From Peptococcaceae bacterium BRH_c8a (GTDB taxonomy: Bacteria; Bacillota; Desulfotomaculia; Desulfotomaculales; Desulfallaceae): a stretch of 64,000 nucleotides of DNA. The notes under the pieces were generated by a model. It worked only from the letters and a program-made list of their open reading frames with translations. It was not told where the DNA came from and ran no database searches. The stretch's first letter is position 1, and the number at the start of each line of letters is the position of its first letter. Below are positions 1 to 64,000 of the stretch, piece by piece. The translations under genes were made by a program, and so were the position numbers. The DNA lies in assembly GCA_000961575.1 (NCBI GenBank), contig LADP01000046.1:186001-250000 (forward strand), read 5' to 3'.

Positions 1-31
1 TGAAAAAAAGCGCTACCCTTGTAATAATTTG

Positions 32-60
32 TTGAATAAAACAAAACGCGATGGTATAAT
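32..60 (+). promoter_or_regulatory. Sigma-A type promoter
   Basis: TTGAAT at 32-37 and TATAAT at 55-60 are separated by 17 bases, a good housekeeping-sigma promoter. It would start transcription near 67 and drive the lipoprotein/GGDEF-EAL pair through a leader of about 240 bases. Confidence 0.6.
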
Positions 61-66
61 TTAACT

Positions 67-187
67 GTCATTATGTTGCCTTAATAAAGGGTGTAAATCC
101 ATGGACCAAAGGGCTGATTCTGTGTAAATGAAACGCCATATTGACACCATGGAATCTAAAAGCCAGGCATTTTTGTCTGGTGCTTTT
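67..187 (+). promoter_or_regulatory. Structured leader ending in intrinsic terminator (attenuator)
   Basis: The leader contains GGTGT near 90 that can pair with ACACC near 145, two CCATGG palindromes, and at 161-187 a hairpin (GCCAGGCA pairing with TGTCTGGTGC, one G-U) followed by TTTT. A terminator between promoter and first gene suggests attenuation or a riboswitch. I could not match the upstream part to a class I know. Confidence 0.45.
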
Positions 188-306
188 CTTTATTATCTCC
201 TATTGAATAACGAAATAACTAAATAATAAAATAATTTAAACAAAAAGAGGGTGGTTACGTTTTTTTAAGCAGCAGGGCACTGATATTATTCTGCCTGGTT
301 GTCGAA

Positions 307-1353
307 TTGGCTCTTTGCGGTTGTGCGCCAATAAAGGACACAACTGCCGTTAATCATCCCCCAACAGCTCTCCAGAACCAAACGAACAATAGCGATGAAC
401 AAATTCCACCCCAGCAATTTAAAATATTACACATTATGAGTTACCATTCGCCTTGGGAGTGGACGGATACACAACTTGAGGGATTTAAGGAAGCTGTGCG
501 GGATTTGGACATCGAGTATCAAGTTTTTCAGATGGATGCCAAAAACAAAAGTGCAGTAGAATGGAAGGAAGCAGTAGGCCAGGAAGCCAGAGAGCTTATC
601 GATGCCTGGCATCCGGACCTTGTCTATGCCAGTGATGACGAGGCGCAGCAATACGTTACCGGACATTATCTCAATACCGGTATACCGTTTGTATTTAGCG
701 GGGTAAACAAGGACCCCGCGGCATACGGCTTTACAGCGAGCAAAAACGTAACTGGAGTTTTAGAAATTGAACATTTTAAGGAAAGCGCGGCATTATTTAA
801 AAAAACTGTGCCTGATGCCAAAAAAATTGCCGTAGTTTTTGATGATTCTCCCATTTGGGAACCGGTGCGTAAGCGGATGCAATTGCAAGCTGATCATATT
901 TCCGGACTGGAATTTACGGTTTGGGATACCATTACAACATTTGCCGAATACCAAAGTAAAATTAAAGCCTACGAGGACCAGGTGGATGGAATCTGTCTGG
1001 TGGGTATTTTTAACTTCAAGGATAGCAATGGTAATAATGTACCTTACGCTGATGTATTGAGATGGACAGCGGAAAACAGCCAGCTGCCGGATTTTAGCTT
1101 TTGGATCGATAGAGCCACTTATGGAACTTTATGTGTGATGTCTGTATCGGGGTATGAACAGGGCCTGGCGGCAGGGAAAATTGCCAGGGGCATTTTAGTT
1201 GAAGGAAAGAGCCCGTCCAGCTTTCCCATGGAGCCTACCACCAAAGGCCAGCCCGGGATAAATATGGCCAGGGCCAAAGCATTAGGCTTAAAAATTGATA
1301 GTCATATCCTTTTATGCTCCAAAGTGCTGAATAATTTTCCCTGGGAGAAATAG
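307..1353 (+). CDS. ABC-type substrate-binding lipoprotein, signal peptide out of frame
   Basis: The body resembles uncharacterised ABC-transporter substrate-binding proteins of the PF04392 type (two-lobed periplasmic-binding fold) and would act outside the membrane. The first in-frame start is TTG at 307, directly before a lipobox-like LALCGC. The hydrophobic part of a lipoprotein signal peptide is encoded just upstream in the same frame, but it has no start codon. A GTG at 251 lies one base out of frame, separated by a run of seven T (260-266). With eight T the GTG would read straight into a normal lipoprotein signal. So this is a frameshift, a slippage site or a sequencing error. The stop abuts the ATG of the next gene (TAGATG), so the two are translationally coupled and the binding protein may feed a signal to the c-di-GMP enzyme rather than a transporter, as no permease is present. 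Confidence 0.7.
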   Translation: MALCGCAPIKDTTAVNHPPTALQNQTNNSDEQIPPQQFKILHIMSYHSPWEWTDTQLEGFKEAVRDLDIEYQVFQMDAKNKSAVEWKEAVGQEARELIDAWHPDLVYASDDEAQQYVTGHYLNTGIPFVFSGVNKDPAAYGFTASKNVTGVLEIEHFKESAALFKKTVPDAKKIAVVFDDSPIWEPVRKRMQLQADHISGLEFTVWDTITTFAEYQSKIKAYEDQVDGICLVGIFNFKDSNGNNVPYADVLRWTAENSQLPDFSFWIDRATYGTLCVMSVSGYEQGLAAGKIARGILVEGKSPSSFPMEPTTKGQPGINMARAKALGLKIDSHILLCSKVLNNFPWEK

Positions 1354-3804
1354 ATGCTGTATAAAATTCAGAACAAGATACTCCTAATTTTGTTTTTAGT
1401 TTTGTCTATCACCATCGGCATCAATTATTATCTGAGCAACAATATTTTGCGGGCTGAGTTTTCCAGTGCGGTGAAGGGGGAAAGCTTTGCCATCGGCAAG
1501 GGCTTGCAAATACAGGTGGAGAGGCTGCTCTCGTATGGTCTGCCGCTGGAGGACTTAGTCGGTTTTGACCAACTTTGTATTGAAGTGACCAGTAACAATA
1601 ACAGTGTTGATTATGCCGCGGTTGTCGATGTAAATGGAACAGTGTTGTTTCATAGTGACCTTGATCAAAAAAAGGTTAATACAGATGGGCCAGAGGTACT
1701 TGCCGCCCTGAAAGGTAAAAAAGATACCGTTGTTGAGTATACCAGGGGGCAAGACCAGGTTTATGGTTTTGTTTTACCGGTATTCACCAGTGACAACCAA
1801 TATGTCGGGGCAGTGCTGTTAAATGTACCAGTGGCCAGCATTACGCAAAGAGTAGCCATGCTGTCCAAGTTTACGGCATCAATCGCCGTAATCCTGTTTA
1901 TTGTGGCCATGTGCCTGATCGCCTTGGCGCTTTCCCTGTGGATAACCAAACCGATCCTTAAACTGCATCAGGCGACAAGAGAAATTGGGCATCAAGGCAC
2001 CGAAAATACCCGGATGGTTGATATAAACTCCAATGATGAAATAGGCAGACTGGCGGCTTCTTTTAATACCATGACTTCCCAGCTTAATAAAACGATGGTT
2101 TCGAAGGCTTATGTGGACAATATCATTTCGAGCATGACCGATGCCCTAATAGTGGTTAGCCCGGATAACAAAATCCAAACCGTTAATGAAGCCACCACCA
2201 CGCTGCTGGGCTTTGCCAAGGATGAGCTGATTAATCAGCCGGTGACTATGATTTTCCCCAGTGTTAAAGAGGTGCCTTTTCGAGGCGAGTGGTTAAGTAA
2301 GCTAATTGCATCGGGTGAATATAAAAACTATGAAACCGTGCTAAAAACGCGGGGTGGCTTGGATATTCCCATTCTATTATGCTGTTCGGTGGTTAAGACT
2401 CAAGATAACCAAGTTAAATATATCGTATGTACGGCCAGGGATATTACCGACTTGAAAAAGGCCGAGCAGACCATGTTCTATCAGGCCAACTATGATATGT
2501 TAACCGGACTGGCTAATCGCTATCACTTGGAAAAACAGTTGTATCAAGCGGCCCGGGATATAAAAGGCAATGAGGAGAGACACACCTTTCTTTATCTGGA
2601 TCTGGACCAGTTTAAGGTTGTCAACGATATGTGCGGGCATCACGCCGGTGACCAGTTACTGGAACATTTATCGCTGATGATGAAACAAAAGATGCGGTCG
2701 CACGATTTAATCGCCCGGCTTGGCGGCGATGAATTTGGCGTACTGTTACGTCATACCAGCATTTCAGACGGGCTGCATATAGCGGAACGATTTTGCAATG
2801 AGATATTAAATTTTCGTTTTGCCTGGCAGGACAAGTTGTTTAACGTTGGAGTCAGTATTGGGGCAGTGGAAATAAATAAGCAAAACACGGATGTTGAACT
2901 ACTACTCAGCGCGGCTGATCGAGCGTGTTACGTGGCCAAAGAAAAGGGCGGCAATAGAGTGCAGCTATTCCGTATTGAGGACCGGGAGATATCTGAGCGG
3001 CATGGCGAAATGAGCTGGACTTCTAAAATTACCAAGGCCTTCGATGAGGATAGGTTCTTTTTACATTACCAACCAATCATACCGGTGAAGCTAAAAAACA
3101 ATCGGGATTGGCATGAAGTTCTGATTAGAATGCGCGATGAGAATGGGGATGTCGTTTTACCAGGTGCTTTTTTACCTGCCGCCCAAAGATATAACATGAT
3201 GCTTAACATAGACCGTTGGGTAATCCATCATTTTCTTTCCACGTACCGGGAAAACGTCGGGGTACTTCTGAGTGGGTCTGATTTGTTATTTAACATTAAT
3301 ATTTCAGGGGCATCTTTAAATAATAAATCCTTTTTAAGCTTTATATGTGATGAGCTTAAGCTATACGGCGTACCTCCCGAAGTGCTGTGTTTTGAAATAA
3401 CTGAGAGTTCGGCGGTATCCAATTTCGCCAATGCCAATCAATTCATCCAGGAGTTAAGAAGTTTGGGATGCAGTTTTGCTCTTGATGATTTCGGCAGCGG
3501 ACTTTCTTCATTTGGCTATTTAAAGTATTTGGCGGTAGATTATTTGAAAATTGATGGCACGTTTATTAAAAACATAGCCTCCAATAAGGTTGATTTCGCT
3601 ATGGTGTCGTCAATTAACGAAGTTGCCCATTTAATGGGGATGCAAACAATAGCTGAGTTCGTGGAAAATAAAGCAATATTCGAGTGCCTCAAAAGAATAG
3701 GTGTTGACTACGCCCAAGGTTACTGGATAGGGAAGCCCTCAAAAGTGTGCCAAGGGGACGGGGTTCCTTTGGCACACTTTCCACAATTAAATTGCTTCCG
3801 ATAA
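1354..3804 (+). CDS. Membrane sensor with HAMP, PAS, GGDEF and EAL domains
   Basis: An 816-residue dual c-di-GMP enzyme. A transmembrane helix (about 8-28), a Cache-like external region (29-170), a second helix (175-198), HAMP (199-250) and PAS (253-375) precede GGDEF (about 390-540) and EAL (about 555-800). GGDEF is intact at 457-461, with an RSHD inhibitory-site motif exactly five residues before it, so cyclase activity with product inhibition is plausible. The EAL motif reads EVL at 588-590, an accepted variant. FEITES, DDFG (from 711), KID and QGYW are present, so phosphodiesterase activity is also plausible. Which activity dominates cannot be told from sequence. It follows the substrate-binding gene with no gap, suggesting that the lipoprotein modulates it. 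Confidence 0.9.
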   Translation: MLYKIQNKILLILFLVLSITIGINYYLSNNILRAEFSSAVKGESFAIGKGLQIQVERLLSYGLPLEDLVGFDQLCIEVTSNNNSVDYAAVVDVNGTVLFHSDLDQKKVNTDGPEVLAALKGKKDTVVEYTRGQDQVYGFVLPVFTSDNQYVGAVLLNVPVASITQRVAMLSKFTASIAVILFIVAMCLIALALSLWITKPILKLHQATREIGHQGTENTRMVDINSNDEIGRLAASFNTMTSQLNKTMVSKAYVDNIISSMTDALIVVSPDNKIQTVNEATTTLLGFAKDELINQPVTMIFPSVKEVPFRGEWLSKLIASGEYKNYETVLKTRGGLDIPILLCCSVVKTQDNQVKYIVCTARDITDLKKAEQTMFYQANYDMLTGLANRYHLEKQLYQAARDIKGNEERHTFLYLDLDQFKVVNDMCGHHAGDQLLEHLSLMMKQKMRSHDLIARLGGDEFGVLLRHTSISDGLHIAERFCNEILNFRFAWQDKLFNVGVSIGAVEINKQNTDVELLLSAADRACYVAKEKGGNRVQLFRIEDREISERHGEMSWTSKITKAFDEDRFFLHYQPIIPVKLKNNRDWHEVLIRMRDENGDVVLPGAFLPAAQRYNMMLNIDRWVIHHFLSTYRENVGVLLSGSDLLFNINISGASLNNKSFLSFICDELKLYGVPPEVLCFEITESSAVSNFANANQFIQELRSLGCSFALDDFGSGLSSFGYLKYLAVDYLKIDGTFIKNIASNKVDFAMVSSINEVAHLMGMQTIAEFVENKAIFECLKRIGVDYAQGYWIGKPSKVCQGDGVPLAHFPQLNCFR

Positions 3805-3859
3805 TGAGATTTATCAGAATAACTAATTTTAGAATAACCGCAATTTTATAGACAAATAA

Positions 3860-3977
3860 CTATCCATCTGATAAAATAAAAATAACTGAAAAGTGCCACA
3901 CTACGCGTTGTGCCAAGTTGGCACAAGGAACTAGGATACTGGGGGGGGTAGCCTTTAATAAGGCTACCCCCCTTTTT
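3860..3977 (+). promoter_or_regulatory. nhaB leader, copy 1: stem plus intrinsic terminator
   Basis: GTGCCA (3893-3898) can pair with TGGCAC (3919-3924). An alternative GTGCCAA at 3910-3916 competes for the same partner. Then follows a conserved AAGGAACTAGGATACT block and a 12-bp G/C-rich terminator stem (3943-3954 with 3961-3972) with T5. The element recurs upstream of the second nhaB, whose preceding gene already has its own terminator. I therefore read it as a cis-regulatory leader rather than merely the end of the previous gene. A Na+- or Li+-sensing riboswitch is a hypothesis; I could not match a consensus. Confidence 0.5.
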
Positions 3978-4121
3978 GTTGCCCTTTTTCTTGTATTATT
4001 CTGACACTATAAATTGGGGGTGAATATTTTCCCTTTTTTGTGAATTAGATAACATGAGAGTTGCCATTTGATATAGTGAATATTTGTTAGGCCTTATAGA
4101 TTTCTTAAGGAGGTGCATCAT

Positions 4122-5654
4122 ATGGATCCTCAGACTGGTATTGGAAAAACAAAACAGATGGGTTTCGGACAAGCGTTCAAAGCTAATTTTTTGGGTAACG
4201 CCCCGGAGTGGTACAAAGCAACAATTCTCGTTTTTCTGGTGTTGAACCCTATTTTGATGTTGACCGTCGGTAAGTACGTTACCGGTTGGGTGTTGATTGT
4301 CGAATTTATCTTTACTCTTGCAATGGCGCTAAAATGTTATCCGCTCCCTGCAGGTGGACTTCTTGCGATCGAAGCCGTTGTGCTCGGGCTTACTAACCCG
4401 TATACGATCTATCACGAAGTTGAAATGAACCTCCCGGTTATTTTGCTTCTGATGTTCATGGTTGCCGGGATTTATTTTATGAAAGAAGGCCTTGTGTACC
4501 TGTTTTCCAAGGTCCTTACCAAAATACGCTCCAAAATCATGCTTGCATTCCTGTTCTCTGCAATGGGTGCATTTCTTTCAGCTTTTCTGGATGCACTAAC
4601 CGTAACGGCGGTGATTATCGCCGTGGCATATGGATTTTACAACATCTTTCACAGGTTTGCTTCCAGCCAAAAAATATTAGAAAAATATGACGTTAACCAC
4701 GACCATATTGTTGATGACACATATAAGGAGGACCTGGAACAGTACCGTGGTTTTCTGCGCAATCTTATGATGCATGGTGCTGTGGGTACTGCGCTGGGCG
4801 GAGCAACAACAATAGTCGGTGAACCGCAGAACCTAATGATCGGCAGCATTATGGAATGGCACTTTATTGAATTCTTTTTACACAGCGCACCCGTGTCTAT
4901 CCCGGTACTGATCGTTGGCCTTCTTACCTGCATTACCCTTGAAGCCACCAAGTTTTGGGGGTACGGCTATCAGCTTCCTGATACTGTTCGACAGGTTATG
5001 GAAGATGACGTCAAAGCCAAAGAAGCTAAGATGGATACTCGCGCACATGTACGCCTGATTATTATGGCGGTATGCGGTGTTCTGCTGATTTTCGCCCTGG
5101 GGTTGCACCTGGCCGAAGTCGGTATTATTGGTCTGATGATTATTATCCTGCTTACCGCTTTCAACGGGGTTATTGAAGAAGGTAAAATCGGTCATGCGTT
5201 TGAAGAAGCACTGCCGTTTACTGCGCTGCTGGTCGTATTTTTCGGCATCGTTGCAGTTATTCATGACCAGGGCCTGTTTGCGCCGATCATTCAGTGGGTA
5301 CTGAACATGGAAGGACAGAATCAGCTTGTCGCTTTCTTTGTGGCAAACGGTGTCCTTTCTGCAATTAGTGACAACGTATTTGTTGCTACCGTTTATATGA
5401 GTGAAACACAGAAAGCGTTTCAAGCTGGAGGCATTTCACTGGAACAGTACGAAAAGATGGCAGTTTCAATCAACATGGGTACAAACATCCCTTCCGTTGC
5501 TACACCAAACGGTCAGGCGGCGTTCCTGTTCCTGTTAACCTCTGCACTTGCTCCGCTGATTCGCCTGTCTTACTTCGAAATGGTGAAACTGGCTCTGCCA
5601 TACGCCATCATTATGTCTATTACAGGTTTGCTGGCAACAATGTACCTGTTGTAA
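4122..5654 (+). CDS. nhaB: Na+/H+ antiporter NhaB (copy 1)
   Basis: A 510-residue polytopic membrane protein with clear NhaB features: the N-terminal FLGNAPEWYKATIL block, EFIFTLAMALKCYPL, LLLLMFMVAGIYFMK and AFLDALTVTAVII, all matching E. coli NhaB in order and length (about 513). It should exchange cytoplasmic Na+ (or Li+) for H+. ATG 4122 is chosen over the in-frame GTG 4113 because AAGGAGG ends at 4113, giving proper spacing. NhaB is mainly known from Gammaproteobacteria, so its presence in a Firmicute is notable. A tandem near-copy follows at 6081. Confidence 0.92.
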   Translation: MDPQTGIGKTKQMGFGQAFKANFLGNAPEWYKATILVFLVLNPILMLTVGKYVTGWVLIVEFIFTLAMALKCYPLPAGGLLAIEAVVLGLTNPYTIYHEVEMNLPVILLLMFMVAGIYFMKEGLVYLFSKVLTKIRSKIMLAFLFSAMGAFLSAFLDALTVTAVIIAVAYGFYNIFHRFASSQKILEKYDVNHDHIVDDTYKEDLEQYRGFLRNLMMHGAVGTALGGATTIVGEPQNLMIGSIMEWHFIEFFLHSAPVSIPVLIVGLLTCITLEATKFWGYGYQLPDTVRQVMEDDVKAKEAKMDTRAHVRLIIMAVCGVLLIFALGLHLAEVGIIGLMIIILLTAFNGVIEEGKIGHAFEEALPFTALLVVFFGIVAVIHDQGLFAPIIQWVLNMEGQNQLVAFFVANGVLSAISDNVFVATVYMSETQKAFQAGGISLEQYEKMAVSINMGTNIPSVATPNGQAAFLFLLTSALAPLIRLSYFEMVKLALPYAIIMSITGLLATMYLL

Positions 5655-5709
5655 TCTAATAGTTTCTGATTAAAAAATGAATTGTAAAATTTAACATCAC
5701 TTATCAAGC

Positions 5710-5744
5710 AAAAGAGAGTGTCCTATTTTGGACTCTCTCTTTTA
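5710..5744 (+). terminator. Terminator of nhaB copy 1
   Basis: An AGAGAG-rich arm pairs with TCTCTC across a small loop with GTCC/GGAC inside, ending in TTTT. The same element follows copy 2. Confidence 0.65.
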
Positions 5745-5799
5745 ACATTATTAAGCTTAAATTCATAAAAACCCATATCATATGTAATGACAAAACTTT

Positions 5800-5946
5800 T
5801 TGTCAGAATAACTAATCTTATAGACAAGTAACTAACCATCTGTTAAAATAACGATAATTGAAAAGTGCCAAACTGATGTTGTATCAAGTTGGCACAAGGA
5901 ATTAGGATACTGGGGGGGTAGCCTTTAACCAGGCTACCCCCTTTTT
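5800..5946 (+). promoter_or_regulatory. nhaB leader, copy 2: stem plus intrinsic terminator
   Basis: GTGCCAA (5865-5871) pairs with TTGGCAC (5889-5895). Then comes AAGGAATTAGGATACT and a terminator stem (5914-5924 with 5931-5941) followed by T5. The intervening loop differs from copy 1 while both arms and the terminator are kept. This pattern favours selection on RNA structure. The shared block extends upstream to about 5800 (CAGAATAACTAAT). Confidence 0.5.
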
Positions 5947-6080
5947 CTCGACCTTTTTATTGTATTTTTTTTACATTTTACAAATTGGGGGTGAACATTT
6001 TCCCTGCTTTGTGAACTAGGTAACAAGTGAGTTGCCGAATATTTTTTAGGCCTTATAGATTTCTTAAGGAGGCGCATCAA

Positions 6081-7613
6081 ATGGATGCTCAGGTTGGTAT
6101 TGGAAAAGCAAAACAGATGGGTTTCGGACATGCATTCAAAGCAAATTTTTTAGGTAACGCCCCGGAGTGGTACAAAGCAACAATTCTCGTTTTTCTGGTG
6201 TTAAACCCTATTTTGATGTTGACCGTCGGTAAGTATGTTACCGGTTGGGTGTTGATTGTCGAATTCATCTTTACTCTTGCAATGGCGCTAAAGTGTTATC
6301 CGCTCCCTGCAGGTGGACTTCTTGCGATCGAAGCCGTTGTAATCGGGCTTACTAACCCGTATACGATCTATCACGAAGTTGAAACGAACCTCCCGGTTAT
6401 TTTGCTTCTGATGTTCATGGTTGCCGGGATCTATTTTATGAAAGAAGGTCTTGTGTACCTGTTTTCCAAGGTCCTTACCAAAATACGCTCCAAAATCATG
6501 CTTGCCTTCCTATTCTGTATAATGGGTGCGTTTCTTTCAGCTTTTCTGGATGCGCTAACCGTAACGGCGGTAATTATCGCCGTGGCATTTGGATTTTACA
6601 ACATCTTCCACAAGTTTGCCTCCAGCCATAAAATATTAGAAAAATATGACGTTAATCACGACCATATTGTTGATGACACATTTAGGGAGGACCTGGACCA
6701 GTACCGTGGTTTTCTGCGCAATCTGATGATGCATGGTGCTGTGGGTACTGCGCTGGGTGGAGCAACAACACTGGTTGGTGAACCGCAGAACCTGCTGATC
6801 GGCACAATTATGGAATGGCACTTCGCTGAATTCTTTTTTAACAGCGCCCCTGTGTCTATCCCGGTACTGATCGTTGGCCTTTTGACCTGCATTACCCTTG
6901 AAGCCACCAAATTTTGGGGGTACGGCTATCAGCTTCCTGATACGGTTCGAAAGGTTATGGAAGATGACGTAAAAGCCAAAGATGCTAAGATGGATACTCG
7001 CGCACGTGTACGCCTGATTATTATGGCTCTATGCGGCGTTCTGTTGATTATCGCCCTGGGGTTACACCTGGCCGAAGTCGGTATTATTGGTCTGATGATT
7101 ATCATCCTGCTTACCGCTTTCAACGGGGTTATTGAAGAAGGGAAAATCGGTCACGCGTTTGAAGAAGCACTGCCGTTTACTGCGTTGCTGGTCGTATTTT
7201 TCGCCATCGTTGCGGTTATTCATGACCAGCATCTGTTTGCGCCGATTATTCAGTGGGTACTGAATATGGAAGGACAGATGCAGCTTGTCGCTTTCTTTGC
7301 GGCAAACGGTGTCCTTTCTGCAATCAGTGACAACGTATTTGTTGCTACCGTATATATGACAGAAACACAGAAAGCGTTTCAAGCTGGAGGCATTTCACTG
7401 GAACAGTACGAAAAGATGGCAGTTTCAATCAACATGGGTACAAACATCCCTTCCGTTGCTACACCAAACGGTCAGGCGGCGTTCCTGTTCCTGTTAACCT
7501 CTGCACTTGCTCCGCTGATTCGCCTGTCTTACTTGGAAATGGTGAAACTGGCTCTGCCATACGCCATCATTATGTCTGCTACGGGTTTGCTGGCAACAAT
7601 GTACCTGTTGTAA
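6081..7613 (+). CDS. nhaB: Na+/H+ antiporter NhaB (copy 2)
   Basis: 510 residues, nearly identical to copy 1 over the whole length, with scattered substitutions at the DNA and protein level. It is therefore a real tandem duplication, not a collapsed repeat. ATG 6081 follows AAGGAGG at 6066-6072; longer in-frame starts upstream run into the leader and are unlikely. It has the same NhaB signature blocks as copy 1. Differences such as Q/H and G/A in membrane segments could tune affinity or pH response. Expression is probably controlled by its own leader. Confidence 0.92.
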   Translation: MDAQVGIGKAKQMGFGHAFKANFLGNAPEWYKATILVFLVLNPILMLTVGKYVTGWVLIVEFIFTLAMALKCYPLPAGGLLAIEAVVIGLTNPYTIYHEVETNLPVILLLMFMVAGIYFMKEGLVYLFSKVLTKIRSKIMLAFLFCIMGAFLSAFLDALTVTAVIIAVAFGFYNIFHKFASSHKILEKYDVNHDHIVDDTFREDLDQYRGFLRNLMMHGAVGTALGGATTLVGEPQNLLIGTIMEWHFAEFFFNSAPVSIPVLIVGLLTCITLEATKFWGYGYQLPDTVRKVMEDDVKAKDAKMDTRARVRLIIMALCGVLLIIALGLHLAEVGIIGLMIIILLTAFNGVIEEGKIGHAFEEALPFTALLVVFFAIVAVIHDQHLFAPIIQWVLNMEGQMQLVAFFAANGVLSAISDNVFVATVYMTETQKAFQAGGISLEQYEKMAVSINMGTNIPSVATPNGQAAFLFLLTSALAPLIRLSYLEMVKLALPYAIIMSATGLLATMYLL

Positions 7614-7671
7614 TCTAAAAGTATTTGCTTAAAAATTGAATCGTAAAATTAAAAACATCACTTATTAAGCA

Positions 7672-7704
7672 AAAGAGAGCGTCCTATGTGGACACTCTCT
7701 TTTA
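7672..7704 (+). terminator. Terminator of nhaB copy 2
   Basis: AGAGAGCGTCC pairs with GGACACTCTCT around a short loop and is followed by TTTT. It is the counterpart of the hairpin after copy 1. Confidence 0.7.
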
Positions 7705-7756
7705 CGGTTTTTGAAGGACAGACCCCATTTAGGAGAATCTGGAAAGCCCATTCAAG

Positions 7757-8215
7757 TCAAGAACCGTCTCCAACTTGAATGTTGACCAACCTGCTAATTA
7801 CCCAATACAGCCCAATCCCAACACTTACCCCGGCGCTATCGATGATAACATCCTGCACCTGTCCACCTCGCCCAGGGACGAATAACTGATGGACTTCATC
7901 CGATACAGCGTAAAGAACACAAACCCCTAAAGCTATAACAACGCTCCGGTAACCGTATACCCCACTTTTCCTCAATGCATATATCACCAATATCCCCAGC
8001 ATAAGATAGGCAAAAAAATGGGCATTCTTGCGCACGATGTGATTAAAACCTTCGATATCAAAATCCGCCCCTGGTGCAAATTGCGCCAAGGTTTTTACAA
8101 TAACCTCTGTTATTCCGGTACTCAACTGATTGGATTGCTCTGCTACTTGGGCAGACAGGTTAAAAATAAGTGCCATCCAAAGAAACACCGCTGCCCAGGA
8201 AATAAATTTAATCAT
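7757..8215 (-). CDS. VanZ-like membrane protein
   Basis: 152 residues with about four hydrophobic segments and the VanZ-family pattern: an N-terminal helix with FNLSAQ, the HIVRKNAHFFAYLMLG motif and SDEVHQLFVPGR. VanZ of Tn1546 contributes to low-level teicoplanin resistance, but chromosomal relatives mostly have unknown function. It stands alone on the minus strand, convergent with nhaB. Confidence 0.8.
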   Translation of the reverse strand: MIKFISWAAVFLWMALIFNLSAQVAEQSNQLSTGITEVIVKTLAQFAPGADFDIEGFNHIVRKNAHFFAYLMLGILVIYALRKSGVYGYRSVVIALGVCVLYAVSDEVHQLFVPGRGGQVQDVIIDSAGVSVGIGLYWVISRLVNIQVGDGS

Positions 8216-8285
8216 TTATCCAATTCCTTTTATAGAAACCGCGTGGCTCAATTTTACAAAGTATATCAAACAAAGCAAATAAACA

Positions 8286-8495
8286 CTAGGATTTTGCTCC
8301 AGTAACATAATCATAACGCCCTGAGGGACTCATTTCCCCGGCGCTTCCCGTAGCCAGGGACATCAAGCTGCAGAGCAAAAATGTGGCCGGCAAAAACCAG
8401 GCCGGCAGCAACACATCAAAACCATAGTAAATCATGGCCGGGACAACGCCGCTGGCAATCCAAACTCCAATGATCATGCCAATAATAATTCAACA
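8286..8495 (-). pseudogene. Remnant of a NhaC-type antiporter
   Basis: The readable peptide from the ATG at 8477 holds the NhaC-typical run GVWIASGVVPAMIYYG then LPATFLLCSLMSLATGS. It then switches to an unrelated tail (SPSGRYDYVTG). Homology can be followed a few residues upstream of that ATG to a TGA beside the terminator at 8494. Intact NhaC is well over 400 residues, so only a central segment of 45-50 residues survives. Both ends are deleted. Its position beside two nhaB genes suggests that an older antiporter was lost after nhaB duplicated. Confidence 0.6.
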
Positions 8496-8526
8496 AGAAC
8501 CCCCCGTTCAAGTCGGGGGGTTCTTG
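8494..8526. terminator. Strong bidirectional terminator hairpin
   Basis: A perfect 12-bp stem (8494-8505 with 8515-8526, CAAGAACCCCCC and its complement) encloses a 9-base loop. It separates the nhaC remnant from the CoA-transferase operon. Confidence 0.65.
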
Positions 8527-8655
8527 TGTTGCCCGGCCCCCTTATACACATTGTACAAAAATTAAATTCTAAATTTTACTCATTGTTGATGGCAAAGAAT
8601 TAGGCCAAGATGGTAACCTAATTACAGAATATTCACAACATAAGGAGGTTTAATA

Positions 8656-9855
8656 TTGTCAATCAAAGAACCCAAAGGGGCTTTGGCTGGAGTAAGGGTG
8701 ATAGACCTTACTCACGCCTACAACGGGCCTTTTTGTACAATGCATTTAGCGGACCACGGTGCAGAGGTAATCAAAATTGAAAAACCCCTGGTAGGCGACA
8801 TGACAAGGGAATGGCCCCCCATTAAGAACGGAGAAAGCGGTTATTTTGGTAATCTAAATCGCAACAAAAAAAGCGTCACGCTTGATATCAAACAAGAGCG
8901 GGATAAGGCTATTTTTAAAGAATTAGTCAAAACAGCTGATGTGGTGGTTGATAACTTCCGCCCCGGCACCATGAGCAGATTGGGGCTGGGTTATGAAGTG
9001 CTTGTAGAGCTCAACCCCAGGATCATCATGGCGGAAAGTTCGGGGTTCGGGCAATATGGACCGCTAAAAGACCGGCCAGCTTATGATGTTATTGCACAAT
9101 CAATGGGCGGTATCTGCAGCATAACCGGTTATCCCGACGGCTTGCCGATTAAAGTGGGCCCGGCCATTGCCGACAATTACACCGGCACTTACCTGGCCCT
9201 GGGTATTATTTTGGCATTATACAACCGGGAAAAAACCGGCCGCGGGCAGCAGGTTGATGTGGCCATGCTGGATACTGTTTTTTCCGTCTTGGAAAATGCC
9301 ATCCCGGTTTACGCTGTGACCGGGGAAACTCTGGGCCGGACCGGCTATGTGGACCCGGCCACCAGTCCCTACGACTTGTTTGAGTGCCAAGATGGCCACC
9401 TGGTGATAGCTTGTGCCAACAATAATACCTTTAATAGATTATGCAAATTGATGAACAAGGCAAACCTTATTGAGCACCCGGATTATTGCAGTAATGACAA
9501 AAGATGCGAAAACCGCAGCCAGTTAACCAAAATCATTGCCGCCTGGACGATCACCAAATCAAAAGACGAAATAGAACCACTATTAGTTGCGGAAGGGGTT
9601 CCCGTAGCATCAATATTAAACATTGCGCAGGCTGCCAACCACCCGCAAATTATTGCTCGGGAGATGCTGGTTGAAATTGAACATCCAGTCATTGGTCCAA
9701 CCAAATACCAGGGTGTGCCAATTAAGCTTAGCAAGACCCCCGGCGCTGTTTGTTCACCGGCCCCGCTTTTAGGGCAGCATACCGCCGAGGTTCTGTTATC
9801 CCTGGGCATTAGTCCAATAAATAATCAGGATTTTAGCGAACAGAAAGTCATTTAA
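8656..9855 (+). CDS. CaiB/BaiF-type CoA-transferase (family III)
   Basis: 399 residues, the usual length for family III CoA-transferases, which move CoA between carboxylic acids via an enzyme-bound anhydride on Asp. The N-terminus (GVRVIDLTHAYNGPFCTMHLADHGAEVIKIE) and the GRGQQVDVAML segment are diagnostic. The likely catalytic Asp is residue 173 in AIADNYTG, matching Asp169 of formyl-CoA transferase. It starts with TTG behind AAGGAGG (8642-8648). It is first in an apparent operon with a carrier and a crotonase, so it probably activates an imported acid to its CoA thioester. The substrate cannot be named. Confidence 0.88.
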   Translation: MSIKEPKGALAGVRVIDLTHAYNGPFCTMHLADHGAEVIKIEKPLVGDMTREWPPIKNGESGYFGNLNRNKKSVTLDIKQERDKAIFKELVKTADVVVDNFRPGTMSRLGLGYEVLVELNPRIIMAESSGFGQYGPLKDRPAYDVIAQSMGGICSITGYPDGLPIKVGPAIADNYTGTYLALGIILALYNREKTGRGQQVDVAMLDTVFSVLENAIPVYAVTGETLGRTGYVDPATSPYDLFECQDGHLVIACANNNTFNRLCKLMNKANLIEHPDYCSNDKRCENRSQLTKIIAAWTITKSKDEIEPLLVAEGVPVASILNIAQAANHPQIIAREMLVEIEHPVIGPTKYQGVPIKLSKTPGAVCSPAPLLGQHTAEVLLSLGISPINNQDFSEQKVI

Positions 9856-9881
9856 AATTTAACTGGAAGGAGGAGCTTGGC

Positions 9882-11237
9882 ATGCAGATAAAAAAAGGAC
9901 CATCCACATCCTTGTTTACAGTAATACTTTTTGGCACGGCTGTATTCGCTATGCATTTTGGCGCTTCCTGTATGATTTGGCCGGTAACATGGGGGCAGCA
10001 AAGCGGCAGCTCGGTGCTGACGGCGGCGGCTGGCATTATGATTTCAGCCATCATTTTGCCTTTCCTGGCCTACCTGGCAATTACACGGGGCAACGGCTCA
10101 TTTTATACCCTGGCCAGCAGGATTAATGAGAAATTTGCCTTCGTTTTCGGAGGCCTTACGGTTGCTGTTTTGGGGCCACTTTTCGTGATACCCCGCATGA
10201 GTGCGGCGTCGTGGGACGCGGCCTGTCAGGTTATGAACTGGAACTCGGATCAGATGCTGCCGGCATTCTTGTTTGCCGTCATATACTATCTAATATCGTT
10301 CTGGTTCTTGTTCAATCTACAAGAAGTGCTGGCCAGGATAGGCAAGTATTTAGTGCCCCTGCTTGGTGTGATGCTAGTAGCCGTAGTGGTAAAAACATTA
10401 ACCAACCCACTATCCAACTGGATGCCCAAACTATACCAGGAAAACCCGTTTACTTACGGCTTTATCAACGGCTATCAAACCATGGATTTGCCGGCCGCGC
10501 TTATTTACGGCACCATTATCATTGCTAGTTTAAAGGCGTTAAAGGGTCAATCGAGTAAAGCCCAAATTAACAAGAACCTGTTAATCGTAGGCGGACTTGG
10601 CTTTGGCTTACTAGCCGTCAGTCACTTATCACAAATGCTGGTCGGTGCATATACCGGACATTTGTACCAAGACGTAACCTATGCCAAGTTATACGTAACC
10701 ATTATCCTTAACCTGTGGGGTGTGTTGGGCGGCACGGTATTCAATATCGCCCTGCTTTTTGCAGCCTTAACCAGTGCTGTCGGGCTGGCGGCCGGTACAG
10801 CCGCTTATTTCGAAGAGGCCAGCAAGAAAAAATGGTCTTACCGGAATGTGGCCATAGTTACTTTAGCGGTCAGCGCTTTAATTAGCTCCTTTGGCCTAAC
10901 TAAAATCATTATGATTACCGCGCCTATTTTAAGCCTGGTGTACCCTCCGTGTATCGCTTTGGTAGCCGGCTATGTAATCTTAGGCAACAAAAACATCGGC
11001 ATCATCAGCGGGGCGACCATAGTTGCCTTTGCCTGGGGCTGCCTGGATGCCTTGCTTGGTTACCTGGCGTTGGCTCAAATTGACACCGCGGGGTTTATGG
11101 CACTATATAACCTAATGCCCTTGGCAGGCCTGGGGATGGGCTGGCTAATACCCACTTTAATTGGCGGGCTAATCGGTTATTTGACCATCGATAAAAAAAC
11201 AAGTGTTGAAATAGGCCACCCTTCAAGTGCCGAATAA
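9882..11237 (+). CDS. BrnQ-type branched-chain amino acid carrier (LIVCS family)
   Basis: 451 residues with about 12 hydrophobic segments. The N-terminal third follows the BrnQ pattern, including a GPLFVIPR motif (BrnQ has GPLFxTPR) after a helical pair. BrnQ proteins import Leu/Ile/Val with Na+ or H+. Here the enzyme neighbours suggest that the substrate is the acid handled by the CoA-transferase and hydratase, possibly a branched or unsaturated carboxylate rather than an amino acid. An AAGGAGG site precedes ATG 9882. Confidence 0.75.
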   Translation: MQIKKGPSTSLFTVILFGTAVFAMHFGASCMIWPVTWGQQSGSSVLTAAAGIMISAIILPFLAYLAITRGNGSFYTLASRINEKFAFVFGGLTVAVLGPLFVIPRMSAASWDAACQVMNWNSDQMLPAFLFAVIYYLISFWFLFNLQEVLARIGKYLVPLLGVMLVAVVVKTLTNPLSNWMPKLYQENPFTYGFINGYQTMDLPAALIYGTIIIASLKALKGQSSKAQINKNLLIVGGLGFGLLAVSHLSQMLVGAYTGHLYQDVTYAKLYVTIILNLWGVLGGTVFNIALLFAALTSAVGLAAGTAAYFEEASKKKWSYRNVAIVTLAVSALISSFGLTKIIMITAPILSLVYPPCIALVAGYVILGNKNIGIISGATIVAFAWGCLDALLGYLALAQIDTAGFMALYNLMPLAGLGMGWLIPTLIGGLIGYLTIDKKTSVEIGHPSSAE

Positions 11238-11271
11238 ATACTTTGTATATATTTCAAGGAGGTTAAATAAA

Positions 11272-12051
11272 ATGAATTTCGAAACTATAATATATGATAA
11301 TAAAGATGGTATCGCTAGAATCACTTTTAATCGACCGGAATCTTTAAACGCTATAAACAATCAACTCCTCTTAGATATCCAAGCGGCTTTGGCCAGCGCC
11401 AAAAGGGATCCCTCCATCCGGGTGGTCGTTTTTACCGGGGCCGGAAAATCTTTTATTGCCGGCGGAGACATTAAAGCCATGAATACCATGACCGCGGTTG
11501 AATTCAGGGATTTTTGTCTGGAAATTCAAAAGATTACCAAAGACGTACGCGAAGTCGGCAAGCCCGTTATCGGGGCGATTAATGGTTGGGCACTGGGTGG
11601 TGGCTCGGAATTTGCCTGCATCTGTGATTGGCGTATCGCTTCGGAAAAGGCCAAATTTGGCTTCCCCGAGCCGCGGGTAGGCTTAACCAATACCAGCGGG
11701 GTTTGCCAGAATTTATCAAGAATAGTCGGTCTGGGCAGAGCGATGGAGTTATTATGCTCCGGTATTACCATCGACGCCGCCGAAGCATACCGGATTGGCC
11801 TGGTCAACAAAGTGGTACCCCACGATGAACTTGACCAAGCAATTAACGAGGCGGCAGCCGAAATAAGTAAGTGTTCACCAATTGCGGTGCGGATAGCTAA
11901 AGAAACTACCAATGCCTGCGTAGATATCGATATGAATTCTTGCTTGTATTACGAGGTAGAATCGATAACTTCCGCTTTTACCACCGAGGATCGCAAAGAA
12001 GGCTTAACGGCTTTTATAGAAAAAAGAAAACCTCACTTTACAGGCCAGTAA
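11272..12051 (+). CDS. Enoyl-CoA hydratase/isomerase (crotonase)
   Basis: 259 residues. ATG 11272 is preceded by AAGGAGG; an earlier in-frame start would overlap brnQ and lacks a site. Both oxyanion-hole segments (AGGDIKAMN and ALGGGSE) are present. Glu113 (GGGSEF) and Glu133 (FPEPRVG) match the two catalytic Glu of enoyl-CoA hydratase (Glu144/164 in the rat enzyme). It therefore probably adds water to a 2-enoyl-CoA. In context it would act on the thioester formed by the upstream CoA-transferase. CaiD-like crotonobetainyl-CoA hydratase is an alternative, but no BCCT carrier or CoA ligase is present. Confidence 0.88.
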   Translation: MNFETIIYDNKDGIARITFNRPESLNAINNQLLLDIQAALASAKRDPSIRVVVFTGAGKSFIAGGDIKAMNTMTAVEFRDFCLEIQKITKDVREVGKPVIGAINGWALGGGSEFACICDWRIASEKAKFGFPEPRVGLTNTSGVCQNLSRIVGLGRAMELLCSGITIDAAEAYRIGLVNKVVPHDELDQAINEAAAEISKCSPIAVRIAKETTNACVDIDMNSCLYYEVESITSAFTTEDRKEGLTAFIEKRKPHFTGQ

Positions 12052-12135
12052 GCCGCCATTAACCGCGCCAAGTATTCCGATTTTTCTTACAATTTACGGG
12101 AAATCGAAAGATGTAATGTTAGAGGGGGCCAGTAA

Positions 12136-13779
12136 ATGTTAACCATCCGTGACGCCTTAACTTTATCGTCCCTGGGCTCCGCCAAGGTGGCTGCTGGCTC
12201 CCGGGGCCTGGATCGAGAGATTGCCTGGTTTCATGTCATCGATATTCCGCAGATTATTCCCTGGATTAAAAGGGGCCATTTCCTACTTACGGCCACATAC
12301 TCTTTCTTTATGGTTCCCGAAACTACGAAAGGGCTAATTAAAAGTTTAAATGACAAGGGTGTTGTAGGCATAATCATGGCGCTGGGTCTTTACCTCAAGG
12401 ACGTGCCTGGACACATGATTGACGACGCTAATGAACTGGGCTTTCCAATCATAACCGTTACGGCCGATAATCACTTGGAAGATATAACCAGACAATTAGC
12501 TGAACATATTTTAAATGGCAGTGAGGGGTTTTCCAAATACGATACTTGGTTTCACAAAATTGTAGAGGCAACTGCACAGGATGAATCATTAGGTAAATTA
12601 ACCAGAATTGCATCAGAAGTAACTGAAGCCAGTGTTCTGCTGCTGGATAACTATGGCCGGGCTTTAATGGCCGACGATTTATTTAAACACCTTGATATGG
12701 ATGGTTTTTTCAAGCATTTTAGGGAAAAAGAGCAAAACAGAAGTCTTAATCATACTGGGCTGCCTCAAGAAGGCGCTTATAAAAATAGAACCTACTTCTA
12801 TTACCAAATTAAGGGGCAAAATGCAGAAGATATCGCATTTTTATTGATTCTTGATAATATTAACCGCATAGAGTTTTTTAAGTTAATCCTACTGCAGAAT
12901 ATCATTGTAGCGATGTCGGTTTTAATAACCGGGAAAGAATTGCATAATACTATTCTATCCTCTCATATTCCCCTGTTTGAGGATATCCTCTATGGCCGTT
13001 ACGTATCAAGAGAGAGTGCTCAACATAAAGCCGCTAACATGGGGTGGAATGTTAATGCCAATCATGTAGTAGTGATCATTGAACCTGAGAATTACTGTCA
13101 GTATATAGTTGAACACCAGTTAACCGAAAGCCAAATCTTAAAGCTGCAAAATAAGATTACGGCTAAAATTTCCGAGCAAATCAGTGCTATGCAGGGCAAG
13201 TACCCGGTAAGCAAGCAGGACTCACACTTTATCACTATATTTGAATTAACTAAAAAGCTTAGCTTGAAGAAACTGGCCGGTAAGCTCGAGGAACTGGTCG
13301 ACAATTTTTCAAATGATTTAAGCATCCATTTGCTGGTTGGAATAAGCTCTATTGTAAATGACCTCTCTTATTTTTCTACCCGTATAAATGAAGCCCAGGA
13401 ATGCTTAAAAATTATCAAAGAGCTAAAGAATACCAGGGTAGCAAAATATGACGAGCTCAGTATGGAACTTGTCCTTTATAAAGTAATCCAGAATAGCGAG
13501 ATTAAGCATATCTATATTAAAAAGATACAAAAAATAATTGATAATGATCTAGAATTCAATTCCAACCTCATGCCCACCTTAAATGCTTATGTTAATAATC
13601 AGGCCAATTTGGCATTAACGGCGCGCTACTTGAGCGTGCATCGGCACACAGTTAAAAATCGCATTAATAAAATCGGCGAATTATTGGAGATGGATATTTG
13701 TACCACGGGCGCATTAGTAACTTTAACCTTTTTGTTAAAAATTAATGAACACACCGGGCATGATAAACAAGAGTACTAG
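12136..13779 (+). CDS. PucR-family transcriptional regulator
   Basis: 547 residues: an N-terminal PucR domain (about 1-125, IRDALTLSSLG through RGHFLLTATYSF), a central GAF-like and GGDEF-like linker, and a C-terminal helix-turn-helix (about 480-540, ARYLSVHRHTVKNRINKIGELL). PucR proteins usually activate catabolic genes in response to a substrate. This one follows the CoA-transferase/carrier/crotonase genes on the same strand after 84 bases and is probably their regulator. Its stop overlaps by 4 bases, tail to tail, the stop of the minus-strand BY-kinase gene, with no terminator visible between. Confidence 0.88.
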   Translation: MLTIRDALTLSSLGSAKVAAGSRGLDREIAWFHVIDIPQIIPWIKRGHFLLTATYSFFMVPETTKGLIKSLNDKGVVGIIMALGLYLKDVPGHMIDDANELGFPIITVTADNHLEDITRQLAEHILNGSEGFSKYDTWFHKIVEATAQDESLGKLTRIASEVTEASVLLLDNYGRALMADDLFKHLDMDGFFKHFREKEQNRSLNHTGLPQEGAYKNRTYFYYQIKGQNAEDIAFLLILDNINRIEFFKLILLQNIIVAMSVLITGKELHNTILSSHIPLFEDILYGRYVSRESAQHKAANMGWNVNANHVVVIIEPENYCQYIVEHQLTESQILKLQNKITAKISEQISAMQGKYPVSKQDSHFITIFELTKKLSLKKLAGKLEELVDNFSNDLSIHLLVGISSIVNDLSYFSTRINEAQECLKIIKELKNTRVAKYDELSMELVLYKVIQNSEIKHIYIKKIQKIIDNDLEFNSNLMPTLNAYVNNQANLALTARYLSVHRHTVKNRINKIGELLEMDICTTGALVTLTFLLKINEHTGHDKQEY

Positions 13780-15287
13780 TTTTTATCACTGGCGGCGGCG
13801 GCTTCTTGGGCTGGTTTATTGGTCAGCGCGTAATCTTTGTAATAGTCACCCAAGAACCGTTCGTAATTTTGGGATTGATAGAAAGCACCGAGTTGATTGT
13901 ACTTTATGCCGTTTAAGATGCAGCCGATGATGCGGACGCCGGCGTTCTCAAAAGCGGCTTGGGCTGAATTAATCACGTCCACTTTGGCACAACCCTGTTT
14001 AACCACCAGAATTACCCCGTCGGCATAAACCGATAACGCCACCGCGTCGGTGAGCAAATATGAAGGCGGCGTATCCAAGATAATGTAGTCGTATTGTTTT
14101 TCCAGCGCGGCCAGCAAGGCGGCCATTTTTTCGGAGCCCAGCAGTTCAGACGGGTTGGGCACGATGTACCCGTTGGGCATTACATAAATGCCCTGCTCGG
14201 CAGCAAATACTATACCTTCCTCAGCTGCACAAGCCCCGTTCAATACCGCAGCCAGTCCCTGATGATCTTCTAAATCTAATTCCAACACCCCGTGCATATT
14301 AGACTTGCGCAGATCGCAATCCACCAAAAGCACCGACTTGCCGGTGCGGGCAATGGTAATGGCTAAATTTACTGCCACCGTGGACTTGCCTTCCCCGGTC
14401 AAGATGCTGGTCACCAGCAGTTTTTTAGCGCTGGTGACCGCCGAGGCAAACCGCAGGTTAGTCCCGGCTGCTTTGTAAGATTCCACAAATCCAAACCCCA
14501 CCTGATCCGAAGTCACCAAGGGCGCACCCTGACCCTGACCCTGACCCTGACTCTGACCCTGACCCTTCCTGGCCTTGGGGCTAAGATACGGGATACTGCC
14601 CAGCAAAGTGAGGCCAAGTTTATTCTTTACATCATCACCGCTCTTAATGGTGCGGTCAAAAAACATCAGCATAAACACAATGCCCAGGCCCAGCATCAAG
14701 CCAAGCACCGCTCCTACGCCTACATTCCGGAAAGTGGCCGGCGCATTAGGAAACTCGGGTACTTTTGCGTTGTCCAGAACATTGATAGAACCGACTTCTA
14801 CGGTGCTGGAAATAGCTGTCGGCGCCACATGCATAATGGAATTGCATATTTTTGCCGCCAGTAGAGGGTCGGGATTACTTACAAATATCCTCAGCACCTC
14901 AGTATCTCTTACCGGCGCCACCGAAACATAGGGACTAATGGCCGAGGCCGGCAGATCCAGCTCTCCAGCCACCAACTCCATGACCCGGTTACTAGTCAAT
15001 ACTGCGGTATAGGTATTAACCAGTTTGGCCGATAGATTAACATCATTGGTTAATACCGCCTCCTGCCCCACTATCTTAAGCTGCTTGGAATTGACCACCA
15101 TGCTGGCCGACGCGGTATATACCGGCACGTAGGTAGAGATAGTGTAAAAATATGCCCCCAGGGCGGCTAAAACAGTGCACAGGACCACCAGCCACCACCA
15201 CTTAAACAGCGCAGAAATTATTTCCCCAAGGCTAATTTCATTTTCTTCTGTTCTGTCGACCCCGTTATTGAGTCCCTGGTGTTCCAT
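13776..15287 (-). CDS. Wzz-domain protein fused to BY-kinase
   Basis: 503 residues. The N-terminal Wzz domain has transmembrane helices near 30-50 and 185-205 with an external region between. A basic linker carries a Gly-Gln repeat, followed by a BY-kinase domain with Walker A TGEGKST (Lys301), an LLVDCDLRK segment and YIILDTPP. A Tyr cluster near the C-terminus (460-485) is the usual autophosphorylation site. Such proteins set polysaccharide chain length or control export. This gene is last in the peptide-maturation operon, far from the main exopolysaccharide locus, which is unusual. Its start overlaps the end of the ABC gene by 70 bases and has a GGGGGG site just upstream. Confidence 0.85.
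   Translation of the reverse strand: MEHQGLNNGVDRTEENEISLGEIISALFKWWWLVVLCTVLAALGAYFYTISTYVPVYTASASMVVNSKQLKIVGQEAVLTNDVNLSAKLVNTYTAVLTSNRVMELVAGELDLPASAISPYVSVAPVRDTEVLRIFVSNPDPLLAAKICNSIMHVAPTAISSTVEVGSINVLDNAKVPEFPNAPATFRNVGVGAVLGLMLGLGIVFMLMFFDRTIKSGDDVKNKLGLTLLGSIPYLSPKARKGQGQSQGQGQGQGAPLVTSDQVGFGFVESYKAAGTNLRFASAVTSAKKLLVTSILTGEGKSTVAVNLAITIARTGKSVLLVDCDLRKSNMHGVLELDLEDHQGLAAVLNGACAAEEGIVFAAEQGIYVMPNGYIVPNPSELLGSEKMAALLAALEKQYDYIILDTPPSYLLTDAVALSVYADGVILVVKQGCAKVDVINSAQAAFENAGVRIIGCILNGIKYNQLGAFYQSQNYERFLGDYYKDYALTNKPAQEAAAASDKN
14527..14565. repeat. Hexanucleotide repeat encoding Gly-Gln linker
   Basis: About six tandem CCCTGA units (one variant CTCTGA) in the + strand encode alternating Gly-Gln in the linker before the kinase domain. 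The repeat keeps the reading frame and could vary in number between strains. Confidence 0.8.
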
Positions 15288-16975
15288 ACACTAGCCCCCC
15301 TTTTAACTTCGACTAGGCCGCCGTCCCTAATTTGCAAAACCCGGTCACAATACTCTAAAGCCATCGGCCGGTGGGTAACAATAATACAAGTCCGGCCCAG
15401 GCTGCTAATCGCCTGCAGCACCTTGGCCTCGGTCTCGGCATCCAGCGCCGAGGTAGCCTCATCAAGCAGCAGTATGGGCGCCCGGCGCAGCAAAGCCCGG
15501 GCAATGGCCAGCCTTTGCACCTGTCCTTCGGACAAACCCAGCCCATGCTCGCCAATCACCGTGCCCAATTGCTCGGGTAATGCGGATATAAAATCCCAGG
15601 CCCGAGCCATAACGGCGCAATACACTATTTCAGCCGGGGTTGCCTCCGGACAGCCCATTTTCAAATTTTCCTCAATGGTACCGGTAAATAATATGTTCCT
15701 TTGCGGCACATAGGAAATATATCTTCTGGCGTCGGCAGACGCTTTAACCCCCTCGCCACTGCCAGCCGTAAACAGCACTTCCCCTTGGGACGGCGTGATT
15801 AAGGCTAGTAATAACCTCATCAAAGTTGTTTTCCCTGCTCCCGACGCGCCGGTAATGGCCACTATTTCCCCGGCCCTTACTTCCATGGAAAGCTTGTCCA
15901 GTATATTAGCATCGGCATGATAGCCAAAAGTGATATCTTGTAAAGTTAAACCAACTGCCAAACTGCTGCTATGCTTGAGATCGCCGTCGTCGGCACATTT
16001 TTCTTCCAGGGGCAGCCCCTCAAGTTCCATTAACCGGCCAGCCGACGCCATAGCCGAATAAGTCCGGGGCAGTAACCGCGCCAGGCCCAAAAACGGCCCC
16101 TGCACCTGCCCCACCAACTGTAGAAAAACAGCCATCGTGCCAAAAGTAATCATCCCGGTGGACAGCCGGTATGAACCCCAGGTGAGCGCAAGAAAATAAC
16201 CCAGCCAAAAACCCAGTGACAACCCGGCCCCCGCAGCCATCCCCAACCAGTTGCGCTTCATCACCCACATCAAGTGCTGCGACTGCAGCTCTTTAAACCT
16301 CCCTGAACAAGTATCGCCCAGGTTAAAGGACTTAACCACCAGCATATTCTGCAGCACTTCCTGCAAAAAAGAACGGGTTTTACTTTCACTTTCCTGGCAG
16401 CGCACCTGAATCTGTTTAATCCGGCGCCCGTACAGCCGGCCAAAGATTATCAGCACCGGGCCAAGGATAAAGGCCAGGGCCGCCATCACCGGATCAAAAT
16501 GATACAACACCAGAAAAGCAGCCAGCATCTGCACGCCCAGCGTCACGCCTTGCGGCACCAGGCCCGTTATAGCGTTGGCCACACTTGATATGTCGCTGGT
16601 CAGGCGGGCCACCACATCACCACTGTGGTATTTGGAAAAGGGCATCCATTCTGTTCCAACCAATCGACCAAATAAATCGCCTCTAAGGCGGTTACCCGTT
16701 TGTTCCAAAACCCTGGCGCTTACCATTGTATAGGCCGACTGCAGGGCTATCTGGATGATAATGATTAGCCCCATCACCACACCGGTATGCAAAAAATTTC
16801 CCTGCGCCGCACCGGTGGCAGTGTCAATAAGGTTACGCGAGGCCAGGGCAAAACCAACGCCGCAAAGAGACAGCATGCCGCCGCCAATAACTAAAAAGAG
16901 TAATGGAGGAAGAAATAACCGGGCATACCCGGCCATCCAGTATATCTCGGCACTAAATTTTTTCAAATAAGCCAT
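15218..16975 (-). CDS. ABC exporter, fused membrane and ATPase domains
   Basis: 585 residues: about six membrane helices (1-320) and an ATPase domain (340-560) with Walker A GASGAGKTT, signature LSEGQ, Walker B ILLLDEATSALD and an H-loop IIVTHRP. This half-transporter would work as a dimer. It has no C39 peptidase domain, so any leader cleavage must be done by another protein, such as the S26 peptidase encoded directly upstream. The last 20-25 residues overlap the next gene and look like a run-on extension. Peptide export is inferred from the operon. Confidence 0.85.
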   Translation of the reverse strand: MAYLKKFSAEIYWMAGYARLFLPPLLFLVIGGGMLSLCGVGFALASRNLIDTATGAAQGNFLHTGVVMGLIIIIQIALQSAYTMVSARVLEQTGNRLRGDLFGRLVGTEWMPFSKYHSGDVVARLTSDISSVANAITGLVPQGVTLGVQMLAAFLVLYHFDPVMAALAFILGPVLIIFGRLYGRRIKQIQVRCQESESKTRSFLQEVLQNMLVVKSFNLGDTCSGRFKELQSQHLMWVMKRNWLGMAAGAGLSLGFWLGYFLALTWGSYRLSTGMITFGTMAVFLQLVGQVQGPFLGLARLLPRTYSAMASAGRLMELEGLPLEEKCADDGDLKHSSSLAVGLTLQDITFGYHADANILDKLSMEVRAGEIVAITGASGAGKTTLMRLLLALITPSQGEVLFTAGSGEGVKASADARRYISYVPQRNILFTGTIEENLKMGCPEATPAEIVYCAVMARAWDFISALPEQLGTVIGEHGLGLSEGQVQRLAIARALLRRAPILLLDEATSALDAETEAKVLQAISSLGRTCIIVTHRPMALEYCDRVLQIRDGGLVEVKRGASVWNTRDSITGSTEQKKMKLALGK

Positions 16976-16976
16976 C

Positions 16977-17438
16977 CTATCTCAGCCACCGGTAAAAAGA
17001 AAGTATGTAACCCCTAACAGGCAGAGCCAAACCCCATAGGGCCGAAAGTGCCCTCCACCACAATCCGCGGCAATCAATATGCCTGTCCCGGCGCCAAACC
17101 GAGGTCACCACCGCAATTACCTGCTCCAGAAGCAGCGGGCCCTCAATTTGCTGCTGGGCATCTCCATTTAAATAAAAGCACTGCCGTTTATGCTTAATAA
17201 CCCGATGCAGCACATACTGGCCGTTATCCCGCATAACCAGCACAATGCTGCCGCGTTTTAAGGCCGTTGGCTCTACCGCGGCAAGTATTACGCTGTCCAC
17301 ACCCTGGCGCAGAAAGGGATACATGCTGCTGCCGGTAACGGTCAGCCGCACCCGGCCCCCGCCGGCAATTATTTCGCCAATGGCCGGCATCAGCGCACTG
17401 CTTTTAACTCTTCTAATATCAGAAATTATTTCACACAT
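16977..17438 (-). CDS. Small S24/S26-type signal peptidase-like protein
   Basis: 153 residues with the serine motif TGSSMYPFL near residue 37 and a GDxVLV-like strand (GSIVLVMRDNGQYVLHRVI) as in S26 peptidases. The Lys/His following it (HRVIKHKR) could supply the base. A hydrophobic segment lies at the C-terminus. It overlaps the HprK-like gene by 13 bases and ends 2 bases before the ABC start. In this context it may cleave the peptide leader. S24/S26 proteins of this size recur beside HprK-like genes in peptide clusters. Confidence 0.7.
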   Translation of the reverse strand: MCEIISDIRRVKSSALMPAIGEIIAGGGRVRLTVTGSSMYPFLRQGVDSVILAAVEPTALKRGSIVLVMRDNGQYVLHRVIKHKRQCFYLNGDAQQQIEGPLLLEQVIAVVTSVWRRDRHIDCRGLWWRALSALWGLALPVRGYILSFYRWLR

Positions 17439-18271
17439 TGGCGCACCAGCTCGAAGGCTTCTTTATCCGGGCGGCATTTTAAAAGATAAACAGGCACCCG
17501 CTCAATAACAGCGCCGATGTTATCCAACGCCCGGGCCATTAAATGCTCGTCAAAAAAGGGCAGAAAGCAACGCGGCACTAGCCGCTGCACTGCCTCGGTC
17601 GATGATAACAGTTTAATTTCATTTTGCGGGGCCTGTTCCAGCATCACAATCGCCTGCAGTGGAACCCGGCGATTCATCGATTCATTTGATGACCCGCACC
17701 AGGGCGTCCCGTAAAGCTCCACCTGGTTTTCATGTACCCGTAAAGCCGGGCGGTCACCGTTAATGATATCCGCCCCCGCATACTGCTGCCATAAATGGGC
17801 GTGGGTGCTCTTCCCGGTTCCGGATGGTGCTGAAAAGACAATACCTTGTTCAAGATAATCGATTGCGGCGGCATGTATAACGATGCCCTGGTGAAAAAGC
17901 AGCGCTGTCCTGAAAATAACTTCCCCGGCACCGCTGAAAAAAGGCATTTTCTGCCGCTCTGAACTACGCACAAAGATTCTGTTCCAGTCCGGAGAAGTTT
18001 GTATTAGGTGGGTAATACGCCCGGTGGAATCATATAAGCTAACTGTATAACCAATATCTGTTTTAAAACCTACTACTTCATCATAATGCGCTTCAACCAG
18101 TTCATCATTAATCGATGAGTCCACCTCAAAAACAGCATGAACGGATGAAGTACCAGGCAAGCCGTCATTCCCGGCGTATAAAAAGGTAGCATCATCCGCA
18201 GCCCAAAAACCCGACGAGTAATGAATGTCAAACAGTGCATCTGCTATTAAATACCTTTTTTTATAAATCAT
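17426..18271 (-). CDS. HprK-like P-loop kinase of peptide clusters
   Basis: 281 residues. The C-terminal half carries a P-loop (SAPSGTGKSTHAHLW, near residue 152), an INGDRPAL segment and a TPW motif typical of HPr-kinase-like proteins in Firmicute peptide clusters. Related kinases phosphorylate a residue of lasso peptides such as paeninodin; other members have no known role. It lacks the full HPr kinase N-terminal domain. It lies directly downstream of the small two-Cys peptide gene and may phosphorylate that peptide. This target is inferred. Confidence 0.75.
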   Translation of the reverse strand: MIYKKRYLIADALFDIHYSSGFWAADDATFLYAGNDGLPGTSSVHAVFEVDSSINDELVEAHYDEVVGFKTDIGYTVSLYDSTGRITHLIQTSPDWNRIFVRSSERQKMPFFSGAGEVIFRTALLFHQGIVIHAAAIDYLEQGIVFSAPSGTGKSTHAHLWQQYAGADIINGDRPALRVHENQVELYGTPWCGSSNESMNRRVPLQAIVMLEQAPQNEIKLLSSTEAVQRLVPRCFLPFFDEHLMARALDNIGAVIERVPVYLLKCRPDKEAFELVRQCVK

Positions 18272-18313
18272 TTTTACTCGCTATCCCAATATTTTGTAGA
18301 ACTTACCCAATAT

Positions 18314-18469
18314 TTAAGCTGAATAACCTGTGGCATTTTTGTACATGTGTAAATCAGTACAACGTGGCGGTTCCTTAGCTCCATTATAAACTGGATCACA
18401 GGTCGCTAATCTTTCTTCCGGTTGGAGTTGCATCATCTCTACTGTGGGTTTTGTATATATCTTTTTCAT
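18314..18469 (-). CDS. 51-residue candidate RiPP precursor peptide
   Basis: A short ORF beginning ATG 18469 behind GGAGG (18478-18482). The N-terminal part has a leader-like pattern: MKKIYTKP, then MMQLQPEERLATC. The C-terminal part contains the second Cys (Cys24 and Cys37), two Pro (34-35), three Tyr and a GYSA end. A Lys-Pro start followed by LxPEERLAxC is typical of small peptides next to PqqD-like/SPASM radical SAM pairs. It sits between the radical SAM gene (22 bases away) and the kinase gene, in the same operon. Cys24 or Cys37 could be a thioether donor. I do not recognise the product class. Confidence 0.72.
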   Translation of the reverse strand: MKKIYTKPTVEMMQLQPEERLATCDPVYNGAKEPPRCTDLHMYKNATGYSA

Positions 18470-18490
18470 CCAAAATAACCTCCAATAATT

Positions 18491-19543
18491 TTATAGATTA
18501 ATGTTTCGCATCATTCGTTCTTTTTCTTTAGCAAGCAGGCATACATACTCACTGTGGCCATCAAACTTGCCTGTTTCCAGGTAAAGTCTCCCCGGACACA
18601 CCGGGCAAAAGGCCCTCAACTCACAACCCTTGCAATTTTCAAGGCCTGGGATTTGCGTAACTTGATGGCGCAGCAAATCCCATGCTTGCTTAAAACCCAC
18701 ATCCAGCGGTACGGTATAAGGCTTTTCAAATAAATTACAAGGCACTAACCGGCCCAGCCAATTAATGAAAAAACTGCATTTCCCCGCCAAGCAGAACATA
18801 GCAGGTGAATCTTTATATTGTCCTTTAATATTTTCCAGGTCAATAGGCGAACAAACACCCTGTTCCAGATTGGCCAGGTCGAAGCTATAAATTTCCCCGG
18901 GCGAAAGCCGCTCATCATTAATATTTTTAATACCGGTGATCCGGTTGCCGTGAATTAAATTACTAGGTAAAAACTCCAGGCCGTAGGACAGGGCAATAGT
19001 TTGAACAGCCTGGTAATCATGAACATTGGATCGGACTACAGTAGTTTTAATTCTAGTGGTAATATTGTTTTTTAAGAGCAGTTCCAAACCACCCATAGCT
19101 TTATGAAAAGCCTCACCGCTGCCGCATAAATTTCTGTAAGTCGTTTCGCTGGCTCCATATAAGGTGATATCTACAGCAGCCGGCGGTATCTGGGACAGCC
19201 ACTTAGCTAATTCCTCATTAATTAAGGTTCCATTGGTAAAAAGGGTCAGGCGTAAACCCAAGCGGCAAAAAGCCTCATATATTTCTTTAAAATCATCCCG
19301 GATTAGCGGCTCTCCACCCGTCAAAAAAACCGCTAAGGCACCGCCATCCCGGGCAGCGCGGCCAAGCTCCACCCACTGATTGGCAGTTAATTCATGATTT
19401 GATTTTCCGGCTCCCGCGCCTTTTACATAACACATCCGGCAGCTCAGGTTGCACCTGGTAGTAAGCTCAAAACCGCCATATACCGGAATACCTTTTTCGA
19501 ATGCTGCTTTTTGCAAGCTCTGATGAAATTCCTTCAAGCTCAT
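18491..19543 (-). CDS. Radical SAM enzyme with SPASM domain
   Basis: 350 residues. The radical SAM cluster motif CNLSCRMC is at Cys31, Cys35 and Cys38, followed by LTGGEPLIRDDF. The C-terminal SPASM region contains CLAGKC, PCNLF, CKGCELRAFCPVC and a final VC, enough for two auxiliary FeS clusters. Such enzymes build C-S or C-C crosslinks in peptides (AlbA, PqqE, QhpD families). It overlaps the PqqD-like gene by 4 bases, and the candidate peptide gene is immediately downstream. Confidence 0.88.
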   Translation of the reverse strand: MSLKEFHQSLQKAAFEKGIPVYGGFELTTRCNLSCRMCYVKGAGAGKSNHELTANQWVELGRAARDGGALAVFLTGGEPLIRDDFKEIYEAFCRLGLRLTLFTNGTLINEELAKWLSQIPPAAVDITLYGASETTYRNLCGSGEAFHKAMGGLELLLKNNITTRIKTTVVRSNVHDYQAVQTIALSYGLEFLPSNLIHGNRITGIKNINDERLSPGEIYSFDLANLEQGVCSPIDLENIKGQYKDSPAMFCLAGKCSFFINWLGRLVPCNLFEKPYTVPLDVGFKQAWDLLRHQVTQIPGLENCKGCELRAFCPVCPGRLYLETGKFDGHSEYVCLLAKEKERMMRNINL

Positions 19544-19806
19544 AGCTCCAACAGAGCACCTTCCTCCAGTGCAGATGTAAATTCAACGACATCGGCCCGG
19601 GCAGTGGTTTCGTCAACATCATATTCAAGCAACAGCTGATTAACTAATTCATCAACGCCCGCGCCTTTTTCTAATATCTCCCACAGAAAGGCACCCGTTT
19701 CGCTAAGCGTTATGATACCGTTAAAATCAACAACTCTTTCACCCAGAGGAACAACCAGCCATGAGCCGGCTATTTCTCTTAGCATAAAATTTTGCTTTAT
19801 TTTCAT
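19540..19806 (-). CDS. PqqD-like peptide-binding protein
   Basis: 88 residues, the usual length. It has the PqqD pattern: an N-terminal beta region (ending WLVVPLGE), FNGIITLSETGAFLWEIL and an acidic helical C-terminus (LLLEYDVDETTARADVVEF). PqqD-like RRE domains bind the leader of the precursor and deliver it to the radical SAM enzyme. First gene of the operon, with GGAGG just upstream. Confidence 0.85.
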   Translation of the reverse strand: MKIKQNFMLREIAGSWLVVPLGERVVDFNGIITLSETGAFLWEILEKGAGVDELVNQLLLEYDVDETTARADVVEFTSALEEGALLEL

Positions 19807-19829
19807 CTAACCAACCTCCGCCATCCCCT

Positions 19830-19859
19830 AAAAACAAAAATACCGACCACATGGCCGGT
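19830..19859 (-). terminator. Attenuator hairpin before the peptide operon
   Basis: Reading the minus strand, ACCGGCC pairs with GGTCGGT around ATGT (19842-19859), followed by ATTTTTGTTTTT. It lies only 24-53 bases before the PqqD-like start, with a second hairpin (ACGCT/AGCGT) just upstream. A terminator in this place suggests conditional read-through. Confidence 0.5.
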
Positions 19860-20341
19860 TACGCTACTAGCTCCTCCAAGGTATAAGCGTCCAATTAAAC
19901 CCTGGATTCATAGCTTCCTAATTCATATAATATCGATCTCTGGTATAATTTACAAAGATTAATATGCAACATAGTACCTTATAATTTAACATTTAATGTA
20001 ACCTTTTATTGCTTTTAGGGGGGTACAAGCATGCTATTTGGTGTAAAAAGGGAAATGTTGGCTAAAATTTGAAATCTTTTTACAGAGCCAGACAAGGGGA
20101 CAGGGACTTGTCTTGTGGGAACAAGACAAGTCCCTGTCCCCTTGTCTGTTGTTAACGCGGTGAAGGTCAGTCCCGGTCACTAAAAATGTAACTTTATGTA
20201 TTAATTATTCTTTTTACAAGTAACCAATGCGACACTGTTCTGGTCTTGTACAAGCTATAATTTAAATACCCTAAATTAAACAAAGGAGGTACATTTTGGT
20301 TTTATATTGATAGGGTAAAAATTTTATGGGAGGCTAGGACT
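19860..20341. other. Divergent intergenic region
   Basis: It separates the minus-strand peptide operon from the M14 peptidase gene. It holds a palindrome of family A (20090-20148) and a TATAAT-like box near 20256 for the plus strand. An AAAGGAGGTACA sequence near 20282 is followed by TTG and a stop after a few codons, perhaps a tiny leader ORF. No further gene was seen. Confidence 0.4.
20090..20148. repeat. Palindromic repeat, family A copy 1
   Basis: Two 25-base arms (GACAAGGGGACAGGGACTTG and onward) are perfect complements around a short loop. The same sequence, with small changes, recurs at 21719-21783 and 23114-23175. Confidence 0.85.
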
Positions 20342-21649
20342 ATGAAAAGGTTTAAAACTATCCTGGTTTTAAGTATCATTGTTTCCTTTTCACTACTTTG
20401 TACATCTGCTTTTGCTGCTCCCCAATCCAACCCTAATGGCCCCTGGGTAGAAGACAATCAAAATGTTTCCCTTTCCAGCGTAATGACTAATGCTGAACTG
20501 TATAAAACACTAGAAAAACTCGAAGCTGTATCAAAAGGAAAAATGGAGTTAGAGTTAGTTGGTTATTCTGATGCATTAAACGGCGATTTGATGGAAGAGC
20601 TTGGATACCCGCTCTATTTGTGTAAGTTAGGAAACCCCGACGCTGATAAAAAGATGCTCATTACAACTCAAATACACGGTAATGAAGTCATTGGTACTGA
20701 AGCTATTGTGGAACTGATGCAAAAGTTTGCATCCGGTGATAAAGAGGCTAATGAGATACTTGATAACGTATGTATTTGGATTATGCCGAGAATTAATCCT
20801 GATGGGGCGATGTACCAAAGAGATGGACAATGGTACCCCGTAAGGCAATGTGTACAAGCTTGGGATCCCGAGAGCATTGATTTATCCGAAACTACAAAGG
20901 CTCCATGGTATTACAATAGTAACGTGCCTGGTTATGATGAAAACAGGGATTATAATCCCAACCTTGATTTTAGAATAGATGATTTTGACAGTGATGAAGT
21001 TGAAAACTTCTTAAATGACACCAGTTATTGGTACACTGATAGCGACGGACAAAGGCAACGTTATGTCGGCCAAAACTCCGATATAAACGGAGGCTTTTAT
21101 GTAACCCCTGAAGCCCGTATAGTAACAAGCGTATTTCAACGTTTAGATCCCGATGTTTACATTGACGTCCACCACAGGGGATTTAATACTGTATCGGACG
21201 AAGACAATCGCTCCGTTTCAATCCAGGTGGCAGCAGTTGTCGCTGACCCGTACACCGATCCCTGGACTGGTGATGCATATGAAGTAGACGCGGATGTTCT
21301 AACGCTTGGCAAGCAAATAAATGCTCTGGGCTGGCTGTCGTTACAAAGAGGTTTCTCTTCTTTTGGTGCCATTCAAAAATACCCTGACGTTAACCTCCCC
21401 GGGACCTCATTAGGTGCCTTTGCCTTAAACGATACAGCGATTATGCTTATCGAAATTAAAGGTCAAACCCAAAACCTTGGTCAAAAGCAAAACGGGATGT
21501 TAAAGCAAACCGTCTCAACGCCGATTTACGAAATTCTCAAAGCTTTATCAGATGGTTCAATACACGACGTTGATGAAAGCATTTACAATGATATCCCTGA
21601 ATCAGATAACCGTATAAGTGACCCAACAACTAGGGATGATATTCTTTAG
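20342..21649 (+). CDS. Secreted M14-family zinc carboxypeptidase
   Basis: 435 residues with a signal peptide (1-25, cleavage near AFA-AP). Zinc ligands can be assigned as His112 and Glu115 (QIHGNE) and His277 or His278 (DVHHRG), with catalytic Glu371 (IEIKGQ). This is the M14 pattern. It should remove C-terminal residues or cleave peptidoglycan-type substrates outside the cell. ATG 20342 follows GGGAGG. It is a single gene flanked by family A palindromes and has no sorting signal at its C-terminus. Confidence 0.85.
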   Translation: MKRFKTILVLSIIVSFSLLCTSAFAAPQSNPNGPWVEDNQNVSLSSVMTNAELYKTLEKLEAVSKGKMELELVGYSDALNGDLMEELGYPLYLCKLGNPDADKKMLITTQIHGNEVIGTEAIVELMQKFASGDKEANEILDNVCIWIMPRINPDGAMYQRDGQWYPVRQCVQAWDPESIDLSETTKAPWYYNSNVPGYDENRDYNPNLDFRIDDFDSDEVENFLNDTSYWYTDSDGQRQRYVGQNSDINGGFYVTPEARIVTSVFQRLDPDVYIDVHHRGFNTVSDEDNRSVSIQVAAVVADPYTDPWTGDAYEVDADVLTLGKQINALGWLSLQRGFSSFGAIQKYPDVNLPGTSLGAFALNDTAIMLIEIKGQTQNLGQKQNGMLKQTVSTPIYEILKALSDGSIHDVDESIYNDIPESDNRISDPTTRDDIL

Positions 21650-21718
21650 ATAACTAATATCCATGGGAGTGTCGCAAAACTACTTTTCAAGTAGTGAGCG
21701 ATGCTCCTTTCTTTTTAG

Positions 21719-21783
21719 AACAGACAGGGGGACAGGGACCTGTCTTGCTCCCACAAGACAAGTCCCTGTCCCCCTGTCTGTTT
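21719..21783. repeat. Palindromic repeat, family A copy 2
   Basis: AACAGACAGGGGGACAGGGAC and its complement flank a loop of about 10 bases. One arm carries CC where copies 1 and 3 have CT. It could also terminate transcription of the peptidase gene. Confidence 0.85.
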
Positions 21784-21877
21784 CGGAGTCAGAAACCCCT
21801 GAACCTTTCCACATTTGTAAAACAGCACCGCATATGATACTGTAATTGAATAATTTACTGTAAAGGTGACATTTATA

Positions 21878-23101
21878 ATGGCAGAAATCAATTTACAACA
21901 ATTGCTGATGACGTTATCCTCGTGTTTGGATTTTGATGAACAGGGCATCAACGACCATCACAATAAAGTTTGCCAGATCAGTTTAAGCCTGGCCAACCAG
22001 ATTGGACTAAACCAGCAGGATAAGAATTTAATCGGCACGGCAGCAGTCATACACGATATCGGGGTGACAACGTGGGGGGAAAGGGATGTTTTACTCAATT
22101 TTGAAGTCAATAACCCCTGGGACCACTGCATAAGCGGCGCGGAACTGGTACGCAAATACAGTTTATTGGAACCCGTGTCCGATGTAATCCTTAATCACCA
22201 CAGCAATTTTGCCGGTGGCAATCAAACCGGTTTAGCCCGTGGGGATATCCCCCTTGCTTCCAGAATCATTCATTTAGCCGATCGGGTTGATGTACTAATC
22301 AATAATCTGTATAAAATGGATAAGCCTATATTGTGCTATGTTGAGCAAATTAAAGACCGGATTAATAGCCTATCCGGTACTGTTTTTGACCCCGAACTGG
22401 TGGAGCAGTTCACCTTATTGTCCCAACGTGAAAGCTTCTGGCTGGATTTAATCGCGCCAGAGGTGTCCAAAAGGATAAAACTGCACGATTTTAATTTTAC
22501 CATAAGTGTCGATAAAAATGAGATTTTACAATTAGCCAATATGTTTGCGGATGTAATAGACAGGAAAAGCCCCTTCACATACCGCCACTCCCGCGGTGTC
22601 GCCGGTACCGCGGTTCTTTTGGCTTCGGCGATGGGTTTCGGGGAAAATGATCTTGTCAACATTCAAATAGCAGGGCTATTGCATGATATTGGTAAACTTT
22701 CAATCCGCGACGGGATTTTGGAAAAACCAGGCGAACTGACAGATGATGAATTCACCGAAATCAAGCAGCATACCTACTATACATATCATATACTGGTTGA
22801 TGCCGGCGCTAATAACGAAATTCCCCAGTGGGCAGCCTACCACCATGAAAAGCTGGACGGCAGCGGCTATCCATTTCATCTGGACGCCTCACAGCTCTCC
22901 CTCGGCTCAAGAATAGTTGCCGCAGCCGATGTTTTTACCGCCCTGCGCGAGGACCGGCCATACCGGCGGGGCATGGAAAGGCATGCCATAGAAGAGATTA
23001 TGAACAAGATGGTTCACCGGTCGGCACTGGATAAGGAAGTTGTGCGTAACCTTTTTGGCATTTACCGCCAACTAGATGATTATTTCATTAGTTTACTCTA
23101 G
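21878..23101 (+). CDS. Tandem HD / HD-GYP domain phosphohydrolase
   Basis: 407 residues. The N-terminal half is an HD domain (INDHHNKVCQIS, AAVIHDIGV, LNHHSNF). The C-terminal half is an HD-GYP domain (YRHSRGVAG, GLLHDIGKLSI, AYHHEKLDGSGYP). HD-GYP proteins hydrolyse c-di-GMP to pGpG or GMP. The first half has metal-binding His/Asp but no GYP motif. No membrane or receiver domain is seen. ATG 21878 is preferred to the upstream in-frame GTG, which forms part of its AAAGGTG binding site. Confidence 0.85.
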   Translation: MAEINLQQLLMTLSSCLDFDEQGINDHHNKVCQISLSLANQIGLNQQDKNLIGTAAVIHDIGVTTWGERDVLLNFEVNNPWDHCISGAELVRKYSLLEPVSDVILNHHSNFAGGNQTGLARGDIPLASRIIHLADRVDVLINNLYKMDKPILCYVEQIKDRINSLSGTVFDPELVEQFTLLSQRESFWLDLIAPEVSKRIKLHDFNFTISVDKNEILQLANMFADVIDRKSPFTYRHSRGVAGTAVLLASAMGFGENDLVNIQIAGLLHDIGKLSIRDGILEKPGELTDDEFTEIKQHTYYTYHILVDAGANNEIPQWAAYHHEKLDGSGYPFHLDASQLSLGSRIVAAADVFTALREDRPYRRGMERHAIEEIMNKMVHRSALDKEVVRNLFGIYRQLDDYFISLL

Positions 23102-23113
23102 GTATAATCAAGG

Positions 23114-23175
23114 GCAGACAGGGGGACAGGGACTTGTCTTGCTCCCACAAGACAAGTCCCTGTCCCCCTGTCTGC
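23114..23175. repeat. Palindromic repeat, family A copy 3
   Basis: A perfect inverted repeat, GCAGACAGGGGGACAGGGAC and onward, with a CTCCCA-type loop. Its right end touches the surviving part of a hicB-like gene. Confidence 0.85.
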
Positions 23176-23176
23176 T

Positions 23177-23338
23177 CGTGCGATCCCTGCACTACCTGGT
23201 TGCGCTGCTTACGGTAGAACCAGAGAAGAAGCCCTGAAAAGAGCCCATGAGGCAATATCAGTAACTATAGAAGGACTGCAGGCCACCGGCCAACCTATAC
23301 CTGACGGTGACGTTGACATTACGAGCCCTATAGCTTAA
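23177..23338 (+). pseudogene. HicB-like antitoxin, C-terminal fragment
   Basis: 54 codons in an open frame give the conserved HicB block: IPALPGCAAYGRTREEAL, then HEAISVTIEGLQATGQPIP, and a stop. No start codon or N-terminal beta strands exist, because the frame runs straight into the palindrome ending at 23175. No hicA is found upstream. The element apparently arrived in, or its neighbourhood was deleted through, a hicAB locus. Confidence 0.65.
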
Positions 23339-23648
23339 ATTCCCGCACCACCTTGCCGGGGGGCGGCTCGCTTGCCTCTTCCTCGGTGAATGTCAAGTAA
23401 TCCTCATTTTCGCCACGGTTATCTGCGTCCAGGTTCTGGCCCGCTATATCCAACAGGTTTAGCTGGACTGGCTCAATAATTACGCTTACCGGTTCGTTGG
23501 GTCGAAACTGGCGCAGTTCCAGCAGGTTTTCGTTGGTCAGTTCGATGTCGTCCAGATTCACCCGGATGGACTGGGCCCAGCCGTCGGCCAGGACTTTGTT
23601 GACGATTTCTATTTTTTTAATCCGCGCTTGAAAGTCAGCTTTACGCAA
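23328..23648 (-). CDS. Hypothetical protein at end of phage-like block
   Basis: 106 residues from TTG 23648, which has AGGAGGTG eight bases upstream; an alternative ATG at 23705 lacks good spacing. It is acidic and mixed alpha/beta by appearance, with no motif I recognise. The C-terminus overlaps the hicB fragment tail by 11 bases on the other strand. It may belong to the phage replication block that follows on the same strand. Confidence 0.5.
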   Translation of the reverse strand: MRKADFQARIKKIEIVNKVLADGWAQSIRVNLDDIELTNENLLELRQFRPNEPVSVIIEPVQLNLLDIAGQNLDADNRGENEDYLTFTEEEASEPPPGKVVREFKL

Positions 23649-23705
23649 TGTATACACCTCCTGAATTGGATAGAGATCAAAGTCTTTAGAGATTAAGATT
23701 TTCAT

Positions 23706-23820
23706 AGGAATGGGGACACACCTCAGATTAAGGGTTAAGCTTTGGGGTCGAGGAATGTCCCCGGATTAACAGTCGGGGAATGTCCCCGATTAAATCTCCC
23801 CGGTTTAATGTCCCCGGTAA
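23706..23820. repeat. GGGGACATTCC-type short repeats
   Basis: Several copies of a motif reading AATGTCCCCGG (or the complement GGGGACATT) occur here at intervals of 20-30 bases. A similar cluster lies at 57255-57370. Confidence 0.5.
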
Positions 23821-24164
23821 ATCACTCCGGCTTTGGTCATTTCCCTAAACATAAACTGGCAGGCGCGGGGCGTCCTGCCCAGGCGGGCTGCGGCCTGTTT
23901 GTAGTTTCTTTTCTGCCTGCCCATCAGCACGGCCAAGCGGCAAAGCTCGGCAGTGCTCCAGGAGTTTTTGTTGCCGCGCCGGCGTCCGGTGTTGAATAAT
24001 TTGACCCGCTCCCGGAGATCCTCGTCGAGTAGTGCTGCCGGCCAAGCCTGCTTGCCATCGGCAGCATCCGCTATTAAACCGCGCGTCTGGCCGGCCCAAA
24101 ACTCCAGTAAGTTGTCCTCGATCACCCGGCCGGTTTGGATGTCTACTTTAACCAGGTTCGGCAC
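23805..24164 (-). CDS. Phage-like DNA-binding protein (SANT/Myb-like helix set)
   Basis: 119 residues from GTG 24164, behind AGGGGGTG. The C-terminal half has regularly spaced helices with WSTAELCRLAVLMGRQ and YKQAAARLGRTPRACQFMF, resembling small phage helix-turn-helix or Myb-like domains. The N-terminal half is unrecognised. It is in the same direction as the replication genes at 24380-26230. Confidence 0.5.
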   Translation of the reverse strand: MPNLVKVDIQTGRVIEDNLLEFWAGQTRGLIADAADGKQAWPAALLDEDLRERVKLFNTGRRRGNKNSWSTAELCRLAVLMGRQKRNYKQAAARLGRTPRACQFMFREMTKAGVIYRGH

Positions 24165-24225
24165 GTTTACACCCCCTAATTTCCTTGCCCCTGCGGGCAC
24201 GATAAATTTTATGTCTGTCTAGGTA

Positions 24226-24298
24226 TGTCATACTGAACGAAGTGAAGTATCTTTCTTTTCCGTCAAAGACAAGATCCTTCGCTGCGCTCAGGATGACA
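24226..24298. repeat. Palindromic repeat, family D copy 1
   Basis: TGTCATACTGAACGAAGTGA pairs imperfectly with a 3' arm ending CTTCGCTGCGCTCAGGATGACA. Immediately right are further short copies of ATGACAA..GAATGCTGGCA to about 24375. It recurs at 26278 and 55581. Confidence 0.8.
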
Positions 24299-24379
24299 AT
24301 ACTGGCACTCGGATGACAATCATCGAATGCTGGCATTCGCATGACAAACATAGAATGCTGGCACTCATAATGACAGCTA

Positions 24380-24850
24380 TTAAATAGGCGTACCCCCAGC
24401 TGCGGCCGGCACTTTCACGGCCCCGCCCGGCAGATCGCCCCCGGCCCGCAGGCCGGTGCGCTTTTCCCACGAAGCACGGTTTTGCCGGGCCAGGTGAACC
24501 AGGCTGCCGATATTGTCCACCTGGTCTACCCGGGGCAGGCCGATTTCGCTGCGCTGCTGCCCGACCCGGCAGGTGCACAGGGCGGCAAACTCGTATAGCA
24601 AACGGCCTCGCTGCTCCTGGTAAAAGACCAGCCCCCGGTCGGTGCAAATGAAACAGGCGGGCTCTTGCTCCTGCTGCTCATCCCTCAGCACCCCGGGCAG
24701 GGTAATCACCAGGCCGCAGCGGCCGCATCTTTTACGCCACTGCCGGGCGCCAAAGCCAACCTCGCTGCCGCAGCGCCGGCAGGTCAACTTGCGCCCCTGC
24801 ATCGCGGCGGGCAGCACATCGGCAACGCTGGTCATGGCGGCGCCGCTCAT
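24380..24850 (-). CDS. Zinc-ribbon protein of phage replication block
   Basis: 156 residues with two CxxC pairs at the N-terminus (LTCRRCGSE and RCGRCGL) forming a probable zinc ribbon, and further Cys (CFICTD, CTCR) in the middle. ATG 24850 overlaps the end of the DnaC-like gene and uses a GGAGG inside it, so the two are translationally coupled. Possibly a partner of the helicase loader. No named family recognised. Confidence 0.55.
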   Translation of the reverse strand: MSGAAMTSVADVLPAAMQGRKLTCRRCGSEVGFGARQWRKRCGRCGLVITLPGVLRDEQQEQEPACFICTDRGLVFYQEQRGRLLYEFAALCTCRVGQQRSEIGLPRVDQVDNIGSLVHLARQNRASWEKRTGLRAGGDLPGGAVKVPAAAGGTPI

Positions 24851-25467
24851 TTCATCCTCCAGTCAGCCCCGGTAACCTGCTGCACATGGGCCAGGCCGCA
24901 CAGGCGGCTGACAATGCGGTCATGCCCCAGGCGTTGGGACAGTTCGACCAGGTTGTAGTTGGTGGTGGCCACCACCGGTGCGGCGCGCTCGTCCAGGATG
25001 CCGTAAATTATTTCCGCCGCCCAGTCCGAGGGCTTGTGGGTGCCCAGGTCGTCCAGGTAAAGCACGGGGGCGTCGGAAATGCCGGGCAGCGTGGCGCGGT
25101 TCACCGCCGGGCAGTACCGGCACACACCCGCGGGGCTGTACTTGTGATTTATAACGCCGCAGTTCCCGTGGATGGTGGCGTAACAGCGGCCGGCGTTTTG
25201 CCGGGCCTGGTGGATTCTGCCCATCGGCCGCAGGTCGGCAATCAACTGGCTAACGTTTACCCAGGCACCGCCCAGTTGGCTATAAATGGCTGCCGCCAGG
25301 AGGGTTTTGCCGGTTCCGGGCGGGCCGGTCAATAAAAGCCCTTTGCGCACGTCGGGCCATCTTTTGACTATCTTACTGGCCAAGCCGGCGGCCTTTTGAT
25401 TCCCGGCATGTACCGTCAGGTCCTCAAAGGTCATCGTAGGCAACGTCCCGGTTGACATAGTCGGCAT
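24847..25467 (-). CDS. DnaC-like helicase loader ATPase with Cys4 insertion
   Basis: 206 residues from ATG 25467 (GGAGG 12 bases upstream). Walker A is TGPPGTGKT, Walker B is VLYLDDLG, sensor-1 is VVATTNYN and an arginine finger region is near DRIVSRL. This is the organisation of DnaC/IstB-type loaders. Between Walker A and B lies an insertion of about 40 residues with four Cys (about residues 95, 103, 116, 119; CRYC at the end) that may bind zinc. It lies directly after the replisome-organiser-like gene, as in many phage replication modules. Confidence 0.75.
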   Translation of the reverse strand: MPTMSTGTLPTMTFEDLTVHAGNQKAAGLASKIVKRWPDVRKGLLLTGPPGTGKTLLAAAIYSQLGGAWVNVSQLIADLRPMGRIHQARQNAGRCYATIHGNCGVINHKYSPAGVCRYCPAVNRATLPGISDAPVLYLDDLGTHKPSDWAAEIIYGILDERAAPVVATTNYNLVELSQRLGHDRIVSRLCGLAHVQQVTGADWRMK

Positions 25468-26230
25468 ATTTATCTGCACCTCCCTGCGCCGGCGCGGGCG
25501 CTTTGGATTTGTCTTTCAAAAAGTTGGTTCGGGGGTCGCTCGCGGTCTTGAACTTGTCCAACCCGCGCAGCAAAAACTCTTCCAAACGCCACTTGTGGGT
25601 CCAGTAGTACTGGTCACCGTGCACCACTGCCGCGTAGTTGTCAATGGCGGCCAGCAGCTCTTCCACCGGGCAGCCTTCATCCAGCCGGGCTTTAATCAGC
25701 TCCTGCTGCCGGGGGGTAAGTTTGTCGTGGCTGCATACCTGCTGCGTATTCCAGTGTTGGAAAATGGTATATATATCTTTTAGTTTAGTTTTAGTTTTGT
25801 TTAGTTTATATAATGGTACCAAGTTCGGTTCCCGGATCGGTTCCAAGATCGGTTCCAGGGTCGGTGGACACTGCGGGGGAATATTTCCCCCGATGTCTTC
25901 AGTAAGTCCCTTGTTCGGTGGCATGTTCGGTGGAATATTTCCCCCCATCCGCGCGCTGACGGACAACATTTTATACCGCCCGGCCTCCCGGCCCTGGTTC
26001 TTGTACGCGATAAGCTGCTTCTGGACTAAAACATTGCGTTGTTTAATGATGGTTTTTTTGTCTGCCCCCAGCTTAGCCTGTAGCGTCAGATTGGCTACTG
26101 CAAACCACTCTGGCCAATTACACTTATTGTTTATGGCCATCAGGTGGAACCATAAAACCTGTGTCATTGCGTCCAACGGATTTGTTTCGAGCCAATCTAC
26201 AAAGGCATTCATTTCACGCAGGTAGTTCAT
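25424..26230 (-). CDS. Phage replisome organiser / DnaD-like protein
   Basis: 268 residues. The N-terminal winged-helix-like region (WLETNPLDAMTQVLWFHLMAINNKCNW) matches phage replisome organisers. A Pro-rich linker (PPNMPPNK, IPPQCPPTLEPILEPIREP) follows. The C-terminal segment ending YYWTHKWRLEEFLLRGLDKF is like the conserved C-terminus of phage replication proteins. It would bind the origin and recruit the loader encoded next. The linker DNA carries repeated GGTTCC units (25825-25860). Confidence 0.75.
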   Translation of the reverse strand: MNYLREMNAFVDWLETNPLDAMTQVLWFHLMAINNKCNWPEWFAVANLTLQAKLGADKKTIIKQRNVLVQKQLIAYKNQGREAGRYKMLSVSARMGGNIPPNMPPNKGLTEDIGGNIPPQCPPTLEPILEPIREPNLVPLYKLNKTKTKLKDIYTIFQHWNTQQVCSHDKLTPRQQELIKARLDEGCPVEELLAAIDNYAAVVHGDQYYWTHKWRLEEFLLRGLDKFKTASDPRTNFLKDKSKAPAPAQGGADKYADYVNRDVAYDDL

Positions 26231-26277
26231 TTAAGGCACCTCAGTTTATTAAAAAATTGAAGAATCTTTCTTTTGCC

Positions 26278-26340
26278 TGTCATTCTGAACGGAAGTGAAG
26301 AATCTAAAAGATAAGATCCTTCGCTACGCTCAGGATGACA
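26278..26340. repeat. Palindromic repeat, family D copy 2
   Basis: TGTCATTCTGAACGGAAGTGA and a complementary arm ending CTTCGCTACGCTCAGGATGACA flank a short centre. It is in the same orientation as copy 1. Confidence 0.8.
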
Positions 26341-26353
26341 AACTAATGGCCCT

Positions 26354-26407
26354 TTAATCCTCCCCGGTCCGGCCCAGCCCATCCAAAGCCCATTTGTTTT
26401 CACTCAT
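26354..26407 (-). CDS. Possible 17-residue peptide
   Basis: ATG 26407 overlaps the stop of the 50-residue ORF and opens 17 codons (MSENKWALDG..GED). Too short to judge; it could simply be the translated tail of the phage operon. Confidence 0.2.
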   Translation of the reverse strand: MSENKWALDGLGRTGED

Positions 26408-26552
26408 CTTGGGTTGCTCCTTCCTGGGCAGGCTCCTCATCCCGCTCTAACAGCCGGTTAGCCAGCCTTTTAGAAACAATGCTCATCGCGGTAAGCACGC
26501 CGGCCATTTCGGCCTGCCTTTCTTTGTCTGCCTCCTTGACGTTGGTATTCAT
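26400..26552 (-). CDS. Small phage-block protein, 50 residues
   Basis: ATG 26552 is preceded by GGAGG 14-18 bases upstream. The sequence is highly charged and helical (KEADKERQAEMAGVLTAM, SKRLANRLLER). No family recognised. It lies in line with the sigma-like gene and the replication genes. Confidence 0.45.
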   Translation of the reverse strand: MNTNVKEADKERQAEMAGVLTAMSIVSKRLANRLLERDEEPAQEGATQDE

Positions 26553-26639
26553 ATCGCCTTTAGCCACCTCCCATCTACTGGTAATAGAAAAAACCCCTTC
26601 ACTTATTAGCCAACGGGAAAGGTACTTTGTTAACCTAAT

Positions 26640-27074
26640 TTACAAAAAAAATTTGCGCAGCTTGTCCAACACCCTTTGCTGCCTTTTAAACACCGCGACA
26701 TGCGAGACGTTTTCATCCCTGGCCACTTCCCGCACCGTGCGGTGGTTATAATACAAATCCTTAATCAACCCTTGCTCGGCCCGGTTTAGTTCAGCCACGG
26801 CGGCCTGCAAAATTAAAAGCATGGCCTTATCGCAAATCATATCTTCAACCATTTGCTGATCAGCAAAATCCGCCCCCTGCTCCATTAACCGCTCCAGGGA
26901 ATCCTCTTTGCCGGGCATAAAAACAGCCGCTTCACGGGCAGGATCAACATCAATCCGCCCAGCCTTAATGTCCCTTTCCAGATACCGCCGACGTCTGCCC
27001 ATTTGGTAATACGCCTGGTAAAGCTCATCACTAACCGGTACCAACTCCCGGCCAATTTTAATGCACTTGCTCAT
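26640..27074 (-). CDS. Sigma-70 region 4-like phage regulator
   Basis: 144 residues from ATG 27074 behind AGGAGG; longer upstream starts have no binding site. The C-terminal 55 residues form a helix-turn-helix of the sigma region 4 type (AEQGLIKDLYYNHRTVREVARDENVSHVAVFKRQQRVLDKL, quoted in parts). Such small proteins control phage late or replication genes. The N-terminal half has a charged RRRRYLERDIKAG stretch. Confidence 0.65.
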   Translation of the reverse strand: MSKCIKIGRELVPVSDELYQAYYQMGRRRRYLERDIKAGRIDVDPAREAAVFMPGKEDSLERLMEQGADFADQQMVEDMICDKAMLLILQAAVAELNRAEQGLIKDLYYNHRTVREVARDENVSHVAVFKRQQRVLDKLRKFFL

Positions 27075-27522
27075 GCTCTTTTCCTCCTTAGGTTTTTTAG
27101 CACCGCGGGAGGAGCCGAAAATGAACCATGAACAGCGCAAAAAAACAAAAAAAAGGCCGGACAACAGCTAAACTTAATTAGCTACCGTCCGGCCATGTGG
27201 TAGATCATCCTCGACTCCACTGCTCGGTACTTCCTTTAACCACTAGCCCATCTAAAAAACAACCAGGCCACAGCCAGCTTGGGCCAAAAACCAAACCAGC
27301 AGCCTGGCCCCTTGGGGTCTACAGGCCTAATAAAAAAGGGCACCAAAATAGCCGCCCCCGGCTAGAAACGTTAATCGTTCCCAGCCGCAAGCGGCTAATT
27401 TTGCCGATATTCATTGGGCATATTTACCACCATACTAATTATATGGCCCATAAACTCCCATTACAATTTCGTTGCACTATTAAGCTACTTCCATCTACCT
27501 GTCAGCGCAGTTTAGCGGTCTA
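27075..27522. other. Intergenic region of the phage-like block
   Basis: Apart from the terminator at 27141-27194, this 448-base stretch has no convincing ORF, repeat or promoter. A C/A-rich part (27240-27340) is on the plus strand. Confidence 0.3.
27141..27194 (-). terminator. Terminator of the 185-residue gene
   Basis: GGCCGGAC (27155-27162) and GTCCGGCC (27187-27194) pair around a centre that itself can fold (TAGCT/AGCTA). On the minus strand the stem is followed by a long T run, interrupted by single G (A run at 27141-27154). Confidence 0.65.
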
Positions 27523-28080
27523 TTAGCCACTTAGCCCAGGCCGCTCTTCCGCTGCGCAGCTGCCACCCCCGCCTAACATCCAAACATCCCTGAGTGAGGG
27601 CAGGATATAGCCCCAAAGAATAACCCCCAGCAAGTTAAGCGCTTTTTTCTTATAGCGGTAATAGGTCGATGGTGCCAGATGATACTTCCGGCGGATTTGG
27701 TCATCGGTTAGTTTCTCCTTGTTAATATAGCTGCTGGTGATGATGTTAAAATAAATCACACCATTGTCCGGATGGGTCCTCAGCTTGAGCAAGGCCTTAT
27801 CCACAATTTCAATCATGATCTTAGACTCGGCGATGTTCAGCAGTCTTTCTTCAATGACCTGCTTATCTTTAAGGCTATCCAAGTCATCTAAACCAAAGGA
27901 TAAAAAATCCACTAAATTGGCAATGCGCCTACCGCCCAATTCATAGGCAGTATCATTAACATCACAAATAGCGTTTTCCACCCGCCACACCACTTGGCGA
28001 TAAATCATCAGCAGCAGTTTGGTCTTGTGAAACTTAGCCGCATCTTTTTCTTTTTTAATCAGGTGATACAAAGGCTGCAT
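27523..28080 (-). CDS. Putative phage-type regulator with C-terminal HTH
   Basis: 185 residues from ATG 28080, with GGGGGTG upstream. It is mostly helical. The region TDDQIRRKYHLAPSTYYRYKKKALNLL looks like a helix-turn-helix, as in ArpU-like or sigma-like phage proteins. It is transcribed away from the XRE gene with a 181-base shared promoter region, the arrangement of a phage immunity switch. Confidence 0.5.
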   Translation of the reverse strand: MQPLYHLIKKEKDAAKFHKTKLLLMIYRQVVWRVENAICDVNDTAYELGGRRIANLVDFLSFGLDDLDSLKDKQVIEERLLNIAESKIMIEIVDKALLKLRTHPDNGVIYFNIITSSYINKEKLTDDQIRRKYHLAPSTYYRYKKKALNLLGVILWGYILPSLRDVWMLGGGGSCAAEERPGLSG

Positions 28081-28261
28081 GGCAAACACCCCCGGTTTTA
28101 TATTCTCTAATATTTTTCCATAAAGCTCCTTGACGGACGAAGTTTATGGAACTATAATGAATTTACCTTCATAATTTTGACTAATTGTAGCAAATTTAGG
28201 AAGTTAGGTCAAGAAGTTTTATGTATTTTGTGAATTTTCAGTCGAAAGGAAGTATGACACA

Positions 28262-28669
28262 ATGAAAAGTTTCGCCCACAAGTTAAAAGACGCCCGCGAA
28301 AGTATGGACCTAAGCCAGGCCGAACTGGCCCGAAAAACAGGCCTTTCGCAGCGTTCCATCACGGCCTATGAAAATGAAAACACCATCCCCAGAGGCAATA
28401 CCATAAGAAAGCTGGCCCGGGTGCTTAATGTCCCGATTGAATATTTAATGAATGACGAGGAAGTTTTTATTGCCACCGTGCGGGAGAATTATGGTAGTAA
28501 GGGCGCTAAAGAAGTGGCCCATTTGCTGGAACAGAACAAGGCGCTGTTTGCCGGCGGTGCTTTAAGCCAGGAAGGGAAGGATGCATTTTTCCAAGCGCTG
28601 ATGGTGGCCTACGTAAATTGTAAGGAAGAAGCAAAAAAGACTTTTGGGCGGAAAAAGCAAGAGGAATAG
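28262..28669 (+). CDS. XRE-family repressor
   Basis: 135 residues. An N-terminal Cro/CI helix-turn-helix occupies 5-62 (KLKDARESMDLSQAELARKTGLSQRSITAYENENTIP, quoted in parts). The C-terminal part is a short helical oligomerisation region without peptidase residues. It is divergent from the phage-type regulator and followed by the ImmA-like gene, as in ICEBs1-type immunity pairs. Confidence 0.8.
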   Translation: MKSFAHKLKDARESMDLSQAELARKTGLSQRSITAYENENTIPRGNTIRKLARVLNVPIEYLMNDEEVFIATVRENYGSKGAKEVAHLLEQNKALFAGGALSQEGKDAFFQALMVAYVNCKEEAKKTFGRKKQEE

Positions 28670-28765
28670 CTGGTGCAATTGGCTATGGGGAAAGCGGAAT
28701 GGAGGGGGCTAGGGTAACACAGTCAGCTTTACTAAGCAGTTTAGCTTCGGAAAGAGAGGGCTGCG

Positions 28766-29296
28766 ATGTTAAGTATTGACTTTATCAGTAACGAAGTCAG
28801 AAAAATAAAAAGGAAGTACGCGGAAGCGGATCCTGTTAAGCTATGCCAAAAGATGAAAATCACTTTGCAATATCAGCCGATGGGTTCATTTGAAGGGGCC
28901 TGTAAAGGATTCTATTTACAACAATCACGCCAACAGGTTATCGTCATTAACAGTGACCTGGCTGAATTGTTACAACTAATCATTTTAATTCATGAGCTAG
29001 GACATGCGGTTTTACATAAGAAAATACCCGGCATGAAAATTTTCCATGATTTTATTCTGTTTGACGAAACATCTCGCTATGAGTATGAAGCCAATATCTT
29101 TGCTGCCGATTTCTTGTTAGCTGATCAAGACGTACTAAGAATGTTAAATGGGGATATGTCATTTTTTACTGCGGCCAGTATGCTGTGCGTCCCGGCGGAG
29201 CTGCTTGATTTTAAATTTCGCATTTTGAAGCGAAAGGGTTACCAAGTAATAGATCCTCCTTTAAATGCCAGGGCTAATTTTTTAGAGAATTACTGA
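28766..29296 (+). CDS. ImmA/IrrE-family metallopeptidase
   Basis: 176 residues with zinc motif HELGH (LIHELGHAVLH, about residue 76) and a downstream EYEANIFAADFLL containing the third ligand. Such enzymes cleave an XRE repressor to induce a mobile element. The neighbouring XRE gene at 28262 is the likely target. ATG 28766 follows GGAAAGAGAGG. Confidence 0.8.
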   Translation: MLSIDFISNEVRKIKRKYAEADPVKLCQKMKITLQYQPMGSFEGACKGFYLQQSRQQVIVINSDLAELLQLIILIHELGHAVLHKKIPGMKIFHDFILFDETSRYEYEANIFAADFLLADQDVLRMLNGDMSFFTAASMLCVPAELLDFKFRILKRKGYQVIDPPLNARANFLENY

Positions 29297-29450
29297 TTGG
29301 CACTTTTGGATTCTATAGTGGACAAGCGCGAAGTTTAGTGCAAAATGAAATATATTGGTTAAAAAAAGCAAATTTGTCAAAGGCGAAAGGAGTTTATGAT
29401 AAAATATTAAATTAGAACGGCAAATGCGATGGCCTTGGGGGTTTATTGGT

Positions 29451-30668
29451 ATGAAACAGGATAAAATTTTAGAACCCTTTGAGCAAATTTCCCCTGAGCT
29501 TTGGCTGATGCTAGCCAGCGCCGGCGGCGATATTAATAAAGCACAAAATTTACTGCAACAGCCGATTAACTGGGATTGGTTATTGCAACTTACAGTCCAC
29601 CACCGGGTGTTTCCATTGGTTTATAAAACACTGAGCCAATTAAATAACCCTACTATACCCAAACATGTCCTTGACCTTTTGCAACAGAAATGTTGGAAGA
29701 ATGCCATACTTGCCGTAAACATGGCCCAAGAAACAACCCGGATAACACAATGCCTGGAAAGCCACGGCATCCTTGCAATTGTTTTAAAGGGAGCCCCCCT
29801 GGCCTGGCGTTTGTATGGTGATATAACCATAAGGCCATCAAGTGATATCGATATTATAGTTCCGTTTGATGAACTTGAAAAGGCTATTGGCGTATTGGAA
29901 AGTGAAGGTTATACGGAAGCAAAGAACTTAGATTTGACATCGAGCCAATTAAAAATTTATTTAAAAACTATTAGAAGGAACAGACATAATATGCCCTTTA
30001 GACATAATAAGACAAATATTTATTTAGAGCTTCACTGGAAGTTTGGTTATGGTGGTTTCCATTCACTTTTTAAACCAACAGAAAATATCGTTAGAAATAT
30101 TGAGCTGGAGGAAAATTTTATACCAGTGCTCCCTGATGAGGAATGGCTGTTTTATTTAATGTTTCATGGGGCTAAGCATGGATGGACTTATCTGCGCTGG
30201 CTGGTGGATATTGCAAAATTCACCCAACAGAAAGGTATAGACTGGAATAAGATATCTCTTTTAGCAAGCAATTATGGTTTAGAGCCTGTTTTACACCAGT
30301 CTTTATTCTTAGCCAACCGGCTGTTGGCGACACCTATTCCACCCATTGTATCATCCCAAGTTAATAATGACCGAGCTGCATGGCGGTTGGCCTGCGCTGC
30401 GATGGACCTGTGCCTAAGCACTGCGGATTATGAAATTATGGGGAAAGATAAACATCGGTTAAATTACATTCGCAATAATTACTTTACTCTGCTTTGGCCC
30501 GGGTGGAAGATCAGGAACAAGTTTGAACCTTTTAACCCTACTATATATGAAATCAAATTTATATCATTACCAAACAGGTTATATGCATTGTATTATTTTA
30601 TTAGACCCTGCTATTGGGTCTGGCGGCGTTTGCGACGTAAACATAAAAAAAGTAGGACAAATGCCTAA
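29451..30668 (+). CDS. Nucleotidyltransferase-fold protein (NTP_transf_5 type)
   Basis: 405 residues from ATG 29451, with GGGGG upstream. The nucleotidyltransferase core reads VLKGAPLAWRLYGDITIRPSSDIDI: a GSxxxx-like strand followed by the metal-binding SDIDI. This PF14907-like group is found in capsule loci and in Firmicute lasso- and related peptide clusters next to HprK-like and PqqD-like genes. Substrate unknown. It stands alone between the phage block and the exopolysaccharide locus, so it could belong with either the peptide operon or the polysaccharide. Confidence 0.7.
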   Translation: MKQDKILEPFEQISPELWLMLASAGGDINKAQNLLQQPINWDWLLQLTVHHRVFPLVYKTLSQLNNPTIPKHVLDLLQQKCWKNAILAVNMAQETTRITQCLESHGILAIVLKGAPLAWRLYGDITIRPSSDIDIIVPFDELEKAIGVLESEGYTEAKNLDLTSSQLKIYLKTIRRNRHNMPFRHNKTNIYLELHWKFGYGGFHSLFKPTENIVRNIELEENFIPVLPDEEWLFYLMFHGAKHGWTYLRWLVDIAKFTQQKGIDWNKISLLASNYGLEPVLHQSLFLANRLLATPIPPIVSSQVNNDRAAWRLACAAMDLCLSTADYEIMGKDKHRLNYIRNNYFTLLWPGWKIRNKFEPFNPTIYEIKFISLPNRLYALYYFIRPCYWVWRRLRRKHKKSRTNA

Positions 30669-30759
30669 TATTAAACATTAGCCCCCTCTGCCAACTGCCG
30701 GGCGACTTTGTTATCCACACCGCCCTGGCCTGCAATAAATTTGTGCCCTTCATAACTTT

Positions 30760-31727
30760 CTAGGGAGTATCCCGGCACATATCTACTACGCCACGTTTAA
30801 CAAACCATCCCAATTCTCTTTTGGCTTTTGTAGCATCAGCATAACACACAGCAATATCCCCTGGTCTGCGGTCTACGATTTCATAGGGCACTTCAATCCC
30901 ATTGGCTTCTTTGAAAGCCTTAACTAACTGCAAAACTGAAGTCCCTTGACCGGTACCAAGATTATAAATATGTATACCTGATGTTAATTTATCCAGTGTC
31001 GCTACATGCCCTTCAGCCAGATCCATTACATGAATATAATCTCTAACGCCTGTCCCATCCACGGTTGAATAGTCATTGCCGAAAACTCTTAATTTCTCCA
31101 GCTTGCCTTTAGCCACCTGGGTTATATACGGCATCAAGTTATTTGGTATACCGTTGGGCGCTTCACCAATCAATCCGCTTTCATGTGCCCCTAACGGATT
31201 GAAATATCTAAGCAAGGTCACTGCAAACTTTGGACTTGCTTTGGCTGCATCGGTTAGAATCCACTCACTCATGGCTTTGGTAGCACCATATGGATTCGTG
31301 GTTGGCAACAATTCCATAGTTTCCACAAAAGGAACCTTATTTTAACCATACACTGTTGCCGATAAACTAAAGACGAATTTTTTTACTCATATTTTTGGCA
31401 TGCTTTAGCCAGTATCATGGTGCTAACGATGTTGTTATAATAATAAGCCAGTGGCTTTTCCACAGACTCTCCTACAGCTTTAAGTCCGGCAAAATGAATA
31501 ATGCCATTAATAGAGTGCTTACAAAAAACTGCTTCCACCGCTGGTTCATCAGTCACATCTATCTGATATAAATTTATTTGCTTATTAGTTATTTGCTTTA
31601 CATAATCCACAGTCTCAGCCTTACTATTGCAAAGGTTATCTGCAACAATAACTTTATACCCTGCTTCTAGTTGAGCAACACAGGTGTGTGAACCTATATA
31701 ACCGGTACCGCCGGTGACTAACCCCAT
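30760..31727 (-). pseudogene. galE: Decayed UDP-glucose 4-epimerase
   Basis: GalE sequence can be followed from MGLVTGGTGYIGSH (ATG 31727), with good identity over the NAD-binding half, then after 31383 in a different frame from [17 protein letters not shown] to ELGW. The frames are broken by a base change near 31383 (KYE then stop instead of KYGVKNFVF) and by an in-frame TAA about 50 bases later (after SATVYG). The C-terminus ends early after MCRD. At least three lesions make this a pseudogene. The YxxxK catalytic pair (NPYGATK) is in the second piece. Confidence 0.85.
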
Positions 31728-31946
31728 ATTGGAGAACACCATAAATTGATTTATAAACCGTAAATCGCGGGCTGGAAAGCTCTTTACCAGGGCAACCCAT
31801 TCACGGGCGCAAGAAATTATTTGACAACCACAAGGGAAATCGTTATAAAAGACAAATAAGACCGAGAAAAAATCGTCAGTTATTTTATTTTTCTCTAGGT
31901 ATCCATTTATATACGTTTTGTTATCTTTAATCATACAGGGTGTAAG

Positions 31947-32825
31947 CTAATCTTTATCAAAACCCGGAATTAATGTATTTATAATTTTTTCCATATTATT
32001 AGCAACATCTCTAGAATCGATTTCTGTAAGGGTAATGTTTCTTTTCGCAATTAACCATTTCTGCAACCCCAAAAAAGTAAAGGCCCGGTAAATTTCGCCC
32101 TTTATTATATTTTTTGCGATTAACCACGCTGTTTCTAACCGGCCTATACTTGGTTGACCGTAAATTTTTAAAATTAATCTATCGGTTTTACACGTTTGCA
32201 AATATTTTTTTAATTCAAAAGAACCATCTTCCCTGTAAAACAATAAAGGCTCACTCAATTTACCAAATTCAGCAGCATTATAAGTCCTACACCATAGTTC
32301 ATGATCTTCTGCTCTCGGGAAACGACTGTCATATGGGTTTTTTTTAAACCATTCTAAACGACCCATCACGGTAGGGTGTATCAAAGACACTTTTTCCAGA
32401 AGCAATGTATTATTTGTTGGTAAAGGGACATTCGGCCTTTTTCCAACAACATTGTTCGAAGCATCAATAGTATATGCACCGGTACTAACTACTTGAACTT
32501 TCGTATTTTTATCCAAAAATTTAACTTGGTTTTCAATTCGATTTGGATGCATAAGGTCATCAGCATCCATTCTCGCAAGATATTTACCCTGCGCGAGCTG
32601 TGCTATTTGATTTAACCTATATGATAAGCCCCTATTTTTCCCTTCGAAAATAATTTTTACACGGGAATCACGTATCTTCTGAACATGCTGTAAAGAACCA
32701 TCAGTTGACCCATCATCTATTAAAATTAATTCCCAATCAGAAAAACTTTGAGCAAAAACTGAACGCACTGCATTAATTATTGTATGACGGTTATTATGGA
32801 ATGGAAGACCAATGGTAACGCGCAT
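31947..32825 (-). CDS. Family 2 glycosyltransferase
   Basis: 292 residues: a GT-A fold with VTIGLPFHNN, ILIDDGSTDGS and the metal-binding ARMDADD motif (about residue 86), then an ED-type base region (RAEDHELWCR). It transfers a sugar from a nucleotide donor to the growing lipid-linked unit. Last intact gene of the exopolysaccharide locus before galE. Confidence 0.85.
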   Translation of the reverse strand: MRVTIGLPFHNNRHTIINAVRSVFAQSFSDWELILIDDGSTDGSLQHVQKIRDSRVKIIFEGKNRGLSYRLNQIAQLAQGKYLARMDADDLMHPNRIENQVKFLDKNTKVQVVSTGAYTIDASNNVVGKRPNVPLPTNNTLLLEKVSLIHPTVMGRLEWFKKNPYDSRFPRAEDHELWCRTYNAAEFGKLSEPLLFYREDGSFELKKYLQTCKTDRLILKIYGQPSIGRLETAWLIAKNIIKGEIYRAFTFLGLQKWLIAKRNITLTEIDSRDVANNMEKIINTLIPGFDKD

Positions 32826-32876
32826 TTACATTTCGCCTCCTGCTAAATAGAAACAGTGTAATATGCCAACTTGTAA

Positions 32877-33971
32877 TTATTTAAGCAGAGATGAAAAGAA
32901 ATTTAAGCGTTCTTTTTCTTTTATTTTTAAGTCTAGATGGCTAATATCGTTACGGGGTACCCTCCGTCCCTTCCATCTTTTTATGAATCTTTCTATTAAA
33001 TCACGATTCTCTTCAATATTTTGCTCTGTATTAGGTAGTTGTAGTAAAAAATCAGCACCTTTAGGGAAATCTGTGTCTTGATAACCGATAATCACGGGTA
33101 AACCATAAGCTAGATATTCCCTTGTTTTTAGAGGAGAAGCTTCCATCATGTTATTACGGTGCAAAGCCAATGTGCCAATTGCACAATCTGCTCTTGACAA
33201 GACAGCCTCATATGCACTCTTATGAAGTATTCCATGAAAATGTATATTTGGTGGGACAGATAATCCAAAATTATCTTTATCACTACCAATTATATCAATT
33301 TGCCAATCAGGGTAAGCTTCTGCGATAAATTTAAGTTTATCAACGCCATGCCATGGGCAACCTGCTTGACCTAAGAAAACTAAAAAAAATTTTTCATCTT
33401 TATTTGGTTGTGAGACACTAAAATGGGAAAGACAAATACCATTTCCAATAACCTTATGAGGCTTATCCGAAAATTTCTTAAAATGTCTAGCTTTTGCTAA
33501 ATCTCTTGTAACAAACACCAAACCTGAAACCGAGTTAAGAATAATGTTTCTAGTTACTAAACTATAAAACCACTGCGCCTTTGAGTAACCCCAAAGTTCA
33601 TACAAGTCATCCGTGTTTATTTCTACTACCATTTGAGTCATTTGTGCGATTTTTTTTACAGGTGGGTAAAACAAATCTTGCCTTGTATAAATAATATTTG
33701 GGCTAAAATCCAATACTTTTTTTTCAAGTTCACAGAATGCTCGAATTCGATTAAATAATCCACTATAACTTTTAGTTGAATATTCAACTAACGTAATAAA
33801 ATCCTTTAATTCAGAATGCTTAACACCCTCTTTTACATCTTTGGACCGTGTGACAATAAAAAAACGCGGCTCCATCCCCAGTTCAATCCATATCCGCAAT
33901 TGGTTTAATATTTTCTTATATACCCCACTTTTGGGTCCCAGGTTTAAATGAACAAAATAAGCAATTCTCAT
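32877..33971 (-). CDS. Family 4-like glycosyltransferase
   Basis: 364 residues. It has an N-terminal RIAYFVHLNLGPKSGVYKKI and a C-terminal Rossmann half with FLGQAGCPWHGVDKL and EASPLKTREYLAYGLPVI, which resembles the donor-binding E-x7-E segment of GT-B retaining enzymes. Weakly conserved but with the right topology and context. Confidence 0.75.
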   Translation of the reverse strand: MRIAYFVHLNLGPKSGVYKKILNQLRIWIELGMEPRFFIVTRSKDVKEGVKHSELKDFITLVEYSTKSYSGLFNRIRAFCELEKKVLDFSPNIIYTRQDLFYPPVKKIAQMTQMVVEINTDDLYELWGYSKAQWFYSLVTRNIILNSVSGLVFVTRDLAKARHFKKFSDKPHKVIGNGICLSHFSVSQPNKDEKFFLVFLGQAGCPWHGVDKLKFIAEAYPDWQIDIIGSDKDNFGLSVPPNIHFHGILHKSAYEAVLSRADCAIGTLALHRNNMMEASPLKTREYLAYGLPVIIGYQDTDFPKGADFLLQLPNTEQNIEENRDLIERFIKRWKGRRVPRNDISHLDLKIKEKERLNFFSSLLK

Positions 33972-33999
33972 TTTACCTCTCCTGCAATTTATTAATAAT

Positions 34000-35316
34000 T
34001 TATTTTTTTATAACTAATCTTGATGACCAGTATATATAGATAATCATAGCTGGAATAACTATGCCACCTCGACCAACAAACGACAAGAAACTTCCTGATA
34101 CCAAGCTCAAAATAGGGCCAGAAGATATAGCTAAGACACCCCAAAACACAGCTGGCTCCATTTTTCGCAAATACCTATCAATAATAAATAAACTTATAAC
34201 CAAAAAGAGCGAAATTAAAGCAACCCCTAAATAACCTGCACCACTCCAAGCTACAGCTAAAAATGAAGCGTTAGATGAAAACCTCACTCCGGTTGCAGCA
34301 TAAGCTACATCATAAATAGTTACATCGCTAGCAAATTGCGCATGGCGTAACCCAATATCAAAAATTTGATTTAAACCGCGGAAATTAAAATAATCTGGGA
34401 AAACCATAAAATAATTAGTCTCAGTAGCGCCTGGAATAATGAGTAACCTTGCTAATACACTTTGAATTGCAATTAAAGGAGTCAAGCCAAAGTTTATCAT
34501 ATATAATATTGCCCCACCAACGAATGAGATAAAAAATGCTGGAACTACGAATTTCCTTATAATAGTTTTTATATCTATTTTTTTTGTGTCTACCCTGTTT
34601 AATATCCATAATAGACCATAAACCAAGATAATTGCTAATAACGGTGCTTTTTGTCTAGTCTGAAACGCGTAAACTCCAGATGAAAAAGCTAAGATTACGA
34701 ACACTATAATTCGATAGCGTAACGAACTTTTTAAAAAAAAGAAGGCGGCTACTGGAAAAATTATTGTAGATGAAATAGAAGCCATCCATGCACCTTGTCC
34801 TAATTGAAGAGTGTCACGGATTTCCGAGCGACTTGCAATAGCTTCAACCGTACTCTCAAAAAATAATCGAGAAGATAACAAAATTTCAGAACCAGGTCCA
34901 AACATAAAATATCTTACATATGTTACCGTTCCTATAAACGCAAGAATAATTCCCCAAAAGACGAGTCGTTTACTGGAAGGAAGAAATCTAAAATAATTAT
35001 TTTTAGGCCAGCGCATCTCTATTAACAAACCGATTATCGCTAGCCCTATAAATATCCAATGTGAAATAATTTGCCGAGAATAAACAAGTAGATCTTTTTC
35101 AGTAATTATAAATATAGGGCTTGGTAGATATTTAATGGATTCTAAAGGAAGATATGGGGCAATAACTAACCCTAGCGAATCAAAAAAAGCAAACCCCAAA
35201 ACAGTAAAAGCAAGAAGTGAATGCCTACCTTTTGCTATAAGATAAAAGCTGATAGAGATTAAAAACAATATTAAGAATAGATGGACAACCGATAATAATA
35301 ACAATGCGCTTTTCAC
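34000..35316 (-). CDS. Wzy-like polysaccharide polymerase
   Basis: 438 residues with about 10-12 hydrophobic segments, low sequence identity and no soluble domain. Between a flippase, transferases and nucleotide-sugar enzymes, such a protein is usually the polymerase that joins repeat units outside the membrane. The call rests on topology and context. Confidence 0.65.
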   Translation of the reverse strand: MKSALLLLSVVHLFLILFLISISFYLIAKGRHSLLAFTVLGFAFFDSLGLVIAPYLPLESIKYLPSPIFIITEKDLLVYSRQIISHWIFIGLAIIGLLIEMRWPKNNYFRFLPSSKRLVFWGIILAFIGTVTYVRYFMFGPGSEILLSSRLFFESTVEAIASRSEIRDTLQLGQGAWMASISSTIIFPVAAFFFLKSSLRYRIIVFVILAFSSGVYAFQTRQKAPLLAIILVYGLLWILNRVDTKKIDIKTIIRKFVVPAFFISFVGGAILYMINFGLTPLIAIQSVLARLLIIPGATETNYFMVFPDYFNFRGLNQIFDIGLRHAQFASDVTIYDVAYAATGVRFSSNASFLAVAWSGAGYLGVALISLFLVISLFIIDRYLRKMEPAVFWGVLAISSGPILSLVSGSFLSFVGRGGIVIPAMIIYIYWSSRLVIKK

Positions 35317-35331
35317 ACCTTAATCATCTTT

Positions 35332-36408
35332 TTATATTGCAATTTTTCTTACAATTTTCCCCACACTACGCCCATCTCCATATAGATTGATTTCTAACCC
35401 GGGTGGTGCGGACAATGCAACATAAACTTCTCTAGCAACATTATCACCAGAAAGCGGGTACACAAGATAATTCCAATTGGTTTTAACAAGCTCTACCCAC
35501 TCTGTCTCCGACCTTAGCGTAACGCACGTAACTTTATTAAAAAATGCTTCCTTTTGAACACCTCCAGAGTCAGTAGCAATAAGGCGAGCATTTTTTTCCA
35601 GCATTACCATATCTAGGTACCCAACCGGCTCAATTAGGCGTAAACAAACTTCTGCTTCAGCAAGATAACCATACGATTCTAAGGCCTTTCGCGTCCGAGG
35701 GTGAATAGGAAAAATTATTGGAATATCCTTCGCTACCTTGCTAAGCCCCTCCACAATAGCCCTAAGCCGCGATGAATCATCAGTGTTTTCGGCACGGTGG
35801 ATGGTTACTAGAATATAGCTTTTGGGGTCTAATCCCAATAGGTTTAGGATTCTACTTTCTCGATGTGCCTTCTCATTATAAAAAAGTGTAGCGTCATACA
35901 TTACGTCACCCACTAGATGGATGCGTTCCTGAGGAATGCCTTCTCGACATAGATTCTCAGTAGCTACCTTAGTTGGAGCAAATAATAGATCCGCGGTATG
36001 ATCAGTTAGAATACGATTGATTTCTTCAGGCATTGATCTATTAAAAGAGCGTAGCCCTGCTTCCACGTGAGCTACTGGGATGTGAAGCTTCGCAGCAGCT
36101 AATGCTCCGGCCAGTGTTGAATTGGTATCACCATAAACCAACACACGGTGTGGTTTTTCTTTAATCAAGACCTTTTCTATAGACTCAAGCATTCGCCCGG
36201 TTTGGGACCCGTGGGTTTTAGAAACTATGCCTAAGTTATAATCAGGTTGAGGTAGTTCCAACTGCTTAAAAAATACTTCCGACATATTATAATCATAATG
36301 CTGACCAGTGTGAATTAATATTTCAGTATGTTGTTTTCTTAATACACGGGATACAGTTGCTGCTTTTATAAATTGTGGACGTGCACCAACTATTGTAACT
36401 ATCCTCAT
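35332..36408 (-). CDS. UDP-N-acetylglucosamine 2-epimerase family (WbpI/WecB-like)
   Basis: 358 residues from ATG 36408 (GGGGG seven bases upstream; the ATG six bases earlier is too close). The GT-B-like fold has VGARPQFIKAA, HTGQHYDYNMS, HVEAGLRS and TDSGGVQKEA, characteristic of the non-hydrolysing 2-epimerases. With wbpA-, wbpB-, wbpD- and wbpE-like genes in the same locus, the substrate is probably the 2,3-diacetamido-glucuronate nucleotide (WbpI role). A plain UDP-GlcNAc to UDP-ManNAc reaction is the alternative. Confidence 0.85.
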   Translation of the reverse strand: MRIVTIVGARPQFIKAATVSRVLRKQHTEILIHTGQHYDYNMSEVFFKQLELPQPDYNLGIVSKTHGSQTGRMLESIEKVLIKEKPHRVLVYGDTNSTLAGALAAAKLHIPVAHVEAGLRSFNRSMPEEINRILTDHTADLLFAPTKVATENLCREGIPQERIHLVGDVMYDATLFYNEKAHRESRILNLLGLDPKSYILVTIHRAENTDDSSRLRAIVEGLSKVAKDIPIIFPIHPRTRKALESYGYLAEAEVCLRLIEPVGYLDMVMLEKNARLIATDSGGVQKEAFFNKVTCVTLRSETEWVELVKTNWNYLVYPLSGDNVAREVYVALSAPPGLEINLYGDGRSVGKIVRKIAI

Positions 36409-36571
36409 GATCATGCCCCCAAAGCACCATAAAAAGTTATGGCTAGTTAATCATAACAAATAAAAAACTTTTAATTAGTGATAAAAGATATGCGCATACT
36501 GTTCTTCCTTTATTAATTATACAGTCTCTGTTTTTACTAATTTGATTTTAGTATATAAATAGTCCATGCCC

Positions 36572-38200
36572 CTAGGATAGCATCATTCTCTTTTCCACAT
36601 GATTAATATAATCTATGACAAGGGGGGAATTAATATTGGCATATTCTCGTGCGTGTAATAAATATTCGTCTAAATTATAAATGCCCCACCACGCGAGCGG
36701 ATTACTATTATACTCCTTAACCAATGCCCGTTTATTAGATTTTCCTATGTTAATAATCCTTCTTTTTATTACTGGGCTTAAATAAGGACTAATCATGTGT
36801 TTTAACCATTGTTTAGTATTTAGTGGTGTGTCATCTAAACGCATTCCTGTTATCTTATTAAACAAATCATTAACAAAATGCATGTATAAAAATTGATTTA
36901 TTCTAAATGCTAATGCTACTTTTGACCAAAATTGCATATATTCGTAATCCCAAAACGGCATCCACCAATCATAACCCCAAAATTCATATACTCTTAAGGA
37001 GTTAACAATGAATTTCGCTTGCCGCTCGGATGTATCCCACGATTCAAAAGCACTTGCGCAATCAGGAAACTCTTCCAAATTTCCAAGGGTTCGTTTTATC
37101 CTATCCCTATAAAGCAGTTCTTGCTCTTCTTTACTCTTCATCCATTTAAACAATGAATAATGATACTTAAGAATTCCATTATTTACTTTCATAACGTCAA
37201 CATTTTGGTTATTATACAATTCTGGTACATAGGCGCTTCTACTCCCCGCAGGCAAATCAGCTGAATGCCCAGGAGCAAAGATTGAATCTTTTGGAATCCT
37301 TTTGTTTATATTTAATTGCCATACCGCAGGCCAGTCTTGAATATGTGGTAAAGAAGTACTCCCACCAGCAAAACATGCATATTTTTTATATTCCGCAGAA
37401 AGGTACCATTGATGCCATAAATCGTTTCTGTATTCAATAAATTCCCATTTAAACCCTAAAATTTTGGCAATCTTCTTGCTTATAACTGATTCTTTATTAC
37501 CAACTCTCCCATAGGAAAAGGTTATTATGTTTTTATAACCTAGTCTTTTTAACATCAAAACAATCAGCCTCGAATCGCATCCGCCACTTAACGGAACAAT
37601 TATGGTTCTACCATTGGCTACTTGTATTAGTCGCTTAAAGACACGCACAACCACTTGATCATGTTCTTCCATTAGTTGTTCCATACTTTTTTCCTGATCA
37701 TATTTGTGAACATAACTGTAATAGCGATTAGGGTTCACTGACAATCCCTGCTCGGTCTCCTTAACAATTATGGCTTCACCAGCTTGTAGTTGCTTAACGT
37801 CAGGGAAAAGTGTGTCTGAACCGGTTACGTATCCAGTAAGAAGAAACTCTTCTTTCGCTAGTGCATCCAATTCACGGTTATCTACCTGCTGTCTAATCCA
37901 TTCTGTGCTATCACTTAGATAAAAATCATCTCCTTTGCGACCGTAGAAAAGCGGAATGCTTCGCAACCGGTCTACTGCCGCAAGAAGTTGTTCATCCTTG
38001 TTAATGATAAGGGCGTAAAAACCGTTCAGTTTTTGAATACCATCAAAAAAATTTTGTTCTGTATGCCAAGCCGAGACTAATTGATGTAATTCTTCGCCAC
38101 AGCAAAGTCTGTCATGGTAGAATGCTTTTCCTGTCGTAACACAATTAGGTGACTCAATATAAGTTCGATACCTATGATGCTGAATAGATACGTAAATCAT
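36572..38200 (-). CDS. Asparagine synthetase-like amidotransferase
   Basis: 542 residues: an N-terminal glutaminase-like domain (KLNGFYALIINKDEQLLAAVDRLRSIPLFYG, quoted in parts) and a C-terminal PP-loop domain with SGGCDSRL (about residue 208). The first residues are MIYVS, so the catalytic Cys2 of true AsnB is missing. Glutaminase activity is therefore unlikely and ammonia or another amine would be used. Homologues in polysaccharide loci may amidate a uronic acid. This fits the uronic-acid pathway here but is inference. Confidence 0.75.
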   Translation of the reverse strand: MIYVSIQHHRYRTYIESPNCVTTGKAFYHDRLCCGEELHQLVSAWHTEQNFFDGIQKLNGFYALIINKDEQLLAAVDRLRSIPLFYGRKGDDFYLSDSTEWIRQQVDNRELDALAKEEFLLTGYVTGSDTLFPDVKQLQAGEAIIVKETEQGLSVNPNRYYSYVHKYDQEKSMEQLMEEHDQVVVRVFKRLIQVANGRTIIVPLSGGCDSRLIVLMLKRLGYKNIITFSYGRVGNKESVISKKIAKILGFKWEFIEYRNDLWHQWYLSAEYKKYACFAGGSTSLPHIQDWPAVWQLNINKRIPKDSIFAPGHSADLPAGSRSAYVPELYNNQNVDVMKVNNGILKYHYSLFKWMKSKEEQELLYRDRIKRTLGNLEEFPDCASAFESWDTSERQAKFIVNSLRVYEFWGYDWWMPFWDYEYMQFWSKVALAFRINQFLYMHFVNDLFNKITGMRLDDTPLNTKQWLKHMISPYLSPVIKRRIINIGKSNKRALVKEYNSNPLAWWGIYNLDEYLLHAREYANINSPLVIDYINHVEKRMMLS

Positions 38201-39669
38201 ATCAACTCTCCTGCCTTTCCTATTCGGAATAATTGATATACAATAAATCCCAAACCAGAAACAACTCCTGCCAAGACAAAAGCCGTGGAATTATCAAAAA
38301 TATGTAAAACTATTAATGGAACAAAAGCAAAAGGTATAGCAATAATGACCCGCTGTAATATCGCAACGCATACCTGTTTTATTGGGACACCAGCCATAAA
38401 TAAGATATAGGTGCAATTTAAAAACCATAGTATTGCACCAGTAATCCCAAACATGGCAATAGTAAAAAGCGGTTCCCCCATAAGGCCACCTATTATTAGA
38501 ACTAGAAGCCGGGTGCAAAACATGACAGCATCCATTACAAATCCAATCTTTTGCCGCTCTAAAACTAAATATATAGTTGATAATGGTGAAGAAATAAAAA
38601 CAAAGATCAACCATAAACTTAACCACCGAACATATTCACCCGCTGTCCACCATTGATAACCGAATACCAACGCAAAAAGATCGGGGGCCACAATGGTAAG
38701 CAACATCATAGGCACAAAACCAATTTCTAGCAAGCGTTTAAACAAATTAAATGTTACGCGATCCAGTCCACCTGAGCGCCGTGCTTCTGTTGCACGCGGG
38801 AAAAATACTTGGGAAACCGAATTACCTATTACCCCCATTGGTAATGCAAGGACACGGTGTCCTAAAGCATAGTATCCTACAACAACAGGAGTGAAGAAAT
38901 AACCCAAAAGTAATGCCGGCAACATAATAGATGCAGAATTTAGTAAACCTGACCATGAGGAGTAAATAGGGAAATCTTTATAGCGAGCCAACATTCTTTT
39001 AATGTTGCTTCCCACAATATAGGACTTTAATAATTTTCCTTCATTTTTACCTATTTGGCACGCAAGAAGGCCTGTGGCAGTTAACTGGCCCAATATGGAC
39101 CCGCCAATTAAGCATCCTGAACCACAATTAAATATTGCACCGTTTCCTATCTGCGCCCCCGCAGTCACTGTACTCAGGGTAATGGTTCGTGTAGCTAGGC
39201 GACGAAACTGTTTTTGGCGAGTACTCCAGTAATTAAAGGCCTGAAATAAACCAGTCGTAACCAAGCTCAGAGGTAAAAACCAAAACCATAGCGCCAGTTC
39301 TGGTGCGCCGAGAAGGTTTGCCACAGGAACCCGTAACACAGCAACCAATGAAAGAATTAACCCTGCCATACCACAACAAACGATTATGGAAAGTGCAAGC
39401 AAATTTGCAGCATCTTGATCTTTCTCCGGCAGAACTATAGCTAGTTCATACCGTAGGCAGGCTCCTACGGCCAAAACACCCAGTATGGATGTGTAAAGTG
39501 CAAAAACTCCAAAATTTTCAGGACTATACATCCTGGTAATAATCGGTGATACCAGTACAGCAAGAGCTTGAGCGAAGGTGGTCCCGGTCATTAAAGTGAT
39601 TACATTACGAGCAAAACTCCTTGCTGGCAAGCGATTATTAATTATGTTTTTTATATTCACCCTATACAC
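38197..39669 (-). CDS. Wzx-type polysaccharide flippase
   Basis: 490 residues with 12-14 membrane helices, of the MATE/MVF polysaccharide-export type (ALAVLVSPIITRMYSPENFGVFALYTS at the start). It would flip undecaprenyl-linked repeat units. It overlaps the downstream AsnB-like gene by 4 bases and the upstream dehydrogenase fusion by 13 bases. Confidence 0.88.
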   Translation of the reverse strand: MYRVNIKNIINNRLPARSFARNVITLMTGTTFAQALAVLVSPIITRMYSPENFGVFALYTSILGVLAVGACLRYELAIVLPEKDQDAANLLALSIIVCCGMAGLILSLVAVLRVPVANLLGAPELALWFWFLPLSLVTTGLFQAFNYWSTRQKQFRRLATRTITLSTVTAGAQIGNGAIFNCGSGCLIGGSILGQLTATGLLACQIGKNEGKLLKSYIVGSNIKRMLARYKDFPIYSSWSGLLNSASIMLPALLLGYFFTPVVVGYYALGHRVLALPMGVIGNSVSQVFFPRATEARRSGGLDRVTFNLFKRLLEIGFVPMMLLTIVAPDLFALVFGYQWWTAGEYVRWLSLWLIFVFISSPLSTIYLVLERQKIGFVMDAVMFCTRLLVLIIGGLMGEPLFTIAMFGITGAILWFLNCTYILFMAGVPIKQVCVAILQRVIIAIPFAFVPLIVLHIFDNSTAFVLAGVVSGLGFIVYQLFRIGKAGELI

Positions 39670-41201
39670 ATCTCAAATAAACATTTTTCGTATCGTCTGC
39701 CGCACTGGGCGCAGTCAATGGATCCCAACCCATCTTCATATTTCAATGGCACACCACACACACAAACCCACCCAATTACAGTAGCAGGTACTCCTGCAAC
39801 CATAGAATGTGCCGGTACATCTTTGGTTACTACCGCGCCCGCAGCAACAAAGGCATGTTCCCCAATAGTTATACCACAAATAATAGTTGCATTAGCACCA
39901 ATACTAGCACCGCGTTTTACAATAGTTACATAATAATCCCCGCTGGTGTTGCGAGGGAAAGCAGACCGTGGTGTTTTTACATTGGTAAATACCATGCTTG
40001 GGCCGCAGAAAACATCATCTTCGAGTATAACCCCTTCATAAACAGAAACATTATTTTGTATTTTAACGTTATCTCCTATTTTAACGTTATTAGCTACAAA
40101 AACATTCTGGCCAAGGCTGCACTTTGTACCAATTTCCGCCCCCGGCATAACATGGCAAAAATGCCATATTCTCGTACCACCACCAATCAGAGCACCATCG
40201 TCTATGCAAGCAGATTCATGTGCAAAGTAATCGGTTTTGGGCATAACATTTTTTGCAATTTTATGTGCCTGGACAAGAATATCTATAACATCCCTTCCTT
40301 TTTTTCCATCTGTTACGGGCAACTCTCTATTGGCAACACATTTTAAAAAGTGCCGGGCCTCTTCTTCCAGAGCGTCATTATTCACAATTTCAAGTTCTTC
40401 CTTGCCTTCATCCCATATGTTCAAATCTTTATGTATACCTTTTCGGTACAACCACACCTTGTTTTCATGTTCATCATATGTGATCATTCCTTCGGTACCG
40501 ATAATAGTAGTTTTGCGTTCATCCTCCGGCCAAAGCCAGGAAACATGGATATGGGCTTGTATATTGTTTTTAAATGTTAGGTGTACGCGATAATCATCTT
40601 CAATGTCGGGCTGAAGTGCTGTCATTCCCATTGGGATTAATTCTTTTACTGTGGAGTTTGCTAGTTCCAACAAAACAGCTATATCATGCGGGGCAAAGCT
40701 CCATAGGACATTTTCCTGGTTGCGCACTTTGCCCAGCTTACGCCTGCGCATTTCTATGTTGACAATATTTCCTATGTAACCATTTTTTACATAGCGTATT
40801 ATTTCTTGCACGGCTTGCTTGTAAAGTAAAAGATGCCCTACCATTAATAACTTTTGCCTATTTTCAGCAACGGTATTTAAGTCTTCAGCTTCTTTGACAG
40901 AAAGGGTCATAGGCTTTTCCACCAGGACATCTTTACCCGCTTCAAGGGCCTTCCTTGCTAAGGAATAGTGTGTGGCAGCGGGAGTGGCTATAACCACAGC
41001 ATCAATTTCTGAGCTGTTTAGTACATCAGAGTAGTTTGAACGGACTTTAACTCCGGGATATTGTTCTTTTATTTTGCTCCTTAAATTAGCATCAGCTTCT
41101 ACTACACATACTAAAACTCTTAAACGGTTAAACACGCGCACATGGTTTTTACCCCAATTTCCTGCACCAATAACAGCAATCCCAGGATAACCATTGATCA
41201 T
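39657..41201 (-). CDS. WbpB-like dehydrogenase fused to WbpD-like acetyltransferase
   Basis: 514 residues in three parts. Residues 1-340 are a Gfo/Idh/MocA oxidoreductase (AVIGAGNWGKNHV, VEKPMTLS, SFAPHDIAVL). Residues 345-480 are a left-handed beta-helix acyltransferase with hexapeptide repeats (IGDNVKIQNNVSVYEG, IIGANATI-like, AGVPATVIGWV). The last 30 residues contain CVCG and CAQCGRRY, a probable zinc ribbon. WbpB oxidises C3 of UDP-GlcNAcA, and WbpD acetylates the 3-amino group formed by WbpE. Fusion puts steps one and three in one chain. Confidence 0.88.
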   Translation of the reverse strand: MINGYPGIAVIGAGNWGKNHVRVFNRLRVLVCVVEADANLRSKIKEQYPGVKVRSNYSDVLNSSEIDAVVIATPAATHYSLARKALEAGKDVLVEKPMTLSVKEAEDLNTVAENRQKLLMVGHLLLYKQAVQEIIRYVKNGYIGNIVNIEMRRRKLGKVRNQENVLWSFAPHDIAVLLELANSTVKELIPMGMTALQPDIEDDYRVHLTFKNNIQAHIHVSWLWPEDERKTTIIGTEGMITYDEHENKVWLYRKGIHKDLNIWDEGKEELEIVNNDALEEEARHFLKCVANRELPVTDGKKGRDVIDILVQAHKIAKNVMPKTDYFAHESACIDDGALIGGGTRIWHFCHVMPGAEIGTKCSLGQNVFVANNVKIGDNVKIQNNVSVYEGVILEDDVFCGPSMVFTNVKTPRSAFPRNTSGDYYVTIVKRGASIGANATIICGITIGEHAFVAAGAVVTKDVPAHSMVAGVPATVIGWVCVCGVPLKYEDGLGSIDCAQCGRRYEKCLFEMCIG

Positions 41202-42535
41202 AAAAGGACCACCTTTTCGGACCTATTTGCAACTTCCCTGGTAGCATTCCGGGTATCAACAATTTTGTTTGCCCTATCAACTAACCATTTATAATTAATA
41301 CATGTATGATCTGTTGCGATTAATACAAGGTCCACTTCGGAAACTATCTCTTTTGTGAGAGCCTGAGACTCATAATACTCTCCGTCAATATTAAGCTCCT
41401 CCACATACGGGTCATGATAAAGAATATTTGCTCCTTCTTGGAGTAACAACTTAGCAATATGTAACGAAGGAGATTCTCGATAATCACTAATATCTTTTTT
41501 ATAAGACATGCCTAGGATAAGTATTTTAGATTGGGACATGGCTTTACCCATACCATTCAGGGTTCTGATAATCTTTTCTTTGACAAACTCCGGCATTCGT
41601 CTATTTATTTCCCCTGCTAATCCAATAAACCTTGTGGTAAAGTTATATTCCCTTGCCTTCCACTCAAGGTAATGAGGATCAAGAGGTATACAGTGACCAC
41701 CAACCCCAGGACCAGGGTAAAACGGCATAATACCAAATGGCTTTGTAAAAGCGGCATCTAACACTTCCCAAACGTTGAGATTCATCTTATCACATAAAAG
41801 GGCTAGCTCGTTAGCTAACGCAATATTAACCGCTCGAAAAGTATTCTCATATACTTTTACCATTTCAGCAGCCCGGGTACTTGACACTGTAACCACGTGT
41901 TCAATAGTTTGCATATAAAATGCTTTACCTAGTTCTAAAGAATTAGGTCCCACACCACCAAGCACCTTGTTTGTATTCTTAGTAGTATAGCGTTGATTTC
42001 CAGGGTCTACTCGTTCCGGAGAGTGGCATAGGAAGAAATCCTTTTCCGCTTTTAAGCCTGATGTTTCTAAGATGGGCAACATAACTTCTTCAGTTGTTCC
42101 CGGAAAAGTAGTAGATTCTAAAGAAAGCAACTGCCCTGGTCGTAACCTTCTTGTTATCTCGTGTGTAACACTGGTAACATATCGTAAGTTCGGCGCAAGG
42201 TTTCTATCGAGAGGAGTGGGGACACATATTACAATAACATCCATATCTGAAATGCAATCGAAATTAGTCACCGCGCGAATTCGCCCCAAGTTAACAAGGT
42301 CTACCAATTCGGCATCTTTAACGTCAGATATATAATTCTCACCTGTATTTATCTTCTTAGCTCGCCTAGGATTTTGCTCAATACCTGTTACGGTAAAACC
42401 TACTTTAGCCTTTTCAACTGCAAAGGGTAATCCTACATACCCCATACCCACCACACAAACTTGGGCCGTTCGGTCAAATATCTTTCCCTTTAAGGATTCT
42501 TTAACAATATCTACTGTTAAAGCAAGTTGAGTCAC
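41198..42535 (-). CDS. UDP-N-acetylglucosamine 6-dehydrogenase (WbpA-like)
   Basis: 445 residues: NAD-binding VCVVGMGYVGLPFAVE, a central CHSPERVDPGN segment and the catalytic Cys in GVGGHCIPLDPHYL. This is the UDP-GlcNAc/UDP-ManNAc dehydrogenase pattern. It makes UDP-GlcNAcA, first step of the Wbp pathway, with the other steps encoded next to it. The stop overlaps the next ATG by 4 bases. Confidence 0.88.
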   Translation of the reverse strand: MTQLALTVDIVKESLKGKIFDRTAQVCVVGMGYVGLPFAVEKAKVGFTVTGIEQNPRRAKKINTGENYISDVKDAELVDLVNLGRIRAVTNFDCISDMDVIVICVPTPLDRNLAPNLRYVTSVTHEITRRLRPGQLLSLESTTFPGTTEEVMLPILETSGLKAEKDFFLCHSPERVDPGNQRYTTKNTNKVLGGVGPNSLELGKAFYMQTIEHVVTVSSTRAAEMVKVYENTFRAVNIALANELALLCDKMNLNVWEVLDAAFTKPFGIMPFYPGPGVGGHCIPLDPHYLEWKAREYNFTTRFIGLAGEINRRMPEFVKEKIIRTLNGMGKAMSQSKILILGMSYKKDISDYRESPSLHIAKLLLQEGANILYHDPYVEELNIDGEYYESQALTKEIVSEVDLVLIATDHTCINYKWLVDRANKIVDTRNATREVANRSEKVVLL

Positions 42536-42554
42536 TACAATTCCTTCTTTCTTT

Positions 42555-43691
42555 TTACCTTAAAAATTCCGATACTATATCAACCACTTGGCGCACTTCT
42601 TCATCAGTTAGTTCTGGAAACATGGGAAGAGATAATACCTGGTTAGTAGCATGTTCAGCATACGGAAAATCCCCCTGATTGTAACCTAGGGGTGCAAAGA
42701 CTTTTTGTAAATGCATAGGCTGAGGATAATAAATTACAGACCCTATTCTACGCTCTTTCAAGAACATTTGTAGATCATTACGTTTTTCGGTTTGAATCGT
42801 ATATTGATGATATACATGGTAAGCATAGTCAGGTTCTTCGGGCAATTTAAGATAATTTTTGATTTTTTGTAACTGTGATAAAAACTCTTTATATAATTTT
42901 GCTATGGCTCTTCTGCGCTCTGCCCAAGTGTCAAGGTAATTAAGCTTTATTCGTAAAACTGCTGCCTGAAGTTCGTCCAATCTGCTATTACACCCTAAAG
43001 CACTATGGAAATACTTTTTCTCCGCACCATGTACGCGAAGCATGCGTACCTTTTCAGCAATTTCCGGATCATTAGTAACCACCATGCCGCCATCTCCAAA
43101 AGCACCAAGGTTTTTTGTGGGGAAAAAGCTTATACAACCAGCATCACCGATTCCAGCTATCTTTTTATTTTTGTATTTTGCACCCAAAGCCTGTGCAGCA
43201 TCTTCAATAACTTTTAAACCATGATTATTAGATATTTCGACAATGGTATCCATATCTACGGGGCATCCATATAGATGAACTGGCATTATGGCCTTGGTAT
43301 GCGCTGTAATTTTTTCTTCTATTTTCAATGGGTCAATGTTTAAAGTATCAGGTTCTATATCCACAAAAACGGGCCTAGCACCCGTCCTTTCTATTGACCC
43401 AGCAGTGGCAAAAAAAGTAAAGGGTGTTGTTATCACCTCATCACCAGGGCCAACACCACAGGCTAAAAGAGCTAAATATAAAGCATCGCTTCCGCTAGCA
43501 CAACCAATTCCAAATTTAGCATCGCAATACTCGGCGATTTCTATTTCTAGCGCTTTGACATTTTCACCAAGGATGAACAAGCCCTTATCAATTACTCCAG
43601 ATAGTACATCAAGTAATTGTTCTCTTAACTCATCATTTTGGCGCAATAAATTAAAACTAGGTATGCTATGGATATCACTGACTTGAGTCAC
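42555..43691 (-). CDS. DegT-family sugar aminotransferase (WbpE-like)
   Basis: 378 residues of the DegT/DnrJ/EryC1 fold. PLP-binding lysine lies in FPTKNLGAFGDGG (about residue 185), with GIGCASGSDALYLAL at the start and EDAAQALGAKY before it. Placed beside the dehydrogenase and the fusion protein, it probably aminates the 3-keto intermediate (WbpE role). Confidence 0.88.
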   Translation of the reverse strand: MTQVSDIHSIPSFNLLRQNDELREQLLDVLSGVIDKGLFILGENVKALEIEIAEYCDAKFGIGCASGSDALYLALLACGVGPGDEVITTPFTFFATAGSIERTGARPVFVDIEPDTLNIDPLKIEEKITAHTKAIMPVHLYGCPVDMDTIVEISNNHGLKVIEDAAQALGAKYKNKKIAGIGDAGCISFFPTKNLGAFGDGGMVVTNDPEIAEKVRMLRVHGAEKKYFHSALGCNSRLDELQAAVLRIKLNYLDTWAERRRAIAKLYKEFLSQLQKIKNYLKLPEEPDYAYHVYHQYTIQTEKRNDLQMFLKERRIGSVIYYPQPMHLQKVFAPLGYNQGDFPYAEHATNQVLSLPMFPELTDEEVRQVVDIVSEFLR

Positions 43692-43862
43692 TACACTGTA
43701 CTCCTTTCATTCTAATAGACAAAAAAATAAAGACATTATATAAATTAAAACTTATTGCCATATTCCTAATTGCGCATAAAATGCTACTTTACAACTAAGT
43801 CACCTGATAAAAGGAATATATTTAGCCACCGTAATACAAACCTAAGTAAACATTTATTATTT

Positions 43863-45029
43863 CTAATGCCAATTTAATTCTTCATTGGTAGTTCTAATAT
43901 ATTTATCTTCTAACTTGTCATAATTAGTTAACTGATTATAAATGTTTTTCATATGCCGTAAAACATTTTTACTCTCAAATGACTTCATTTTATTGCAATT
44001 CTCCTTTGCAAAATGATAACTCATATTAGAATGAATAATTATACTTTCAATTGCTTTTTCGAACCCTCTAACGTTACCCGGTTGTATCAAGTAACCGCCT
44101 TTACCGTTTTCAATTAAATCACTATTTCCTCTAATCTCGGAACAAGCAACAGGTAAGCCGCTAGCCATAGCCTCCATGAGAGCAACAGATAATCCCTCTC
44201 GAAATGATGGGAATATAAACATATTCGATATCTTATAAATCTCACTTACATCATCCCTAAAACCTAATAATTTAACTTTATCAGATATGCCAAGTGAAAT
44301 AGCCAACCTTTTTAAATATCCTTCTCTTTCACCTGTCCCACATACTACATAGTAGATATTGGGGTAATTTAGATTTGCAACAGCCTTAATAACAACCCCA
44401 TGATTTTTATTTACATTAAGCTCCCCTACCGAAAGCAAAACAATTGCTTCTTCAGGTATACCCAATTCTTTGCGCTTAGCTTTTTTATCTACATTAATTT
44501 TCAAAAATTTACTTATGTTCACCCCCACGCCTGGAACATATTCCACATTTTCTGCTTTAAATGAACGTACCCTTGCATAATCCTCTTTATTTATAGTTAT
44601 AATCATGTCGGTATAGTGAGATAAAAATCTCTCTACCGGATAAAACACCAACCAATTTACAAGAGGGGCACCTTTAAAAAAATGAAAGCCGTGGGCTGTG
44701 TAGACCACCTTAGACCCATTTTTTCTAAATTCTTTAACAGCCCATCGTCCGAATGCACTAGCCACAGGAGTGTGAAAATGAATTATACTATAATGGTTAT
44801 TCCTAACAATCTCTTTTAACTGGCGACTAGCTACAATATTTAGTTTTGAAAATGGAGTGCGTTGATAGGGAATATTATAAACATTGTTAACTAGTTCATC
44901 TATTTCATTAACGTCTTTATTTCCTGCAACATCAACAATAAAACCCATATCCTGCAACGCCTTAATATGTGGGATAAGAAATGCCTTTATAGTTGTCAAT
45001 ATAGTTGTACATATTAGAATACGTTTCAT
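43863..45029 (-). CDS. Family 4 glycosyltransferase (EpsD-like)
   Basis: 388 residues, GT-B: N-terminal RILICTTILTTIKAFLIPHIKAL, YTAHGFHFFKGAP, and donor-site ExxE region (FPSFREGLSVALMEAMASGLPV). Its N-terminus resembles B. subtilis EpsD. It would add the second sugar after the PglC-like initiating step. Confidence 0.85.
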   Translation of the reverse strand: MKRILICTTILTTIKAFLIPHIKALQDMGFIVDVAGNKDVNEIDELVNNVYNIPYQRTPFSKLNIVASRQLKEIVRNNHYSIIHFHTPVASAFGRWAVKEFRKNGSKVVYTAHGFHFFKGAPLVNWLVFYPVERFLSHYTDMIITINKEDYARVRSFKAENVEYVPGVGVNISKFLKINVDKKAKRKELGIPEEAIVLLSVGELNVNKNHGVVIKAVANLNYPNIYYVVCGTGEREGYLKRLAISLGISDKVKLLGFRDDVSEIYKISNMFIFPSFREGLSVALMEAMASGLPVACSEIRGNSDLIENGKGGYLIQPGNVRGFEKAIESIIIHSNMSYHFAKENCNKMKSFESKNVLRHMKNIYNQLTNYDKLEDKYIRTTNEELNWH

Positions 45030-45085
45030 ATTAAACCATCACTTTACTTGTTATTACATATAATGCAGTAGTTTAATTATGGTAT

Positions 45086-45703
45086 TTAAGCCATCCTGGC
45101 CGGAACCCCAACATAAGTTCCAACCTCCGTTATATCTCTAACCACTACAGCACCTGCACCGACCATGCAACCGCTAACGATAAATATGTCGTTACTTACC
45201 ATACTACCAACTCCTATCCATGAACCCTTACCAATTCGCACTGTACCAGCCAAATGCGCTCCGGGTGATATATGTACATAATCTTCAATTACACTATCAT
45301 GGTCTATTGTTGCCCCAGTATTAATGATGCAGCCTTTACCAATCCTAGTGCAGCAATTAATTACTACACCAGGCATTACTACTGTTCCTGTTTTTAACCC
45401 GACCTGTTCCCCCAGAACGGCATCCGGATGAATCAGCACCGGGATACTGGCACCTGCTGTTTCAAGCCGACTCTGAAATTTTTCTCTTATTTCATTATTA
45501 CCAATAGCAGTAAAGATATCGTAATCATTTATATATGTAAAGGCATCACTTGATTTACCAATTACTTTTATTCCCATTGCTGACTCGATACTTTCATCAT
45601 CGTCCAAAAAGGCCATTTTATGCCATTTATTCATTTTTAATGCGATGTCAGCAACGACTTTTCCATGACCGCTGGCGCCGATTATAAGAAGTTTGTTTTT
45701 CAT
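45086..45703 (-). CDS. PglD/EpsM-like sugar N-acetyltransferase
   Basis: 205 residues. An N-terminal Rossmann-like region (IIGASGHGKVVADIALK) is followed by a left-handed beta-helix (IGKGCIINTGATIDHDSVI, HISPGAHLAG). This is the PglD/NeuD family. The catalytic His in DHDS is kept. It would acetylate UDP-4-amino-sugar to UDP-N,N'-diacetylbacillosamine. Overlaps the sugar transferase gene by 4 bases. Confidence 0.85.
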   Translation of the reverse strand: MKNKLLIIGASGHGKVVADIALKMNKWHKMAFLDDDESIESAMGIKVIGKSSDAFTYINDYDIFTAIGNNEIREKFQSRLETAGASIPVLIHPDAVLGEQVGLKTGTVVMPGVVINCCTRIGKGCIINTGATIDHDSVIEDYVHISPGAHLAGTVRIGKGSWIGVGSMVSNDIFIVSGCMVGAGAVVVRDITEVGTYVGVPARMA

Positions 45704-46395
45704 AGTCCCACTCTTTCTTTTGCAGTGCCCTTGAAAGGCTCCATCGTTGACGCAGTTGCCGAATTAATACCTTCTCGAATTAAAGCTTTCTTAATCGTCA
45801 AAAAAATAATCTTCCAGTCATTGATAAAAGAAATATTATCTACATACTCAACATCAAGGTTGAGCCTATCTTCCCAGTTTAGAGCATTCCTGCCGCTAAC
45901 TTGGGCTAGACCTGACAACCCTGGTCTAACATCATGGCGGCGTTTTTGGTTGTCATTATAGAGTGGCAGGTAATGTATTAATAAAGGTCTCGGGCCCACA
46001 ATTGCCATATCTCCCCGCACTATATTCCAAAGCTCAGGCAATTCATCCAGCGATGTCGCACGCAGGAACTTCCCAAACTCAGTGAGTCTAACTTCATCAG
46101 GCAATAATCCTCCGTTTTCATCTCTTTCATCAGTCATCGTTCTAAATTTATAAAGAGTAAATATTGTCTCATTAAGCCCAGAACGTTTTTGTTTGAATAT
46201 CACCGGACTGCCTAGCTTTACCCGTACCAGCATCCCCACTATCAACAAAACCGGCGATAAAACAATCAATGCACTGAGTGATAAAATAAAGTCCATTGGC
46301 CTTTTAATATATCTTTTATAAATGCCACCCCTGGCAAGCTTTTTCAGAGGTAGCCCAATATTTGTTTTAATCTCAGTTTGCATCTCTATCTCCAC
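45700..46395 (-). CDS. Initiating phosphoglycosyl transferase (PglC/EpsL-like)
   Basis: 231 residues with one N-terminal hydrophobic re-entrant helix (MDFILSLSALIVLSPVLLIVG) and the DE catalytic dyad of monotopic transferases in FRTMTDERDENG. PGPLSGLAQ-like (RPGLSGLAQVSGRN) is present. It loads phospho-bacillosamine onto undecaprenyl phosphate and starts each repeat unit. Confidence 0.88.
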   Translation of the reverse strand: MEIEMQTEIKTNIGLPLKKLARGGIYKRYIKRPMDFILSLSALIVLSPVLLIVGMLVRVKLGSPVIFKQKRSGLNETIFTLYKFRTMTDERDENGGLLPDEVRLTEFGKFLRATSLDELPELWNIVRGDMAIVGPRPLLIHYLPLYNDNQKRRHDVRPGLSGLAQVSGRNALNWEDRLNLDVEYVDNISFINDWKIIFLTIKKALIREGINSATASTMEPFKGTAKERVGL

Positions 46396-47519
46396 AAACC
46401 TTTCACAATCTCAACCACTCTAAACAAGTTTTCAACACTCATCTTCGTATCACTCGGCAGACAAACGCCATTCTCTGATATCTCCTCCGACGCGCCATCA
46501 CCAATAAAGTCATACTCCGCAAAAAACGGTTGCATATGCATCGGCTTCCAGATAGGACGGCTTTCGATGTTCACCTTCTCAAGAACCTCCATTATGTCAA
46601 GCGGCCTAACATTTCCGTTTAGGGTTATGCATGATAACCAATAATTAGGCTCATTCCAATCGTTAATGGGCATGAACTGAACGCCATCCAGAGCTGCAAG
46701 TTCTTGCTTGTAAAACTGGAATATAATTCGTTTCTTCTTAATCCGTTGCTCAAGGATTTTCAGTTGTCCTCTGCCAATACCAGCAACAATGTTGCTCATC
46801 CGATAATTAAAGCCCAGCTCACTATGCTGGTAGTGCCTTGCAGGATCTCTGCTCTGGGTTGCCCAGAACCTGACTTTGGCGATTCTCTCTTCATTATCGG
46901 AGACCAGCATCCCCCCACCGGATGTAGTAATGATTTTGTTGCCATTAAATGAGAAAATACCGTAATCACCAAACGTCCCTGTATGTTTACCTTTATACAA
47001 AGTACCTAATGACTCAGCAGCATCCTCAATCAATGGCACATTATGCTTCTTGCATATCTTAACAATTCTGTCCATGTCCGCGGATAAGCCATAGAGATGA
47101 ACCACTAAAACTGCCTTTGGGGTGTATTTTTCAAAGGCCTTATCCAGCGCGGCAGGGCTCATATTCCAAGTTTCATAATCACTATCAATAAAAACAGGTA
47201 TTGCATTCTGGTAGATAATTGGATTGGCTGTAGCCGAGAAAGTAAGACTTTGACAAAACACTATGTCCCCGGCACCAACCCCTGCAGCTTTTAATGCCAG
47301 ATGGATTGCAGCTGTCCCTGATGATAATGCTGCTGCGTGACCAATGCCTAAATACCTTGCCAGATATTTTTCAAACTCATCTACGTTCTTACCAAGAGGT
47401 GCAATCCAGTTGGTTTCAAAGGCTTCCTGGATATATTGCATTTCATAGCCCTCATCACTCATATGGGGTGAAGAGAGATAGATTCTCTTTTTGGTTGCAT
47501 TATCACTTTGAATTGACAT
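46386..47519 (-). CDS. PglE/EpsN-like aminotransferase
   Basis: 377 residues, DegT family. The start RIYLSSPHMSDEGYEMQYIQEAF and PLGKNVDEFE, lysine in FNGNKIITTSGGGML, and EDAAESLGTLYKGKHTGTFGD fit the PglE/EpsN group that aminates the 4-keto product of PglF-type dehydratases. It overlaps the transferase gene by 10 bases. Its natural partner gene (pglF-like, 50679) is 3 kb upstream, separated by the recombinase island. Confidence 0.88.
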   Translation of the reverse strand: MSIQSDNATKKRIYLSSPHMSDEGYEMQYIQEAFETNWIAPLGKNVDEFEKYLARYLGIGHAAALSSGTAAIHLALKAAGVGAGDIVFCQSLTFSATANPIIYQNAIPVFIDSDYETWNMSPAALDKAFEKYTPKAVLVVHLYGLSADMDRIVKICKKHNVPLIEDAAESLGTLYKGKHTGTFGDYGIFSFNGNKIITTSGGGMLVSDNEERIAKVRFWATQSRDPARHYQHSELGFNYRMSNIVAGIGRGQLKILEQRIKKKRIIFQFYKQELAALDGVQFMPINDWNEPNYWLSCITLNGNVRPLDIMEVLEKVNIESRPIWKPMHMQPFFAEYDFIGDGASEEISENGVCLPSDTKMSVENLFRVVEIVKGLWR

Positions 47520-47750
47520 TCAACTGAATTCCTCTCTTAAAAAACCATACAATATATCTTTAAATTAAAAAGGACCCCCCCGAACTGTGGTTTTAATCCA
47601 CATCAGCGTGTCCAACATATAAGTTAAAACCTTTGTATCAACTGTTATTTAAAAACCACGCTACACATAACGATCCTGCACCTCAATCTCTGGATTTTAT
47701 TATATAATTCCATAGATTATTCAAAATTCCTTCTTTTCTCAAAAAAAAAT

Positions 47751-48650
47751 TTAAAAAATTTTTTCAAGCAAGTAATTATATACCGCCCTGGTTTCTTTAA
47801 CCCGATCAGCCTTGGCGGCCAGTTCCAGTATCGCTTCCTGAGCCGTTTTAGCATAATGTCTGGTGCTTGAAATCCTCTGGTGACCCAAAACATCTTGCAC
47901 CTTTTCGAGGGCGATACCTTTTTGCAGCAACTGGGTGCCTACCGTATGTCGACAGCGGTGGGGATAAAATGCCAGGCCGGTTTCTTTTTTACATTTGGCA
48001 GACCAGTAATTATATTGCCCGGTAGTGACCTTTATAAGCAAGTCCTCCGGCAAACGATATTGTTTTAAAAGCACTAAGCTCCTGGCCACATCAGCATCCA
48101 TTACCGGCACGTACCGCTCTATATCACCCTTACCATGCCGTACCCTAATGACATAGCCGCCGTTAGGAATTTGCATTAAATCACGGCACGTTACAGCGGT
48201 AACTTCACCTAAACGCATACCGGTAGCCAGCATGGTTAAAAAACCGGTCGACACTAATTGGGGTATGGTAGGTAACCACGCTTTAAATATCGCAAGCTCT
48301 TTGGCGGTCATAAATTGAGGCAGTGTTTTGCCTTCTTTTACCCTTAAGCGTCGGGTAATAATCGGGTTACCAGTTATGATGCCTTCCTCAATTAGATAGT
48401 CATAGAAACATTTTAAACCCGAGATGGCCTTATTTATGGTCCTGGGCTTGAGGTTGTCTTCGACAATCTGATTCCGATATAACCTGGCCTGCGCAGGGCT
48501 AAGGGTAATAAAATCCAGACTATTAGTTTCAATAAAGATGATGAATTTACTTAAGTAATACGAATAACTTTTGATGGTTTGCATTGAGCCGCCTTGCATT
48601 TTTAAATCGGTTAAATATTCTTTAATTAATACTCTTAGTATTACATTCAT
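47751..48650 (-). CDS. Tyrosine recombinase 1 (XerC/D-like)
   Basis: 299 residues: N-terminal SAM-like core-binding domain (1-95) and catalytic domain with Arg (TGMRLGEV), Lys (RHGKGD), HRCRH, LGHQ and Tyr (STRHYAKT). All active residues are present. It is clearly paralogous to the recombinase at 49200 along its full length and has lower G+C. It may act on the local island or be a domesticated XerC/D relative. Confidence 0.85.
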   Translation of the reverse strand: MNVILRVLIKEYLTDLKMQGGSMQTIKSYSYYLSKFIIFIETNSLDFITLSPAQARLYRNQIVEDNLKPRTINKAISGLKCFYDYLIEEGIITGNPIITRRLRVKEGKTLPQFMTAKELAIFKAWLPTIPQLVSTGFLTMLATGMRLGEVTAVTCRDLMQIPNGGYVIRVRHGKGDIERYVPVMDADVARSLVLLKQYRLPEDLLIKVTTGQYNYWSAKCKKETGLAFYPHRCRHTVGTQLLQKGIALEKVQDVLGHQRISSTRHYAKTAQEAILELAAKADRVKETRAVYNYLLEKIF

Positions 48651-48740
48651 GTCTATTCAACCTTGCTAAGCTCTAACCTGTTTATTGTCTGAAAAGGTCA
48701 GACCTGGTCAGCCAATTACAGCGTAGAAGTAGTTTTTTTA

Positions 48741-48929
48741 TTAACCAATACAACGCCAACGGTTGCTCTTACCTTTTAATTTCTTCACATCACCACTAAA
48801 CGGATCTATAGATAATGCCTCTAATCTTTTGATTAATCGGGCTTGCACTTCACGGTTTAACCGTGAAATATACGTAGAAGCTTCTTTAGCCAGAATAACT
48901 TTATAGTTTAAGTTCTTTTTTGAGTTCAT
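48741..48929 (-). pseudogene. RelE/ParE-type toxin, C-terminally truncated
   Basis: 62 residues: YKVILAKEASTYISRLN, then KLKGKSNRWR, the start of the ParE/RelE fold. It stops at CIG where relatives continue with RVGDYRIIY and about 25 more residues. A two-base deletion in a LRIG-like codon run would explain this. It begins 29 bases inside the antitoxin gene, the same arrangement as at 59745. Confidence 0.65.
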
Positions 48930-49107
48930 CCAAAGTAACTACCTCTCCCCTGGCAATTTGCTCTTCACCCTTCTTTATGGCTGCCAGGTCCTCTGGAGTT
49001 AAACCTTCTTCCTCATCTAAAAGATACAATACAAACTTAAGCACTACGCGGGCATTGTCTTCATTTAGCTTTCCAATGGCCTGCCTTAAAGCTTCTTTTG
49101 TACTCAC
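48901..49107 (-). CDS. Antitoxin of RelB/ParD type
   Basis: 68 residues: helical N-terminus (ALRQAIGKLNEDNARVVLKFVLYLL) and acidic C-terminus (GEEQIARGEVVTLDELKKEL), as in small antitoxins paired with RelE/ParE toxins. The partner toxin at 48741 is truncated, so the module is likely inactive or the antitoxin is orphaned. Confidence 0.6.
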   Translation of the reverse strand: MSTKEALRQAIGKLNEDNARVVLKFVLYLLDEEEGLTPEDLAAIKKGEEQIARGEVVTLDELKKELKL

Positions 49108-49199
49108 AATGGGTAACCCCCTATGTTAATAACAAAATTCAATATATAACCTTTGCATTAACTAGTTTTACTGCCCTCAAATTTAGGGTGTTAAATCTA

Positions 49200-50078
49200 T
49201 TATAACCAGTACCTATACAGCACCCGGCGTTCTTTTAGTTCATCCACTTTGGCTGCTAGTTCATAGATGGCTTCCGGGGCGGTACGGGCGTAGCGCCGGG
49301 TGGTGGTGATGTCGGCATGGCCCAGCACGTCTTGTACTTTGTCGATGGAGATACCCCTTTGCAGCAGCTGGGTGCCCAGGGTGTGCCGGCAGCGGTGGGA
49401 GTGAAAATTTAACCCGGTGGCCAGCCGGCATTTGCGTGCCCACCATTTAAAGGCGTGGGTGGTGATGCCGAACAGGGGCTTATGGTCGGGCCGGTCGCCG
49501 GCGTAATTGATTAGCTCGTTAACCACCCCGGAGTCTGTCACCGGAACATATCTTTCCTTGTCCCCTTTGCCGTGGCGTACCCGGAAGATGTAGCCGCCGT
49601 TATCCAGTACGATAATGTCGTTGGGGGTGACCGAGGCTACCTCGCTGACCCGCATGCCGGTGGCTAGCATGGTGCGAAACCCCAGAGCCACATGGCCGGG
49701 GATGGTAGCCAGCCAGGCCGCGAATACTTCCAGCTCTTCGGCGGTCATAAAGTCCGGCAGATCTTGGCCTGTTTTAACCCTTAGCCGGCGGCTAACGATG
49801 GGGCTGCCCGGCACTTCCCGCTCTTCCACTAAAAAGTCGTAAAAGCTTTTTAGCGCCGCTAAGATGGCATTAATGGTGCGGGGCTTTAAGCCCTGTTCGA
49901 CCAGGTGATTGCGAAAATTTTTTACTTGCTTGGGGGTAAGTTCGGTATAGGTAAGGTTGTTTGCTTCGGTGTAGGCGATGAATTTATCCAGGTGGTAGCC
50001 GTAGTTTTGGAGGGTATGGGCCGAGCTGCCGATCATTTTTAGTTCGGTGAGGTAAGTTTTAACCAAGTTGCGCAGCAT
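49200..50078 (-). CDS. Tyrosine recombinase 2 (XerC/D-like)
   Basis: 292 residues with the same layout as recombinase 1: core-binding domain, then TGMRVSEV, RHGKGDKERYVPV, HRCRHTLGTQL, LGHADI and TTRRYARTAPE. All catalytic residues are present. It is more G+C rich than recombinase 1, which suggests separate arrival rather than a recent tandem copy. Confidence 0.85.
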   Translation of the reverse strand: MLRNLVKTYLTELKMIGSSAHTLQNYGYHLDKFIAYTEANNLTYTELTPKQVKNFRNHLVEQGLKPRTINAILAALKSFYDFLVEEREVPGSPIVSRRLRVKTGQDLPDFMTAEELEVFAAWLATIPGHVALGFRTMLATGMRVSEVASVTPNDIIVLDNGGYIFRVRHGKGDKERYVPVTDSGVVNELINYAGDRPDHKPLFGITTHAFKWWARKCRLATGLNFHSHRCRHTLGTQLLQRGISIDKVQDVLGHADITTTRRYARTAPEAIYELAAKVDELKERRVLYRYWL

Positions 50079-50250
50079 ATCTACCTCGGTTAAGTTCCCC
50101 TAGCGGTTATCAACTACATGTCAGTTACTTGTAAATGTCACCACGTGGAGATACTCGCATAATTATAATAATTAACTGATCCCTGTCTACTGTATAAATA
50201 ATTCGCAAACTTTGCCTTCCTCGAAAAGGTAGTTTAAGCTGTAATTTTTT

Positions 50251-50544
50251 TTAAGACATAATTTCCTTGTGTATAGCTTCCGTTATCCACATTCTAATTA
50301 ATGTTTGATAGGGCAAACCTTTATTCTCGGCAATTTTTTTAACGGTTTCAATTTGTCCCGGTTCTAATCTTAAGGTAACCGGTTTTTTCAATTCTCTCTT
50401 TTTTAATATCTCAGCCTCTAATTTAGGATCCATCTCCAAATTTACTGTTTCAAATTCATCTGCATATTCTGTGGTATCATGTTCATCCCAAAAGCGGGCT
50501 TCTTCTTCTTCGCTTTTAAAATTTGGTATTTTCTTAGTAGTCAT
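50251..50544 (-). CDS. BrnA/CopG-type antitoxin
   Basis: 97 residues from ATG 50544, with AAGGGGG about 10 bases upstream. It has the EEEEARFWDEHDTTEYADE block and a C-terminal ribbon-helix-helix (PVTLRLEPGQIETVKKIAENKGLPYQTLIRMWI, quoted in parts), as in CopG-type antitoxins of BrnT-like toxins. The toxin gene upstream is reduced to a few codons, so this antitoxin stands alone with an apparently intact autoregulated promoter. Confidence 0.7.
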   Translation of the reverse strand: MTTKKIPNFKSEEEEARFWDEHDTTEYADEFETVNLEMDPKLEAEILKKRELKKPVTLRLEPGQIETVKKIAENKGLPYQTLIRMWITEAIHKEIMS

Positions 50545-50561
50545 TTTACCATTCCCCCTTT

Positions 50562-50606
50562 TCACGCAAAAATATGAAAATCCCAATCAAAAGCCCGAAT
50601 TTTCAT
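50562..50606 (-). pseudogene. BrnT-like toxin remnant
   Basis: Fourteen codons after ATG 50606 begin MKIRAFDWD, the typical BrnT start (usually followed by a ENxxHIxxHG segment), and then end at TGA. It has AGGAG upstream. About 75 residues are missing, replaced by the junction before brnA. Confidence 0.45.
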
Positions 50607-50623
50607 ACTAGTCTCCTAGCTTT

Positions 50624-50666
50624 AATATATTACCCCGTATGTACATTGTCAATACATTGTACATAC
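50624..50666 (-). promoter_or_regulatory. Promoter and operator of the BrnTA remnant
   Basis: On the minus strand TTGACA (50652-50647) and TATATT (50629-50624) are 17 bases apart. GTATGTACA at 50637-50645 and TGTACATAC at 50658-50666 are perfect inverted repeats around the -35 box, a plausible binding site for a dimeric antitoxin. Confidence 0.6.
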
Positions 50667-50678
50667 ATAATAAAATTC

Positions 50679-52517
50679 CTAAACTGCTTCCACTTTATTC
50701 CGATAGCTTTTAAATTGCGGCAATATAGCTGCCAGGGTGTCAAATACGTCGTCTGCTTCAACCTGGGTGGTATTACGGGCCAGCAGTAGCAGCTGTTTAT
50801 CCAGGGCGGATACTTCAGCCAGGCAGGGTCTGGCGACAAAGATTCTTTTATGGTTGGTGGCAGTCGAGCCTTCTTCGGCGGTTAACAGCTCTTCAAAGAG
50901 TTTTTCACCGGGCCTGACGCCGGTAAACTTTATTTTGATGTCGTGGTCGGGCTCCAGGCCGGACAGTTTAATCATGTCTCGGGCTAGATCTACTATTTTT
51001 ACCGGTTCGCCCATGTCCAGGATAAATATTTCGCCGCCGCCCGCCATCGCACCGGTCTGGATGACCAGCTGTACCGCTTCGGGGATGGTCATAAAGTAGC
51101 GTTTCATGTCCGGATGGGTCACCGTTACCGGGCCGCCTTTTTTTATTTGCGATTCGAAGATGGGCACCACACTGCCCCGGCTGCCCAGCACGTTGCCGAA
51201 CCGCACCGCCGCAAACCTGGTGTTGCTGTTACGATCCATGTTTTGCACCACCAATTCTGACAGCCGCTTGGTGGCGCCCATTACGCTGGACGGGTTGACG
51301 GCTTTATCGGTGGAGATGCTGACAAATATTTTGGTGCCCGTCCGGTCGGCGGCTTCCATCAGGTTTTGGGTACCAAAGACGTTTGTCTTGACCGCTTCGT
51401 CGGGGTGAAACTCCATTAAGGGCACATGCTTATGGGCGGCGGCGTGGAATACCACCCCCGGGCGGTATGCTTGCCAAATGGCATCTATTTTAGCTTTGTC
51501 CCTGATGTCGGCTATTTCAATACCCAGTGGTAAACCCGGAAACCTAGCCTCTAACTCCAGCCAAATTTTGTGGATGCTGTTCTCGCCGTGGCCCAGCAAC
51601 ACCAGCTTTTGGGGGGCAAAGCCCGCCACCTGGCGACAGAGCTCGGAACCGATGGAGCCGCCCGCCCCAGTGACCAGCACGGTTTCGCCTTTGAGGTAAC
51701 CGGCAATCTCATCCAGATCCACCTTTACCGGCTCGCGCTGCAGTAGGTCTTCTATGGCCACGGGGCGCAGGCTGTTGACGGAAACCCGGCCGTTAAGAAT
51801 TTGATAAACTCCAGGCAGTATTTTAACGTCTAAATTGGTTTGGCTGCAGATAGTGAATATTTCTTTAATGGCCTCGGCACCGGCCGAGGGCATAGCGATA
51901 ATGATGTTTTGAATGTTGTAACGTTTGACCACACTTAATATCCGCTCCCGGGTGCCCAGTATTGGTAAGCTAAGCACACTGAACTTTTGTTTATTTTTGT
52001 CGTCATCGATAAACCCCACGGGCAGCAGGCCGCTGTCGTGGTTTTTTAGTTCCCTGGCCACCATGACCCCGGCATCACCGGCGCCGATGATGAGGGTGCG
52101 CTTGCCGTGCCGGCCGTTGCCTTTTTTGCGATCCAGCATTACCCGCCACACCAGCCGGGAGCCCCCCACCGTCAGCACAATAAACGCCCAGGAGGATATT
52201 ACAATGCTGCGGGGCAGCAGCGATTCCATCATGTAGGTCATGGCTATAACAGCCAGACTGCCCAGCGACACCGACTGCACGATGGCAAACAGCTCACCGG
52301 TGCTGGCATAGGCCCACACCCGGTTGTATAGTTTCAGGCAGTAAAAACAAAACAAGTGGATGGTGATGACAATGGGGGAAATAAAGAAATAATCCTGCAG
52401 GTAAGGGCTGGCTGAAGTAAAACCTTCAAAACGCAACAGGTAGGCTATGATTATGGATACGTTAATTAATACGGCATCGCTGGCTATTAAAAGTATTAAT
52501 CTGATATACCCGTTCAT
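50679..52517 (-). CDS. PglF/EpsC-like UDP-GlcNAc 4,6-dehydratase
   Basis: 612 residues from ATG 52517 (AAAGAGG upstream; a longer start is possible). Four membrane helices (1-120), a CoA-binding-like Rossmann domain (IIGAGDAGVMVARELKN) and the SDR domain from about 275 (TGAGGSIGSELCRQV; STDKAVNPSSVMGATKRL). The usual Tyr of YxxxK is replaced by Met, as in PglF-type enzymes. It makes UDP-4-keto-6-deoxy-GlcNAc for the PglE-like enzyme at 46386. Confidence 0.88.
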   Translation of the reverse strand: MNGYIRLILLIASDAVLINVSIIIAYLLRFEGFTSASPYLQDYFFISPIVITIHLFCFYCLKLYNRVWAYASTGELFAIVQSVSLGSLAVIAMTYMMESLLPRSIVISSWAFIVLTVGGSRLVWRVMLDRKKGNGRHGKRTLIIGAGDAGVMVARELKNHDSGLLPVGFIDDDKNKQKFSVLSLPILGTRERILSVVKRYNIQNIIIAMPSAGAEAIKEIFTICSQTNLDVKILPGVYQILNGRVSVNSLRPVAIEDLLQREPVKVDLDEIAGYLKGETVLVTGAGGSIGSELCRQVAGFAPQKLVLLGHGENSIHKIWLELEARFPGLPLGIEIADIRDKAKIDAIWQAYRPGVVFHAAAHKHVPLMEFHPDEAVKTNVFGTQNLMEAADRTGTKIFVSISTDKAVNPSSVMGATKRLSELVVQNMDRNSNTRFAAVRFGNVLGSRGSVVPIFESQIKKGGPVTVTHPDMKRYFMTIPEAVQLVIQTGAMAGGGEIFILDMGEPVKIVDLARDMIKLSGLEPDHDIKIKFTGVRPGEKLFEELLTAEEGSTATNHKRIFVARPCLAEVSALDKQLLLLARNTTQVEADDVFDTLAAILPQFKSYRNKVEAV

Positions 52518-52912
52518 TAGCCAACCTCTTTCTAAGGAAAATGGAAAATTCACAAAAATAGGACTATGGTCATAGGTGCTAGGTCTTTTGTCCTATGCGG
52601 CTGGGGCAAAAAAAAACTTCCTTGGTTGCCAACCTTTAAGTTGTTTAACACATTTATTATATTTTGACATGGCTTTCCTAAATCCTTTTACTATTTATGA
52701 GAAAATTTCAATTTTGCTGGAAAAATTTATTGGGCTTTGCTGCCAGGTGTTGCAAGTTGAAAGCTGCAAAATACGCAACTTTCAACTTGCAACACCTGGC
52801 ACCTTACGGCTGTGCCCTGGGGTTGGGCATGGGGTTGGGGGCATAAAAATGCCCGGTTTGCAGCAACCGGGAAGCGAACCGGGGACATGGCAGTCCCCTT
52901 TTTATTTTAAGC
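52518..52912. other. Intergenic region with family B palindrome
   Basis: It holds palindrome B1 (52741-52801) and, at 52845-52905, two G/C-rich hairpins (CCCGGTTTGCAGCAACCGGG; GGGGACATGGCAGTCCCC) the second followed by T5 on the plus strand. There is no gene on either strand. Confidence 0.4.
52741..52801. repeat. Palindromic repeat, family B copy 1
   Basis: TGCCAGGTGTTGCAAGTTGA and its complement form a stem with a short asymmetric centre. The whole element recurs in reverse orientation at 59328-59391 with one centre mismatch. Confidence 0.85.
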
Positions 52913-53167
52913 TTAAACTGCTTCGATGCATTTTTTGGCAATATCCAACTGCACTTGCAGCGCTTTTTTAAGTTCATTTAATTCTGATCCGTCGAGTTCA
53001 GTGAGACCCTTGCCGTTGCCGAATTTTTTGACCAGGTAGTCTACCTCGCCCTGATTATAACCAATATCTATTAAGCGTTGCCTTAGGGACAGCACATTTT
53101 CCTTGGCTTTTTGTTTTTCATCAATACTCTTTGAGGCTGGGCTGGAAATGGAATATTCGTAGGACAA
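52913..53167 (-). CDS. Small protein under c-di-GMP riboswitch control
   Basis: 84 residues from TTG 53167, preceded by AGGAGG with nine-base spacing; the longer start overlaps the binding site. It is helical and charged (SIDEKQKAKENVLSLRQRL, GYNQGEVDYLVKKFGNGK, SELNELKKALQVQLDIAKKC). I do not recognise it. It is the first gene after the riboswitch and lies between kinase and dehydratase genes, so it may link c-di-GMP to polysaccharide synthesis. Confidence 0.55.
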   Translation of the reverse strand: MSYEYSISSPASKSIDEKQKAKENVLSLRQRLIDIGYNQGEVDYLVKKFGNGKGLTELDGSELNELKKALQVQLDIAKKCIEAV

Positions 53168-53248
53168 ATAAAAAAACCTCCTTGGTGTGGTGTAGTGTAT
53201 TAGTGCCAATCATACCTTAGGAGATTTCCAAGTAAGGCACGATCCTTT

Positions 53249-53332
53249 GGCAACCAGGCTGTCGTATTGCATCACTGCAACTTAGACCCTTGGTTTTGCG
53301 CCCCTGCCTTTAGGCAAGTTTGCCATTTCACG
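53249..53332 (-). ncRNA. Cyclic-di-GMP-I (GEMM-I) riboswitch
   Basis: In the RNA sense: GGCAAAC, a hairpin CUUGCC-UAAA-GGCAGG, GGCGCAAAACC, GGGUCUAAG, a variable hairpin (UUGCA..UGCAA), then CGACAGCCUGGUUGCC closing P1. These are the conserved blocks of the GEMM-I aptamer. The base equivalent to G20 (53323) is G, which favours c-di-GMP over cyclic GAMP. Downstream, GUGCC (53237-53241 region) can pair with GGCAC, a possible expression switch, before the AGGAGG of the 84-residue gene. Confidence 0.82.
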
Positions 53333-53343
53333 GTTCATGTCAC

Positions 53344-53372
53344 ATTATATTCTAATTTATATGGTTAATCAA
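53344..53372 (-). promoter_or_regulatory. Promoter of the riboswitch transcript
   Basis: TTGATT (53372-53367) and TATAAT (53349-53344) on the minus strand, 17 bases apart, put the start a few bases before the aptamer. The riboswitch unit is therefore transcribed independently of the kinase gene upstream. Confidence 0.65.
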
Positions 53373-53400
53373 CAAATTTCGACTTGACAATAGACAAAAA

Positions 53401-54123
53401 TTACAGCGAGGCGATGCGTTGCGAATTTTTCTTCCCTTCGTTTTCCTGGGTATAGTAGTAATGATAATAGTAATCTCCACTGGACATGCTGATGCTGTTT
53501 AACACCACCCCAATAATGTTGGCGCCCACTTTCTCCAGTTTGGCCTGAGCTTCCCGGGCGTTTTCATAACGGGTGGCGCCGCTTTTTACCACCATGATGA
53601 CGCCATCCACCAGCGTGGACATTACAATAGGGTCGGTAACAATATTTATGGGGGGTGAATCCAGCAGCACATAGTCGAACTTTTCCAAAGCGCGGCTAAT
53701 TAAATCTTTCATCCGCTGCGAACCAACCAGTTCGGAAGGGTTGGGCGGAATGGGGCCGCTGGCCAGGATAGAAAGCCCCGGCACATCGGTGGGCTGGGCC
53801 AGTTCCGCGGGATCCAGTTCATTAATTAATACGTTGGTTACTCCCACATGTTCATTAATATCAAATACTTTATGCAGGGTGGGACGCCGTAAATCGCAGC
53901 CCACGATGAGCACTTTTTTGTTGGTTTGCGCCAGCACCACACCCAGGTTACAGGTAACCACACTTTTGCCTTCATTGGGCCCGGCGCTGGTGATTAGGAT
54001 GGAGCGTAGGGGGTTGTCCAGCCCGGCAAAGTTTATATTGGTGCGCAAGGCCCGGAAAGCTTCGGCAAAAGGTGACCTGGCGCTGAGGTTGGTAATGATA
54101 TTTTTGTTGGCCTTGTCTTTCAT
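53401..54123 (-). CDS. Tyrosine-protein kinase (CpsD/BY-kinase)
   Basis: 240 residues: Walker A GPNEGKSVV (Lys about 52), LIVGCDLRRPTLH, Walker B VLLDSPP and a C-terminal Tyr cluster (YYYHYYY, about 217-223). This is the cytoplasmic half of the CpsC/CpsD pair; autophosphorylation of the cluster controls chain length and export. The next gene upstream (54124) encodes its membrane adaptor. Confidence 0.9.
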   Translation of the reverse strand: MKDKANKNIITNLSARSPFAEAFRALRTNINFAGLDNPLRSILITSAGPNEGKSVVTCNLGVVLAQTNKKVLIVGCDLRRPTLHKVFDINEHVGVTNVLINELDPAELAQPTDVPGLSILASGPIPPNPSELVGSQRMKDLISRALEKFDYVLLDSPPINIVTDPIVMSTLVDGVIMVVKSGATRYENAREAQAKLEKVGANIIGVVLNSISMSSGDYYYHYYYTQENEGKKNSQRIASL

Positions 54124-55476
54124 TTAACTACCCCGTTTCTGACCGAAAAATGACCATCTTGATTTGTTGGCTGCGGCCTCGGAGGCCGGTATGGAACCTA
54201 TAATCGGCAGCCCCATGTGTTTTTCTACATCCTCGGGTGTCTTGATGGTGCTGTCCATAAACTCAAGCAGGAAGGCTAACCCCATCGCCACCATTAAACC
54301 CAGCACCAGGGCGATGGCAATATTCAACTGTTTGTTGGGCTTGACCGGGTTGGCGGGTACCAGCGCCGGCGAGGCTACGTTGATGGTGGTGCCGCCCAGG
54401 TCAATGGAACTGGCCATTTGGGTTTGGGTAACTTTTTGCGCCAGCAGGTTTTGGGTTTCTTCCAGCCGCTTGATTTCGTTTTGCATTTGCTGTTGTTTAA
54501 TTTGTTTATCGCTTAGCTCGGCCTGCATGATATTTAAATTACCCTGCAACCGGGCCGAGGTAGCCTGCATCGCCTGCAAGCTGGCGGTTTTTTCGGCCAG
54601 GGCCGCTTCTCGGTCGTTTAGCTTTTCGGTTAGTGAAACATAAACCGGGTTTATTTCTTGGGTCTCGACTACATCAATTGACCCCTGCCCGACATTAGCT
54701 ACATTTAGCATTTTGGGTGTGTTGGCCAGGCTGCCCCGTAAGCTGTTGATACCGGCTTCCAACTGCTGCATTTCCATCCGGGCCAGATCCATGCTGGTTT
54801 GGTATTTGTTTAGGTCGTCGGTGATACTGGTAAATTGTTTTTGCAGGTATTCCACACTGCGCGGATCTGAATTGAATTGTCTATATTCATTCAGTAACAC
54901 GTTTAGCTTGGTGTCATTTTCTTGTTTTTGGGCTTGAATGAATTGGGTGGACTTGGTCATTTGGTTGAGGTTTCTTTCCGACAGGTAATCCAGGTACACT
55001 TCGCCCAGCGTGTTGGTTACGTCGGCGGCCAGCCGTGGGTTGGTGTGCTGCACTTTAAGCATGATGATGTTGCTGTCTTTGGCCACCTCGGCTTTGACCA
55101 TGCCGGCCACATCTCTGGCGGTGTACCCCTTATCTTCCAGGGACAGGTGCTCTACCACCCGCTGGTACATGGTGTCGCTGGTTAACTGGCCCACATAGGT
55201 GTTCATGGTCATTAGGGGCATTCGGGATACGGTATTGATTACCGACTCCAGGTCGTCGGGCTCGGTAGACCTTTGGGTGGCCATGTCGGGCATGGTTACT
55301 ATGAGCATGGATTTGGCCTCGTATACGGGAGCAATCACAAAGTAACTCATGATGCCGCTGGTGAGTACGGCCAGGATGGTAATGGTGATAATGACCAGGC
55401 GCCACTTTTTTAGCACGGTAAAAACTTGGCGCAGGTCTATTACGTCGGTTTCTATGTAATCTTGTTTTTCGGACAA
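54124..55476 (-). CDS. Wzz/CpsC chain-length determinant
   Basis: 450 residues with membrane helices at about 30-55 and 385-405 and a long external coiled-coil region between (heptads around 180-350). The Wzz signature PANPVKPNKQLNIAIALVLG is at the second helix. The C-terminus (EFMDSTIKTPEDVEKHMGLPIIGSIP) contacts the kinase. Start follows AGGGAG. Confidence 0.9.
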   Translation of the reverse strand: MSEKQDYIETDVIDLRQVFTVLKKWRLVIITITILAVLTSGIMSYFVIAPVYEAKSMLIVTMPDMATQRSTEPDDLESVINTVSRMPLMTMNTYVGQLTSDTMYQRVVEHLSLEDKGYTARDVAGMVKAEVAKDSNIIMLKVQHTNPRLAADVTNTLGEVYLDYLSERNLNQMTKSTQFIQAQKQENDTKLNVLLNEYRQFNSDPRSVEYLQKQFTSITDDLNKYQTSMDLARMEMQQLEAGINSLRGSLANTPKMLNVANVGQGSIDVVETQEINPVYVSLTEKLNDREAALAEKTASLQAMQATSARLQGNLNIMQAELSDKQIKQQQMQNEIKRLEETQNLLAQKVTQTQMASSIDLGGTTINVASPALVPANPVKPNKQLNIAIALVLGLMVAMGLAFLLEFMDSTIKTPEDVEKHMGLPIIGSIPASEAAANKSRWSFFGQKRGS

Positions 55477-55499
55477 TTAGGCCACTCCCTGCGGGATAA

Positions 55500-55735
55500 T
55501 ATTCAGTAGTCAGTAGTCAGGAGTCAGGAGTCAGAATGACAAACCGGTCTTCTGCTGTCTTCTACCCTGATCTTTTTTGGTGTCATCCTGAGCGTAGTGA
55601 AGGAGCTAGTCTTTAAGATTCTTCGCTGCGCTCAGAATGACAGATTCGTTGTATTCATAAGAATGACAATCTCATCGGATTCTTGACTCCTGATTCTTGA
55701 CTCCTAATTCTACAAATATCTACTACTTCCTGCTA
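55500..55735. repeat. Nested repeats: AGTCAGGAGTC arms around family D copy 3
   Basis: Tandem GTAGTCAG/GGAGTCAG units (55507-55535) and their rough complement (TTGACTCCTGATTCTTGACT, 55682-55715) flank a family D palindrome at 55581-55641 (GTCATCCTGAGCG arm and GCTCAGAATGACA arm). No gene is present in this 271-base gap. Confidence 0.7.
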
Positions 55736-55747
55736 TTTACTTAGTTG

Positions 55748-56548
55748 TTATTTGCGGCCGGTGATTTTTCCCCACAGGCTGTGCCAGAGGGATTTGTTTG
55801 GTTGTTCTTGATCTGGCCAGGACGGCAGGCGTGTGGGAGCCTGGCCCTGCAGCAGCCTTTGTGGGTTATCCGCTGTAAGCAGCCCGGCGGCATTGGGGTC
55901 GTAAGCCTGGATGACGGTGCAGGCGGCTTGTAGTTCGGGTTTGCGGTTTACCGCCCCGTGGGCATCGCTGCTGATAAACTGGTAACAGCCGTGCCGCAAG
56001 TAGTGGTGGGCCAATTGCTGCACCCGGGTGCCCAGCTTGCCGGTGAAGCTCGCTGCGGTGCCCTGGCACAGTACGCCTCTTTCCACAAAGGGCAGCAGCT
56101 TGCCGGGGCTACGCAGCAGTTCGGCGTTGCGCTCGGGATGAGCCAGCACCGGCGTGACGCCCAGCAGGGCTATTTCAAACAAGACTTGTTCGGCAAACAC
56201 CGGTATTTCGGCAGTGGGAAATTCAACCAGCAGGTAACGGCCGCCGTCACCTAGGGTTAAAATCTGCTGCTCTTTGATTAACCGCGGCAGATCCGGGTCT
56301 AGCAGGTATTCCGCGCCCGAATGCACGGCCATAGGGATCTCATGCGCCTGCAGCTGGGCGCGAAAATGCTGCAGCGCCTGCAGAATGCTGACTCGGTTAT
56401 TGTTATATAACCCCGGCGCCACATGGGGCGTGGCTACCACGGCTTTAATGCCGCCGGCTGCGGCATGCCGCGCCATGTCCAGGGATTCAGCCATGTTTGG
56501 GGGGCCGTCATCTAAGCCGGGCAAGATATGGATGTGCAGGTCAATCAT
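55748..56548 (-). CDS. PHP-type tyrosine phosphatase (CpsB/YwqE)
   Basis: 266 residues: the PHP metal motif DLHIHILPGLDDGP at the start, ATPHV, HPERN (about residue 138) and SSDAHG near the C-terminus. These enzymes remove phosphate from the BY-kinase Tyr cluster. The position beside the Wzz/kinase pair fits. Confidence 0.9.
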   Translation of the reverse strand: MIDLHIHILPGLDDGPPNMAESLDMARHAAAGGIKAVVATPHVAPGLYNNNRVSILQALQHFRAQLQAHEIPMAVHSGAEYLLDPDLPRLIKEQQILTLGDGGRYLLVEFPTAEIPVFAEQVLFEIALLGVTPVLAHPERNAELLRSPGKLLPFVERGVLCQGTAASFTGKLGTRVQQLAHHYLRHGCYQFISSDAHGAVNRKPELQAACTVIQAYDPNAAGLLTADNPQRLLQGQAPTRLPSWPDQEQPNKSLWHSLWGKITGRK

Positions 56549-57236
56549 TGATATAGCTCCCCAGTTGCTCCAGCAAGTCTTTACGCATTTGGCTTTTTTG
56601 CTCTTTGTATTCTTTTTCGGCTTTTTTGACCAGGTCTAAAGGTAAATCGTTGGCTTTTAGCTCGGTTTTCATTTGGCCCAGCACAACGGCAAAGTTGTCA
56701 TCGGCTTCTTTTTCCAGGCTGCGCCCCGCCCGGAGGTATTCGTTGGCCAGTTGGGTTAGGGACATGTCTTGGCGCCCGTTTTTAACGGCCAGGTAATCGT
56801 TTGCGGCGGTCTGCAGCAGGCGGCGCAGTTCCCAATTGTAGTAGTCATCGATGTTATTAAATATGAAGGTATATTTTTGCTCGATGAAATTTAGTTTTTG
56901 GGCTTGACTGAAGGCCGGTGGAGCTGGATATTTGTATTCTTGTGGCAGAATGGCCCGGTTTGGATGCGGGGGTGCGGCAGTACCGCCGGTGCCGTCTGCG
57001 TTTTGGTTACCGGGTTTGCCGGGTTCACCGGGCTCAGCCTGGGGCGAGTCATTGAACAGTGAACCTTCGCCCCGGGGGATGTAGGAGATGTCCTTAAACT
57101 GGCCACCGCTGGACATGCTGACAACAGCCACAATAATTATGCAGACCAAAGCGGCACCAAAAACCAGCCACCTGGTTTTTGTATTCAGCGGCCCGGCCAT
57201 GCGTCTGCTTTTTCTCTTTTTCCTATGTACCGGCAA
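56541..57236 (-). CDS. Membrane-anchored protein of the exopolysaccharide locus
   Basis: 231 residues from TTG 57236 (GGTGG upstream); ATG 57201 is an alternative. A basic N-terminus (HRKKRKSRR), one membrane helix (LVFGAALVCIIIVAVVSM), a Gly/Pro-rich linker (GEPGKPGNQNADG) and a helical external domain rich in charged residues. No named family recognised. It overlaps the phosphatase gene by 8 bases, so it is the first gene of that operon. Confidence 0.6.
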   Translation of the reverse strand: MPVHRKKRKSRRMAGPLNTKTRWLVFGAALVCIIIVAVVSMSSGGQFKDISYIPRGEGSLFNDSPQAEPGEPGKPGNQNADGTGGTAAPPHPNRAILPQEYKYPAPPAFSQAQKLNFIEQKYTFIFNNIDDYYNWELRRLLQTAANDYLAVKNGRQDMSLTQLANEYLRAGRSLEKEADDNFAVVLGQMKTELKANDLPLDLVKKAEKEYKEQKSQMRKDLLEQLGSYIND

Positions 57237-57953
57237 TCCACCACCGCTTTCTATGTGTCCATCGGGGACATTTGTTAAAGGGAGACATTCCCTTCTTGAA
57301 AGGAATACCCATATTGGGGACATTCCCTTACCTCAAAGGAATACCCAAACTTCAGCGGGTGTGTCCCCATTCCTTAAATCAGACTTTCTAATTACCAGCA
57401 AACATATCTCCTGTAGCACTTTTTTAATATTCTTGGCAAAGAGGGAAAAATCCTGTAACTTTAACGCGAAAAACGCGACAACCAAAACAAAAGATAAGTT
57501 GGTTGTAGTGGACGCGGCGCTCTGGTGATATCGCTCCGCTCTCTCTCGCAATTCTCATTGTTGTGTTCGGAGCTAATTATTATTACCGCATGGCACAAAC
57601 TGCATAACCGTTTAGCTACGCCCTAAGCAGCCATGAATTCGGGGCTATGACGAGGCAAGCGCCTACGGCGCATGCCATAATTAAAACGTGCAGCTTTAAC
57701 GCAAAAGCATCGCATTAGTTTTAGTATATAGCCAGGAAATTACTTTCTTTTGCGTTGCTGCACGATTCAACGCACCCAGGTGCACCGTTCGCTCCGGATA
57801 TCACCAGATCGCCGCGAGGCTGGTTTTTCATTTTCTCTTGTGCCGCGTTGCGGCATGTTTGTCCACCCAAAACGCGACAACAAAACAAAAAGGACAGGCT
57901 TTTTCGTATCTGAAAAAAAGCCTGTCCCCTACTTTTCCTTTGTTACTTGTAAA
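57237..57953. other. Non-coding region with nested repeats
   Basis: It has short GGGGACATTCC/AAAGGAATACCCA repeats at 57255-57370. An ACGCGACAACMAAACAAAAG direct repeat occurs at 57473-57493 and 57871-57890. Inside it are 11-base inverted repeats CTGGTGATATC (57522-57532) and GATATCACCAG (57797-57807) and AACGCAAAAG/CTTTTGCGTT (57699-57708, 57747-57756). No ORF has a binding site. It looks like a decayed small element. Confidence 0.45.
57880..57927 (-). terminator. Terminator of metK
   Basis: On the minus strand GGACAGGCTTTTT pairs with AAAAAGCCTGTCC around TCAGATACG and is followed by TTTTTGTTTTGTTG. It lies 27 bases after the metK stop. Confidence 0.75.
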
Positions 57954-59144
<1,191 letters not shown>

Positions 59145-59551
59145 TTGGCAAACCTCCTTGCGGGGATAATAAAATACAACGACGCGGCACGTGCCGCGCC
59201 CGGATATAACAGGTTTTTTTGCTAAAAAACCATGTTTATTCTAACAGGAGCAGTATTTTATGTCAACGAGAAAGCTCATTCTAAAAGGCAATGACACCAC
59301 CACAACCCGCCGGTAGCGAACAGTAAGGTGCCAGGTGTTGCAAGTTGAAAGTTGCGTATTTTGCATCTTTCAACTTGCAACACCTGGCACCAAAGCCCAA
59401 CCGCAAAGGAAAGAAGCAAGGGGACGGTTCTTTTGCTTCCCCCTTTCTACTTCCAATAGTTAACTTTTTGCTGTAAAATAGCTATAATTATTACTAGCTA
59501 TCGCATGCCGTTAGTTAAATAATCGTGTGTAGATTAAAAGGAGTTGTTTTA
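59145..59551. other. metK leader and family B palindrome
   Basis: This contains the metK leader with a perfect GCGGCACGTGCCGC hairpin (about 59183-59197), palindrome B2 (59328-59391) and a half-repeat reading AAGCAAGGGGACGGTTCTTTTGCTTCCCC (in parts; 59416-59447). No gene. Confidence 0.4.
59328..59391. repeat. Palindromic repeat, family B copy 2
   Basis: GGTGCCAGGTGTTGCAAGTT and complement. The centre (GTTGCGTATTTTGCATC) is the reverse complement of the centre of copy 1 apart from one base, so the two copies are in opposite orientation. Confidence 0.85.
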
Positions 59552-59773
59552 ATGGCTCTTAATCGCGTTAGGCAAGTTGTTGAACAGATTAAAGTGCTAT
59601 CTGCAAAAGAAAAGTTAGAATTATTTAGAACTCTGCTAGAAGAAAATGTTTTTCCGGCAAAGGAAGACCACTTCACCGAACAAGAAATTGCTGAGATTGA
59701 AGCCGCACTGCAAGAAGTGGCCCGTGGGGAGTGGGTAGATTTTGATGAGTTCAGAAAAGAACACGGCTTTTAG
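59552..59773 (+). CDS. Antitoxin of RelB/ParD type
   Basis: 73 residues from ATG 59552 behind AAAGGAG. Helical N-terminus (VRQVVEQIKVLSAKEKLELFRTLL) and acidic C-terminus (EIEAALQEVARGEWVDFDEFRKEH), a layout shared with the antitoxin at 48901. Its 3' end overlaps the toxin by 29 bases. Confidence 0.65.
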   Translation: MALNRVRQVVEQIKVLSAKEKLELFRTLLEENVFPAKEDHFTEQEIAEIEAALQEVARGEWVDFDEFRKEHGF

Positions 59774-59987
59774 GCTTCGCCTTTCTACTAAAGCATCCAA
59801 ATATTTACTACGCATAAACAAGAAAACGGCAGAGCGGCTTCTCAATAAAATGGAAGTCTTAAAACAATATCCTTTAAGTGCAAAGGGAATTAAGCCTCTA
59901 GCCGGTAAGTTTTCCGGCCTTTTCCGCTTACGAATTGGTGACTACCGAGTTATTTATCAGATAGGGGGTCAGGCCTGTCGTAATTAA
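59745..59987 (+). CDS. RelE/ParE-type toxin with altered C-terminus
   Basis: 80 residues: FRLRLSTKASKYLLRINKKTAERLL, GIKPLAGKFSGLFRLRIGDYRVIYQI, the core of a RelE/ParE fold. After YQI, where relatives continue with a last beta strand and helix containing catalytic residues, the reading frame enters palindrome C1 and ends GGQACRN. The toxin has probably lost activity. Confidence 0.65.
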   Translation: MSSEKNTAFRLRLSTKASKYLLRINKKTAERLLNKMEVLKQYPLSAKGIKPLAGKFSGLFRLRIGDYRVIYQIGGQACRN

Positions 59988-60051
59988 ATAACTACCCATG
60001 CAGGGCAGGCCCCTGTTGGGGAGTTATTTAATTACGACAGGCCTGACCCCC
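59964..60051. repeat. Palindromic repeat, family C copy 1
   Basis: GGGGGTCAGGCCTGTCGTAA with its full complement, arms of about 30 bases, and a centre that has its own small CAGGGCAGGCCCCTG hairpin. It begins inside the toxin gene. Confidence 0.85.
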
Positions 60052-60059
60052 TTGCTTCC

Positions 60060-60302
60060 CTAATCTATCTGCACCAAAACGGCATCTTTGCCGATCACTT
60101 TTATCTTATCCCAGGACACCACCACGTCACCCCCGGCGCTAAGCAGGCCGAACATTTTCCGCGGCCCTTCCAATACCAGTGCCTTTATCCTACCTTCCAC
60201 CGGGTCGAAGTGGGCGTCTTTTACCGGGCCCAGTTTGGCACCGTCCTTAAGGTTAATGATGTCTTTTTTGGTGAGCTCGCTGATCTTAAACAATCCGGCC
60301 AC
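60060..60302 (-). CDS. PRC-barrel protein (YlmC/YmxH-like)
   Basis: 80 residues with the PRC-barrel layout: FKISELTKKDIINLKDGAKLG, a DPVEGRIKALVLEG turn, VVVSWDKIKVIGKDAVLVQ. YlmC/YmxH proteins of this length are conserved in endospore formers; function unclear. It is between two family C palindromes. Confidence 0.8.
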   Translation of the reverse strand: MAGLFKISELTKKDIINLKDGAKLGPVKDAHFDPVEGRIKALVLEGPRKMFGLLSAGGDVVVSWDKIKVIGKDAVLVQID

Positions 60303-60347
60303 CTCCCGGGATATACTATGCCGGCGGCAGGCTGTTTGACACAGTCA

Positions 60348-60433
60348 GGGGGTCAGGCCCTGCATAACTGCGTAACTGCAGCTAAACCATTTAGTCTTGT
60401 TACAGTTATGCAGTTATGCAGGGCCTGACCCCC
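60348..60433. repeat. Palindromic repeat, family C copy 2
   Basis: The ends (GGGGGTCAGGCC and complement) match copy 1. The inner stem differs (CTGCATAACTGC and GCAGTTATGCAG). So the family has common ends and exchangeable middles. Confidence 0.8.
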
Positions 60434-60493
60434 TTTTCATTGCAAAATACCAAATAATTTGGAGGAATATCTTGGTTTTTGTCGAACGTAAAT

Positions 60494-60508
60494 ATTACAT
60501 AATGTAAT
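60494..60508. promoter_or_regulatory. Palindrome, possible operator
   Basis: ATTACATAATGTAAT is a 7+1+7 inverted repeat located upstream of the surface-protein leader. It could be a repressor site. Confidence 0.35.
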
Positions 60509-60529
60509 TATTACGTATTGAGCGAAAAC

Positions 60530-60617
60530 TATGATACGCGGCTTTATGATGGGCGCCTAATACCGCGGGGAGTTAGTGGCGCAACCGGTCGCTGCATTTT
60601 TATAATGCAGTTTTTTT
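60530..60617 (+). promoter_or_regulatory. Structured leader with terminator before surface protein
   Basis: A G/C-rich folded segment (CGCGG with CCGCG, GGCGCC with GGCGC, AGCG with CGCT) is followed directly by a perfect terminator hairpin CTGCATT-TTTAT-AATGCAG and T7 (60592-60617), about 120 bases before the ATG. It has the layout of a riboswitch and its expression platform. I could not match a class; it lacks the GEMM-I core. Confidence 0.5.
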
Positions 60618-60735
60618 GTGCCTTTTAGGGGGTGAAAGCACGATAAGTAATTGATATGTTAATAGAAAAGTTATTTGTTCGGAGTACGGGGCAGTATTTT
60701 ACCTATTTTTAATGGACAAAAAGGAGAAGGATTAG

Positions 60736-63700
60736 ATGCTAAAGAAAAAATTCAATAAAAAATTATCCTTATTGCTTACGCCGTTGTTGTTTGTGACCTT
60801 AGTTTTTGGAATATTAATGCCCCCGGCAGCGTTTGCAAGTGAAAGAGATTTAAGCATTGAAAATATTACATCCGCATATGAATTTCCGGTATTTGAATTT
60901 ACGGACCACCAATTTCCATTTGAAAAAAGGGATCGTCCAAACGAAGTTAGTGCCATGTCTTTTGGCATGATGTCCCTAACGGAAACTGAATTGGAAACTG
61001 AAAGCGTTACCAGGTACGTATACCAGGGTTGGTCTGACGGGAACGTAGAGGACGTCGAGCTGACATGGGGTGTCGATGCTTTTAATTCCGTAAACGTTGC
61101 CGCTTCCGCCGCCAACCCCGGCGATACCATTTATGTTTACGACGGCACTTATGATGAGAGGGTTTATATTTACACTGAAAACATTACGCTCCAAGCGCAG
61201 AGCAAGTCCGCTGTACTTACCTGCACGGAGTTCGATGAATATGGAGCAGTAGTTGAGGTATTAGCGCCAGGTGTTACTATAGAAGGTTTCACCATCACCG
61301 CCGGTGAAGGGGCAGAAGCCGGGATATACATCTCGGATGAAGAAGATTCCATGCTTAAAACCGTCAGCCCTATTAATACAGATGAGGACTCGGGGTTAGA
61401 TACCGTTATTCGCGATAACGTTATAAATACAGTTGAGGATCCTGATTCCCGTTTATTTGTTGGTATAGCTGTTGAATCGGTGACCGGCGGAAATCTGACG
61501 GTTGAGAATAATGACGTATTGGGATTCTTTGCATATGGAATAGCTATTCCCTATGAAATAGATAATACGGTCAACATCACTGACAACACGGTTAATGGTT
61601 CGGATTATGGCATTTGGCTGGGTGGTCTTCTGGGTGGTCTTAATGAAGCAAATGTCGTGACGCCAAACATGATAATTGACGAAGAAGAGTATGTCAGTAC
61701 GGCGAATATAACAATTGAAGACAATGCTGTAACCGGGCCGGGTGAATACGGATTTGGTGAATGCGGTATCTTTTCGTATGGCCTGTACCAGGGTTCTATT
61801 GTTGTTAAGGATAACGATGTGTCGGGTAATTATTTGCATGGAATAGCCATGCCCATAGCAATAGATGTTGTTACCATCACGGGCAACGAGGTTAATGATG
61901 CGGAATTCGGCATTGTGGCGGGCGATTCCCGAATGCGTGCCAGGACGGCGGAGATAACAATTGACAGAGAGTATATCGAAACGGCAGACATAACAATTGA
62001 AGACAATACTGTAACCGGACCGGGTGAGCTCGGTATTTCCTTGCCTTCACTAACCCAAGGTTCAATTGTTATTGACAACAACACTATTTACGATTGTGTG
62101 TTCGGCATTATGAACGGTGGAATAGTTGGCCCCAAAATAAAAACTGACATCAACAATGCTACTTTGGTAAATGATGTTATGACGCTGAAAGTTACCAACA
62201 ATAATATTATCTTGAATGATAACGACTCGGACCAGGATTACTTTGGCGGATTATTTATGAACAACCTTGGAGGCGCAGCCACAATAAGCGACAACGCCGT
62301 TCACTGCTTGGGAGAAAATAATTATATAGTTGGGATTCTCGCCGGTTATTACGGGTACCCCGGTGCAGACTCGGAATTCTATCTGCTGGATAATAGCGTT
62401 TCGGCTTGTGGAATAGGGATTGGCGTACAAGGCAGCGTAGAAAATGGATTGGCATCAGTAACCGGCAACCAGGTGACCGACTGCCTGGGATTTGGATTTG
62501 TTATTGAAGGGCTAGATGCTGCCTTTAAATTTGCCGGGAATGTAATCACCGGTACTACCAGCGACATGAGAGACTGGGGTGACTTCGGCGACTTGGGTGA
62601 CTGGGGTAGCGGGGTCCTCATTAGTTATGCTTCCGGTGATGAAATGGTTAAAGAAATTGGCCCGGGCAACGTGATTACGGATAATGCAGGCGGCGGGATT
62701 TATGTGTCCAGTGATGCATCGGATTTACAAATATTCCGCAACACCTTGGCAAGAAACGGTGAAGGTATTGTTATTGAAGGCAGCAATAACGAAATTTGGG
62801 GCAACTGGATAGCCGACAGCCTACAGCCGACATCCGGCATCCATTTGAGTGATTCATCCAATGGCGGCAACATAATTAATTTCAACAGCCTGTCCGGTAA
62901 CGGGGTTGGTATTTCGTCTGATGTAGCAAATGAGGACGCCACCCTAAACTGGTGGAATGACGCTGCAGGCCCTGGGCATGACGGCGACTCGATAAGCGGA
63001 TTCGCAAGCGCCAGCCTCTTGTATGAACCCTGGATTACTGGCGCAGCTTTAACAGCGGATAACGCGAATTTGCAAGTTAAAGACACGGTGCATCTTGATT
63101 TAACCGCTTATCTAAGTGACGAGCGCAGCGTTAGCGCCACGGTTTATGCCACCAACTTCACTTCGGATAATCCAAGCGTGGCCACTGTTACTAATGACGG
63201 TCTGGTGACCGCTAAATCTGTAGGTACTGCCACAATTACGGCTCTGTTTGCCGATTGCCCCACTATTAAAATTAACGTGACAGCACCCTCTCGCGGCGGT
63301 GGTTCAGGCAATAGCAACAAAACCAGGGCGAAGATTGACGCTTCCTCCGGCGGAACGGTCAGCTTTAAGAATGTCATAGTTGAAGTGCCGGGCAGCACCC
63401 TGCCCGAAGATGCTTACATTAGTATTGAAAAGTTATCTTCCAGCAGCGGTAACAACGACCCGGCCGATTCGGGCTTCAAACTGCTGGGTAATGTTTATGA
63501 AATTAACACCACCGGCAGTTCCAATTTCGGTGCGCAAACGTTAACGATTAGCATAGCTTACGACCCATCCGAATTGGTAGACGGTGAGGTACCGGTAATC
63601 TACTGGTTTGACGGTGAAACATGGGTACCCCTGGAAACCACTTTGGAGCAGGACGAAAAAACCGGCCAGTGGTATGCCGTGGTTGTAGTAAACCACCTGA

Positions 63701-64000
63701 CCAAGTTCGCGGTGCTGGCGGTTGAACCGGCTGCTAAGAAGGTTATTCAATTAACTATCGGCAGCCTGGATGCTTCTGTTGACGGCAACCCATATACAAT
63801 GGACGCGGTGCCTTTTGTGGAAATAGGTTCCAACAGGACTTTGGTGCCGATCCGTTTTGTAAGTGAGGCGCTGGGAGCCGAAGCAGAATGGGTTCAAGAA
63901 GACAAACAAGTGATCATTAATGACGGCGGCAAACAGATTACCTTAACGCTGGGTTCGGTGGAGGTTATGGTCGACGGTCAACCCATGACTATAGACTGCG
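60736..64000 (+). CDS. Large secreted beta-helix surface protein (3' end outside window)
   Basis: Open for 1088 codons to the window edge, from ATG 60736 behind AAGGAG. A signal peptide (1-35, LLTPLLFVTLVFGILMPPAAFA) is followed by a long right-handed beta-helix region (about 100-740) made of NxVxG/DNxV repeats. These include a near-duplicated block (TIEDNAVTGPGEYG and TIEDNTVTGPGELG). A bacterial Ig-like group 2 domain lies near 780-860, then a Ser/Gly linker and a ZU5-like domain. From about 1005 comes a copper-amine-oxidase N-terminal stalk domain (VDGNPYTMDAVPFVEIGSNRTLVPIRFVSEALGA, in parts). It is probably a cell-surface carbohydrate-binding or adhesive protein. Confidence 0.85.
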   Translation, partial: MLKKKFNKKLSLLLTPLLFVTLVFGILMPPAAFASERDLSIENITSAYEFPVFEFTDHQFPFEKRDRPNEVSAMSFGMMSLTETELETESVTRYVYQGWSDGNVEDVELTWGVDAFNSVNVAASAANPGDTIYVYDGTYDERVYIYTENITLQAQSKSAVLTCTEFDEYGAVVEVLAPGVTIEGFTITAGEGAEAGIYISDEEDSMLKTVSPINTDEDSGLDTVIRDNVINTVEDPDSRLFVGIAVESVTGGNLTVENNDVLGFFAYGIAIPYEIDNTVNITDNTVNGSDYGIWLGGLLGGLNEANVVTPNMIIDEEEYVSTANITIEDNAVTGPGEYGFGECGIFSYGLYQGSIVVKDNDVSGNYLHGIAMPIAIDVVTITGNEVNDAEFGIVAGDSRMRARTAEITIDREYIETADITIEDNTVTGPGELGISLPSLTQGSIVIDNNTIYDCVFGIMNGGIVGPKIKTDINNATLVNDVMTLKVTNNNIILNDNDSDQDYFGGLFMNNLGGAATISDNAVHCLGENNYIVGILAGYYGYPGADSEFYLLDNSVSACGIGIGVQGSVENGLASVTGNQVTDCLGFGFVIEGLDAAFKFAGNVITGTTSDMRDWGDFGDLGDWGSGVLISYASGDEMVKEIGPGNVITDNAGGGIYVSSDASDLQIFRNTLARNGEGIVIEGSNNEIWGNWIADSLQPTSGIHLSDSSNGGNIINFNSLSGNGVGISSDVANEDATLNWWNDAAGPGHDGDSISGFASASLLYEPWITGAALTADNANLQVKDTVHLDLTAYLSDERSVSATVYATNFTSDNPSVATVTNDGLVTAKSVGTATITALFADCPTIKINVTAPSRGGGSGNSNKTRAKIDASSGGTVSFKNVIVEVPGSTLPEDAYISIEKLSSSSGNNDPADSGFKLLGNVYEINTTGSSNFGAQTLTISIAYDPSELVDGEVPVIYWFDGETWVPLETTLEQDEKTGQWYAVVVVNHLTKFAVLAVEPAAKKVIQLTIGSLDASVDGNPYTMDAVPFVEIGSNRTLVPIRFVSEALGAEAEWVQEDKQVIINDGGKQITLTLGSVEVMVDGQPMTIDC

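Follow-up and report, generated by a model that had tools for sequence, protein, structure and literature searches.

What does the minus-strand operon at 13776-19859 of the window, a 64,000-nucleotide stretch of the genome of Peptococcaceae bacterium BRH_c8a, produce, and in which physiological state would it do so? The preliminary description had proposed a peptide-maturation operon of seven overlapping or closely spaced minus-strand genes led by an attenuator. All seven open reading frames were present (Table 1), and the gene junctions, -4, +21, +42, -13, +1 and -70 nt in transcription order, matched those first described. The locus is a RiPP-type cluster, that is, one for a ribosomal, modified peptide, and its seven genes probably provide for the synthesis, modification and export of a small two-cysteine peptide, the crosslink and phosphorylation of which are inferred. 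RiPP operons as such are already known. What is unusual here is the control by a second messenger.

Table 1. Features of the operon and of its leader, in transcription order.
Feature	Position	Strand	Support
c-di-GMP-II riboswitch aptamer (RF01786)	19844-19927	-	54.8 bits (gathering 53.5)
Intrinsic terminator, ACCGGCCATGTGGTCGGT then ATTTTTGTTT	19842-19859	-	-10.6 kcal/mol
PqqD-like RRE protein, 88 aa	19540-19806	-	PF05402, 58.3 bits (cut-off 23.4)
SPASM radical SAM peptide maturase, 350 aa	18491-19543	-	PF04055 Radical_SAM, 80.5 bits (cut-off 29.5)
Precursor peptide, 51 aa, two Cys, leader MKKIYTKPTVEMMQLQPEERLATC	18314-18469	-	leader profile
HprK/PEPCK-fold kinase, 281 aa	17426-18271	-	predicted fold and invariant residues
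S26-type (SipW/archaeal-like) serine peptidase, 153 aa	16977-17438	-	conserved catalytic residues
ABC exporter, fused membrane and ATPase domains	15218-16975	-	PF00664 ABC_membrane, 111 bits; PF00005 ABC_tran, 99.3 bits
Fused Wzz/BY-kinase	13776-15287	-	PF02706 Wzz, 55.1 bits (cut-off 25.5); PF13614, 60.1 bits; TIGR01007

The leader contains a terminator, as had been supposed, but a plain attenuator was ruled out because the Rfam match is a c-di-GMP-II aptamer. c-di-GMP is the signal by which bacteria commit to surface-attached life. The aptamer reaches 68 nt past the operon end first given (19859), and 16 of the 18 terminator nucleotides fall inside it, the 5' arm of the terminator being the conserved ACCGGCC. 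An overlap of this kind (16 nt) is how an ON switch is laid out, and the response to c-di-GMP, binding included, is inferred. The pseudoknot of the aptamer (ACGCU/AGCGU) is intact, and its base pairs show covariation across the genome's five other sites. In all six c-di-GMP-II-type sites the five pseudoknot pairs are formed, three of them varying on both sides, and the covariation score was 0.55 versus 0.198 in shuffles. It should be added that four of the six sites fall under the RF01786 cut-off, that one scores as the II-GAG variant and that the structure itself was drawn from the same six sequences. The margin of the aptamer over the cut-off is just 1.3 bits, its P1 is mostly unpaired, and the fold stability of the whole leader is unremarkable (z -0.90). 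Rfam microRNA and plastid matches at 20079-20155 were set aside, being under cut-off and sitting on a repeat hairpin.

The other two c-di-GMP riboswitches in the window stand before a polysaccharide gene and before a putative surface protein. C. difficile has four riboswitches of class II, all of them ON switches, and its class I sites are mostly OFF switches (PMC6200980). The operon is like the c-di-GMP-II regulons of that organism (adhesins, pilA1) in aptamer class, in the terminator platform and in that surface-programme genes lie under such sites elsewhere in this genome; it differs in that the target is a peptide-modification operon.

The preliminary description had suggested a neighbourhood search across Peptococcaceae for the small peptide and the BY-kinase. 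Both recur, the latter in 15 of 77 loci, but Peptococcaceae turned out to be the wrong field, the relatives lying in other Clostridia. A single genome of 113 in the window's order, its own, carried an enzyme match at E<=1e-35, and the count for the class was the same at E<=1e-60 (1/113, the same genome number as the order, own genome counted). With the own genome again included, matches were found in 1 of 394 drawn genomes of the order of one relative (L021, at 1e-75), in 1 of 19 of that of another (L022, at 1e-75) and in 4 of 398 drawn genomes of the phylum (at 1e-45), the other three being outside the window's clade. Relatives were located by a contig scan with two short patterns in which 80 of 274 were kept, and members may have been missed. 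The tree of the radical SAM enzyme retained 77 of 84 loci, leaving out L083, L091 and L096-L100 (enzyme shorter than 300 aa or weaker than 1e-40), and was also built without L018 (a copy of L027) and L013-L016 (within L017-L020). Genes cut by contig ends were counted as absent.

In this tree the window, L021 and L022, the three members found, form a supported clade (SH-aLRT 99), and all three have both a c-di-GMP riboswitch and a Wzz/BY-kinase. The riboswitches belong to two unrelated classes. L021 has a c-di-GMP-I site (73.8 bits) that precedes the ATG of the radical SAM gene (4749) by 131 nt and overlaps a terminator by 6 nt. The site of L022 (84.3 bits), of the same class, shares the strand of the PqqD-like gene and precedes it by 4.9 kb; its terminator does not overlap the aptamer. 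In the more distantly related L020, a c-di-GMP-I site precedes a precursor gene by 63 nt. The c-di-GMP-I model, which included the sites of L021, L022 and the window, all three of which pass Rfam independently, matched at E<=0.1 in these four of the 85 sources and found no match in the remaining 81. In an Rfam scan of the available stretches of 21 relatives, 19 showed no c-di-GMP riboswitch, and no c-di-GMP-II site was found in the available stretches around any relative's enzyme gene. Among 28 genomes searched whole, at least three have c-di-GMP-II sites; in most genomes only part of the first-pass candidates of the RF01786 and RF01051 searches was scored. Placing the four riboswitch-bearing loci in one clade was rejected on a quick tree (AU p 0.0009), this group having been named only after the tree was seen. 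The presence of two structurally unrelated riboswitch classes at homologous operons speaks for selection having maintained the control by c-di-GMP. That the class I sites respond to c-di-GMP and not to 3',3'-cGAMP is presumed, and the direction of control may vary among the relatives because class I sites are mostly OFF switches in C. difficile.

Conserved synteny, the conserved leader of the precursor and a cysteine in fixed register in relatives all speak for the peptide-maturation reading. Absence of the small open reading frame from otherwise conserved neighbourhoods would have refuted it. A YxKP-type open reading frame was in fact present in 26 of the 30 loci with PqqD, HprK-like and S26 genes, and was not found in the other four (L046, L053, L070 and L086). 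The leader profile matched 18 of 10,406 small open reading frames at E<1e-3, 12 of them its seeds, and none of the 18 lies more than 4.3 kb from the enzyme gene. The window peptide scored 3e-14, being itself among the seeds. Frames with Y-x-[KSEQRT]-P numbered 32 of 311 on the same strand near the enzyme, 6 of 328 on the opposite strand nearby and 18 of 2,023 far from it; these counts retain at least one spurious frame (L059, 711 nt away). In the window peptide the cysteines, C24 and C37, lie 19 and 32 residues past the leader Tyr. Among 29 YxKP-type peptides beside the enzyme, 26 have a Cys 18-22 residues past this Tyr and 28 have one at 14-27 residues, as against a maximum of 23 in shuffles. 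The number of precursors and their core differ among loci; L020, L025 and L030 each have several. The window peptide matched no NCBIfam family at E<=0.01. A SCIFF/ranthipeptide precursor was rejected, since no NCBIfam precursor model matched and only two cysteines are present.

The PqqD-like protein is 43-53% identical to those of four syntenic relatives, and RREs of the PqqD group bind W/Y/LxxP/L/I motifs (PMC12710340). In the radical SAM enzyme, C31, C35, C38, C251, C269, C304, C307, C313, C316 and C335 are invariant in 25 sequences including that of the window. Its model is nearest to SkfB (Z 24.8), SuiB (Z 24.0) and CteB (Z 22.6) among solved structures, with MoaA (Z 20.8) and viperin (Z 20.6) close behind, and none of its best 25 of 71 NCBIfam matches is over its cut-off. 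The enzyme, the RRE, the precursor and the HprK-like kinase likewise have none over cut-off among the NCBIfam models listed. Membership in a known non-peptide family, which would also have told against the maturation reading, thus found no support. The system shares the SPASM radical SAM fold and a Cys-bearing core with the sactipeptide, ranthipeptide and streptide systems of SkfB, CteB and SuiB. It differs from them in its low identity (16-22% in structural alignments) and in having the RRE as a separate PqqD-like protein, with no listed family model over cut-off. The best named match of both enzyme and kinase is the SynChlorMet cassette (TIGR04249-TIGR04251), which we rejected on scores far under all cut-offs (ScmC 27.1/125, ScmE 108.3/400 and ScmF 74.6/400 bits). 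The operon has a single radical SAM gene where the cassette has two, ScmE and ScmF, and it comes with an ABC exporter, an S26 peptidase, a BY-kinase and a riboswitch. What we take to be the make-up of that cassette, beyond the model names, is our assumption, and nothing relevant to it was found among the literature matches listed. The GeoRSP system was also under cut-off (TIGR04302 26.1/100, TIGR04303 59.7/400 bits).

The AlphaFold2 model of the kinase (pLDDT 92.1) resembles PEPCK (Z 14.4; the best 50 rows of VIA-align are all PEPCKs) and HPr kinases (Foldseek E 2e-6 to 4e-5), and H133, G153, K154 and D173 are invariant in 28 sequences including that of the window. By the model TIGR00679 it does not qualify as a true HPr kinase/phosphorylase: there was no match at E<=0.01, weak matches occurred in 5 of 28 relatives (best E 0.00037), and the fold superfamily is the same. 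In lasso precursors the C-terminal Ser is the target of HprK-like kinases, and in pseudomycoidin a nucleotidyltransferase adds hexoses to the resulting phosphate (PMC8498205). Ser is the last residue in 30 of 41 Cys-bearing precursors at the loci with HprK, compared with about 10% of background frames (261/2,555 and 216/2,179). The idea of peptide phosphorylation gains from this C-terminal Ser of the relatives and remains inferred. The loci without HprK, where one of two Cys-bearing precursors and two of nine motif frames have a terminal Ser, give numbers too small for a control. In the window peptide the last two residues are SA, its Ser being penultimate; the precursors of L021 and L022 have Ser at the very end. 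Phosphorylated lasso peptides of the paeninodin type share a YxxP-type leader with a PqqD-like RRE (B1), an HprK-homologous kinase and, in most precursors of the family, a C-terminal Ser. The window operon differs in having a radical SAM enzyme and an S26 peptidase in place of lasso cyclase and B2 protease, neither of which is among the seven frames, and a lasso peptide cluster was rejected on this ground.

Neither the HprK-like nor the S26-like protein passed a curated Pfam or NCBIfam cut-off. The latter reached 35.7 bits with TIGR02228, under the cut-off of 51.85, and its S38, H78 and D93 are invariant in ten sequences including that of the window. No peptidase domain was found among the domain matches of the ABC exporter.

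BY-kinases normally serve the control of polysaccharide production. The Wzz/BY-kinase of the operon matched TIGR01007 with 156.2 bits (cut-off 108), the Wzz domain being present as well, and its nearest solved structure by sequence is Wzc. It is like the Wzc/CapAB tyrosine kinases in its Wzz domain, Walker ATPase and Tyr-rich tail (read by eye), and unlike them in its place in a peptide operon; tyrosine autophosphorylation is presumed from the family alone. The 70-nt overlap of its gene with the ABC gene makes co-transcription probable. The polysaccharide cluster's own kinase (53401-54123) and a Wzz-like gene (54124-55476, named by reading only) lie 38 kb away. No BY-kinase was found within 6.5 kb of the enzyme in 62 of the 77 loci, L020, L023, L024 and L026 among the loci without one at this distance. 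L030, from the cultivable Desulfosporosinus hippei, does have both the peptide and the BY-kinase. Its presence changes at least eight times on the tree, so that the pairing recurs, although no genome-wide base rate is at hand.

On balance we consider it fairly probable, in the absence of expression or chemistry data, that this is a RiPP operon switched on by c-di-GMP, with a peptide belonging to a sessile, surface-building programme. Without ligand, the leader RNA would fold the terminator and transcription would stop; c-di-GMP would hold the aptamer and so permit read-through, the 5' arm of the terminator being part of the conserved 3' end of that aptamer. Both steps are deduced from the geometry and the riboswitch class. 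The PqqD-like RRE would bind the YxKP leader and hand the peptide to the SPASM enzyme, which may crosslink the core through the Cys about 20 residues past the leader Tyr, probably as a thioether. The HprK-fold kinase is predicted to phosphorylate the C-terminal Ser (terminal in most relatives, penultimate in the window), the S26-type peptidase to cut off the leader and the ABC protein to export the product. That the Wzz/BY-kinase couples the peptide system to surface polysaccharide is an inference and the weakest step of the explanation. The peptide would then be a product of the sessile programme.

We cannot exclude that the operon encodes an ordinary radical SAM RiPP, for example a narrow-spectrum bacteriocin, and that its control by c-di-GMP and its BY-kinase neighbour reflect nothing more than local regulation and co-location, without meaning for the peptide. 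This is unlikely, though a serious possibility: the wider family mostly lacks a c-di-GMP-I site (81/85) or a nearby BY-kinase (62/77), and ABC export would suit a secreted antibiotic. Against it stands the presence of both features in all three members of the window clade, with two unrelated riboswitch classes, as well as the 70-nt overlap and the recurrent pairing, for which the base rate is lacking. Very unlikely, in our judgment, is a peptide that is first phosphorylated on its C-terminal Ser and subsequently glycosylated, the glycopeptide priming, capping or anchoring an exopolysaccharide whose length the Wzz/BY-kinase sets. In 22 of the 77 loci, genes similar to NTP_transf_5 proteins lie no more than 8.6 kb from the enzyme, and in L022 the kinase and peptidase genes flank such a gene; the frequent C-terminal Ser and the pseudomycoidin chemistry (PMC8498205) also speak for it. 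Against these points, the window's NTP_transf_5 gene (29424-30668) is 10 kb away on the opposite strand, the window peptide ends in SA, and PF14907 is not established as the family of the pseudomycoidin enzyme. The lack, to our knowledge, of any precedent for a RiPP as glycan primer also counts against it.

Two further readings deny that a modified peptide is secreted. The pairing of PqqD with a SPASM enzyme resembles the PQQ and mycofactocin systems, and TIGR02109 and TIGR03962 match with 71.3 bits each, as would be expected if the small peptide were the precursor of a redox cofactor or carrier like PqqA or MftA. These scores are far under the cut-offs (381 and 265), an exporter is present, and the number and core of the precursors vary, unlike a conserved cofactor; we hold this reading highly improbable. 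That the enzyme works on a non-peptide substrate, as in haem or cofactor chemistry, with the small frame incidental, is barely tenable. Its core does reach 100.1 bits with the haem b synthase model, which 23 of 25 relatives match at E<=1e-20. This is one fifth of the cut-off (500) and spans residues 25-188 only, so that membership among haem enzymes was rejected; besides, the small frame is conserved in place and register, and no haem gene is among the seven.

If a c-di-GMP-switched peptide of the sessile programme is accepted, the control gives the modified-peptide family, for which no name or product was found, a physiological state in which to seek the product, and the Cys about 20 residues past the leader Tyr and the C-terminal Ser are the predicted modified residues. 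No report of a RiPP operon tied to a c-di-GMP riboswitch was found among the matches listed in the open-licence literature of PubMed Central. The operon would tie the family to biofilm formation, the polysaccharide link being inferred, and offers a test of whether such peptides take part in BY-kinase control of polysaccharide. A bolder version, which we regard as quite unlikely, is that the c-di-GMP-gated peptide acts in polysaccharide assembly itself: crosslinked by the radical SAM enzyme, C-terminally phosphorylated and possibly glycosylated there by an NTP_transf_5 enzyme, it would serve a dedicated Wzz/BY-kinase as primer, cap or trans-acting switch. Second messenger, RiPP and exopolysaccharide would then form one circuit in Gram-positive anaerobes.

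Some neighbouring genes may be mentioned for completeness. Within the polysaccharide cluster, about 17 kb from the operon, an Asn-synthase-like gene (36572-38200) narrowly passes PF00733 (23.7 versus 21 bits). VanZ genes occur in two of the 77 loci (L020 and L022) and an M14 peptidase in one, the window; neither is a general part of these loci.

The preliminary description had claimed seven minus-strand genes, and all of them are there as stated. Since the junctions, in gene order, are -4, +21, +42, -13, +1 and -70 nt, the gene set reads as one operon, which we consider established. The identities of the PqqD-like, radical SAM, ABC and Wzz/BY-kinase proteins have direct Pfam and NCBIfam support. 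The HprK-like kinase reached no curated cut-off of Pfam or NCBIfam. The AlphaFold2 model built for it from 28 sequences (mean pLDDT 92.1) has the PEPCK/HPr-kinase fold: comparison with PEPCK gave Z 14.4 and an rmsd of 4.3 across 239 residues, and the Foldseek matches of the model include HPr kinases from Mycoplasma, Staphylococcus and Lactobacillus (E 2e-6 to 4e-5). H133, the P-loop residues G153 and K154, and D173 are invariant across the 28 sequences. With the model for archaeal signal peptidases the S26-like protein reached 35.7 bits, below the cut-off of 51.85; S38, H78 and D93 are invariant across 10 sequences. A Ser-His pair is used by SipW-type enzymes.

Features discussed in the text (positions refer to the window unless a relative's locus is named)
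Locus	Feature	Position (strand)	Remark
Window	Operon, seven genes	13776-19806 (-)	
Window	Terminator	19842-19859	
Window	c-di-GMP-II aptamer	19844-19927	RF01786
Window	Palindromic repeat	20097-20140, 21729-21772, 23123-23166	three copies
Window	M14 zinc carboxypeptidase gene	20342-21649 (+)	divergent from operon
Window	Polysaccharide cluster	about 30.8-56.5 kb	by reading
Window	Polysacc_synt_2 gene	50679-52553	
Window	c-di-GMP-I riboswitch	53246-53334 (-)	78.4 bits; in polysaccharide cluster
Window	c-di-GMP-II-GAG variant riboswitch	60515-60599 (+)	RF03169; 52.3 bits, cut-off 40
Window	Beta-helix/Big_2/Cu_amine_oxidN1 gene	from 60736	1088+ aa; extends beyond window
L007 (genome contig C44)	Class I and class II c-di-GMP riboswitches	about 158.4-158.7 kb	165 nt apart, same strand
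L007 (C44)	Two more class I sites	160.7-160.9 kb	tandem
L013	Second PqqD-like ORF and B2-like ORF	369-1141	upstream of cluster
L020	c-di-GMP-I riboswitch, secreted repeat protein	4213-6123	named by reading
L020	Tandem c-di-GMP-I riboswitches, secreted glycosidase-like gene	13745-16054	named by reading
L021	Divergent Wzz/BY-kinase, PqqD-like, c-di-GMP-I riboswitch, radical SAM, precursor, kinase, S26-like		contig end follows
L022	c-di-GMP-I riboswitch, VanZ, BTAD regulator, Wzz/BY-kinase, then PqqD-like, radical SAM, precursor, kinase, NTP_transf_5, S26-like, ABC		riboswitch and all genes listed on one strand
L025	Additional precursor-like peptides	8272-8710	
L030	Additional precursor-like peptides	9130-9629	

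The M14 carboxypeptidase, whose N-terminus looks secreted, could trim a C-terminus; such a gene adjoins the enzyme in only one of 77 loci, that of the window. The near-perfect palindromic repeat (GGGACAGGGACTTGTCTTGT and its inverse), for which no matches are expected by chance, is a REP-like or mobile element.

The structures closest to the radical SAM enzyme model (25 sequences, pLDDT 89.1) were SkfB (Z 24.8), SuiB (24.0), CteB (22.6), anSME (21.9), ChlB (21.3) and PqqE (21.1), the substrates of which are peptides or proteins. Close behind rank MoaA (20.8) and viperin (20.6), and the substrate is therefore not settled by the fold alone. None of the 25 NCBIfam models listed for the enzyme, of 71 matched, was above cut-off. 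All 25 sequences share the three Cys of the radical SAM core and seven Cys of the SPASM domain.

The small ORF of the preliminary description is retained in conserved neighbourhoods: of the 30 loci where PqqD, HprK-like and S26 genes are all present no more than 6.5 kb away, 26 have an ORF with the motif Y-x-[KSEQRT]-P that shares the enzyme's strand and lies at most 3 kb off, and only L046, L053, L070 and L086 lack one there. The motif occurred in 32/311 small ORFs near the enzyme on the same strand, 6/328 on the opposite strand and 18/2,023 farther away. Among 10,406 small ORFs, a profile built from twelve leaders had 18 matches at E<1e-3, twelve of which were its own seeds; none of the 18 was more than 4.3 kb away from the enzyme gene, and 17 shared its strand. 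PqqD-group RREs bind W/Y/LxxP/L/I motifs (PMC12710340), which the YxKP leader fits. Of the peptides with this kind of leader, 29 lie no farther than 900 nt from the enzyme, and 26 of these have a Cys 18-22 residues past the leader Tyr. Of the other three, two L020 peptides have it at 25 and 26 residues, and one L030 peptide has none. For 14-27 residues the count was 28/29, whereas shuffles averaged 15.8 and never exceeded 23, and 28/29 have two or more Cys. The conserved leader and the Cys in register are thus established. Such a Cys in otherwise variable cores is the trace expected of a leader-guided crosslinking enzyme; this reading and the crosslink itself, like phosphorylation, cleavage and export, are inferred. 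Among the additional peptides of L025 and L030, some have no Cys and end in FWLRILRK or FWLKILRK, and others have His-Pro-rich tails; those of L025 adjoin a second HprK-like gene.

Cys-bearing precursors end in Ser in 30/41 cases in HprK-like loci (18/29 with S26, 12/12 without), compared with 261/2,555 and 216/2,179 background ORFs. Loci without HprK gave 1/2, too few for comparison. The count is inflated by sequence kinship, and we claim no significance. Lasso precursors are phosphorylated on their C-terminal Ser by HprK-like kinases and, for pseudomycoidin, a nucleotidyltransferase puts hexoses on the phosphate (PMC8498205); HPr kinases have been noted in lasso clusters of anaerobes (PMC4289311). 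Genes similar to NTP_transf_5 proteins occur around the enzyme in 22/77 loci. Since the window peptide ends in SA and the window NTP_transf_5 gene lies 10 kb off on the opposite strand, the case for phosphorylation or glycosylation is weaker in the window than in the family.

The c-di-GMP-II aptamer of the leader scored 54.8 bits, only narrowly above the Rfam gathering score (53.5), and its P1 stem is mostly unpaired. At E<=0.001 the window genome has six such sites. Two exceed the cut-off, and the one at 60515 scores as the II-GAG variant. Covariation across the six supports the P2 stem and a five-pair pseudoknot. Paired cells amounted to 93.1% (74.0% in shuffles) and pairs changed on both sides to eight (3.7), neither of which was reached in 500 shuffles; slid registers lowered pairing to 26-43%. 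The structure was derived from the same six sequences, which biases the result in its favour. As far as sequence can decide, covariance model and covariation together establish the riboswitch. Since 16 of the 18 nt of the terminator, with the conserved ACCGGCC as its 5' arm, lie inside the aptamer, the two folds are mutually exclusive. Ligand would favour the aptamer fold and hence read-through; both ligand response and switch direction are inferred. In C. difficile the four class II sites were ON switches and class I is mostly OFF (PMC6200980).

The 4.17 Mb of the window genome hold 16 matches to c-di-GMP-I and 6 to c-di-GMP-II; at this density about 0.0008 riboswitches are expected in the 300 nt ahead of any one operon and on the correct strand. 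Among 85 sources, the c-di-GMP-I model gave hits at E<=0.1 only in the window, L020, L021 and L022, and none in the other 81; the c-di-GMP-II model, searched around the relatives' enzymes, hit the window only. In an Rfam scan, 19 of 21 relatives had neither class in the stretch around the enzyme. The trait is therefore confined to a corner of the family. Class I sites number 4 in 1.6 Mb (L021), 3 in 2.1 Mb (L022) and 14 in 2.9 Mb (G288, the genome holding L020). A single clade of the four riboswitch loci was rejected on a quick tree (AU p 0.0009), so that the association arose more than once or was often lost. In either case homologous operons are served by two unrelated aptamer classes. Among the open-licence papers listed, we saw neither this peptide family nor a RiPP operon with a c-di-GMP riboswitch described.

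A GTDB scan that used five aligned enzymes as its query yielded 274 relatives, of which the best 80 loci were retained. No match at E<=1e-35 was found in the window's own order (113 genomes, three congeners included) outside the window genome; the operon is thus patchy in distribution and, we infer, probably travels. In the tree of 77 enzymes the window clusters with L021 (Oscillospiraceae MAG, enzyme 57% identity) and L022 (Firmicutes MAG), with SH-aLRT 98 and 99, and all three members of this clade have c-di-GMP riboswitches and a BY-kinase. The L022 BY-kinase has a weak VanZ match at its end; with gaps of up to 489 nt, its riboswitch may not control the whole gene set. In L020 the class I site precedes a further precursor gene by 63 nt; next come opposite-strand ORFs that read like an IS21 insertion, and a kinase remnant. 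The other tabulated G288 sites, each upstream of the gene listed with it, surround this broken cluster.

In 15/77 loci the enzyme has a Wzz/BY-kinase no more than 6.5 kb away. At least eight changes on the tree indicate that the pairing recurs, without a genome-wide base rate. The window's class I riboswitch is 692 nt upstream of the Polysacc_synt_2 gene. The II-GAG site, overlapping a terminator by 9 nt, precedes the beta-helix protein, putatively on the surface. Of the other class II matches in the genome, one of 65.2 bits precedes an LPXTG-type repeat protein and one of 49.5 bits, below cut-off, a large secreted-looking protein. The peptide operon therefore appears to be part of a regulon of surface structures; its link to polysaccharide is inferred.

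In L007 the paired riboswitches precede an LPXTG-type Gly/Pro-repeat protein. A gut-clostridial branch (L033-L036, L038, L039, L042, L047, L052) has the kinase before the enzyme; its precursors are longer and close with CYHT or CFHT followed by a short tail, the last residue being Ser in most. In L013 the second PqqD-like ORF is accompanied by one that looks like a lasso B2 protease, so that a lasso cluster may adjoin.
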